A stretch of 40,236 nt of DNA from Candidatus Competibacteraceae bacterium (lineage in GTDB: Bacteria; Pseudomonadota; Gammaproteobacteria; Competibacterales; Competibacteraceae): the NCBI GenBank assembly GCA_003989075.1, contig RXIX01000017.1:1-40236 (forward strand), in the 5' to 3' direction. Shown in pieces: positions 1 to 40,236 of the stretch. The position numbers were made by a program, and so were the translations under genes. How positions within the stretch are numbered: the first letter of the stretch is position 1; every line of letters begins with the position of its first letter. The notes under the pieces were generated by a model, which was not told where the DNA came from, searched no databases, and was given only the letters and a program-made list of their open reading frames with translations.

Positions 1-382
1 CTGCCGAATAGGCAGCTCAGAAATTGCCGTTGTATGAAAACGCATCAATCATGATGTTCACTGCCGAATAGGCAGCTCAGAAATCGCGCATAGTCCAGCG
101 GCAGCGGGCGGTGAAGTTCACTGCCGAATAGGCAGCTCAGAAATTGAATCCTTCATGAAGGGCATTTCCCGCAGTGTTCACTGCCGAATAGGCAGCTCAG
201 AAAGCTCCGGTCGGCGGGTGGCGGTATTGCCTAAGTTCACTGCCGAATAGGCAGCTCAGAAATCTGGCGTATGCCTGACAGTGCCTCTCACGCAGTTCAC
301 TGCCGAATAGGCAGCTCAGAAATTTATTGGGCTAATGTTTAAGGCTTTGTGTTTGTTCACTGCCGAATAGGCAGCTTAGAAA
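1..382 (+). CRISPR. Type I-F CRISPR array, leader-distal end (7 repeats, 6 spacers visible)
   Basis: A 28-base repeat begins GTTCACTGCC, continues GAATAGGCAG and ends CTCAGAAA. It recurs at 56-83, 116-143, 176-203, 235-262, 295-322 and 355-382; a first copy at 1-23 is cut by the window edge. Spacers are 32 bases, except the one at 204-234, which is 31. Each repeat has a 5-bp stem (CTGCC/GGCAG) around GAATA, and the last 8 bases would form the crRNA 5' handle, as in the Csy/Cas6f (I-F) family. The last copy has T for C at 377. A decayed terminal repeat marks the end away from the leader, so the array is read on the + strand and its leader and any cas genes lie left of the window. No spacer target is identifiable here. 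Confidence 0.97.
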
Positions 383-585
383 GGTGCGCAAACCGCGCGA
401 TGAGAGCGGTAAACGTGCTCAAAGAACTCGGCGGCTGGTCCAGCCTGGAGATGGTGCTGCGCTATGCCCATTTGAGTACGGAGCAGTTGGCTGAACATGC
501 GGAACGGCTGGCGAAACCTAAAGTCATCCGCACAAATTCCGGCACACCCAAAGAAAACGCCCAACCGATAAGGGTTGGGCGCTGA
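383..585 (+). pseudogene. C-terminal remnant of a phage-type tyrosine recombinase (integrase)
   Basis: The frame ending at 585 encodes the last part of a tyrosine site-specific recombinase. The segment NVLKELGGWSSLEMVLRYAH (from about 412) followed by LSTEQLAEHAERL is the family's conserved end and contains the nucleophilic tyrosine of RYAHLS (codon 463-465). The catalytic Arg/His box and the DNA-binding half are missing: upstream the frame runs into the last CRISPR repeat, so any start codon there is artificial. Integrase genes of tRNA-borne islands usually sit beside the tRNA 3' end, and this stub ends 6 bases from the tRNA-Phe CCA end. It is most likely a dead relic of the island that carried the CRISPR locus. 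Confidence 0.85.
550..580 (-). terminator. Rho-independent terminator of tRNA-Phe
   Basis: GCCCAACC (559-566) and GGTTGGGC (573-580) form a perfect 8-bp stem with a 6-base loop. Read on the - strand it is followed by GTTTTCTTT (558-550). It lies 12 bases past the tRNA 3' end, in the right direction. It overlaps the last codons of the integrase remnant on the other strand. Confidence 0.8.
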
Positions 586-591
586 TTTATT

Positions 592-667
<76 letters not shown>

Positions 668-694
668 AAACTACTGCTCTCAAAAGAGGTGCGC

Positions 695-723
695 ATTTAA
701 CCAGTTTGCGCGCCGTGCGTCAA
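695..723 (-). promoter_or_regulatory. Sigma-70 promoter of tRNA-Phe
   Basis: On the - strand TTGACG (723-718) and TTAAAT (700-695) are separated by exactly 17 bases, and the tRNA begins 28 bases beyond the -10 box. This is the best promoter match in this part of the window. Confidence 0.75.
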
Positions 724-732
724 GCCATGCGC

Positions 733-1005
733 TCACGATTTTGGTGGAGTATAACCCTCAGGCAGCGCCGAGCCGCTCCCGAAGAAAAACTGCTCCATCT
801 GCTGCTCCAGGAACTGCCGCGCCTTCGGCTCAAACGGTGTCAGCCGATACTCGTTGATCAGCATGGTCTGCTGCCGCAGCCACTGCTGCCAGGCCGCCTT
901 CGACACGTTTTCAAAGATCCGCCTGCCCAGTTCACCCGGATAGGGCAACCGATCCAGACCCTCGCCTTCCATCCCCAGCTTGACGCACATCACCCTTCGA
1001 GCCAT
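733..1005 (-). CDS. yggX: YggX-type Fe(2+)-trafficking protein
   Basis: A small cytoplasmic protein of 90 residues, the usual size of the YggX family, which is linked to iron handling and protection of Fe-S clusters from oxidative damage. Family hallmarks are [10 protein letters not shown] at the start (the conserved Cys is in this block), [26 protein letters not shown] and the ending EGYTPP. I start at the ATG 1005-1003, not the GTG three bases earlier, because AGGAG lies 6 bases upstream and family members begin with this short MxR segment. It follows mutY after only 3 bases, so the two are co-transcribed. The same mutY-yggX order is known in E. coli, and MutY itself carries a 4Fe-4S cluster. 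Confidence 0.95.
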
Positions 1006-1008
1006 CAC

Positions 1009-2091
1009 CTACTCCTGCATGAAAGTGTTCAAGAGCGGACCCGTATCCGCCAGTGCCGCCAGCAGGCGCTGCACCGGCGCGGCCACACCCCGTTCATCGC
1101 GGCGCCGGCTGTTATACCAAACCCGCGCAGCCCCTTCCATCACCTGATCCACCGGACCGATCACCCAGGCCGGTACGGGCGTGATGTCGAGGTAAAAGTG
1201 ACTGAAACCATGCCGCAACACCGGCCACGGCGCTTCCAGCCGTACCCGCAGACCCAAATGCGTCTGGCACCAGGCTACGATATCCACATCCAGCGGACAT
1301 TCGGGCAAGCTCCACAGCCCGCCCCAAATGCCCAACGGCGGGCGCTGCTCCAGCAATACCCAACCCGGCTGCGCCTGCAACAACAGCATCCGCGTCATCC
1401 GCACCGGCAACTCCCGGCGCGGCCTGGGCGCGGGCAATTCCGCCACCCGTCCCTGATGATGCGCGGCGCAGCTCTCCCGCAACGGACAAGCCGCACACAA
1501 CGGCCGGCGCGGCGTACAGACCTGCGCACCCAGATCCATCATCGCCTGCGTATAGGCCGCAACCCGCAGCGCAGGCGTATAGCGGTCCGCCAGCGCCCAC
1601 AACACTGCCAGCACCCGCGGCTGACCAGGCCAGCCGGCAACAGCGGCAAAGCGCGCCAGCAGCCGCTTGACATTACCATCGAGAATCGGCTGACGCTGCC
1701 CATCGGCCAGCGCCAGAATCGCCCCGGCGGTCGAACGGCCAATGCCCGGCAATGCCTGCAATGCGCCACTCTCCAGCGGCAGCACACCGCCCCACTGCTC
1801 GCACACGCGCCGCGCCGCCTGATGCAAATGCCGCGCACGCGCGTAATAGCCCAGTCCGGCCCACAGCCGCAGCACCTCATCCAGTTCAGCACAGGCCAGC
1901 GCGGCGACATCAGGAAAGCGCGCCATGAAACGCTGATAGTACGGGATGACGGTAGCCACCTGAGTCTGCTGCAGCATGATCTCCGACACCCAGACCCGAT
2001 ACGGTGTCGGATTCTGCTGCCAGGGCAACTGCGTGCGGCCATGCGCGTCAAACCAGTCGAGCACGCGCTGCGCAAACTCCGCCGGCTCCAT
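1009..2091 (-). CDS. mutY: Adenine DNA glycosylase MutY
   Basis: This enzyme excises adenine mispaired with 8-oxoguanine or guanine in base excision repair. From the ATG at 2091 the protein has 360 residues, and all key residues fall at E. coli numbers: catalytic Glu37 in SEIMLQQTQVATVIPYY, the helix-hairpin-helix LPGIGRSTAGAIL, Asp138 in ILDGNVKR, and the 4Fe-4S cysteines 192, 199, 202 and 208 spaced C-X6-C-X2-C-X5-C. The C-terminal MutT-like domain, which reads 8-oxoG, retains the GFSHFYLDI block. That exact register is why I chose 2091 rather than the in-frame GTG at 2148, which would add a low-complexity Ala-rich leader. The Shine-Dalgarno signal is weak. The gene is divergent from the dehydratase at 2179 and is followed by yggX. 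Confidence 0.97.
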   Translation of the reverse strand: MEPAEFAQRVLDWFDAHGRTQLPWQQNPTPYRVWVSEIMLQQTQVATVIPYYQRFMARFPDVAALACAELDEVLRLWAGLGYYARARHLHQAARRVCEQWGGVLPLESGALQALPGIGRSTAGAILALADGQRQPILDGNVKRLLARFAAVAGWPGQPRVLAVLWALADRYTPALRVAAYTQAMMDLGAQVCTPRRPLCAACPLRESCAAHHQGRVAELPAPRPRRELPVRMTRMLLLQAQPGWVLLEQRPPLGIWGGLWSLPECPLDVDIVAWCQTHLGLRVRLEAPWPVLRHGFSHFYLDITPVPAWVIGPVDQVMEGAARVWYNSRRRDERGVAAPVQRLLAALADTGPLLNTFMQE

Positions 2092-2178
2092 TGCAGCCGC
2101 GGCTACCGCAGCCGTCGCCGTCGCGTTCACCCTATATGCTGTGTGCACCGTTCAACATTCCTGGACTGAGGATTTAAC

Positions 2179-3048
2179 ATGGCTCGCATTCTGATCGCCG
2201 GTTGCGGCGATATTGGCACTACTCTGGGTCAGGCGCTGCATGCTGCAGGCCACACGGTCTGGGGATTGCGCCGCCAGCCGGGGCATTTGCCCGCTGGCAT
2301 TCAGCCGCTGGCCGCTGATCTGAGCGTGCCCGAAACGCTGCGCACATTGCCGCCAGCCCTGGATGATGTGGTTTATAGCGCCGCTGCCAGCGGCTTCAGC
2401 GAAGCGCATTATCAGGCCGCCTATGTCGATGGCGTCGGCAACCTGCTGCATGCGCTGAGCACCGCCGGCCAGCAGCCACGCCGACTGCTGTTCACTTCCA
2501 GCACCTCGGTCTATGACCAGCATCAGGGCGAATGGATCGATGAAAGCTCACCGGCCACAGCCACGGCATTCAGCGGTCGCTGTATCCGCGCCGGTGAAGC
2601 ACTGTTCCGGGACAGTCCCTGGCCAGCGATCGTGGTGCGCTTTGGTGGTATTTATGGACCCGGCCGCACCCGTCTGATCGACAGCGTGCGCGAGGGTTCC
2701 GCGACCTGTCCGGCGGGCCCGCCGCTGTATACCAATCGCATTCACCGCGATGACTGCGCCCGGGTTCTGGAGCATCTGCTGTTTCTGGATGATCCCGCGC
2801 CGCTGTATATCGCCGTGGATGATGAACCAGCGCCTCTGGATGAGGTGCTGGACTGGCTGGCGCAGCGGCTGGGTGTGGCGCCGCCGCTCCGCAAGGGTCA
2901 GGCCGTCAGCAAACCCGGTGCCGAACAGCGCGCCGATCCGGCGTTGCGGATGCGCGCCAGCAAGCGCTGCAGCAATGCCCGCTTGCGTGCCAGTGGCTTT
3001 CAGTTCCGCTATCCGACTTATCGCGAGGGCTATGCGGCGCTGCTATGA
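2179..3048 (+). CDS. YeeZ-like NAD-dependent epimerase/dehydratase family protein (atypical SDR)
   Basis: A 289-residue Rossmann-fold protein. The dinucleotide-binding loop is at the start (ILIAGCGDIGTTLG, residues 4-17). A TSSTSVYDQHQGEW segment provides the strand-end Ser/Tyr region of extended SDRs, and FGGIYGPGRTRLI follows. The pattern and length match the YeeZ branch of atypical SDRs, in which the usual YxxxK catalytic pair is not preserved; I see no clear YxxxK here either. Its substrate is unknown. GAGGA lies 10 bases before the ATG. It is divergent from mutY across an 87-base gap and ends 43 bases before the convergent c-di-GMP-type gene. Confidence 0.85.
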   Translation: MARILIAGCGDIGTTLGQALHAAGHTVWGLRRQPGHLPAGIQPLAADLSVPETLRTLPPALDDVVYSAAASGFSEAHYQAAYVDGVGNLLHALSTAGQQPRRLLFTSSTSVYDQHQGEWIDESSPATATAFSGRCIRAGEALFRDSPWPAIVVRFGGIYGPGRTRLIDSVREGSATCPAGPPLYTNRIHRDDCARVLEHLLFLDDPAPLYIAVDDEPAPLDEVLDWLAQRLGVAPPLRKGQAVSKPGAEQRADPALRMRASKRCSNARLRASGFQFRYPTYREGYAALL

Positions 3049-3091
3049 GGAACAGGCGCGGGGCGCACAGGGATTGTCGTTGCGCAAATCC

Positions 3092-5503
3092 TCAAAACGC
3101 CCCGCTGCTGAAGTCGTAGCTCATTTCGCTGTAGGGATGCTGCAGGAAAAAGCCCTGAATCAGGTCCACGCCCAATGACCACAGCACCGGCATGGCCTGC
3201 ACATCCTCGACGCCACCGACGATGGTCGATGCGCCCAGTGCATCCAGATTCTGCACCAGTTCCTTAAGCTGAGCCTGCTTCTTGGCGTCCTTGGCCAGAC
3301 CGTTGACGAAATACATGTCCAGCTTGACGTAATCGGCGCCGAGGTTCTTGAGCAGGCCCAGCGAATCCGCGCCGCGGCCAAAGCGATCCAGACAAAATCC
3401 GCAACCGAGCAGCTTGATACCGCCGAGAAAGCTGAACATGTCGCGCAGGCTGCGCTCCGCAGTAGATTCGGCCACGGCGAACACAATGTGCTGCGCCTCG
3501 ACCCCGGCCTGTTCCAGGCGCTCGCGCAGCCAGGCGCTGAAGGTCTTGTCCTGCAAGGTTACCGGCAACACCTTGATGAACAGAGTGGTGGTCAGGTGCC
3601 GCTCCTGCAGCATCTCCAGAGCGTGCTCAATCACCCAGCGGTCCAGCTTCAAGCCCAGCGGCTGGTTATACGCCACGCCAAACACGCTGCCCGGCACCAT
3701 TTCCTGTCCTTCGCGGTTACGCAGCCGCAGCAACACCTCATAGCGTTCGTTGGCATCGCCGCGCATGCTGGCAACCGGCTGGAACACCAGCCACATGCGC
3801 TCGTGGTCGAATATTTCCTGCGCTTCTTCCATGACCCGCGCCCGCAGTGACGCCTCGTGATCGCGCTTGGTTTCGGCAACGTTCTTCTGCAGATAAATAC
3901 GCTCACCCTTGCCCTCGCGCGCCAGACCGCAGGCTGAATCGGCGCGCTGAATCAGCATCAGGTAATCCTCGCTGCGGTCAATGGCCACGGCAATGCCAAT
4001 ACTGGTGCGTAGCAGCAGAGCGTGCTCGCCGACCCTGTAAAATCCGGTTTCCAGCACATCGCGCACCCGTTGCGCCAGCTTGAGCAGGGCATCGCCGAGC
4101 AGATTGGGCACCATGACGGTAAAGATGGCATCACTGAAACGCGCCGCCGGCTGATCAGCATGTAGAATCTGCCGCAGACGCCCGGCCGCCTGGCCAACCA
4201 CTTCATCGGCGGTTGAAACTCCCGAGGAATCGCGAATCGCGCGCAGATTGTCGAGCATGATGAACAGCACTGCTACCGACTGCACGCGCAGCCCGAGCGC
4301 TTCCAGTTCCCGTTCCAGCAGGGCAAGAAAGCGCCGCCGATTGAACAGGCCGCTGACTGCGTCGCTGTCGGTGAGCACGCTGAGCTTGACACGCATCGCC
4401 CGCGCCCGGCGCAAACGCTGTTTCACTTCCCAGCACAGGTACTTGGTTGCCACCGGCTTGGTCAGCAGGCTGGCGCCCGGCACTTCCAGATTCATCAGGT
4501 AGTGCGCCAGATCCGCTGGAAAGCACATCAGGATCATCGGCAGAATCTCGCACTCACGATTCTGGGCGATCACCCGCACCAGATCCGGCCCGGCGATTTC
4601 CTTGATATCCAGATCGATCAGCAACAGATCAGGCCGGAAGCGGTAGATATCCTGCAGCACCTGCAGGGGCTGGATCAGCACCCGCGGCGTGATGCCCTGC
4701 TCTTCCAGGGCACCGGCGATTTCCCAGGCCTCGGTCGGCCGATCATTGACAATCAGCACCCGGTAATAGCCCTGTGAGGTCTGTGGCAGCAGCAGTTCAC
4801 GCAGCGTGGCAAGAATTTCCTCGTTATCAAAAGGCTTGCTGAAATAGGCGGTGCTGCCCGCGCGCACCGCGTCCAGTCGCGCCGCCATGTCGTTACGCTC
4901 GGCCAGACACACCACCGGTGCCCGCAGAACGCCTTCAGCACGCAATCCGGCCAGCAGACCCAGCGCAGCATCGGAACCCTCGGGGAAATCCACATCAATC
5001 AGGATCAGGCCCGGCATGCGCTCATGCAGGCGATTTTCGGCATCCTCCAGCTTGGCAATCTGCCGTACCCGGTAGCCGACATCCTCCAGCTTGGCGACCA
5101 GAGAGGCTTGTTCACCGGGGGCGATCAGGACAACTTCCGGCAGCGGCGCCAGCAATGGCCGGGTGCGCGGTTCATCATTGCCCAGGTCGCCGGTCAGCGC
5201 CGCCAGCAAACTGCGCAGGGCCTCGATCAGGGCGGTCAGCCGTTGGCGATCCGGTTCCGCCGGAATGCCAACCGATGCGGCGCAGACGCGGATATGCTGC
5301 TCAAGCTGAGTCACCAGATTGAGCAGGCGCTCTTCCTTGCGACCCTGAACGTTCTGCACCATGTCCTGCGCCAGACGCGCCAGCATCGTGAACGACTTGG
5401 CGTTCCACTTGACGTAGTACAGCTTCTGCCACAGATCCTCGATCAGCTTCAGGTGGTTGACCAGTCTGAGTCGCTGACTGTCCTGCGCATCAACCTGAGC
5501 CAT
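3092..5503 (-). CDS. FimX-like protein: two receiver domains, degenerate GGDEF and degenerate EAL (c-di-GMP effector)
   Basis: An 803-residue protein. A helical N-terminus (about 1-115) precedes a receiver domain (about 124-240, Asp in LIDVDFPEG), a second receiver-like domain (about 248-365, Asp in LLIDLDIKE), a GGDEF domain (375-540) and an EAL domain (565-795). The cyclase signature reads RFSDAIF instead of RxGGDEF, and EAL reads EVL. In the EAL domain the usual DDFG reads DRFG, the ELTES Glu reads Ala, and AEGVE reads VGGVE. Neither enzymatic activity is therefore expected. FimX of Pseudomonas, a c-di-GMP-binding regulator of type IV pili, has the same kind of GDSIF/EVL decay and a similar YDFSS ending. 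That role here is inference. AAGGAG sits 6 bases before the ATG at 5503 but touches the one at 5509, so I start at 5503. Confidence 0.85.
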
Positions 5504-5615
5504 GCGCATCTCCTTATCGGTTTAAAATGCTCGCGGTTGGACCCGTGGCCGGCGCCGGATCAGATGCCGGGATGGGCTCCCGATCCCCGCTCCGGCGCAT
5601 AGCCATGCAGTATAT

Positions 5616-7469
5616 TCAGCGCTCGATCTGGCTGACGTCGCGCACCGCGCCATGCGCGGCGCTGGTGGTCATGGCGGCATAGGCGCGCAGTGCTGGCGAG
5701 ACGCTGCGCTGCCGGTCCAGCGGCTTCCAGGCCTGCACACCACGGGCCTGCATCGCTGCACGCCGCTGCTGCAACACCTCATCGCTGACCGCCAGATGGA
5801 TGCGGCGCTGGGGAATATCGATCTCGATGGGATCGCCTTCCTCAACCAGGGCAATCAACCCACCCTCGGCGGCTTCCGGCGACACATGACCGATGGACAA
5901 TCCCGATGTGCCACCGGAGAAACGGCCATCGGTGATCAGCGCGCAAGCCTTGCCCAAGCCCTTGGATTTCAGATAACTGGTCGGATAGAGCATTTCCTGC
6001 ATGCCCGGTCCACCCTTGGGCCCTTCGTAGCGGATCAGCACCACATCGCCCGGCTGGATATGCCCTTTTAGAATAGCCGCTACGGCATCTTCCTGACTTT
6101 CCACCACCCGCGCCGGTCCGGCAAAGCGCCAGATGCTTTCGTCAACGCCGGCGGTCTTGACGATGCAGCCGTCGGCAGCCAGGTTGCCATAAAGCACCGC
6201 CAGCCCGCCTTCCTGGGAATAGGCGTGGGCCCGATCGCGAATACAGCCGCTGTCGCGATCCAGATCCAAACTCGGCCAGCGGGTGCTCTGGCTGAACGCT
6301 TCCTGGGTGGGAATGCCGGCGGGACCGGCCGCATAACGCAGGCGCGCCGCGTCGTCAGCGCTGGCACGGGCGATATCCCAGCGATCCAGCGCCTCGGCCA
6401 AAGTTTCGCTATGCACGGTGCGCGCGGCACGATGCAGCAGCCCGGCGCGATCCAGTTCGCCGAGAATGGCCATGACACCGCCAGCGCGATGCACGTCTTC
6501 CATGTGATATTTCTGCGTCGCCGGCGCTACCTTGCATAGATTCGGCACCTGCCGCGACAACCGGTCGATATCGCGCATGCTAAAGTCCACGCTGCCCTCA
6601 CGCGCCGCTGCCAGCAGGTGCAGCACGGTGTTGGTGGAACCGCCCATGGCGATATCCAGGCTCATCGCATTCTCGAACGCAGCGAAGGTCGCGATGCCGC
6701 GTGGCAGCACCGATTCATCGCCCTGTTCGTAATAGCGCTGGGCAAGGGCGACAATGCGCCGGCCCGCTTCCAGAAACAGTTCGCGACGGTCGGCATGGGT
6801 GGCGAGCAGGGAACCATTGCCGGGCAGGCTCAGGCCGAGCGCTTCGGTGAGGCAGTTCATCGAATTGGCGGTGAACATGCCCGAGCAGGAGCCACAGGTC
6901 GGGCAGGCGGAGCGTTCCACCTGGGCAACATCGGCATCACTGATGCGGTCATCGGCGGCGCTGACCATGGCATCGACCAGATCAAGCTTGACCTCCTGAC
7001 CGGCCAGACGGGTTTTGCCGGCTTCCATCGGCCCGCCGGAAACGAAGATCGCCGGGATGTTGAGGCGCAGAGCGGCCATCAGCATGCCGGGGGTGATCTT
7101 GTCGCAGTTGGAGATGCACACCAGCGCATCGGCGCAGTGGGCGTTGACCATGTATTCCACGCTGTCGGCAATCAGTTCACGCGAGGGCAGTGAATACAGC
7201 ATGCCGCCATGGCCCATGGCGATGCCGTCGTCAACAGCGATGGTGTTGAATTCCTTGGCGATGCCACCGGCGGCTTCGATCTCGCGCGCGACCAGTTGGC
7301 CAAGATCCTTAAGATGGACATGGCCAGGAACGAACTGGGTAAAGGAATTGGCAATGGCGATGATCGGCTTGCCAAAATCGCCTTCCTTGACGCCGGTGGC
7401 CCGCCATAAAGCGCGGGCGCCCGCCATATTGCGACCGTGGGTAGTGGTGCGGGAACGATAGTCAGGCAT
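5616..7469 (-). CDS. ilvD: Dihydroxy-acid dehydratase
   Basis: Catalyses dehydration of 2,3-dihydroxy-isovalerate and the methylvalerate analogue to the 2-keto acids, the third common step of valine and isoleucine synthesis, in the cytoplasm. It has 617 residues against 616 in E. coli, with collinear landmarks: the first block [19 protein letters not shown], Asp80-Asp81 in [12 protein letters not shown], Cys122-Asp123-Lys124 in [10 protein letters not shown], and Cys195 in [19 protein letters not shown], the ligands of its Fe-S cluster and Mg. GGAG lies 7 bases before the ATG. It stands alone, with no other ilv gene nearby and no branched-chain-rich leader peptide in its 250-base upstream region, so classical attenuation is not evident. 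Confidence 0.98.
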
Positions 7470-7723
7470 GGAAATACTCCGCGAAACGGGAACAATAGGA
7501 TTGGAACGATGGCAGGACCGCCCGGTTCGCGGAAATTCTAAGACAAATCGTGGCCTGCGTGGCGGGAATCAGCCTGCATCCGCCAAACGGGCACAGGCCG
7601 GCTGCAACCGCAAAGAGACGGCAAACATGTTCGGTAGCACGCTGACCCGGCGCGCGGCAGACCCCGCCGTTCAGGATGGAAAGAATGGCCAATCGTAAGC
7701 TCAGGCCGCCTTCCATGAAGTGA
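7470..7723. other. ilvD upstream region with no recognisable gene
   Basis: These 254 bases contain only short unsupported frames. On the - strand TAGAAT near 7540 resembles a -10 box, but I see no good -35 box at the right distance. No leader peptide, terminator-antiterminator pair or repeat is apparent. Confidence 0.5.
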
Positions 7724-7865
7724 GTCATGGATGACGAACGACCCCGCTGGTTTAAGCCATTGCGTAGCGACTCAGATTGCAAGGCATCTCGCCGATGCAA
7801 GCTGGCGTGTAGCAGGGCGGCCAGCGGTGCTTAAAATCAGTCCCCGGCACGTTGAAGCCGGGGAC
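7724..7865. repeat. Dispersed intergenic repeat, copy A
   Basis: This stretch matches 29893-30045 in order and in sequence blocks: GTCATGGATGACG at the left end, TGCGTAGCGACTC in the middle, GGCCAGCG, and GCTTAAAATCAGTCCCCGG at the right end. The middle differs more. The left end is a small palindrome (GTCAT-GG-ATGAC), and the right end is one arm of a GC-rich hairpin. It encodes no transposase. It overlaps the last 10 codons (including the stop) of the pirin gene. Confidence 0.75.
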
Positions 7866-8574
7866 TCAACGACGCGGTCATATCGAACAGCAGCACTTCG
7901 GCAGCCTGGGCGCCATCCAGGCGAATAGGGCCCGGCTCATCAAGTGCCAGGCCATCGCCAGGCTGCAGTTGCTGACCGTTGACCTGCAAGGCCCCGCGCG
8001 CCACCTGAATCCAGGCCAGTCGTCCGGCTGCCAGTTCAAAATTCACCGCATCCGCGCCATCCAGCAGCGTAGCGTACAGATTCACATCCTGATGCAGCGA
8101 TACCGAACCTTCGCGGCCATCGCCCGACGCCACCCGTTGCAGACGGCCACGCTTCCCGGCGGCATCAAAATAGATCTGCTCATACGCGGGCGCATAGCCT
8201 TTGCGGTCCGGGATAATCCAGATTTGCAGGAAATGCAGCGGCTCATGCTGCGAATGATTGAACTCGCTGTGCTGAATGCCGGTACCGGCGCTCATCCGTT
8301 GCACCTCACCGGGCCGGATCACCGAACCATTGCCCAGACTGTCGCGGTGCGCCAGCGCGCCCTCCAGGACATAGGAAATGATTTCCATGTCGCGATGGCC
8401 GTGGGTGCCAAAACCGGCGCCAGGCACCACACGGTCATCATTGATTACCCGCAGGGGCCCAAAACCCATGTGTGCAGGATCGTGATAATCGGCAAAGGAA
8501 AAGCTGTGGGCACTGTCCAGCCAGCCGTAATTCGAGCGGCCGCGATCGCGGGCGGCGCGTAGTTTCATGGTCAT
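7837..8574 (-). CDS. Pirin family protein (YhhW-like bicupin)
   Basis: A 245-residue cytoplasmic bicupin. The N-terminal cupin has the pirin signatures NYGWLDSAHSFSFADYHDP, GPLRVINDDRV, GFGTHGHRDMEIISYVLEG (metal-binding His pair) and MSAGTGIQHSEFNHS (third His). The C-terminal cupin ends EVLLFDM. E. coli YhhW, a quercetin 2,3-dioxygenase in vitro, has the same architecture; the physiological substrate is unknown. I start at the ATG 8574 because GGAG lies 10 bases upstream and the protein then opens MTMKLRAARDRGRSNYG; the frame extends further upstream without support. The last 14 residues (from TASLSPRL on) go beyond the usual family end, and their final part is encoded by the arms of the dispersed repeat hairpin. 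Confidence 0.93.
   Translation of the reverse strand: MTMKLRAARDRGRSNYGWLDSAHSFSFADYHDPAHMGFGPLRVINDDRVVPGAGFGTHGHRDMEIISYVLEGALAHRDSLGNGSVIRPGEVQRMSAGTGIQHSEFNHSQHEPLHFLQIWIIPDRKGYAPAYEQIYFDAAGKRGRLQRVASGDGREGSVSLHQDVNLYATLLDGADAVNFELAAGRLAWIQVARGALQVNGQQLQPGDGLALDEPGPIRLDGAQAAEVLLFDMTASLSPRLQRAGD
7840..7865 (-). terminator. Hairpin terminator at the end of the pirin gene
   Basis: GTCCCCGGC (7840-7848) and GCCGGGGAC (7857-7865) form a perfect 9-bp stem with an 8-base loop. On the - strand it is followed by TGATTTTA, so a short T-run comes right after. The stop codon of the pirin gene is the TGA immediately past the stem. Confidence 0.55.
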
Positions 8575-8730
8575 GTTCACACAACTCCCGTGGACGATAT
8601 GGATGGTGCTCAGAATAGGCGCAATGCGCCCGCCGGGGTCGATACCTGCAGACGGCATGCGGGGATTGCGGCCAGGCAGCGAGGCGGTTACTGTTGCGCC
8701 TGGATACAGGCTCTTCACGAGGATGACACA

Positions 8731-9348
8731 ATGTTGCGTTCGGTACTGCGGTCGCTGGTCGCGCTTGGCATGGGCGTCGCCCTGGCCAGTACAGCACTCG
8801 CTGCGGGCGATCCCGTCGCCGGCAAGACCAAGTTCTCAGGCTGCGCCAGTTGTCACACCGCTCCTGGCTATATCCAAAGCAGCAATCCACCCTATCACGC
8901 GCCGCGGCTCGCCGGTCAGCATGCCGAGTATTTACTAACGGCCCTGAATGCCTACCAGAACGGTGAGCGCCAGCACCCGGTCATGCACACCAATTCCTTT
9001 CCGCTGAACGCGCAGGACATGCAGGATGTGACCGCGTTTCTCGCCAGTCTGCGCGGCAGCGAGCCACCGGCGCCGGTGCGCGGCAACGCCGATGCCGGCA
9101 AGGCCAAGAGCGGCACCTGCACCGCCTGCCACGGTATTGATGGCAATGGCCCGGTTACCACCTACCCGCGTCTGGCCGGTCAATACGAGGATTATCTGCG
9201 CAAGGCACTGGCCGATTATCAGTCCGGGACACGCCGCAACGAAGTCATGAAAGGCATCGTGCTGTTCCTGTCACCGCGCGATCTGGACGATCTGGCAGCC
9301 TGGTTCGCCAGTCAGCCCAACGGCCTAAGCAGCGTACCGCACAACTGA
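8731..9348 (+). CDS. Di-haem cytochrome c (c4-like)
   Basis: A periplasmic electron carrier of 205 residues. A signal peptide (about 1-25, ending STALAAGD) is followed by two class I cytochrome c domains, each with a CxxCH haem site: CASCH (38-42) and CTACH (130-134). Candidate axial methionines are Met85 and Met173. The tandem layout and size match cytochrome c4, which carries electrons to terminal oxidases. GAGGA is 7 bases before the ATG; the open frame runs further upstream into the divergent pirin promoter without support. No oxidase genes are adjacent, so its partner is not shown by context. Confidence 0.93.
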   Translation: MLRSVLRSLVALGMGVALASTALAAGDPVAGKTKFSGCASCHTAPGYIQSSNPPYHAPRLAGQHAEYLLTALNAYQNGERQHPVMHTNSFPLNAQDMQDVTAFLASLRGSEPPAPVRGNADAGKAKSGTCTACHGIDGNGPVTTYPRLAGQYEDYLRKALADYQSGTRRNEVMKGIVLFLSPRDLDDLAAWFASQPNGLSSVPHN

Positions 9349-9368
9349 GCGGCTTTTATCAGCGGCTT

Positions 9369-11399
<2,031 letters not shown>

Positions 11400-11413
11400 G
11401 ATGGTTGCCGGGT

Positions 11414-12241
11414 TCAGTCGTTGGCAGGGCTGTGGCTGTTATCGAGGAATCCGTACTTGCGAAAGATCGCCTGGCCCTCAGCCGACGCGGCATAGTGCAT
11501 GAAGCGACGCGCCAGATCCGGCTGAGTGGAGAAGGTCAGCAGGTTCAATAACAACGGCTGTGGCTTGGCCAAGGCCGGGTCGAGATCCAGCACGTCGATC
11601 ACCTCGATGTTATCGGGGAAAAAGCCGGTCGCACGCCAGTTCAGAATCAGATCGGCCTCGCCCTTGCGCAGGGCAGCGTTGAGCGTGCGTGAGTCGGGGG
11701 CCAGAAAAGCGGCCACGTCCTGAACCTGGGCGTAAAGGCCCACGAGATCAAGAATGCGCTTGGTTTCCTGACCGATGCTGCCGCTTTCCGGGCTGCCGAT
11801 CACCACGGCCAGATCCTTGCGCAGCAATTCGCGCACATCGGCCTTGATCTGATGCGGGTTGCCCTTGCGCACCATCAGCGCCGCCTGGTTATAGCCAACC
11901 ACTTTGAATTCGCCCAGCAGGCCTTCGGCAAGATGGCGGGCGCGATAATCGGGTTCGCCTGGCAGATACAAATCGCCAACCTGGCTCTTGCGCAGGCTCT
12001 GGTAGAGGTCCTCGGAACCGCCCTGGCTGATGGTGACGCGCACGGTCTCGCGCTGTTCAATCACCCGGGCGATCTCGGTCATCGGGCGCACCATGGTAAT
12101 ACCGCAGTACACCAGCAACTCCGGGCGCGAATCCTGCTGGGCCTGGACGCGACCAGCCGCCAGCAGCACCAGACAGCAGATGATACCCAGCCAGACAATT
12201 TTCCGGCCCGCCACGCGGCCCCAAGCACCTGATCCCACCAT
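11414..12241 (-). CDS. ModA-like periplasmic substrate-binding protein
   Basis: A 275-residue secreted protein of the extracellular solute-binding family type 11 (molybdate/sulphate-like). A signal peptide (about 1-35, hydrophobic core WLGIICCLVLLAAG, cleavage after VQA) precedes a two-lobed fold. Recognisable blocks are LLVYCGITMVRPMTEIA, the SQGGSEDLY ligand loop, GDLYLPGEPDY and LAVVIGSPESGSIGQ. There is no ABC permease or ATPase nearby; the next gene is a hybrid histidine kinase. It is therefore more likely a sensor subunit than a transporter part. The ligand is unknown, with an oxyanion plausible from the family. GGAGG lies 8 bases before the ATG. Confidence 0.85.
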   Translation of the reverse strand: MVGSGAWGRVAGRKIVWLGIICCLVLLAAGRVQAQQDSRPELLVYCGITMVRPMTEIARVIEQRETVRVTISQGGSEDLYQSLRKSQVGDLYLPGEPDYRARHLAEGLLGEFKVVGYNQAALMVRKGNPHQIKADVRELLRKDLAVVIGSPESGSIGQETKRILDLVGLYAQVQDVAAFLAPDSRTLNAALRKGEADLILNWRATGFFPDNIEVIDVLDLDPALAKPQPLLLNLLTFSTQPDLARRFMHYAASAEGQAIFRKYGFLDNSHSPAND

Positions 12242-12349
12242 TTTTCATGCCTCCCAGATGTTCATAAAAGCCATTGCGCAACGGTTTTGCGCCCAGGATT
12301 TGAGAATATCAAGCTTGATCCACACCTGACCCCACGGCAGCGGGGCGCT

Positions 12350-12358
12350 TGTTACAAT
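12350..12358 (+). promoter_or_regulatory. Candidate extended -10 promoter for the 12428-17522 gene run
   Basis: TGTTACAAT (12350-12358) matches an extended -10 element, with TG one base upstream of TACAAT. No convincing -35 box is seen, which extended promoters can lack. It lies 70 bases before the first start codon, in the 186-base gap between divergent genes. Confidence 0.4.
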
Positions 12359-12427
12359 GGAATAAACCAATACCTGCCGGCATTCCTCACTTAGCCCAAT
12401 CGCCGTGCCACCGCGAACATTGAAACC

Positions 12428-13024
12428 ATGTCTAAGAATCCTGTTGTCCACTGGCCTGTTCTGCTGCTCCTGCCGCTGATCCTGATGCTGATGCTGCTGG
12501 TGACAGGCTGCGCCACGCCCGCACCGGAAACACCGCCACCGGCAGCCGCCGATCCGCTTAGCATGAGCAATCCCCGCGCTGAATTCACGGTCACGCTGCA
12601 GGAGAGCACGCCGCCGCCGCTGCACATTGGACAGCCGGTTACGTTCGACCTGAACAGCAGCGCCGACAGTTATCTGAATCTTTACGCAATCGGCACCTCG
12701 GGCAATACCACGCAACTGCTGACCAATTACCCGGTGCGCGCCAACGAGGCGGTGAGCTTTCCGCCCATGACCAGCAAGCGTTTCAACTACCTGCCGGAAC
12801 CACCACCCGGCAAGGAAGCATTCATCCTGGTCGCGACCCGCCAGCCGTTGCGCCTGATGGGACGCAATGATCTCAAGGAAACCCGCAAGCCACGCACACC
12901 GGTGGCCGCGCTCAAGCTGAGTGGGCCGCAACTGCTGGAACGACTGCGCGAGGCACTGAATCGGCGCGCGCCTGGCCAATGGAATGCCGCCAGTCTGCAA
13001 CTGCCACTGGCCGGACCGCACTGA
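12428..13024 (+). CDS. DUF4384 domain lipoprotein
   Basis: A 198-residue predicted lipoprotein. A hydrophobic leader (LLLLPLILMLMLLVTGC) ends in a lipobox with Cys at about 27, then a Pro/Ala-rich linker. The rest is a DUF4384-type beta domain: the FTVTLQES and PLHIGQPVTFDLNSSADSYL blocks, LYAIGTSGNTTQLLTNYP, and a FILVATRQPL strand. DUF4384 is typical of proteins found with Ser/Thr kinases, caspase-like proteins or trypsin-like proteases, and here both a kinase and such a protease occur in the same block. Its function is unknown. The Shine-Dalgarno signal is poor. It is the first gene of a + strand series. Confidence 0.75.
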   Translation: MSKNPVVHWPVLLLLPLILMLMLLVTGCATPAPETPPPAAADPLSMSNPRAEFTVTLQESTPPPLHIGQPVTFDLNSSADSYLNLYAIGTSGNTTQLLTNYPVRANEAVSFPPMTSKRFNYLPEPPPGKEAFILVATRQPLRLMGRNDLKETRKPRTPVAALKLSGPQLLERLREALNRRAPGQWNAASLQLPLAGPH

Positions 13025-13102
13025 ACCAGCGGCGTTGTATAATCATCCGCATGGCTCATTTCAAGGACATACCGGGATTCCGCAGCCGTGCCCGCCACCG
13101 CC

Positions 13103-14059
13103 ATGAAAGAACTCATCAAGGGCGCCAATGCGCCGCTCGCCAGCGCCGGCAAACTGCGACTGCGTCTGTGCTGGAACCATGCCCCCGCTGATCTCGACCT
13201 GGCCTGTTTTGCGCTTGATGCACAGGAGCGGGTGATCGGCGATGACTGGTTTTTGTTCTATAACCAGCCCGCCAGTCCGCGCGGTGCCATTCGCTTCGAC
13301 CTGGCGCGCGCCGAATTCCTGATGCAGCTCGACAGCCTGCCCGATGAAATCCGCAAGTGCGTCTTTACCGCCACGCTCAGCCAAGGGCATTTCGGCCTGC
13401 TTGGCGATGCGGCGCTAACCGTGGTCAGCTCCGGCGGCGATGGCGCCATCTTCCGGCTGCACGAGCCGCCTGAAAGCCGCTCGCTGCTGCTGGCCGAGCT
13501 GTATCGTTATCATGATCTGTGGAAGATTCGCGCCCGTGGCGAAGGATTGCGGCAGGATCTGGCAATGCTGGCGCGCCACTTTGGCGTGAACATTATCGAC
13601 GAGCGCCATCATAGCGAGCGTTCCCCATCCAGTCCGCCGCCACCCAGGCCCGCGCCAATCCAGACACCCGCGCCAATCCAGGCCGCGCCCGCGTCACCAC
13701 CACCCTTGCCATTGCCGGTACCGCCCGCACCAATCCAGGCCGCGCCCGCGTCACCACCACCCTTGCCATTATCATTGCCATTGCCGGTACCGCCCGCACC
13801 AATTCAGGCCGTGCCCGCGTCACCACCACCCTTGCCATTGCCGGTACCGCCCGCACCACCCTACGACCGCCACGAAAAACTCAAAACCTACGCTACGCTA
13901 ATCATTGCCCTTGGCTCGCTCACCACCGCCATCACTACCGTCATCACCCAATGCACACCCCATGCGCCAGTGGTTCTGGTGCAAACGCCAGCCACCCTGC
14001 AACAACCCGCCGCGCCCGTGACCAATAACCCGCTCAACCAACCCGTTGCGCCGCGTTGA
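13103..14059 (+). CDS. TerD-domain protein with proline-rich repeats and C-terminal membrane anchor
   Basis: A 318-residue protein in three parts. Residues 1-165 form a TerD (stress/tellurite-resistance) domain: MKELIKGANAPL, the acidic calcium-site stretch DLDLACFALDA, a WFLFYNQPASP block, and the closing ELYRYHDLWKIRARGEG with FGVNI. Next comes a Pro/Ala-rich region with three copies of a 19-23 residue unit starting PIQAAPASPPPLPL. It ends with a hydrophobic helix (TLIIALGSLTTAITTVITQ) and a Pro-rich tail. TerD proteins are normally soluble and lie in ter operons; this one looks tethered to the membrane, with none of terABCEF nearby. I start at the ATG 13103, where the TerD fold begins; a GTG at 13088 is possible. 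Confidence 0.85.
   Translation: MKELIKGANAPLASAGKLRLRLCWNHAPADLDLACFALDAQERVIGDDWFLFYNQPASPRGAIRFDLARAEFLMQLDSLPDEIRKCVFTATLSQGHFGLLGDAALTVVSSGGDGAIFRLHEPPESRSLLLAELYRYHDLWKIRARGEGLRQDLAMLARHFGVNIIDERHHSERSPSSPPPPRPAPIQTPAPIQAAPASPPPLPLPVPPAPIQAAPASPPPLPLSLPLPVPPAPIQAVPASPPPLPLPVPPAPPYDRHEKLKTYATLIIALGSLTTAITTVITQCTPHAPVVLVQTPATLQQPAAPVTNNPLNQPVAPR
13673..13855. repeat. Three tandem coding repeats (57, 69 and 57 bases)
   Basis: Units begin CCAATCCAGG or CCAATTCAGG at 13673, 13730 and 13799 and end CCGCCCGCA. The middle unit has a 12-base in-frame insertion. Near identity of the DNA suggests recent duplication. They encode the proline-rich stalk of the TerD protein. Confidence 0.9.
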
Positions 14060-14144
14060 TTTCCCCAACCTGGACCGCCACACTGTGGTCTAACTAACGA
14101 CTTATTAAATCCTAAATCTGCTCAGGCCTGGTCAGGAGACGCCA

Positions 14145-14843
14145 ATGTCCTTCCGTCATCCCATAAAAACGTTCTTGATTCTCCTCGTGAGCACCGCACT
14201 GCTGCCCGGCTGCGCCACCGTACCCAATGACGACACTGCAAGCAGCGATCAGCAGACCTCGGATCAGCAGCAAACCGCTACCGAAGGCGCGGTGGCCGGC
14301 GCATTGATCGGCGCCTTGATCGGTGCGGCCACCGGTGGTGGCAACAAGGCTGCCCGGGCGCTGGTGGGCGCCGCAGCCGGCGGCCTGATTGGCTACGCGG
14401 TTGGCAGCTCGGTCGCCGAGCGCAAGGCTCAGTACGCCAATGAGGAAGATTTCCTGGTCGCGGAAATCGCCCGCAACCGCGACTTCATCGCCGAGGCCAC
14501 CGACCAGAACCGTGAACTGGCCTATGAAATCGCCCAATTGGATGAGCAATCGCAGCGCCTGGCGCAGGAATACCGCGCCGGCCGCGCCACGCGTGAGCGC
14601 CTCGTGGAACAAAAGGCCAGCGTAGAAAAACAGCTGGCCCGGGCGCAGGAAATCAGCCGCCTGACCGAACGCCAACTGGCCGATACCCGCGAAGTGCAGC
14701 AGGAAACCCAGCAAAAGCGCGGGCCGGATGATCGCTATACCCAGCAAATACAAACCGATCTGGTCCAGCTCAAGGACACCCGCGAGCAATCCGACCAGAA
14801 CGTGGTCAAGCTGCAGAAAATCTACGACAGCATGTCGATCTAA
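14145..14843 (+). CDS. Glycine-zipper lipoprotein with coiled coil
   Basis: A 232-residue predicted lipoprotein: leader with lipobox LLPGC at about 19-23, then a short Gln/Asp/Ser-rich linker. A glycine-zipper stretch follows (about 49-92, GAVAGALIGALIGAATGGG and GAAAGGLIGYAVGSS), a pattern common in envelope proteins that insert into or line membranes. The rest (about 95-232) is charged and helical with heptads (EIAQLDEQSQRLAQE and beyond), predicted coiled coil. AGGAG is 6 bases before the ATG. It precedes a second coiled-coil lipoprotein by 56 bases, so the pair may form a complex. No specific family is recognised. Confidence 0.75.
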   Translation: MSFRHPIKTFLILLVSTALLPGCATVPNDDTASSDQQTSDQQQTATEGAVAGALIGALIGAATGGGNKAARALVGAAAGGLIGYAVGSSVAERKAQYANEEDFLVAEIARNRDFIAEATDQNRELAYEIAQLDEQSQRLAQEYRAGRATRERLVEQKASVEKQLARAQEISRLTERQLADTREVQQETQQKRGPDDRYTQQIQTDLVQLKDTREQSDQNVVKLQKIYDSMSI

Positions 14844-14899
14844 CGCCCGCGGCCTGTCCGTTTGGCCACCCTTGCCACCCGCTACAGGAGGTTGAAGCC

Positions 14900-15400
14900 A
14901 TGACCACCGCACGTATTCTCGGTTTCTTTCTTGGCGCACTGGCCCTGGCGGGCTGCGCCACCGATCCCAGCAATGACCCGCACAGTGGCGGCCTGGCCGG
15001 CGGCATACGCGGCCTGGCCGCTGGCGATTACGAACAGCGCCAGCAGGATCTGCAGCAACAGCGCGATCAGACCCTGGATGAACTGCGCGCGCTGCGCAGC
15101 GAAAGCGCCGCCCTGGAAGGTGAGCGGCAGATGAAAGCCGACGAGGTCGCCGCGCAGCAGCGCCAGCTTGCTACGCTCAAAGCCCGCAACCAGGAACTGG
15201 CCCAGCGTATCGAGCAGTTGCGCCGCTCCAAAAGCACCACCGAGCAGCACACCGCCGCGCTGCGTCGCCAGCAACAGCAGTTGACGCGCAATATCCAGCA
15301 GTTCGAAACCGAACTTGACAGCGGCAAGCTCAGCACCACTCAGGCCGAAAACCGCCGCCTCAGTCTGGAACGGCAATACGACAGCATCAAGAATCTGTAA
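14900..15400 (+). CDS. Coiled-coil lipoprotein of unknown function
   Basis: A 166-residue predicted lipoprotein with lipobox ALAGC at about 15-19, a short Gly-rich spacer, then almost continuous coiled coil rich in Gln, Glu, Arg and Leu (about 45-166), including LDELRALRSESAALEGERQ. It resembles the coiled-coil half of the preceding lipoprotein without its glycine zipper. AGGAGG lies 7 bases before the ATG, the strongest ribosome site in the run. The next gene starts 19 bases later. It probably sits in the outer membrane and scaffolds other envelope proteins; this is inference from composition. Confidence 0.7.
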   Translation: MTTARILGFFLGALALAGCATDPSNDPHSGGLAGGIRGLAAGDYEQRQQDLQQQRDQTLDELRALRSESAALEGERQMKADEVAAQQRQLATLKARNQELAQRIEQLRRSKSTTEQHTAALRRQQQQLTRNIQQFETELDSGKLSTTQAENRRLSLERQYDSIKNL

Positions 15401-15419
15401 GTAACGGGTGAAAGCGAGC

Positions 15420-16115
15420 ATGCACACGCGATTCACCTGCGGCGGGTGTCTGGCGCTTCTGCTGCTGGTCGCGCCACTGGCAGTGGCGCAGGACAGCGAG
15501 CGCAATCGTTTCTTTGTCCAGCAGATGATCGAACTGGCCGCCGACGGCAACGCCCAGGGCGTAGACACCATGCAGCGGATGCTGGAACAGAATCCCAAAC
15601 CGGCCGCGACCGATGCCGAGGCGGCCCGCGCCGCGCTGCGCCGGGGCCAGGAGGCGCTGGCGCAGGACGACAATACCGGTGCCGCGCTCAGCGCCTTCCT
15701 GCAAGCCAGCCGCGATGATCCGGGCAATCTCGATGCCTTCAGCTATCTGGGCCTGAGCTATCGCAAGCTCGGGCAACTGAGCGATGCCGAGCGCGCCCTG
15801 CAGATCGCCCTGTCACTGGACCCCAGCCGCGCGGTTGCCTGGTTCCAGCTCGCCCAGGTCTATGGTTTGCAGAACGACCAGCGCCGCGCCCGGGGCGCAT
15901 TGGCCAACACCTACCGCTACGCACAGAACCCCATGCGCGCCGAGGAAATCCTGCGCAGCATCGCCGAGACGGAAACCGCCGAGCCGCTGCGCAACGCCGC
16001 CCTGGAAACCCTGCGCCTGTACCAGTTGCCGGCGCTGGCGGTGATTGTGCCGCCGATTCCGGTCAATCCGGATATCCAGCCCCTGAATCCGCCTTCCGGC
16101 GCCCGCCGGCCCTGA
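15420..16115 (+). CDS. Periplasmic TPR protein
   Basis: A 231-residue secreted protein: signal peptide (about 1-23, ending PLAVAQ), then tetratricopeptide repeats in about 75-175 (AFSYLGLSYRKLGQLSDAER with ALQIALSLDPS, followed by AWFQLAQVYGLQNDQRRA). It ends in a proline-rich tail. Its N-terminal block FFVQQMIELAADGNAQGV is paralogous to HVQQMITYAASNDASGV in the next gene, so the two arose by duplication; this copy has no protease domain. I start at the ATG 15420, which gives a clean signal peptide; a GTG at 15408 is in frame. It is 9 bases from the next start codon and clearly co-transcribed. Confidence 0.82.
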   Translation: MHTRFTCGGCLALLLLVAPLAVAQDSERNRFFVQQMIELAADGNAQGVDTMQRMLEQNPKPAATDAEAARAALRRGQEALAQDDNTGAALSAFLQASRDDPGNLDAFSYLGLSYRKLGQLSDAERALQIALSLDPSRAVAWFQLAQVYGLQNDQRRARGALANTYRYAQNPMRAEEILRSIAETETAEPLRNAALETLRLYQLPALAVIVPPIPVNPDIQPLNPPSGARRP

Positions 16116-16124
16116 GAGATGCCG

Positions 16125-17522
16125 ATGCGCTTCCCTGTCCCCGTCGCGCTGCTGCTGGCGCTCATTGGCACGCCGGCCCTCGCCGGCCAGTACGAAACGA
16201 TCGATTATCACGTCCAGCAGATGATCACCTACGCGGCCAGCAACGACGCCAGCGGCGTGCTGACCTTCCGCGAACAGCTCGGCAATCTGCGACGGCCACA
16301 GGATGGCGACGCCAATCAGGCGCGGCCTTTACTGCAGCAGGGCGAAAGCCAGATGGCGCGTGGCAATGCCAAGGAGGCGATGAACCGCTTCCGGCAGGCC
16401 TTCATCGCCGACCCCACCGATGCCAATATCGCCGTTGCGCTCGGCAGTGCCTATGCGCGTCTGCAGCGCTGGCGCGAGGCCGAGCGCCTGCTGGTCTATG
16501 CCCTGTCGCTGGCGCCGGAACAGAGCGCGGCCTGGCTGGCGCTGGGCGAGGTCTACGCGCAGGCCGGCGACACACAGCGCGCTACTGGCGCCTTCGCCAA
16601 TGCCTACCGCTTCGCCGCTGATCCGGCGCAACTGGCCGAGCACCTGCGCCAGCGCGCCACCGGTGATACGCGCGACACGGTGCGCATCGGCGCGCTGCAG
16701 GCGCTGCGCCTGATGCAGCCGGGTGAAAATCCGGTCACCGCCAACCCGGCCACGCCCGCACCAGTTACGCCGGCCACGCCCAGCACCAACACTACAGATC
16801 CACCCGCAAACAGCGCGAATCTGCTTGGCGCACTCAAGCGCGGCCTGACGCAACTGGCCACCCCACCGGGCAACGGCGAGCGCCCGGCGGCCATACCCGT
16901 CGGCACATCCGCCCCACCGGGCAATTCCGGCCAGCAGATTTACCGGCGCAGCCTGCCGCGCACCTGTCTGATTGTGACCTTTCGCAATGGCAAGCTGGCC
17001 GATCTGGGCAGCGGCCTGCTGGTCTCAGCCGATGGGCTGGTGCTGACCAACAACCATGTGATCGAAAACGCGCAGAATCTGGCGGTACGCTGCGGCGAGC
17101 GCGAATCAACCGCCGAAGTGCGCCGCCGGGGCAAGAATCCCGATCTGGCGCTGCTGACCACATCGCTGCGGGGGTCGGATAGTTTCATTCTGAACGAAAC
17201 CTATAGCCCGGATCTGATCGGCCTGGAGGTGTTCGTGATTGGCAACCCCTATGGCCTGGAGGGGACCTTCTCGACCGGGATCATCAGCGGCCTGCGCGAA
17301 ATGGACGGTGTGCGTTACCTGCAGATTTCCGCACCGATCAGCCCGGGCAACAGCGGCGGACCGGTGATTCTGAGCGATGGCACGGTTATCGGCATCGCCA
17401 CCATGGGCCTGAAGGTCGGCCAGAATCTCAATTTCGCCATTGCCAGCGCCGAAGTCATCGCCTCGGCCCTGTTCGACGCTGCGCGCATGAAGCACCAGCC
17501 GCTGCAGAGCAAGAAACCCTGA
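16125..17522 (+). CDS. TPR repeat - trypsin-like serine protease fusion
   Basis: A secreted protein of about 465 residues. A signal peptide (about 1-22) is followed by TPR repeats (about 70-170) like the preceding gene, a Pro/Thr/Ala linker (200-270) and a trypsin-like domain of the DegP type (275-450). Counting from the ATG at 16119, the catalytic residues are His313 in LTNNHVIEN, Asp342 in NPDLALL and Ser412 in ISPGNSGGPV, so the protease looks active. No PDZ domain follows, unlike DegP. GAGAG is 6 bases before 16125, while 16119 has no spacing, so I prefer 16125. It is probably a periplasmic quality-control or processing protease recruited by its TPRs. It is the last gene of the run. Confidence 0.9.
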   Translation: MRFPVPVALLLALIGTPALAGQYETIDYHVQQMITYAASNDASGVLTFREQLGNLRRPQDGDANQARPLLQQGESQMARGNAKEAMNRFRQAFIADPTDANIAVALGSAYARLQRWREAERLLVYALSLAPEQSAAWLALGEVYAQAGDTQRATGAFANAYRFAADPAQLAEHLRQRATGDTRDTVRIGALQALRLMQPGENPVTANPATPAPVTPATPSTNTTDPPANSANLLGALKRGLTQLATPPGNGERPAAIPVGTSAPPGNSGQQIYRRSLPRTCLIVTFRNGKLADLGSGLLVSADGLVLTNNHVIENAQNLAVRCGERESTAEVRRRGKNPDLALLTTSLRGSDSFILNETYSPDLIGLEVFVIGNPYGLEGTFSTGIISGLREMDGVRYLQISAPISPGNSGGPVILSDGTVIGIATMGLKVGQNLNFAIASAEVIASALFDAARMKHQPLQSKKP

Positions 17523-17575
17523 GACGATTTCCAGCCAGCACGCGCACCCGGATCATCAGCCATGCGTTGCCACAG

Positions 17576-17604
17576 GGTTGGCGGGGACTGGTTCCCAGCC
17601 GACC
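17576..17604. terminator. Hairpin between convergent genes
   Basis: GGTTGGC-GGGGA and TTCCC-A-GCCGACC can pair as a 12-bp stem with two G-T wobbles, one bulged A and a CTGG loop. No T-run follows on either strand, so it is only a candidate bidirectional terminator between the protease and FHA genes. Confidence 0.35.
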
Positions 17605-17625
17605 TGCGACCTCAATCAGGTCCGA

Positions 17626-19350
17626 TCAGGCACCCGGGATGGCGCCCAGCGCCAGCACATAGCCCCCCACCACCAGCAGTTCGCCCGACTGGGCGGTAGT
17701 CGTGGTTTCCGCCTGCGGCGCCAGCACGCCAAGCGGCTCGCCCGTCGCGCTCAGCCGATAGACCGGCATGTTCTGGCTTTCCAGTTGCACCCACCAGTCA
17801 TCGCGGCGCACCTGCAGGGACAAATGGCGCCGTGACAGGCCCAGATACTCGGCATTGATGCCGGTCGCCCGCACCGGATCTTCCTCACCCCAGCGCAGCG
17901 CCCGCGGATCGGCCAGCAGACGTGGCGCGATGTCCGCTTCCGCACCGCGCCCAAAACTGAATGCCCGGTCGCGCAACACCGGCAAGGCCAGCGGCGCCGG
18001 CAGGCGCACCCAGCCCAGATAATGCCCGGCCAGCGGCACCGGTGCGGCGCATAGCTCCATTGCCAATCCCGGAAGGGGCTGCCATGAGCCGGGCAAGCTC
18101 AGCGGCGCGCTGCCACCATCACTGTCGCCGAACACCTGATCGGCACTGTCGATGCGCAGGCAGGCCACGGCATCGGGATGCCGCCCCGGCACCAGACCGC
18201 CATCGCGGTTGAAATGAATGCGCCAGTCGCGAATGCCTGCCGCCGCATAGGCCGACAAGCGCTGCAGAGCAATGCCGACCACATGCAGATAAACCGGCGC
18301 CTGCCGGGGCAGCCAGGTACCCGCATCGGGTTCCGGTTCCGGTTCCGGTTCGAGTTCCAGCTCCTCGGCTGGTGCCGGGGTGAGCGGGACCGGCTGCGGC
18401 TGTTCCGGTGCCGGCACCGACCATTCAGGCATCGCCGGCGCTTCCTCAAAGGCAATCGGAATACCCAGCACCGGCTCGCGCCGTCCCCAGTGATCGATCA
18501 ACGGATAGGCATTCTCCGACTCATCGGACAGCAGACGGGCTTCCCCGGCGGCAGCGGCCAATGGCAGCTGCTCGCGCAGGCTGCGCGCCCGCTGCAGCTC
18601 CAGCGCCAGCGCCGCAATGCGCAGGCGCATCACCCGGGTGCGGCGATCGCGCACCGTGACTTCGCCATTGCCACCGCATTCCAGGCTGAGACTGCCGCCG
18701 GGCTCCGCCACACCATCAACGCGCAAGGGTAACTCGGCGCGCAACAGCAGCAGCACCGATTCCCCAGCCATGAACGGCCAGCCGCTCACGGCAAAGGTGC
18801 TGGTGCGCCGGTCGCCATTCAGCAGGGTCAGACGCTGACCGGGATAGATCATGCCGACGGTGCGCCAGTGTTCCTCGCCATTGGCCTGGGCAGCGGCCTG
18901 GATGCGAAACGCCGGCGATTCATCATCCGCCGGCAGATAGATGGCCCGGCCAAACAGGAACTGCACCTCACCCGGGCGCAACTGTGCATCCGGCTCGATC
19001 CGATAGCGCACGCAGGCATCCTCGGCCAGATAGTGACTCAGTTCCGACTGATGCAGCCGCTGCAGCTCACTCAGCAGGGTGCGCCGCCCGAAGCCCTCCT
19101 CCAGCCGGTCATCGCGCAGATAATCGCGTTCGGGAACCCGCACCACGACATGGCTGAAGCGAATCTCCTGCCGCGTCCGGGCCCGGGTGGTGCGCGGGTG
19201 GCGCTTGAGTGCTTCGGCCAGGCATATGCCCTCCGGATCCTTGCGGCCGCGCTCCCAGAGAAAATCGGCATTGAAGACATCCGCGACCTTGCACAGGGTC
19301 GCGCATACCACATAGTCAGATGCGAGCAGCGCATCAGGATAGCTTGGCAT
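17626..19350 (-). CDS. FHA-domain protein
   Basis: A 574-residue soluble protein with no membrane segment. The C-terminal 117 residues form a forkhead-associated fold with the phosphothreonine-binding residues in place: Gly467-Arg468 (FSFGRG), Ser506 and His509 (LSRRH). The N-terminal half is not recognised. It includes a segment QFLFGRAIYLPAD that could be a second degenerate FHA strand pair. The middle has an acidic Glu-Pro repeat (EPEPEPEPD) encoded by GGTTCC-type hexamers near 18329-18352. It overlaps the end of the SEDS gene by 17 bases, and GAGGA lies 8 bases before its ATG, so translation is coupled. A kinase gene close by makes phosphothreonine reading plausible. Confidence 0.82.
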   Translation of the reverse strand: MPSYPDALLASDYVVCATLCKVADVFNADFLWERGRKDPEGICLAEALKRHPRTTRARTRQEIRFSHVVVRVPERDYLRDDRLEEGFGRRTLLSELQRLHQSELSHYLAEDACVRYRIEPDAQLRPGEVQFLFGRAIYLPADDESPAFRIQAAAQANGEEHWRTVGMIYPGQRLTLLNGDRRTSTFAVSGWPFMAGESVLLLLRAELPLRVDGVAEPGGSLSLECGGNGEVTVRDRRTRVMRLRIAALALELQRARSLREQLPLAAAAGEARLLSDESENAYPLIDHWGRREPVLGIPIAFEEAPAMPEWSVPAPEQPQPVPLTPAPAEELELEPEPEPEPDAGTWLPRQAPVYLHVVGIALQRLSAYAAAGIRDWRIHFNRDGGLVPGRHPDAVACLRIDSADQVFGDSDGGSAPLSLPGSWQPLPGLAMELCAAPVPLAGHYLGWVRLPAPLALPVLRDRAFSFGRGAEADIAPRLLADPRALRWGEEDPVRATGINAEYLGLSRRHLSLQVRRDDWWVQLESQNMPVYRLSATGEPLGVLAPQAETTTTAQSGELLVVGGYVLALGAIPGA

Positions 19351-21631
19351 CACGCTCTTCCTCGCTGGCCACCGCCAGCGCCACGATTGGCAACACGAAC
19401 AGCACCAGATGACTACCACCGGCCGATAACAGTGACATCGGCTGACCCATCACCGGCAGGAATCCCAGGTTGGTTCCCCACGAAACCAGCAGGTGCGCAG
19501 CCATCAGCGCCGCACCGCCATATAGAGTGAAATAGGTGAACCCGATACGCAGGGTCAAGCACGGATCGCCGCGCCGCCGGCCATCCAGGGTTCGGTGGGC
19601 CATGGTGAGCAGCGCAACAATGAACAGCGCCTGAAGCCCCATCAGCAGCAGGCCAGCCCGGCCACCGTAGCGATTGAGGAAAAATGCCGGAGTAAAATCA
19701 CTCTCCACGGCCGGAATCGCCATCGCCCGGCCATTGACCGCTTCTTTCCATACCGCGCCGCGCCAACCGCCAATCCGGATCTCTTCCAGTGCCCGCCGCA
19801 ATTGGTAGCTGGCATGGGGATACTGTTGCGGCGCAACCCAGGCGCGAATCCGTTCACTTTGCCAGGCCGCCGGCACCCACTGCGGCCAGCGCTGCACCAG
19901 CACCACCGCCAGCACCAGCATCAGCGCCAGTACCGCTACCACGCCCCGCCCCAGCCAGCGCCGCGCCGCCTGGGGATACAGATTCTGATAGGCAACCGCC
20001 AGCAGCAGCACACCCGGCAGCAGCAACACCAGCGGCGAAAAATCGCGCAGAAACACCAGGGCAAAGCCGCTCACCGCCACCAGCAGCACCAGCGGCCCCA
20101 GATAACGCAGCCACAGCGACACCGGCCCACCACTGCAACGCACCTGCAGGGTCAGGGCATAGGCCGCCGCGCTCACCAGCGCCAACTGAGTCAATTCTAC
20201 TGGCTGCAAGCCGGCCCAGCCGGTCTCATCGCCCCAGATCACCTGCGCCAGCAGCAACAGCAGCGCCGTCATGCCAAGTGCACGCAGACCCAGCCGTGCC
20301 TGTGCGGCACTCACGCCCTGCAAGCGGCCCCGCCCATTCTGCGACACCCCCCAGCACAGCCAGCCAAAGCCGCCGCCCAGCGCCGCCACCGCCGCACCGT
20401 AGCGCGGCCAGCCCGATTCCGCCGCACCCGTACCCAGTTGCAGCAGAGTCAACAGCCCGGCCCCCCACAGCAGCGCCAGCAGGCTTAACAGAGTCGCGCT
20501 CCATGGCGAGCGCACCCGCCACAGCCATACACCGAGCGCCGCCCAGGCCAGCAGATAAGGCCAGAGCACCGGCACCGCCATCCGCTCCAGATACAGGCCC
20601 AGACATAGCCCAGCCAAAGCCAATCCAGCCACACCAGCCCGGCCGCGCCAGGCCAGCAGCGCCGCGCCCAGACCCAGGCCCAGCGGTCCGAGCAGCAGCC
20701 ACAGATCACCGGCCTGCGGCCATAACCAGACCAGCGGCTGCCAGCGCACGCTGACCGCTGCATGAGTCGCCGGCGGTGGTGCATCCGCCGGCCAGCGCTG
20801 TGCGCGCCCGGTGACCGCCAGCTCCAGATCCGGCGCGATAGCCGCCACCCGGTAGCCGGTGCGGCCAATGATCAGGCGATCACCGACTGTCAGCGGCACC
20901 GTGCGCAACCACAGCGATTCCGCCTGCGGCGTTCCTGCCGCCACCGTCACCGGCGTGCCCTCCGGACGCCCGGCCAAGCCCGGCCGCAGGACGAAACCAT
21001 CACCCTGTGCGGCGATTACCGCCGTATCGACCGGCACATCGGCCAGACCGAGTCGGTCGGCGCACCATACCCCACCGCCCAGGCGCAAGGGCCGCTGCAC
21101 CAGCCAGCGCAGACCCAGCCCGGCCAGCCGCCGCCGCACACGCTCGCGCCAACCCGGATAGCATTCCGGCAGCGAACGCCCGTCCAGATACAGGCGCACC
21201 CCGTCATAACGCCAGCGCCGGGCCGCCTCGCCCAGCAACAGTTCGCCCGGCGCGACCATGAGCACGGTCAGCAGGTGGCGTCCCATGGCAAAGGTTGCCC
21301 CCGGCTGCAAGGGCCACTCGCGGGTTGGCTGGTGATCGCCGCCGCGCGCCGGCTGCCACAGCACCTGCTTTTGTGCAGCGACATTCGCCAGCCACCAGGC
21401 ACCGTCGGCAGCGCGACGCAGCCGCACATGCTCCTCGTCAGCCTGCGGTGCCTGCAGGGTCGCCCGGCCCAGCAGGCGCTCCTGTCCCGGCGCCAGGGCG
21501 ATGCGCAGCGTATCCGGCTCCAGCCAGTCCGGGGCACGGCCAGCAGTCCACAGCAACGCCAGCAACGGCAGCAGCCAGGCCAGCAGACGCAGGCCGCGAC
21601 CGCTCCACCTCGCCAGAGTTGATGGATTCAC
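19334..21631 (-). CDS. SEDS-family (FtsW/RodA/SpoVE) protein with long N-terminal domain
   Basis: SEDS proteins polymerise lipid II into glycan strands with a partner PBP. This 765-residue protein has one N-terminal membrane helix (about 10-30), a roughly 270-residue extra domain, then the multi-spanning SEDS core (from about 305). Core landmarks are GLQPVELTQLALV (FQPSEL-like), FLRDFSPLVLLLPG, VESDFTPAFFLNRYGG and MGQPMSLLSAGGSHL. Asp645 in ESDF aligns with the catalytic aspartate of RodA. At roughly twice the length of RodA it is unusual; the added domain has FHA-like scraps (RLLGRATL, DRLIIGRTGY), which is a weak call. The GTG start has AAGGAA 8 bases upstream. It follows the PBP-like gene by 19 bases and overlaps the FHA gene. 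Confidence 0.85.
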   Translation of the reverse strand: MNPSTLARWSGRGLRLLAWLLPLLALLWTAGRAPDWLEPDTLRIALAPGQERLLGRATLQAPQADEEHVRLRRAADGAWWLANVAAQKQVLWQPARGGDHQPTREWPLQPGATFAMGRHLLTVLMVAPGELLLGEAARRWRYDGVRLYLDGRSLPECYPGWRERVRRRLAGLGLRWLVQRPLRLGGGVWCADRLGLADVPVDTAVIAAQGDGFVLRPGLAGRPEGTPVTVAAGTPQAESLWLRTVPLTVGDRLIIGRTGYRVAAIAPDLELAVTGRAQRWPADAPPPATHAAVSVRWQPLVWLWPQAGDLWLLLGPLGLGLGAALLAWRGRAGVAGLALAGLCLGLYLERMAVPVLWPYLLAWAALGVWLWRVRSPWSATLLSLLALLWGAGLLTLLQLGTGAAESGWPRYGAAVAALGGGFGWLCWGVSQNGRGRLQGVSAAQARLGLRALGMTALLLLLAQVIWGDETGWAGLQPVELTQLALVSAAAYALTLQVRCSGGPVSLWLRYLGPLVLLVAVSGFALVFLRDFSPLVLLLPGVLLLAVAYQNLYPQAARRWLGRGVVAVLALMLVLAVVLVQRWPQWVPAAWQSERIRAWVAPQQYPHASYQLRRALEEIRIGGWRGAVWKEAVNGRAMAIPAVESDFTPAFFLNRYGGRAGLLLMGLQALFIVALLTMAHRTLDGRRRGDPCLTLRIGFTYFTLYGGAALMAAHLLVSWGTNLGFLPVMGQPMSLLSAGGSHLVLFVLPIVALAVASEEERDAKLS

Positions 21632-21650
21632 CGATACCGTTCCTTCACTG

Positions 21651-24638
21651 TCAGCGCACTTTGCCACCCGCCGCCGCCCCATCGCGCAGGGCCGCCAGCC
21701 AATCCGCCAGCAGAGCCGCACAGCTCGCGCCAGCCTGTTCACGCACCGGGCCAACCCGGCAGGCAAAGGCCAGGCGGCGCGCCTCGCCGGGTAGCGCACC
21801 CGGTTCCAGCCAGCCCGCCAGCCAGCTCGTACCACCGCCTGCCCCCGCCATCTCCGGCGCATCGGGCGCCAGCGTGGCCGCTTTCAGAAACAGAAAGGGC
21901 CGCAGCGTCGCCCAATCCGCGCCAGCAAACGCGGCCACACCCTCGGGTGCATCCTGCCGCAAACCGGCCCGGATGCGTTCCAGGGCGATGGGAAAGGCCA
22001 GCACCGGTGCATCGGCAGCCGCCCGACCGTTGAGCGAAGCCAGCAGCCGGGGATAAACCCGCCAGCCGCTGGCGATGACCACCGCTACCTCAGCCAATTG
22101 CAGGGGTGTCACCTGCACCCCTTCCAGACCCAGCACCCGTTGCCGCAACGCCGCAGCGCCTTGACCCAGGTCCAACAGCGCGGCGCTGGCGCGCAGCATA
22201 TCGCCATTTTCCAGCAGACCCCCGGGCAGCAGGCCGGCATCGAGATCACGCCCACTGCCAAAGCCGAGCGCGGCAGCCAGCGCCAGCAGTGGCCGGGCTG
22301 CGAACAGCGCCGTCGGGGTCAGTGCCCGCGCGCCGGACAGACCATCCGCCAGCGCCATCTCGCTCAGCGTCGCGTCGGTGCGCTGCACCGCGTCGACCCA
22401 CCAGTCGGGAAAATCGCCGCGCAGCGCTGCCACCAGATCGGGTGCGCCAGACAGCCCGTCCGCCAGCGCCGCCCGTTGCGGATGCCGCGCCGCCTCCTGT
22501 TCCAGCAGCAGCGCATCCACCAGACTGAACACCGCGCCGGGCGCATGACCGCTGCCACCATCATGTTGCCAGGCCCAGACGCGCAGCGGACTGCGCTGCG
22601 GCTGACCTACGGCAAAGCTGTACAGATCGCTCCAGGTCACTGCGCGCGGCGGCTCCGGATAACCGGCCACCGCAAGAATATCGCCACGCTCGGCATCCAG
22701 CATCACCAGGGACGCCAGCGGCGCTTCCGCAGCCGCCACACCATCGAACAGACTGCCACGCGGCCAGCGCGCCCGCAGCACCTGTTGCGCCGCCGCCTGC
22801 AGGCGCGGCTCCAGGGTCAGGCGGGCATCGACCGTCATCACACCCTGCCCGCCAAGCCGACCCAGCACCGCGCCCAGCGCGCCACCCTGGGCCGGATCCA
22901 GTCCGACCAGGGTCGCCAGTCCCAGGGACCAGGCCAGTGCGGTGGGTTGGCCCTGCGCCAGCAGGACCTGGCCATCGGCAGCGCGCAAAGTCACTTCGGC
23001 CAGCGGCGAACGCGAGTCATCACCACCACCCGCAGCCGGTGCATTACGCCACAGCCATTGCCCGTCCTCGTGTACGATGTGGGCAAATTCATTGCGGTAC
23101 AGATCGGGAAAGGTATCGGCTGGGAGCGGCGCGAAGGAAAAATCCACCCGCACCGCACCTTCAGGCAGCGCCAGACGCAGCGCCTGGGCCACGGTTCTGG
23201 ATCCCTCACAACGCGGTGTCAGGCAGCGTGGCACCTGAGCCAGCACGCTTGCGCCGCTCACCTGTGGCCTCTCGCCCAGGATCAGCACATCGAGGGTCTC
23301 GGCGGACCGGGCCGGGCGATCCAGGCGCAATTGAAAATGCACCAGCGGCCGCCCTTCCAGCGCCGGCCAGCGCAGCACCCGCCGCCACGGCTGCCAGCCC
23401 TGTGGAATCTCCGGAAACAGCCGCCCGGCCAGCAACGGCATGCTGCCAGTCAGGGTCAAGGGCGCACCACCCCAGTCGGCCTGCCAGTCCCCCCCGAGAT
23501 CCGGCGCAGCCTTCCAGCGCACCGCCGCCAGCAACTGCCGGGCATTGAACGTGTCCACCTGCCGGCGCAGATAGCGGCCCGAGGCACTGAACCACAGCGC
23601 CTGATGCAGATAACGGGCAGAATTGTCCCAGGGGCCGTTCAGCCAATCGACCGTATCGCCGCGGACCAGCAGGGTTGGATCACGCCCGGCCTCGCGCTGA
23701 CGCAGGCTCAGATCAGCGGGCGCTACCGCCAAACGGCCATCGGCGCCAGGGCGCAGCAGTCCAGCGCTCAGGGCACGCGCGAACAGATCGGCATCCTCGC
23801 GGCGCGGCTGCGGCGCGGCTGCAGCATAGCGCCCGGGTGACAGGCGCAGTTCCTGCACCGGCATATCGTTGGCATACCAGAACACGGTGCGCAGTCGGCC
23901 ATCGCCCGGGGCCACCGGCAGCGCGTCGTACACCTCGACCAGCAGGCGCCCGACCGGACAGGAACGATCGGCCTGCCGCCGCAGCCGCAGCGCCTGATTC
24001 CAGGGCGCATTGTCCGATCCACTGGCGGCCCGCCACAGCAGCCACAGATCCTGCTGCACCTGCAATAGCGCGCCGGACGCCATCAGCACACCATCGGCCA
24101 GGATGCGCAACGGACGCGGGTCCTGCAACGACAGGCGCAGCGCCGTGCCGGCGACCACTTCGGCATCGAGGCGCAAGGCCGGCACATCCACGCCGCTGGG
24201 CCCATCGTCGAGCAGCGGATTGCGCAATTTCCCACCCTGGCTCTGAGTGGTTGCCACGGCCTGGCGCCAGTCCCAGCCAATCCACAGCGGCAGCAGGGTC
24301 GCGCCTTCATCCGGGCCAGCCCGCTGCGCGCAGAGCGACAGTTCCTGCCGACCCAGCAGGCGATGTGGACCGAGCACCAACAGACGACCCTCAGCGCGGC
24401 TGAAGATCTGAAAACCACCCGCATCAGGAATGGTCACCGCTACGCCGGCCAGAGCCGTTGGCAGCGCCGCCGACGCAGCAGGCGCCGCCCAGACTGCCGG
24501 ACGCTGATAGAGCGCCGCCAGCTGGGTCCACAGCAGCGCCACGCTGGCCAGCGGCAGCAGCAGGGCAAGCAGGGCCACGCCGATCCAGCGATAACGGCGG
24601 CCGCGCGGCGCATGATTCAGGTATGGTATGGGTTGCAC
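21651..24638 (-). CDS. PBP-like protein with degenerate transpeptidase domain (pseudo-PBP)
   Basis: A 995-residue bitopic protein: N-terminal membrane helix (about 18-37), a large unrecognised periplasmic region (40-595) and a C-terminal domain (600-960) that follows the class B PBP transpeptidase fold. Fold landmarks are MTVDARLTLEPRLQAAAQ, LASLVMLDAERGDILAVAGY, HAPGAVFSLVDALLL and LEGVQVTPLQLAEVAVVIASG. The active-site SxxK is replaced: serine by Ala702 and lysine by Ser705 (codons at 22533-22535 and 22524-22526). The KTG motif reads KAA (919-921). I see no SxN. It is unlikely to crosslink peptidoglycan or bind penicillin and may be a structural partner of the next-gene SEDS protein. The GTG start lacks a clear ribosome site. 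The gene is divergent from the kinase gene. Confidence 0.85.
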   Translation of the reverse strand: MQPIPYLNHAPRGRRYRWIGVALLALLLPLASVALLWTQLAALYQRPAVWAAPAASAALPTALAGVAVTIPDAGGFQIFSRAEGRLLVLGPHRLLGRQELSLCAQRAGPDEGATLLPLWIGWDWRQAVATTQSQGGKLRNPLLDDGPSGVDVPALRLDAEVVAGTALRLSLQDPRPLRILADGVLMASGALLQVQQDLWLLWRAASGSDNAPWNQALRLRRQADRSCPVGRLLVEVYDALPVAPGDGRLRTVFWYANDMPVQELRLSPGRYAAAAPQPRREDADLFARALSAGLLRPGADGRLAVAPADLSLRQREAGRDPTLLVRGDTVDWLNGPWDNSARYLHQALWFSASGRYLRRQVDTFNARQLLAAVRWKAAPDLGGDWQADWGGAPLTLTGSMPLLAGRLFPEIPQGWQPWRRVLRWPALEGRPLVHFQLRLDRPARSAETLDVLILGERPQVSGASVLAQVPRCLTPRCEGSRTVAQALRLALPEGAVRVDFSFAPLPADTFPDLYRNEFAHIVHEDGQWLWRNAPAAGGGDDSRSPLAEVTLRAADGQVLLAQGQPTALAWSLGLATLVGLDPAQGGALGAVLGRLGGQGVMTVDARLTLEPRLQAAAQQVLRARWPRGSLFDGVAAAEAPLASLVMLDAERGDILAVAGYPEPPRAVTWSDLYSFAVGQPQRSPLRVWAWQHDGGSGHAPGAVFSLVDALLLEQEAARHPQRAALADGLSGAPDLVAALRGDFPDWWVDAVQRTDATLSEMALADGLSGARALTPTALFAARPLLALAAALGFGSGRDLDAGLLPGGLLENGDMLRASAALLDLGQGAAALRQRVLGLEGVQVTPLQLAEVAVVIASGWRVYPRLLASLNGRAAADAPVLAFPIALERIRAGLRQDAPEGVAAFAGADWATLRPFLFLKAATLAPDAPEMAGAGGGTSWLAGWLEPGALPGEARRLAFACRVGPVREQAGASCAALLADWLAALRDGAAAGGKVR

Positions 24639-24658
24639 GCGGGATGATAGTAGGTAAA

Positions 24659-24673
24659 GTCAAAAATCTTGAC
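24659..24673. promoter_or_regulatory. Inverted repeat in the divergent PBP-kinase promoter region
   Basis: GTCAA-AAATC-TTGAC is a perfect 5-bp inverted repeat with a 5-base spacer, in the 116 bases between the two divergent start codons. It overlaps the -35 box of the candidate kinase promoter, so it could be an operator. It is short enough to arise by chance. Confidence 0.35.
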
Positions 24674-24697
24674 CGAGCCATGCCCCCTTAGTTTACT
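24669..24697 (+). promoter_or_regulatory. Candidate promoter of the Ser/Thr kinase gene
   Basis: TTGACC (24669-24674) and TTTACT (24692-24697) match 5/6 and 4/6 of the sigma-70 boxes with a 17-base spacer, 57 bases before the kinase ATG. Confidence 0.4.
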
Positions 24698-24754
24698 GAC
24701 TTACTGGATTCCCCGTCCCACCTCGCGGACGACAAACGGACTGGAGGACGCGCC

Positions 24755-27244
24755 ATGCGCAGCGGCGACTACATAACCCTCAACCGTCAGACCTACTGCC
24801 TCGACGCGCTGCTGTCAGCGGGCGCCGGCAGCTATGGCCAGGTCTGGGCAGCCACTGACCCGGCGGGCCGCGCCGTTGCGCTCAAGTTCATCAATACCGA
24901 GGCCATGGCCCAGGCCGATCCGACCCTGCGCGGCCACTGGCGCGAGCATCTGCAGCGCGAAATCGATTTTCTGCAAAGCCTGGATGCCGCGCGCGCCCGC
25001 CACATCGTCACCCTGGTCGACCATGGCCAGGCCGATGGCCAGCCGGTGCTGGCGCTGGAACGGATGCAGGGCCATCTGGGCCAGTTTCTGGACACGCACA
25101 CCCCGGACCTGGAGCAGATCCTGGACTGGGCCGGGCAGATTCTGGCCGGTCTGGAGGTGATCCATGCCGCCGGCTTTGTCTATCGTGATCTCAAGTTCAG
25201 CAACATCCTGGTCGGCGAGGAGGGCGCGCTGCTCAAGCTGGCTGATTTTGGCTCGCTGCGCCGTGAGGATGGTGACAGCACCCGCTCGTTTATCGGCACG
25301 CCCGCCACCATGGCCCCCGAGCAGGTGCTGCCGGTGGATCAGGATGCCAGCGGCTATGCCTATGAGGTGGATTTTCGCGCCGATTACTACGCGCTTGGGC
25401 TGCTGCTGTTCATTCTGCTCACCGGCGAACCGAGTACCGCTGCGCAGCGCCGGCTCGGCCAGGTACTGGCCCGCGAGGGTCAGGAGGGCGTGGCCCGGCA
25501 GCGGGCGCAACTGGGCGGTCTGAATGAGGCGGAACGTGCGTTGCTGCAACAGGCCACCGGGCGCTGGATCGCGACGCCGGGCGCGGCCAGTGCGCAACTG
25601 GTGCGACTGATCGAAGATCTGCTGGCCAGCGACCCCGCCGAGCGGCCGGCTGACGGTGCCCTGATTCGTCAGGCCCTGCGGGATCTGCACACCGAACTGC
25701 TGCCCGTGCCGGCACCCGTGCGCGCCGAACCGGCGCTGAACCTGCCTGAGGATCTGCCGGTGCCGCCCCCGTATCGGCGCCGCGCCCGTCCGACTGCCGC
25801 CGCCCATGAGCCGCGCGCCCTCCTGCGCCGCCGCGGTGCCGGGCTGATTGCCCTGCTGGGCATGGCCGGCGCGCTGGCCTGGGCGGTGATTCGGCCCGGA
25901 CCGTTCGAGCCGCCCCAGCCGCTGGGCGTGCCCGCAACCCACCACGCGGCATCAATACCCGTCGCACCGCAGGAAAAACCGGAGCCAGCGGTCGTCGCTA
26001 AGTCCCCTGCACCACCGCTGAATCCGCAACCGGCAGCGGAACCCGTCGCGCCCCCGGAGCCGGCAGTCACCGCTACGCCTCCGGTCAAGGCCAATGCCAC
26101 AGCGGAACCGGAACCGCCGGTGCAAGCCGTTACGCAGACGGCACCGGATGCAGCGCCCGCTGTGGTCAATGCCCCCCCCGTGGATAGCGCAACGGAACCG
26201 GACGCGGACGCGGACGCGGAAACGCCAGCCCCTGCGCCTACGGTTGTCACGGCACCGGCGCGCACTCCAGCCCGGAACACCCGCACGACTCCAGCACCAG
26301 TCCCTGGCCTGACGGCAGCGCCCGCACGCCCCGCACCCGAAGCGCCAGCCCGCACTACACCGCGTCCCAGGACCGCACCGACTGCACCGGAAACTGCCGT
26401 GGTAAACGTCAATCCACGCCCCGCGCCCGAAGCGGAACGCGTGCCCGAAGCGCCAGCCCGCACCACACCACGTCCCAGGGCCGCACCGGAAACAACCGTA
26501 GTAACCCGCGTCCCCGCAAAGCCACCGCTCGTCGTCACGCCCAGCACAAGCGAGCGCCGCCCAGCGCCCGAACGCGCCCAGCCCGTACCGCCTGCGCCTG
26601 AACCGCGGATTGCCGCGCCCCGACCGGTCAGCAAACCCGCCGCACCGGTTGCGCGCACTACACCTACACCCTCCCCGGAACCACCGGTTGCCAGAACACC
26701 CACACCGCGGATCGCCAGCATCCCGCCGGCCCGCAAACCCGCCCCGGCACCCGCCCGCCCGCCAGTTGCAAACGTACCGGCCACGCACTTGCCGCCGATT
26801 GAGCTGGTCGGTCGTCCGCGTCCCGCCGTAGCGCAGCCACCCATCGAACTGGTCAGCCGCAGCCAGCGGGCCACACCCAGTCCACAACAGCCGCCCATCG
26901 AACTGGTCAGCCGCAGCCAGCCGGCACCACCGCGCGTCGCCACCGCCGCCCCGGCACCCGCGCCCCTGCGCACAAACCCGCCTAAACCCGAGCCACCGCG
27001 CGATCCACTCAGCCGCTTTCATGAAGACGCCAATCAGGCCGCCACCAGCGTGCAGCGCGAGGCTGGCCGCTTCACCGAATGGGTCGGGCGCACCAGCTCG
27101 GCGGTCGGCAGTGAAATTCAGCGCGGCCTGGATAGCGCCAATCAGGCCGTAACTAACTGGACCCGTAGCGATAACGGCGTCCAGGTCGAACGCCGCGACA
27201 GCTGGTCCAACCGCCATCGCGGCACGCACGCACCGCCACCCTGA
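24755..27244 (+). CDS. Transmembrane Ser/Thr protein kinase with long proline-rich tail
   Basis: A PknB-type kinase of 829 residues. The cytoplasmic kinase domain (about 13-310) has a Gly-rich loop (SAGAGSYGQV), Lys44 (VALKF), the catalytic loop YRDLKFSN with Asp145 and Asn150 (Tyr143 in place of the usual His), DFG at 164-166 and APE at 187-189, so activity is expected. One membrane helix (about 362-379) leads to a roughly 450-residue tail very rich in Pro, Ala and Thr. The tail contains repeats, among them PPIELVSRSQ twice, and a charged amphipathic end (DANQAATSVQREAGRF). There are no PASTA repeats. GGAGG is 7 bases before the ATG. It faces the PBP-SEDS-FHA run, whose FHA protein is a plausible reader; no PP2C phosphatase is in the window. 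Confidence 0.93.
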   Translation: MRSGDYITLNRQTYCLDALLSAGAGSYGQVWAATDPAGRAVALKFINTEAMAQADPTLRGHWREHLQREIDFLQSLDAARARHIVTLVDHGQADGQPVLALERMQGHLGQFLDTHTPDLEQILDWAGQILAGLEVIHAAGFVYRDLKFSNILVGEEGALLKLADFGSLRREDGDSTRSFIGTPATMAPEQVLPVDQDASGYAYEVDFRADYYALGLLLFILLTGEPSTAAQRRLGQVLAREGQEGVARQRAQLGGLNEAERALLQQATGRWIATPGAASAQLVRLIEDLLASDPAERPADGALIRQALRDLHTELLPVPAPVRAEPALNLPEDLPVPPPYRRRARPTAAAHEPRALLRRRGAGLIALLGMAGALAWAVIRPGPFEPPQPLGVPATHHAASIPVAPQEKPEPAVVAKSPAPPLNPQPAAEPVAPPEPAVTATPPVKANATAEPEPPVQAVTQTAPDAAPAVVNAPPVDSATEPDADADAETPAPAPTVVTAPARTPARNTRTTPAPVPGLTAAPARPAPEAPARTTPRPRTAPTAPETAVVNVNPRPAPEAERVPEAPARTTPRPRAAPETTVVTRVPAKPPLVVTPSTSERRPAPERAQPVPPAPEPRIAAPRPVSKPAAPVARTTPTPSPEPPVARTPTPRIASIPPARKPAPAPARPPVANVPATHLPPIELVGRPRPAVAQPPIELVSRSQRATPSPQQPPIELVSRSQPAPPRVATAAPAPAPLRTNPPKPEPPRDPLSRFHEDANQAATSVQREAGRFTEWVGRTSSAVGSEIQRGLDSANQAVTNWTRSDNGVQVERRDSWSNRHRGTHAPPP
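26336..26479. repeat. Duplicated 36-base coding segment in the kinase tail
   Basis: A 36-base segment starting CCCGAAGCGCCAGCCCGCAC at 26336-26371 recurs at 26444-26479 with two changes. It encodes PEAPARTTPRPR twice, 36 codons apart. Confidence 0.85.
26795..26920. repeat. IELV(S/G)R repeats in the kinase tail
   Basis: Identical 27-base copies at 26840-26866 and 26894-26920 encode PIELVSRSQ; a diverged copy begins at 26795 (PIELVGRPR). The spacing is 45 and then 54 bases. The regular motif in an otherwise disordered tail suggests a binding site. Confidence 0.85.
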
Positions 27245-27282
27245 AACAGCATCCGCTGTCTGGCTAACCCGAGGACACTACC

Positions 27283-27666
27283 ATGCGTATCCTGCACACC
27301 ATGCTGCGCGTCGGCGACCTGGATCGCTCGATCGCCTTTTACACCGAAGTTCTGGGCATGCGGCTGTTACGCCGCAAGGATTATCCCGATGGCCAGTTCA
27401 CCCTGGCCTTTCTCGGTTATAACGACGAAGCCAGCGGCAGCGTCATCGAGCTGACCTATAACTGGGGCGTTGACCGCTACGAACTCGGCACCGGCTATGG
27501 CCACATCGCGCTGGAAGTCGATGACGTTTATCAGGCCACCGCCAGCATTGCCGAGCGTGGCGGCAAGATCCTGCGCCCGGCCGGACCCATGAATGCCGGC
27601 ACCACGATCATCGCCTTTGTCGAGGATCCCGACGGTTATCCGATCGAGTTGATCGGCAAGCACTGA
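27283..27666 (+). CDS. gloA: Lactoylglutathione lyase (glyoxalase I)
   Basis: Converts the methylglyoxal-glutathione hemithioacetal to S-lactoylglutathione in the cytoplasm, the first step of methylglyoxal detoxification. It has 127 residues with all four metal ligands at E. coli positions: His5, Glu56 (SVIELTYN), His74 (GYGHIALE) and Glu122 ([10 protein letters not shown]). The short form, without the extra loops of the zinc enzymes, suggests the nickel-dependent class. GAGGA is 7 bases before the ATG. It lies 38 bases after the kinase gene and may be read from the same transcript, though nothing links the functions. Confidence 0.97.
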
Positions 27667-27668
27667 CG

Positions 27669-27690
27669 GACGGCGCGCACCGCGCCGGTC
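27669..27690. terminator. Hairpin after gloA, between convergent genes
   Basis: GAC-GGCGCG and CGCGCC-g-GTC form a 9-bp stem with one bulged G and a 3-base loop, just after the gloA stop. There is no T-run, so it is a weak terminator candidate shared by the two convergent genes. Confidence 0.35.
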
Positions 27691-27735
27691 ACGAAACCTC
27701 CCGTCATTCCGGCTCGCATGGCCAGAACGGCGGGA

Positions 27736-28461
27736 TTACACATCCGCATCCTCACCGTTGTCATTCTCCGCCCCGGCGAGTCCTTCCTGCGCGGCCACCA
27801 GCCGCAGCGCCATCTCGAACGCCTGCTGCGTGAAGGCCAGCACTTCGGCAAAACCGGCATCGGACAAGTCACGCGCCTGATCGTGGCGGCGGTAGATGTT
27901 GACGAACTGGCGCTCGCGCTCGAACTGCAGCGACAAGCGGCCCACACCCCAGTCTTCGAGAATCCGCCACAGATCAGGCCGGTACACCCGCGCCAGTTGC
28001 AGCACCACCGGCACCGGATCGCGCCGGGCCAGCACCGCCGCCAAACGCAGAATCAGATCAAAGGACAGCGCCGCCGTCCCCTTTTCCACCGCCGCCAACA
28101 GGGAATGATCCTTCAGTTCCAGCGCGGCGTTGAGATCGTCCAGGGTCAGGCCCGCGACCAGCCGCAGATCACGGACGTACTCACCGGCATGGCGCATGGC
28201 CTCGGCCTGCTCGGGGCTGAGCAGCAGCGCCTTGCCAACCCGCCACGGCGTTTCCGTGACCTGACCGACCTTGCGCAGGGTATCGGTGACGGTATCGGCC
28301 ATCGCCCCCGGCAGCCGGGTCAGACGCCCAACCAGCGAAGGGGATTCAGGCACCGGCGCCGGCACATTGGGCGTGGGCTCAGGTGTAGGCGGTAGCGCGG
28401 CCGGCGGCGCAGTAGCGCGTTTGCGCGGTGGCTTGCGGCGTGGCGGTTCACTGTTGTTCAT
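27736..28461 (-). CDS. XRE-type helix-turn-helix protein
   Basis: A 241-residue protein. The first 45 residues are basic, then proline-rich. A Cro/CI-type helix-turn-helix lies at about 90-145: EYVRDLRLVAGLTLDDLNAA (helices 1-2), then HSLLAAVEKGTAALSFDLIL, the usual end of this fold. A helical C-terminal region follows. It is probably a DNA-binding regulator, but its long proline-rich start is unusual for a repressor and its targets are unknown. GAGGA is 9 bases before the ATG and overlaps the stop of the DUF72 gene, so the two are co-transcribed. It converges on gloA. Confidence 0.75.
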   Translation of the reverse strand: MNNSEPPRRKPPRKRATAPPAALPPTPEPTPNVPAPVPESPSLVGRLTRLPGAMADTVTDTLRKVGQVTETPWRVGKALLLSPEQAEAMRHAGEYVRDLRLVAGLTLDDLNAALELKDHSLLAAVEKGTAALSFDLILRLAAVLARRDPVPVVLQLARVYRPDLWRILEDWGVGRLSLQFERERQFVNIYRRHDQARDLSDAGFAEVLAFTQQAFEMALRLVAAQEGLAGAENDNGEDADV

Positions 28462-28473
28462 GGCGGGGCTTCC

Positions 28474-29331
28474 TCAGGATTCAGGGTGCGACGGCGCTGG
28501 CGGCAGCGGGCCAAGCTCAGGGCGCAGTGTCCGCAGCCGTTCGTGGAAAAAGCGCGCCAGTTGTGGCGCCTGGCGATTGTTTGGCGTGTGAATGAAGACG
28601 TAAGGCTCGCGGCCTTCATCCAGCCACAGCGCCAGCTTCTCCAGCCACGGGGCCAGAAAGGGTGCATTGGCCGCGATATCGGGATGGCCGATGTAGCGGA
28701 TGAATGGGCGCGGCCCGAGGCTGATGGCATGCACCGGCAGACGTGGTTTCCTGCCCTGCGCGGCGCGGGTCTCGGCATCGCTGGGCGCGGCGCTGAACAG
28801 GGCGCGGCTATCCAGCATCACCCGGTCGATGCCGCGCTCGAACAGCAGCCGGTTCAACTGCCGCTCCGCCTCGCCCTTGGCGAAAAAGGCCGGGTGGCGC
28901 ACTTCGACGGCGCAGGCAAACTCTGCTGGCAATGTCGCCAGATAAGCCGCCAGAGTCGGTACTGCATCAGGACCGAACTGTGGCGGCAACTGCAGGAAAG
29001 CCGGCCCGAGCCGATCCGCAACCGCCAGCGGTTCCAGCCGCCGCATGAACTCGGTGGTGTCCGCGGTCACGTCACGCAGCCGCCGTTCATGACTGATCAG
29101 GCGCGGAAACTTGAAGCAGAAGCGGAAACCGGGCGCGGCATCCTCACACCAGCGCCGCACGCTTTCCACGCGCGGCAGGCCGTAAAAGCAGTTATTGCCC
29201 TCGACGGTATCGAACACTGCTGAATACTGGCGCAGAAAACTCTCCGGCCGGCTGCCCGGAGCGAACAGCGTGCCGACCCAGTCGCGATTGCTCCACACCG
29301 GGCAGCCCAGGTGACAGCGGGCGGGCGCCAT
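28474..29331 (-). CDS. DUF72 (YecE-like) protein
   Basis: A 285-residue cytoplasmic protein with a TIM-barrel-like DUF72 fold. Family blocks include LGCPVWSNRDWVGTLF at the start, FDTVEGNNCFYGLPRVES, FRFCFKFPRLISHERRL, GPAFLQLPPQFGP, EVRHPAF and, near the end, YVFIHTPNNRQAPQLARFF. The biochemical role of DUF72 proteins is not established. The ribosome site is weak (AGGG). It is the first gene of a two-gene unit with the helix-turn-helix protein. The next gene upstream, a lipoprotein on the same strand, is 83 bases away. Confidence 0.92.
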   Translation of the reverse strand: MAPARCHLGCPVWSNRDWVGTLFAPGSRPESFLRQYSAVFDTVEGNNCFYGLPRVESVRRWCEDAAPGFRFCFKFPRLISHERRLRDVTADTTEFMRRLEPLAVADRLGPAFLQLPPQFGPDAVPTLAAYLATLPAEFACAVEVRHPAFFAKGEAERQLNRLLFERGIDRVMLDSRALFSAAPSDAETRAAQGRKPRLPVHAISLGPRPFIRYIGHPDIAANAPFLAPWLEKLALWLDEGREPYVFIHTPNNRQAPQLARFFHERLRTLRPELGPLPPAPSHPES

Positions 29332-29414
29332 GCGCGGATACCCTATTCAGGACGTGGCGGGAAAGGTGCCGGGGATGAGAGCGACGGGCTGGATCGGAAT
29401 GGCGCTGCTCACCC

Positions 29415-29807
29415 TCACCACACCGGTCCCCAGACGCTCCAGTCCATCGCCGTTTCCTCGTTCATCTGCGCGGCGATGTATTGCTCGTTGGCGATGTTCT
29501 GCTCGATGGCCAGCCGGCGGTAGTTTTGATAGGCGCGCTCGTTGCCTACCAGCAGGCACTGGCAATACTGGGGATCAGCATAGGCGTAGAAGGGCTGGCC
29601 ATTGCGGTTGCGCACGATGATCTTGTAGGGCGGCAACTGCTGCAGTTGCGACATCTTGCGCGGCGTGTCCGCCAGCCGGGTATTGAAACCGGCGGCCGAG
29701 AGCATGTGTTCCTGCTGGGAGACCTGCTGCTGCATCGAAGGCGTGGCGCAGCCGGCCAGGGTGGCGCTGAGCGCGACCGTCATCAGGGTCAGGGTGGACG
29801 TACGCAT
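29415..29807 (-). CDS. Small conserved lipoprotein of unknown function
   Basis: A 130-residue predicted lipoprotein with leader MRTSTLTLMTVALSATLAGC (lipobox LAGC, Cys20). The mature part has a block I recognise as recurring in proteobacterial lipoproteins of unknown role: LSAAGFNTRLADTPRKMSQL, then YAYADPQYCQCLLVGNERAY with a CxC pair, ending MDWSVWGPVW. Start at ATG 29807: GAGG is 9 bases upstream and the signal peptide begins there. The frame continues to 30155, but that extension is the translation of the dispersed repeat and a REP-like element and should be ignored. Confidence 0.82.
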   Translation of the reverse strand: MRTSTLTLMTVALSATLAGCATPSMQQQVSQQEHMLSAAGFNTRLADTPRKMSQLQQLPPYKIIVRNRNGQPFYAYADPQYCQCLLVGNERAYQNYRRLAIEQNIANEQYIAAQMNEETAMDWSVWGPVW

Positions 29808-29892
29808 TGCTTGGAACCTCACGGTCAGGGAAAGGGGTGAACCGGACACTGAAGTGTAGCGCAGTCGCCCTGATCCGGTTTCCTCGAAGCCC

Positions 29893-30045
29893 GTCATGGA
29901 TGACGGGCGACCCCCGCCGGCTTGAGCGGATGCGTAGCGACTCGATTCGCCAGCCTTTTGCGATGCGAATCGGCGCGGAGCTGGTCGGCCAGCGGCGCTT
30001 AAAATCAGTCCCCGGCATTTGGCCGTGAAGCCACCCAGCCGGGGG
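29893..30045. repeat. Dispersed intergenic repeat, copy B
   Basis: Second copy of the element at 7724-7865, in the same orientation. The left end CCCGTCAT-GG-ATGACGGG is here an 8-bp palindrome. TGCGTAGCGACTC and GCTTAAAATCAGTCCCCGG are identical to copy A. At the right end CCCCGGC (30010-30016) pairs with GCCGGGG (30038-30044) around a 21-base loop, longer than in copy A. On the - strand the stem is again followed by ACTGATTTTAAG. Confidence 0.75.
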
Positions 30046-30356
30046 TGGGCTGCGCTTACGCGCTCAGGCTTTCGCCTGTAAAGGTCATCTCGCCGGGAAA
30101 CGTGAAGTCGTTCAGTCGCAGCGTTCGCCCTGAGCCTGTCGAAGGGTTCGCCCATTCACCGCATCGGGCAGCATCGCTTTTGACGACAGAGCTACAGACT
30201 GATGAAGCATCCGTAGGTGTCTCGCTTTCGCTTCATTCACGATCGTTTACTCGTTAGAGTCGGCTGGTTGAGTCTCAATGAGCATTTGGCGGCATCATGG
30301 ATGATGACGACAAATACTTACGGCGGCGACTCAACACCGTGGGTTGCACAAACAGC
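30046..30356. other. Gene-free stretch with small palindromes
   Basis: No supported gene on either strand. Apart from the REP-like element, the only structure I see is CATCAT-GG-ATGATG at 30293-30306, whose core TCATGGATGA resembles the left end of the dispersed repeats. The rest is unassigned. Confidence 0.5.
30122..30150. repeat. REP-like element (CCTGAGCCTGTCGAAGG type)
   Basis: The stretch contains GCCCTGAGCCTGTCGAAGGG, an intergenic repeat widespread in beta- and gammaproteobacterial genomes. In false translations it gives the PFDRLRAN string, seen here on the - strand. CCCT/AGGG pair at its ends. Confidence 0.75.
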
Positions 30357-30403
30357 CTGGCCCCCGCGCCCCTCTGCCAAGCGGCGAGGGGCGCGGGGGC
30401 CAG
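30357..30403 (-). terminator. Very long GC hairpin after the acyl-CoA dehydrogenase gene
   Basis: CTGGCCCCCGCGCCCCTC (30357-30374) pairs perfectly with 30386-30403. The inner GCC/GGC extends the stem to 21 bp with a single bulged T and an AAGC loop. It begins 11 bases past the TAA of the dehydrogenase on the - strand and is followed by GCTGTTTGTG, so termination is likely though the T-run is poor. Confidence 0.6.
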
Positions 30404-30413
30404 GGACAGTCGC

Positions 30414-32216
30414 TTAGAACGCCTCGGCGGGCAGGGTCATCAGCGTGTCGGCACCGGCCTGGATCTTGGCCAGATGCGCGGCGGTTTCCGGCAGCACTTT
30501 CTGCATGAAGAACTCGGCGCACACCAGCTTGTGCTGGTAGAAGGCGCGGTCGAAGCTGTCGTCATCCGGGTTGGAGAGCTGGTTCTCGCAGATGCGCGCC
30601 ACCTGCGCCCACTGATAACCCAGGGTGACCAGCGCCATTATGTACAGATAGTCGGTCGATGCCGCGCCGCCATTGTCCGGGTTGGCGATAGCGTGGCGCA
30701 TCAGCCACTGCGTAGCCTCGACCAGCCGTTCCAGCGCCTCGGTCAGCGGCTTGATAAAGGGCGACAGCGCGGCGTTGTCTTCATACTTCTCGCAGAAACC
30801 GCCGACCAGAGCAAAGAACAACTGAATGGCGCGGCCCTTGTTGGCAGGCAGCTTGCGGCCGACCAGATCCAGGGCCTGGATGCCGTTGGCGCCTTCGTAG
30901 ATCTGGGCGATACGGGCATCACGCACGAACTGTTCCATGCCCCACTCGGCGATGTAGCCGTGGCCGCCGAAGCATTGCAGGCACAGATTGGCCGAATTAA
31001 AGCCCATATCGGTGAAATAGGCCTTCATCACCGGGGTGAGCAGCCCGAGCAGATCATCGGCCTTCTGGCGGGTTTCCGGATCGGGATGCTTGCGGATGAT
31101 GTCCACCTGCAGGCCGGCCCAGTAGGCCAGCGCCCGCGCGCCTTCCTGGAACACGCGCGTGGTCATCAGCATGCGGCGGATATCGGGATGGACGATGATC
31201 GGATCGGCGGCCTTGTCGGGCGCCTTGACGCCGCTCAGCGCGCGACCCTGGATGCGATCGCGGCAATAGGCAACCGCGTTCTGATAGGCCACCTCGGCCT
31301 GACTCAGACCCTGCACCGCTACACCCAGCCGCGCCGCGTTCATCATGATGAACATGGTACGCAGGCCCTTGTGCTGCTCGCCGATCAGGTAGCCGATTGC
31401 GCCGTCATAGTTCATGACGCAGGTGGCGTTGCCGTGGATACCCATCTTCTCTTCCAGCGAGCCGCAACTGACCGCGTTACGGTCGCCGAGGCTGCCGTCG
31501 GGATTGACCAGGAACTTGGGCACGATGAACAGACTGATGCCCTTGACGCCCTCGGGCCCCCCGGGAATCTTGGCCAGCACCAGATGAATGATGTTCTCGG
31601 CCAGGTCATGCTCGCCGGCGGAAATGAAGATCTTGGTGCCGGTGACGCGATAGCTGCCATCGGACTGCGGCTCGGCCTTGGTGCGCAGCAGGCCCAGATC
31701 AGTACCACAGTGCGGCTCGGTCAGGTTCATGGTACCGGTCCACTGGCCGGCAATCATTCGCGGCAGATACAGGGCCTTCTGTTCTTCGGTGCCACCGATC
31801 TCGATTGCCTCCATGGCGCCGCTGGTCAGACCCGGGTACATGGCAAAGGCCATGTTGGCCGAGGACAGCATTTCGTTAACCGCCAGACCGAGCACATAGG
31901 GCAGGCCCTGGCCACCACGCTCGGGATCACCGGTCAGGCCGATCCAGCCACCTTCGACCACCGCATCATAGGCCGCCTTGAAGCCGGCCGGGGTGGTGAC
32001 CTTGCCCTTTTCCAGGCGGCAGCCTTCGCGGTCGCCAACCCGGTTCAACGGTTGCAGCACTTCCTGGCTAAGCTGGGCAGCACCTTCGAGGATCGCCGCG
32101 ACGGTGTCCGGGGTCGCTTCGGCGAAGCCCGGAATCACATCGTTATAGCGGTCGATCTTGAGCAGTTCCTGCAGGATGAACTGCATGTCGCGCACAGGGG
32201 CGGTATAGCTGGGCAT
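30414..32216 (-). CDS. Acyl-CoA dehydrogenase (DmdC/long-chain type)
   Basis: A 600-residue flavoprotein of the long acyl-CoA dehydrogenase branch that includes DmdC (3-methylmercaptopropionyl-CoA dehydrogenase) and fatty-acid enzymes. It would introduce the alpha-beta double bond using FAD. Landmarks: start MPSYTAPVRDMQFILQELL, typical of the branch; GTMNLTEPHCGTDLGLLRT; GTKIFISAGEHD; a CFGGHGYIAEWGMEQFVRDA block; and the catalytic glutamate region QIYEGANGIQALDLVGRK. The C-terminal extension is characteristic of the 600-residue class. The ATG at 32216 has AGGA 8 bases upstream; the frame runs on upstream into AT-rich non-coding DNA. It stands alone, so the substrate cannot be read from neighbours. 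Confidence 0.92.
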   Translation of the reverse strand: MPSYTAPVRDMQFILQELLKIDRYNDVIPGFAEATPDTVAAILEGAAQLSQEVLQPLNRVGDREGCRLEKGKVTTPAGFKAAYDAVVEGGWIGLTGDPERGGQGLPYVLGLAVNEMLSSANMAFAMYPGLTSGAMEAIEIGGTEEQKALYLPRMIAGQWTGTMNLTEPHCGTDLGLLRTKAEPQSDGSYRVTGTKIFISAGEHDLAENIIHLVLAKIPGGPEGVKGISLFIVPKFLVNPDGSLGDRNAVSCGSLEEKMGIHGNATCVMNYDGAIGYLIGEQHKGLRTMFIMMNAARLGVAVQGLSQAEVAYQNAVAYCRDRIQGRALSGVKAPDKAADPIIVHPDIRRMLMTTRVFQEGARALAYWAGLQVDIIRKHPDPETRQKADDLLGLLTPVMKAYFTDMGFNSANLCLQCFGGHGYIAEWGMEQFVRDARIAQIYEGANGIQALDLVGRKLPANKGRAIQLFFALVGGFCEKYEDNAALSPFIKPLTEALERLVEATQWLMRHAIANPDNGGAASTDYLYIMALVTLGYQWAQVARICENQLSNPDDDSFDRAFYQHKLVCAEFFMQKVLPETAAHLAKIQAGADTLMTLPAEAF

Positions 32217-32444
32217 GAGCGTAATCCTGATGTTAGATGGGTTAGCAGGCGACGAGCCGACCGCGGACCAATGCCATTTACGGGGCTTTGCCTTCCGATT
32301 CGTGATCCCGGCCCATTGACGACCCGTTTTTACAAGACAGGACAGCCGGGTTCCGGTATGGCCACGCGACCTGCAAGCCAACAGCTTATTGAGCTTTTTC
32401 AAAAGGCTATGGACAGGTCACGCCATAATTAGCAGGGTAAATAT

Positions 32445-32472
32445 AAAAATTAGAATAAACACCCTAATTTTT
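32445..32472. promoter_or_regulatory. AT-rich inverted repeat
   Basis: AAAAATTAG (32445-32453) and CTAATTTTT (32464-32472) are perfect inverted copies around a 10-base loop. It could be a weak transcription stop for the upstream gene or a protein-binding site. Confidence 0.45.
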
Positions 32473-32495
32473 TAAAAATAGCCAGATAATTCAAA

Positions 32496-32512
32496 ATATT
32501 GCAGTGCAATAT
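32496..32512. promoter_or_regulatory. Perfect palindrome, candidate operator
   Basis: ATATTGCA-G-TGCAATAT is a perfect 8+1+8 inverted repeat within the AT-rich core. Its size and symmetry fit a dimeric repressor site (TetR- or GntR-like). The regulator is not in the window. Confidence 0.5.
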
Positions 32513-32696
32513 GGTCTAAATCCGGGTTTACGGGCTGCACGACGGGGATAAGGGATGCAGCGGCTTTTGAACGCCACCGGGGGATGCTGGCTTGCAAAGC
32601 CATGCCATGCACACGGCCTGACTGGCTGCCATCAGATTCGGCTGCGCCAGGATCAGACGCCCGACACCCGGAGGTGGTTTATGCGTTGATCGCCGT

Positions 32697-33563
32697 TCAG
32701 GACGCGCTGATCGCTGTCACCTGAACATCGACGCTGAGGCTGGGCGAGAGATCCCGGGGACCGATGAAACTGCCCGCGACCGGCGGCACCGTTTCCGGAT
32801 GGCGGGCCACCGCGACGGGAATATAGCGACTGCCGGTAATCTCACCGGCAGTCGGATCAAAGCCCTTCCAGCCAGGACCCGGCAGATAGACCTGTGCCCA
32901 GGCATGGGTCGAGGCAGCGCCGGGCCCGGTCGCCGGCACATAGGAATAGCCACTGACAAAGCGGCTGGCCAGACCCAGCGCGCGGCAGGCCTCGATAAAC
33001 AGCGTGGCATAATCGCGGCAGGAACCGCTGCGCCGGGCCAGGGTTTGCGCCGGTGACTGCACACCGGGCTCCTCGCGGACCACATAGCGAAAATCCCGGT
33101 TAATGCTGCGATTGAGCCGATCCAGCAGAACGTAGGTCTCCATCCGGCCACCGGGCAGACCCAGACTCGCCAGCCAATCGCGCAGGACCGCGAGCGCCTC
33201 GGGATAGACCGGCTGCTGGAAAGGCGCCAGATCAATACGCTCCTCATGGAGGTATTGAAATGGATAATGCAGCGCATAGTCTTCGACGATGAAATCCAGC
33301 GGCATCTCGTCGTAATGCCGGATCAGCACCGTGCTATCGATGGCCAGCCGCCGCGTTGGCTCCAGAAAACACGCCACCACCAGCGAATTGTCGAACATAT
33401 CGCGCTGCCAGCGGGTGCGATGGGCGGGGCTGATCGTCAGCGTCGAGGACTCGATGCGCAAGTCGTGATCCTCGCGCGGTCGCAGCAGCAGGCGATGGGG
33501 CTGCAAGGTCACCAAACTGGGGAACTGGTATACCGTCAAGTGATTGATACGCAAGCGCCGCAT
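32697..33563 (-). CDS. Transglutaminase-like cysteine protease family protein
   Basis: A 288-residue cytoplasmic protein. The N-terminal region (about 1-90) is the beta domain that precedes many bacterial transglutaminases (INHLTVYQFPSLVTLQPHRL, then LLRPRE). The transglutaminase core follows with its triad: Cys182 in RSGSCRDYATLFIEACRALG, His220 in STHAWAQVYLPG and Asp236 in GFDPTAG. Such proteins are probably amidases or peptidases rather than crosslinkers; no substrate is known. A purine-rich stretch, GGGGGGAAG, lies just before the ATG. It is divergent from aceE across 240 bases that hold no gene; TATAGT at 33675-33680 could be a -10 box for aceE, but I see no matching -35 box. Confidence 0.92.
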   Translation of the reverse strand: MRRLRINHLTVYQFPSLVTLQPHRLLLRPREDHDLRIESSTLTISPAHRTRWQRDMFDNSLVVACFLEPTRRLAIDSTVLIRHYDEMPLDFIVEDYALHYPFQYLHEERIDLAPFQQPVYPEALAVLRDWLASLGLPGGRMETYVLLDRLNRSINRDFRYVVREEPGVQSPAQTLARRSGSCRDYATLFIEACRALGLASRFVSGYSYVPATGPGAASTHAWAQVYLPGPGWKGFDPTAGEITGSRYIPVAVARHPETVPPVAGSFIGPRDLSPSLSVDVQVTAISAS

Positions 33564-33803
33564 GCTGCTTCCCCCCAGGTCTGGCTTTTGTTCAGCTTAA
33601 CACCGCCCGCTCCGTCCCGCACGGCACAACGCCCGGACAGGTCTGACGTTGAATGTATTTGTATAGGACCCGTCTATAGTTTGAAGACTCTGATTCCGGC
33701 ATCCAGGACCGCAGGCCAGCGACCACGACTGCCATGCGTCCCGTCCCAGGTCCCGCCAGTGCCAGAACATACGCCACCACCCCTCACCACCACGGAAGCC
33801 TCC

Positions 33804-36467
33804 ATGACGATCGAGAATGACCGCGACCAGGACCCCCAGGAAACCCAGGAATGGCTCGACGCCCTCGATGCGGTGCTTGAAGCGGAAGGTCTGCAACGCG
33901 CCTATTACCTGCTCGGCCAGTTGCAGGACAAGGCCCGCGCCGCCGGCGTCCACATGCCCTACAGCGCCAACACGCCCTACATCAACACCATTCCGGTCGA
34001 GCAGGAGGACTACACCCCTGGCGATCCGGGCATGGAATGGCGCATCCGTTCCCTGATTCGCTGGAATGCCCTGGCCATGGTCATCAAGGCCAATCGCCAG
34101 ACCGCCGAACTGGGCGGCCATATCGCCAGCTTTGCCTCCAGCGCCACGCTGTACGATGTTGGTTTCAATCACTTCTGGCACGCCCCGGATGACCGGCACG
34201 GCGGCGATCTGGTGTTCATCCAGGGCCATTCCGCGCCCGGCATCTATGCCCGCGCTTATCTGGAAGGCCGCCTGAGCGAGGCGCAACTGGACAATTTCCG
34301 CCAGGAAGTCGATGGCAACGGCCTCAGCTCCTACCCGCATCCCTGGCTGATGCCGGATTTCTGGCAATTCCCCACCGTCTCCATGGGCCTTGGGCCGATC
34401 CAGGCGATTTACCAGGCGCGGTTCATGAAGTATCTGCACAACCGCGGCATCGCCAACACTGCGGGCCGCAAGGTCTGGTGCTTCTGCGGCGACGGTGAAA
34501 TGGATGAACCCGAATCACTCGGCGCGATTGCCCTCGCCGCCCGTGAAAATCTCGACAACCTGATCTTCGTCATTAACTGCAACCTGCAACGCCTTGACGG
34601 CCCGGTGCGCGGCAACGGCAAGATCATTCAGGAACTGGAAGGTGATTTCCGCGGCACCGGCTGGAACGTGATCAAGGTGCTGTGGGGCTCGTACTGGGAT
34701 CCGCTGCTTGCTGCCGACAAGAAAGGTCTGCTGCGCAAGCTCATGGAAGAATGCGTCGATGGTGAATACCAGAACTTCAAGGCCAAGGGCGGCGCCTATA
34801 CCCGCGAGCACTTCTTTGGCAAGTATCCTGAACTCAGGCAGATGGTCAGCCACCTGTCCGACGAGGACATCTGGCGGCTGAACCGCGGCGGCCATGATCC
34901 GCACAAGATCTATGCCGCCTATGCCGAAGCGGTTAAACATGTCGGCCAGCCAACCGTGATCCTGGCCAAGACCGTCAAGGGCTACGGCATGGGCGTCGCG
35001 GGCGAAGGCAAGAACATCACCCACTCGCAGAAGAAGATGGGCGAGCAGGCGCTGCGCGACTTCCGCGACCGCTTTCACATCCCGATTTCCGATGAACAGT
35101 TGTACGCGGCGCCGTTCTTCAAGCCCGCGGCAGACAGCCCGGAGATTCAATACCTGCAGGCCCGGCGCGCGGCATTGGGCGGCTATCTGCCACAGCGCCG
35201 CCGCGAAGCCACGCCCCTGCCCGCGCCACCGCTGGCCGCGTTCGACGCCCTGTTGCAGGACAGCGGCGAGCGCGACATGTCCACCACCATGGCCTTCGTG
35301 CGCATCCTCACCCAGGTGGCACGCGATAAGAGTATTGGCCGCCATGTCGTGCCGATCGTCGCCGACGAAGCGCGCACCTTTGGCATGGAAGGCATGTTCC
35401 GCCAGATCGGCATTTACTCCCCGCGCGGCCAGTTGTACGAGCCGCAGGATGCCGATCAGCTCATGTTCTACAAGGAAGATCTCAAGGGGCAGATTCTGCA
35501 GGAAGGCATCAACGAAGCCGGCGCCATGTCGTCATGGATCGCTGCCGGCACCGCCTACAGCAACCACGGCGTCAACATGGTGCCGTTCTACATCTACTAC
35601 TCGATGTTCGGCTTCCAGCGCATCGGCGATCTAGCCTGGGCGGCGGGTGATATCCAGGCGCGCGGCTTCCTGATCGGCGGCACCTCCGGGCGCACCACGC
35701 TGGCCGGCGAGGGCCTGCAGCATCAGGACGGTCATAGCCAACTGTTCGCCCAGTTCATTCCCAACTGCGTGTCCTACGATCCGACCTTCGCCTATGAACT
35801 GGCAGTGATCATTCAGGACGGCCTGCGGCGCATGTTCCAGGAGCAGGAAAACGTCTTCTACTACATCACTACGCTGAACGAGAACTACCACCATCCGGCC
35901 ATGCCGGAGGGCGTGCAGGAAGGCATTCTCAAGGGTCTGTACCGGTTCCAGCACGGCAGCGGCGCCGGGCCACGGGTGCAACTGCTCGGCTGCGGCGCGA
36001 TTCTGCGCGAGGTGATCGCCGCCGCCGATCTGCTGCACGAGGACTGGGGCGTGACCGCCGACATCTGGTCGGCACCGGGCATCAACCTGCTGGCGCGCGA
36101 AGGTCAGGACGTAGCGCGCTGGAACCTGCTGCATCCGGGCGAACCACCACGGCGCAGCTATGTGGAAAACTGCCTGGACGACCATCCGGGACCGGTGGTC
36201 GCCGCCACCGATTACATCAAGCTCTACGCCGAACAGTTGCGCCCGCTGCTGCCGGGACGCCACTACCTGACCCTGGGTACCGACGGCTTTGGCCGCAGCG
36301 ACACCCGCACCAAGCTGCGCCGGCACTTCGAGGTTGACCGCCACTATGTGACGCTGGCCGCGCTGAAGGCCCTGGCCGATGAAGGTGTACTGCCGGCCAG
36401 CCGTGTCGCCGAGGCACTCGCCCGCTACGGCATCGACCCGAACAAGCCCAACCCGCTGTACGTTTAA
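33804..36467 (+). CDS. aceE: Pyruvate dehydrogenase E1 component (homodimeric)
   Basis: The thiamine-diphosphate enzyme that decarboxylates pyruvate and reductively acetylates the lipoyl groups of E2. It has 887 residues, identical in length to E. coli AceE, the homodimeric class. Recognisable parts: DPQETQEWLDALDAVLEAEG at the start, the TPP/Mg motif GDGEMDEPESLGAIALAAREN running to NLQRLDGPVRGNGKIIQELE, and SKxxxHGV-type downstream blocks such as GHSQLFAQFIPNCVSYDP. The ATG at 33804 has GGAAG 5 bases upstream; the open frame extends about 560 bases further back over the divergent transglutaminase gene and is not coding there. First gene of aceE-aceF-lpd. Confidence 0.98.
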   Translation: MTIENDRDQDPQETQEWLDALDAVLEAEGLQRAYYLLGQLQDKARAAGVHMPYSANTPYINTIPVEQEDYTPGDPGMEWRIRSLIRWNALAMVIKANRQTAELGGHIASFASSATLYDVGFNHFWHAPDDRHGGDLVFIQGHSAPGIYARAYLEGRLSEAQLDNFRQEVDGNGLSSYPHPWLMPDFWQFPTVSMGLGPIQAIYQARFMKYLHNRGIANTAGRKVWCFCGDGEMDEPESLGAIALAARENLDNLIFVINCNLQRLDGPVRGNGKIIQELEGDFRGTGWNVIKVLWGSYWDPLLAADKKGLLRKLMEECVDGEYQNFKAKGGAYTREHFFGKYPELRQMVSHLSDEDIWRLNRGGHDPHKIYAAYAEAVKHVGQPTVILAKTVKGYGMGVAGEGKNITHSQKKMGEQALRDFRDRFHIPISDEQLYAAPFFKPAADSPEIQYLQARRAALGGYLPQRRREATPLPAPPLAAFDALLQDSGERDMSTTMAFVRILTQVARDKSIGRHVVPIVADEARTFGMEGMFRQIGIYSPRGQLYEPQDADQLMFYKEDLKGQILQEGINEAGAMSSWIAAGTAYSNHGVNMVPFYIYYSMFGFQRIGDLAWAAGDIQARGFLIGGTSGRTTLAGEGLQHQDGHSQLFAQFIPNCVSYDPTFAYELAVIIQDGLRRMFQEQENVFYYITTLNENYHHPAMPEGVQEGILKGLYRFQHGSGAGPRVQLLGCGAILREVIAAADLLHEDWGVTADIWSAPGINLLAREGQDVARWNLLHPGEPPRRSYVENCLDDHPGPVVAATDYIKLYAEQLRPLLPGRHYLTLGTDGFGRSDTRTKLRRHFEVDRHYVTLAALKALADEGVLPASRVAEALARYGIDPNKPNPLYV

Positions 36468-36499
36468 GCAGGCGCGTGGTCAACCGAGGAGAATTGCGC

Positions 36500-38116
36500 G
36501 TGAGCATCATCAAAGAAATCCATGTGCCGGATATTGGCGATTTCAAGAACGTCGATGTTATCGATGTCCTGGTGGCCGCCGGTGACAGCGTCGAAGCGGA
36601 TAGCCCGCTGCTGCTGCTGGAAAGCGATAAGGCGACCATGGAAGTGCCGGCGCCGCTGGCCGGCACAGTGCGCGAAGTCAAGGTCAAGGTCGGCGATAAG
36701 CTCTCGCAGGGCGATCTGATCCTGTATCTGAACGTCGCGGAAAGCGTCGCCGCGCCAGAGCCGGCATCTACCACACCCGCGACCGCTGCCGCCCCACTGG
36801 GCGAAACGCGCGAGGTGCGCGTGCCAGACATCGGCGATTTCAAGGGCATACCGGTCACGGACATCCTGGTTGCGCCCGGCGACCGGGTCGAACCCGATAC
36901 CTCGCTGATCACTCTGGAAAGCGACAAGGCCAGCATGGACGTGCCAGCGCCGTTCGCCGGCGTGGTGCAAAGCATCGAGGTCAAGGTCGGTGACAAACTT
37001 TCGCAAGGCGATCTGATCCTGCTGCTGACGACGAGCGCATCGGCACCGACCAAGCGCCAGTTGCCCGACGCGCTCAGCGCCGTCACGCTCGGCCCAAAGA
37101 CGCCCAAGCCGGAAGGCATTACGCCGCCGCAGCCACCGGTGCCCAAGACGCCGCCGCCAGCACCGGTCGAAGTCGAGTCTGCGGCCAGCTTCACCAAGGT
37201 GCATGCCAGTCCAGCGGTGCGGCGTTTCGCCCGTGAACTGGGCGTTGACCTGAATCGTCTGAAAACCGGTTCCGGCCCCAAGAATCGCCTGCTCAAGGAA
37301 GACGTGCAGGCCTTCGTCAAGCAGGTGATGAGCGGCGCGGCCAGCGTCAGCGCGCCTGCGGCAACTTCAAGCGCAGGCGGTCTTGATCTGCTGCCCTGGC
37401 CGGTGGTCGATTTCGCCAAATTCGGCGAAGTCGAGATCCAGCCGCTGACACGGATCCGCAAACTGTCCGCCGCCAACCTGGCGCGCAACTGGGTGATGAT
37501 TCCGGCGGTGACCTATCACGAAGACGCCGACATCACCGATCTGGAAGCCTTTCGCCTGCAGCTCAACCGCGAAAACGAGAAAGGCAGCGGCGCCAAACTG
37601 ACCCTGCTGGCCTTCCTGATCAAGGCCTGCGTGCGCGCTCTGCAACAGTTCCCGGATTTCAACAGTTCCCTGGATGGCGAAAACCTGGTGCGCAAGCGCT
37701 ATTACCACATCGCCTTCGCCGCCGACACGCCCAGCGGCCTGGTGGTGCCGGTGGTAAAAAATGCCGATCAGAAGGGACTGTTCGACATCGCCCGCGAGAC
37801 TGGCGAACTGGCAAAAAAGGCCCGCGATGGCAAGCTCGGTCCTGGCGACATGCAGGGCGCCTGCTTCACCATTTCCTCGCTGGGTGGCATCGGTGGCAGC
37901 TATTTCTCGCCGATCATCAACGCTCCGGAAGTCGCGATTCTCGGCGTCGGCAAATCGATGATGAAGCCGGTCTGGGATGGCGCACAGTTCGTGCCACGCC
38001 TGAGCGTGCCGCTGTCGCTGAGTGCCGATCACCGCGTCATCGATGGCGCGCTGGCCACCCGGTTTAACGTTTACCTGGCGCAATTGCTGGCGGATTTCCG
38101 CCGCGTGCTGCTCTGA
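36500..38116 (+). CDS. aceF: Dihydrolipoyllysine acetyltransferase (E2) with two lipoyl domains
   Basis: The core of the pyruvate dehydrogenase complex; it transfers acetyl from lipoyl-lysine to CoA. It has 538 residues: lipoyl domain 1 (Lys44 in ESDKATMEV), lipoyl domain 2 (Lys143 in ESDKASMDV), a Pro-rich linker, the E1/E3-binding domain (about 234-275, [16 protein letters not shown]) and the catalytic domain ending with His511 and Asp515 in [12 protein letters not shown]. coli has three lipoyl domains, many other bacteria two or one. The GTG start has AGGAG 8 bases upstream. It lies 32 bases after aceE and 16 before lpd. Confidence 0.97.
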
Positions 38117-38132
38117 GCGGAGATCGCCCACA

Positions 38133-39932
38133 ATGAGTCTCATGGATGTCAGGGTTCCCGATATCGGCGATTTCCAGGATGTCGCCATTATCGAAGTGCT
38201 GGTCAAGCCCGGCGACACGCTCGCTGCCGAAGATCCGCTGATCGTGCTGGAAAGCGACAAGGCCAGTCTGGAAGTGCCCGCGCCACAGGCCGGCACGGTG
38301 CGCGAGGTCCGGGTCAAGGTTGGCGACAAGGTTTCGCAGGGCGATCTGATCCTGTCGCTGGAGGTGGCCATGCCCGCTGCTGCGCCAGCGCCCGCTGCGG
38401 ATGCCGGCAGCGTCAGTGCCCCGCGCCCGCCCGCGCAGACAGGCAGCGTCAGTGCCCCGCGCCCGGCTGCAGGAAACGCTGCAGGATCAAAGGTCGCTGA
38501 TCTCAGTTGCGAACTGCTGGTGCTGGGCGCCGGGCCAGGCGGCTACTCAGCCGCATTTCGCGCTGCTGATCTGGGTTTGAAAACCGTGCTGGTCGAGCGC
38601 TACCCGACCCTCGGTGGCGTCTGCCTGAACGTGGGCTGCATTCCCTCCAAGGCGCTGCTGCATGTCGCGGCGGTGATCGACGAAGCAGCGCATTTTGCCG
38701 ATCTTGGCGTCAGCTTTGGCCCACCCACTATCGACCTGGAGCGGCTGCGTGCCCACAAGAACCAGGTGATCGGCAAACTGACCGGCGGGCTGGCCGGCAT
38801 GGCCAAGGCGCGCAAGGTCGAGGTGGTGCGCGGTTATGGTCATTTCCTCGACGCACACCATGTCGAAGTCGAACAGACCACCGGCAGCGGTCAGGACAAG
38901 AGTGGCATGAGCACCGTGATCCACTTTGAACAGTGCATCATTGCCGCCGGCAGTCAGGCGGTGCACCTGCCGTTCCTGCCCGATGATCCGCGCATCGTCG
39001 ATTCCACCGGCGCGCTGGCCCTGCCCAGCATTCCCGAGCGGCTGCTGGTGATCGGTGGCGGCATCATCGGCCTGGAAATGGCCACGGTGTATTCGACCCT
39101 GGGCGCGCGCATCGACGTCGTGGAAATGCTCGACACGCTGATGCCCGGCCCGGATCGCGATCTGGTCAAGGTCTGGCAGAAGGTCAACGCGCGGCGCTTC
39201 GAGCGCATCATGCTCAAAACCAAAACGGTCGCGGTCGAGGCCCGGCCCGATGGCCTGTGGGTCAGTTTCGCCGGCGACAACGCACCCGCCGAAGCCCAGC
39301 GTTATGACCTGATTTTGCAGGCCGCCGGGCGCAGTCCTAATGGCCTGAAGATTGGCGCGGAACGGGCCGGCGTCGCGGTCAGCGAACGCGGCTTTATCAG
39401 CGTCGATCGGCAGATGCGCAGCAACGTGCCGCATATCTTCGCCATCGGCGATATCGTCGGTCAGCCGATGCTGGCGCATAAGGCGGTGCATGAAGGCCAT
39501 GTTGCCGCCGAGGTCGCCGCCGGGCACAAGCGTTTCTTCGATGCCAAGGTGATTCCCGGCGTGGCCTATACCGATCCGGAAGTGGCCTGGGTGGGACTCA
39601 GCGAGGCCGAAGCCAAGGCACAGGGTTTGCGGGTGGGCGTGAGCCGCTTTCCCTGGGCGGCCTCCGGGCGGGCCATCGCCAATGGCCGCGACGAGGGCTT
39701 CACCAAGCTGATTTTCGATGCCGATACGCAGCGCGTGGTGGGTGGTGGCATCGTCGGCACCCACGCTGGCGACCTGATCGGCGAAGTAGCGCTGGCCATT
39801 GAGATGGGCGCGGATGCCGCTGACATTGGCCTGACCATTCACCCGCACCCGACGCTGGGTGAGTCGATTGGTCTGGCCGCTGAGGTATTCGAGGGCGTCT
39901 GCACCGACCTGCCGCCGGCGCGGCGCGGTTAG
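38133..39932 (+). CDS. lpd: Dihydrolipoamide dehydrogenase (E3) with N-terminal lipoyl domain
   Basis: The flavoprotein that reoxidises dihydrolipoyl groups with NAD+. It has 599 residues, about 125 more than E. coli Lpd, because an extra lipoyl domain (Lys43 in ESDKASLEV) and an Ala/Pro linker with the repeat GSVSAPRP (twice) precede the enzyme. The FAD motif is [15 protein letters not shown] (from about 129), the redox disulphide Cys164/Cys169 in [13 protein letters not shown], the NAD motif [14 protein letters not shown] and the C-terminal His-Glu in [16 protein letters not shown]. Lipoyl-bearing E3 is known in several proteobacteria. The ATG at 38133 has GGAG 10 bases upstream. It overlaps nothing and ends one base before the next start codon. 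Confidence 0.98.
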
Positions 39933-39933
39933 C

Positions 39934-40236
39934 ATGCTGCTGCTGGATAAGCTGCTGGCGCAACTGGTCTATCCGCTGAATCTGGCGCTGACTCTGCTGC
40001 TGCTGGCGCTGGCCTTGCTGCTGCTGGGCCGGGCGCGGCGCTGGAGTATCGGCCTGCTGGCAGCGGCGCTGGGCTGGCTGTGGCTATGGTCGCTGCCGGT
40101 GTTCGCCGATTGGCTGCAGGGCGGGCTGGAGCAGCGCTACCCGGCGCTGCCAGCCGCGCAACTGCCGAGTGCCGAAGCCATCGTGGTGCTGGGCGGGGCA
40201 ATGGAACCGGCGCTGCCACCGCTTTCGCCGGACCCG
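39934..40236 (+). CDS. DUF218 (YdcF/ElyC/SanA-like) membrane protein, 5' part only
   Basis: The window end cuts this gene after 101 codons. It opens MLLLDKLLAQLVYPLNLALT with two membrane helices (about 15-32 and 40-58), then EQRYPALPAAQLPSAEAIVVLGGAMEP. The last block, with IVVLGG, is the hallmark of DUF218 proteins, which include E. coli ElyC and SanA, inner-membrane proteins involved in envelope integrity. It starts one base after the lpd stop and may be translated from the same message; no separate ribosome site is obvious. Confidence 0.82.
   Translation, partial: MLLLDKLLAQLVYPLNLALTLLLLALALLLLGRARRWSIGLLAAALGWLWLWSLPVFADWLQGGLEQRYPALPAAQLPSAEAIVVLGGAMEPALPPLSPDP

Follow-up and report, generated by a model that had tools for sequence, protein, structure and literature searches.

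Genes at the locus

The window, which is the whole stretch of DNA that was analyzed, is 40,236 nucleotides long. The open reading frames called in it place a Ser/Thr kinase gene on the forward strand, divergent from a reverse-strand run of genes for a PBP-like protein, a SEDS protein, and an FHA protein. The gap from the PBP-like stop to the SEDS start is about 19 nt, and the SEDS and FHA genes overlap by 17 nt. This four-gene arrangement, first described from the letters and open reading frames only (hereafter the sequence-only reading), is real and lies where it was placed. No match to a sigma-70 consensus was found in the intergenic region 24639..24754. The features are as follows.

17626..19350, minus strand: cytosolic FHA protein, 574 aa, with an ATG start at 19350; identified from structure and invariant residues
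19334..~21631, minus strand: third SEDS-type membrane protein, ~765 aa; PF01098, model core, hydropathy and charge
19697..19699, minus strand: codon of the Asp (D648, invariant in the clade) aligned with catalytic Asp297 of E. coli FtsW
20195..20233, minus strand: ECL2 of the SEDS protein, GDETGWAGLQPVE, with QP.E kept and KGAxRW missing
20735..21526, minus strand: N-terminal all-beta domain of the SEDS protein; alignment, model and hydropathy
21651..24638, minus strand: PBP-like protein, 995 aa, with one TM, a large periplasmic part and a dead transpeptidase
21654..22712, minus strand: transpeptidase-like domain, with AVFS for SxxK, DFP for SxN and KAA for KTG when aligned to intact orthologs
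23535..23804, minus strand: ~90-aa module (REDADLF...NARQ) retained by orthologs without the transpeptidase
24639..24754: divergent intergenic region between the kinase and PBP-like genes
24755..27244, plus strand: transmembrane Ser/Thr kinase, 829 aa; PF00069, 6e-36

Distribution of the module

Of the 40 genomes of the order, 26, in eight genera, had an ortholog of the SEDS protein (at least about 45% identity). Most of the fetched relatives carried the FHA, SEDS, and PBP (or PBP stub) genes together with the divergent kinase at about 55% protein identity, with differing flanks, so the association is not due to chance. The neighborhood thus recurs across the family, in those eight genera. Locus L053 has no kinase, L054 has neither kinase nor PBP beside its SEDS and FHA genes, and in one MAG (L061) the SEDS gene is interrupted. 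Several family genomes that are near-complete have no module.

A Massilia MAG (L040) and genome G680 (L094) contain a different version, in which kinase, SEDS, FHA, SH3, PP2C-like, and second FHA genes all run in one direction. No PBP is present in this Massilia-type version, and the shared core is therefore kinase-SEDS-FHA. The claim that the locus lacks a phosphatase holds for the window, since no PP2C phosphatase was found among the neighbors scanned or listed there; it fails for L040 and L094, the only loci with a PP2C-like gene. A contig scan with one SEDS query returned two loci, one with a plain RodA (L041) and the other in the Massilia MAG, and a plasmid search returned distant RodA and nothing closer. 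In evenly drawn class- and phylum-wide samples, which were thin, G680 had the sole strong FHA match outside the family. This suggests that the module is rare outside the family, as far as such thin samples reach. Weak FHA-profile matches of about 70 residues occurred in 14 genomes.

The kinase and the FHA protein

The kinase consists of a kinase domain (residues 23-299), a TM (361-379), and a Pro/Ala-rich tail of about 450 aa. The catalytic Lys, Asp, Asn, and DFG are invariant in 13 relatives. No PASTA repeats were found in the kinase (77.7 bits to the PASTA-kinase model, versus 450); the kinase domain alone was found, in agreement with the sequence-only reading. The tail contains PPIELVSR-type repeats (window 26700-27000), which appear as LPPIxLxSR in relatives.

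The FHA protein had no Pfam match. Its predicted structure matched FHA domains with Z 9.6-11.2 at residues 372-593, and a second FHA-like region at 167-272 matched with Z about 8 (both numbered on a 597-aa reading). From the N-terminus, the protein comprises an alpha/beta domain, a degenerate FHA-like beta-sandwich, a Pro-rich linker, and a C-terminal FHA domain split by an insertion. The GRG and GLSR residues do not vary across 16 relatives; among the pThr-site residues, G490, R491, and S529 are invariant and H532 nearly so. Because of the structural match and the invariant GRG and GLSR residues, we assign it as an FHA-domain protein despite the silence of Pfam: the predicted fold and the pThr-site residues are present, and phosphopeptide binding is predicted. 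Judged by these residues, both the kinase and the FHA protein look competent. A Pfam search at E up to 10 gave no match to FhaA_N/DUF3662, the N-terminal domain of FhaA. A PDB profile search with the FHA family returned nothing usable.

The SEDS protein

The likely SEDS start is a GTG with AAGGA upstream; the longest frame exceeds this start by about 77 residues. The protein has one TM, a predicted periplasmic beta domain (about 260 aa), three extra TMs, and the SEDS core. It is oversized, as is the PBP-like protein, and both had been described as such. Against PF01098 (FTSW_RODA_SPOVE), the protein scored 74.5 bits (cut-off 26.4). The AlphaFold model has a modest pLDDT of 64, and its core matched FtsW/RodA with Z 15-17. 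Fold, Pfam score, and the catalytic Asp in ECL4 place the protein in the SEDS superfamily. The scores to the equivalog models TIGR02210 and TIGR02614 (60.4 and 57 bits) fall below the roughly 337 needed.

Two cysteines of the beta domain are invariant in 17 of 17 aligned relatives, which would fit a disulfide. Hydropathy and charge indicate that this domain is probably periplasmic. The suggestion that the kinase phosphorylates the SEDS N-terminal domain fares poorly for that reason, since phosphorylation there is unlikely. The only structural match to the beta domain was weak and FHA-like (6cah, Z 6.1 over 63 residues).

The module SEDS retains the equivalents of FtsW Q147, P148, E150, R246, D297, P368, G371, S378, and G381; PDLG and SYGGS are altered. 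A 9-residue gap in ECL2, placed from profile alignments and not from a multiple alignment, takes out KGAxRW. This motif is absent from all 11 module SEDS compared, in which ECL2 reads G-x-E-x-G followed by [QR]P-x-E, whereas [KN]GAxRW is present in 8 of 8 RodA/FtsW. In E. coli FtsW, substitutions of K133, A135, R137, and W138 in ECL2 abolish function (PMC8765783). With KGAxRW missing and these substitutions inactivating, the module SEDS may be inactive, and activity on lipid II cannot be assumed.

Decay of the transpeptidase

Pfam gave no match to the window PBP-like protein. Its 52%-identical orthologs match PF00905 at about 1e-12, which is why the protein is called PBP-like. In a transpeptidase alignment, the GSTFK, SLN, and KTGT of intact orthologs line up with the catalytic motifs of E. 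coli PBP2/FtsI. The triad is intact in four loci of genus g5 (L044, L046, L047, and L066), in L050 (g11), and in a paralogous copy (L060). Four g3 genomes have a partly dead PBP, in which the Ser is kept, Lys is changed to Glu, SxN is lost, and KTG is degenerate. The window PBP has a fully dead triad; judged by these motifs, it is catalytically dead and not a working PBP. In g4, g13, one g10 genome, and L042 and L067 (g5), the transpeptidase is deleted, and the stubs that remain are membrane proteins of 160-380 aa encoded directly beside SEDS. The ~90-aa module is common to the intact, dead, and stub forms. L047, with its intact transpeptidase, matched the PBP2 model TIGR03423 weakly and no other model. 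A PDB profile search with the PBP family returned transpeptidase pieces only and no known pedestal.

Because regain of a catalytic triad is unlikely, the positions of these states in the tree imply that the transpeptidase was lost at least four times independently, if there was no regain; the count depends on the L042 and g10 splits, which are well supported, and on the window lying outside the rest, in a quick tree whose backbone uniting g3, g4, and g13 is weak. The motifs thus describe a class B PBP partner that was apparently competent as a transpeptidase at first and then repeatedly lost its catalysis or the whole domain.

We calculated dN/dS (NG86) for the transpeptidase domains. The values are 0.25-0.32 for the partly dead g3 domains, 0.17-0.23 for intact domains, and 0.27-0.36 for the SEDS of the same g3 genomes; although NG86 gives coarse estimates for GC-rich DNA, the g3 values are far from neutral decay. 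The partly dead g3 domains are under purifying selection. For the window domain, dN/dS is 0.42-0.44 against distant intact orthologs, a value that averages both branches and does not describe selection on the dead domain alone.

Repeated transpeptidase loss, the near-complete family genomes that lack the module, and the interrupted SEDS in L061 might be taken to mean that the module is a functionless, decaying relic of an older synthase. The selection on the g3 domains, the long frames that are intact at about 55% identity, and the invariant functional residues of the kinase, FHA, and SEDS proteins argue against decay, and we consider a relic very improbable.

Relationship to RodA and FtsW

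The module SEDS form their own clade apart from RodA and FtsW (support 100/100). The genes of this third SEDS clade are linked to those for a Ser/Thr kinase and an FHA protein. The window genome also encodes a RodA adjoining a PBP2-like transpeptidase (contig C183). A fragment of FtsW lies at the edge of contig C136, and an FtsI-type transpeptidase is encoded on C104; family matches and context are the basis for calling these two FtsW and FtsI. RodA/FtsW-level matches were found in all 40 genomes of the order, mostly two per genome at about 335-380 bits, while a few fragmented MAGs had one such match or pieces; the module SEDS scores about 65-80 bits in most genomes. The module is additional to the ordinary RodA/FtsW machinery. 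Two outcomes named beforehand as counting against the sequence-only reading were checked: the four genes do co-occur in related genomes, and the SEDS/PBP pair is not the organism's sole RodA/PBP2, so that the locus is distinct from the ordinary RodA/PBP2 and FtsW/FtsI pairs, as proposed. Two transpeptidase-family proteins of about 270-310 aa that are encoded on one contig (G000:C141:1275-1880 and 4068-4673) are possibly class D beta-lactamase-like.

The module could be a specialized but otherwise ordinary peptidoglycan synthase, for example for the wall of stressed or resting cells, relying on cross-linking in trans wherever its own PBP is dead. The intact SxxK, SxN, and KTG motifs in g5 (four genomes), g11, and the paralogous copy are compatible with this, as are the PBP2, FtsI, and other transpeptidase proteins of the window genome. 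The missing ECL2 motif and the Massilia-type version without any PBP do not fit, and we regard an ordinary synthase as doubtful.

Proposed function

The explanation that we favor, tentatively and at somewhat less than even confidence, is an extra SEDS branch controlled by the kinase and the FHA protein, in which the bPBP survives mainly as a partner and not as a cross-linker. The kinase, whose Pro-rich tail would extend into the periplasm, would phosphorylate either its own Thr residues or those in cytosolic loops of the SEDS complex; the FHA protein, which is cytosolic, would dock on the phospho-Thr, and the SEDS protein would be switched on or off. Having kept the Asp, QPxE, Arg, and Gly/Ser pocket residues, the SEDS protein probably remains able to handle an undecaprenyl-linked glycan, although its specificity for lipid II may differ with the remodeled ECL2. 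The PBP-like protein would no longer cross-link, and its TM and N-terminal module would partner the SEDS protein in the way that PBP2 partners RodA; we infer this role of the N-terminal module by analogy. The conformation of PBP2 activates polymerization by RodA, and RodA polymerizes on when the PBP2 transpeptidase is blocked by mecillinam (PMC6207328). In support of the favored explanation are the conserved divergent neighborhood amid varying flanks, the recurrence of kinase-SEDS-FHA with a PP2C-like protein in a second lineage, the coexistence with RodA and FtsW, the range of PBP states, the constraint on the g3 domains, and the preserved kinase, FHA, and SEDS residues. Against it stand the loss of KGAxRW from ECL2, which may leave the SEDS protein inactive, and the loci L053, which lacks the kinase, and L054, which lacks both kinase and PBP.

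An unlikely explanation, which nevertheless ranks close behind the phospho-gated SEDS, takes the SEDS protein as a pseudoenzyme: a receptor or scaffold for lipid II or related lipids that reports the state of the envelope to the kinase and FHA protein, and hence a sensor and not a synthase. The absence of KGAxRW in 11 of 11 module SEDS, the altered PDLG and SYGGS, the dead or absent partner PBP in most members, and the big extra domain predicted to be periplasmic all point this way. However, the catalytic Asp and the equivalents of R246, Q147, E150, and G371 are near-invariant at 29-61% identity, which a pure scaffold need not retain, and some genera still have an intact transpeptidase. Also unlikely is a new SEDS family that polymerizes or transfers a lipid-linked glycan different from standard lipid II under a kinase/FHA switch, in which the transpeptidase was useless and repeatedly discarded. 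As to the proposed dedicated glycan polymerase, an extra and separate SEDS is present; the transpeptidase that would accompany it is dead here and deleted in many relatives, and the ECL2 motif is missing.

Comparison with known systems

The module resembles E. coli RodA-PBP2 and FtsW-FtsI in its SEDS fold (Z 15-17), its bPBP-derived neighbor, and the catalytic Asp and several pocket residues. Unlike in these pairs, the module SEDS lacks the ECL2 KGAxRW and has an extra beta domain and TMs, the transpeptidase is dead or deleted, a kinase and an FHA protein are linked, and RodA and FtsW are also present.

In Mycobacterium, a transmembrane kinase, SEDS, PBP, and FHA proteins are encoded together in the pknB/pknA/pbpA/rodA/pstP/fha locus. 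The module likewise combines a transmembrane kinase, a SEDS protein, a PBP relative, and an FHA protein; it differs from the mycobacterial locus (see PMC6554272 and PMC11898655) by having no PASTA repeats, no adjacent PstP, another gene order and orientation, and a catalytically dead PBP. Parts of the same types are what a horizontally copied mycobacterial pknB-pbpA-rodA-fha cluster would contain. The divergent kinase, the lack of PASTA repeats and of a phosphatase adjoining the window locus, the weak match of the transpeptidase-intact L047 to the PBP2 model TIGR03423 only, and the position of the SEDS far outside RodA/FtsW (in a tree without actinobacterial sequences) speak against such a copy. 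Moreover, two proteobacterial lineages share kinase-SEDS-FHA and not the full cluster. We judge horizontal copying to be the least probable of the explanations considered, and highly unlikely. The description of the locus as actinobacterial-style is apt for the types of its parts; no tie by descent was found in trees that contained no actinobacterial sequences.

The Gram-negative threonine-phosphorylation trio of type VI secretion consists of PpkA, PppA, and Fha1, that is, a kinase, a PP2C, and an FHA protein. The Massilia-type version has the same three kinds of proteins; unlike for the trio, no secretion genes were seen in the module, and the target would be the SEDS protein. In Clostridioides difficile, dcw-encoded PG synthases were turned to sporulation, a precedent for repurposed SEDS/bPBP pairs (PMC10693644); kinase/FHA linkage and serial loss of the transpeptidase, which distinguish the module, are not reported in its abstract. 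We found no description of the module in open-licence papers.

SEDS polymerases are believed to depend on their bPBP. Genomes with an inactivated or deleted cross-linker may be a natural test of a SEDS polymerase working without one, and SEDS operons in which the transpeptidase is variously intact, dead, or deleted form a ready series for studying what the PBP contributes beyond cross-linking. Uncoupled polymerization under a block of PBP2 is toxic (PMC6207328). The module would add a Gram-negative example of a SEDS controlled by a Ser/Thr kinase and an FHA protein, and its altered ECL2 offers a means of testing which residues determine the substrate that a SEDS uses.

Neighboring genes and divergent copies

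Tail to tail with the FHA gene, at 14145-17522, lie genes for glycine-zipper, coiled-coil, TPR, and TPR plus trypsin-like protease proteins; in genera g3 and g4, this group is likewise found next to the module. Defense-system models matched only the generic kinase domain and the neighboring protease, and we do not infer a role in defense. Window positions 12428-14059 encode a DUF4384 protein and a TerD-domain protein, which are near the module in some relatives too; the TerD-domain protein has a Pro-rich tail and a hydrophobic stretch at its C-terminus.

L060 (1-20000; G018:C26) carries a second PBP-SEDS-FHA copy without kinase, with an intact triad in the PBP, surrounded by caspase-like (C14), FGE-sulfatase, and DUF4384 genes. 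Weak matches to the SEDS C-terminus at G018:C24:38409-38594 and G019:C26:10747-10935 lie within 983- and 851-codon frames, respectively, and are possible SEDS fusions. More divergent SEDS (28-36% identity) occur in L062 (5546-11053), L063, and L064; the one in L062 has a similar N-terminal region and differs at the Q147 and G381 equivalents. In L062 and L064, these genes are near genes for Ser/Thr kinases with a CxxC-type motif at the start, and the kinase in L062 is fused to FGE-sulfatase.
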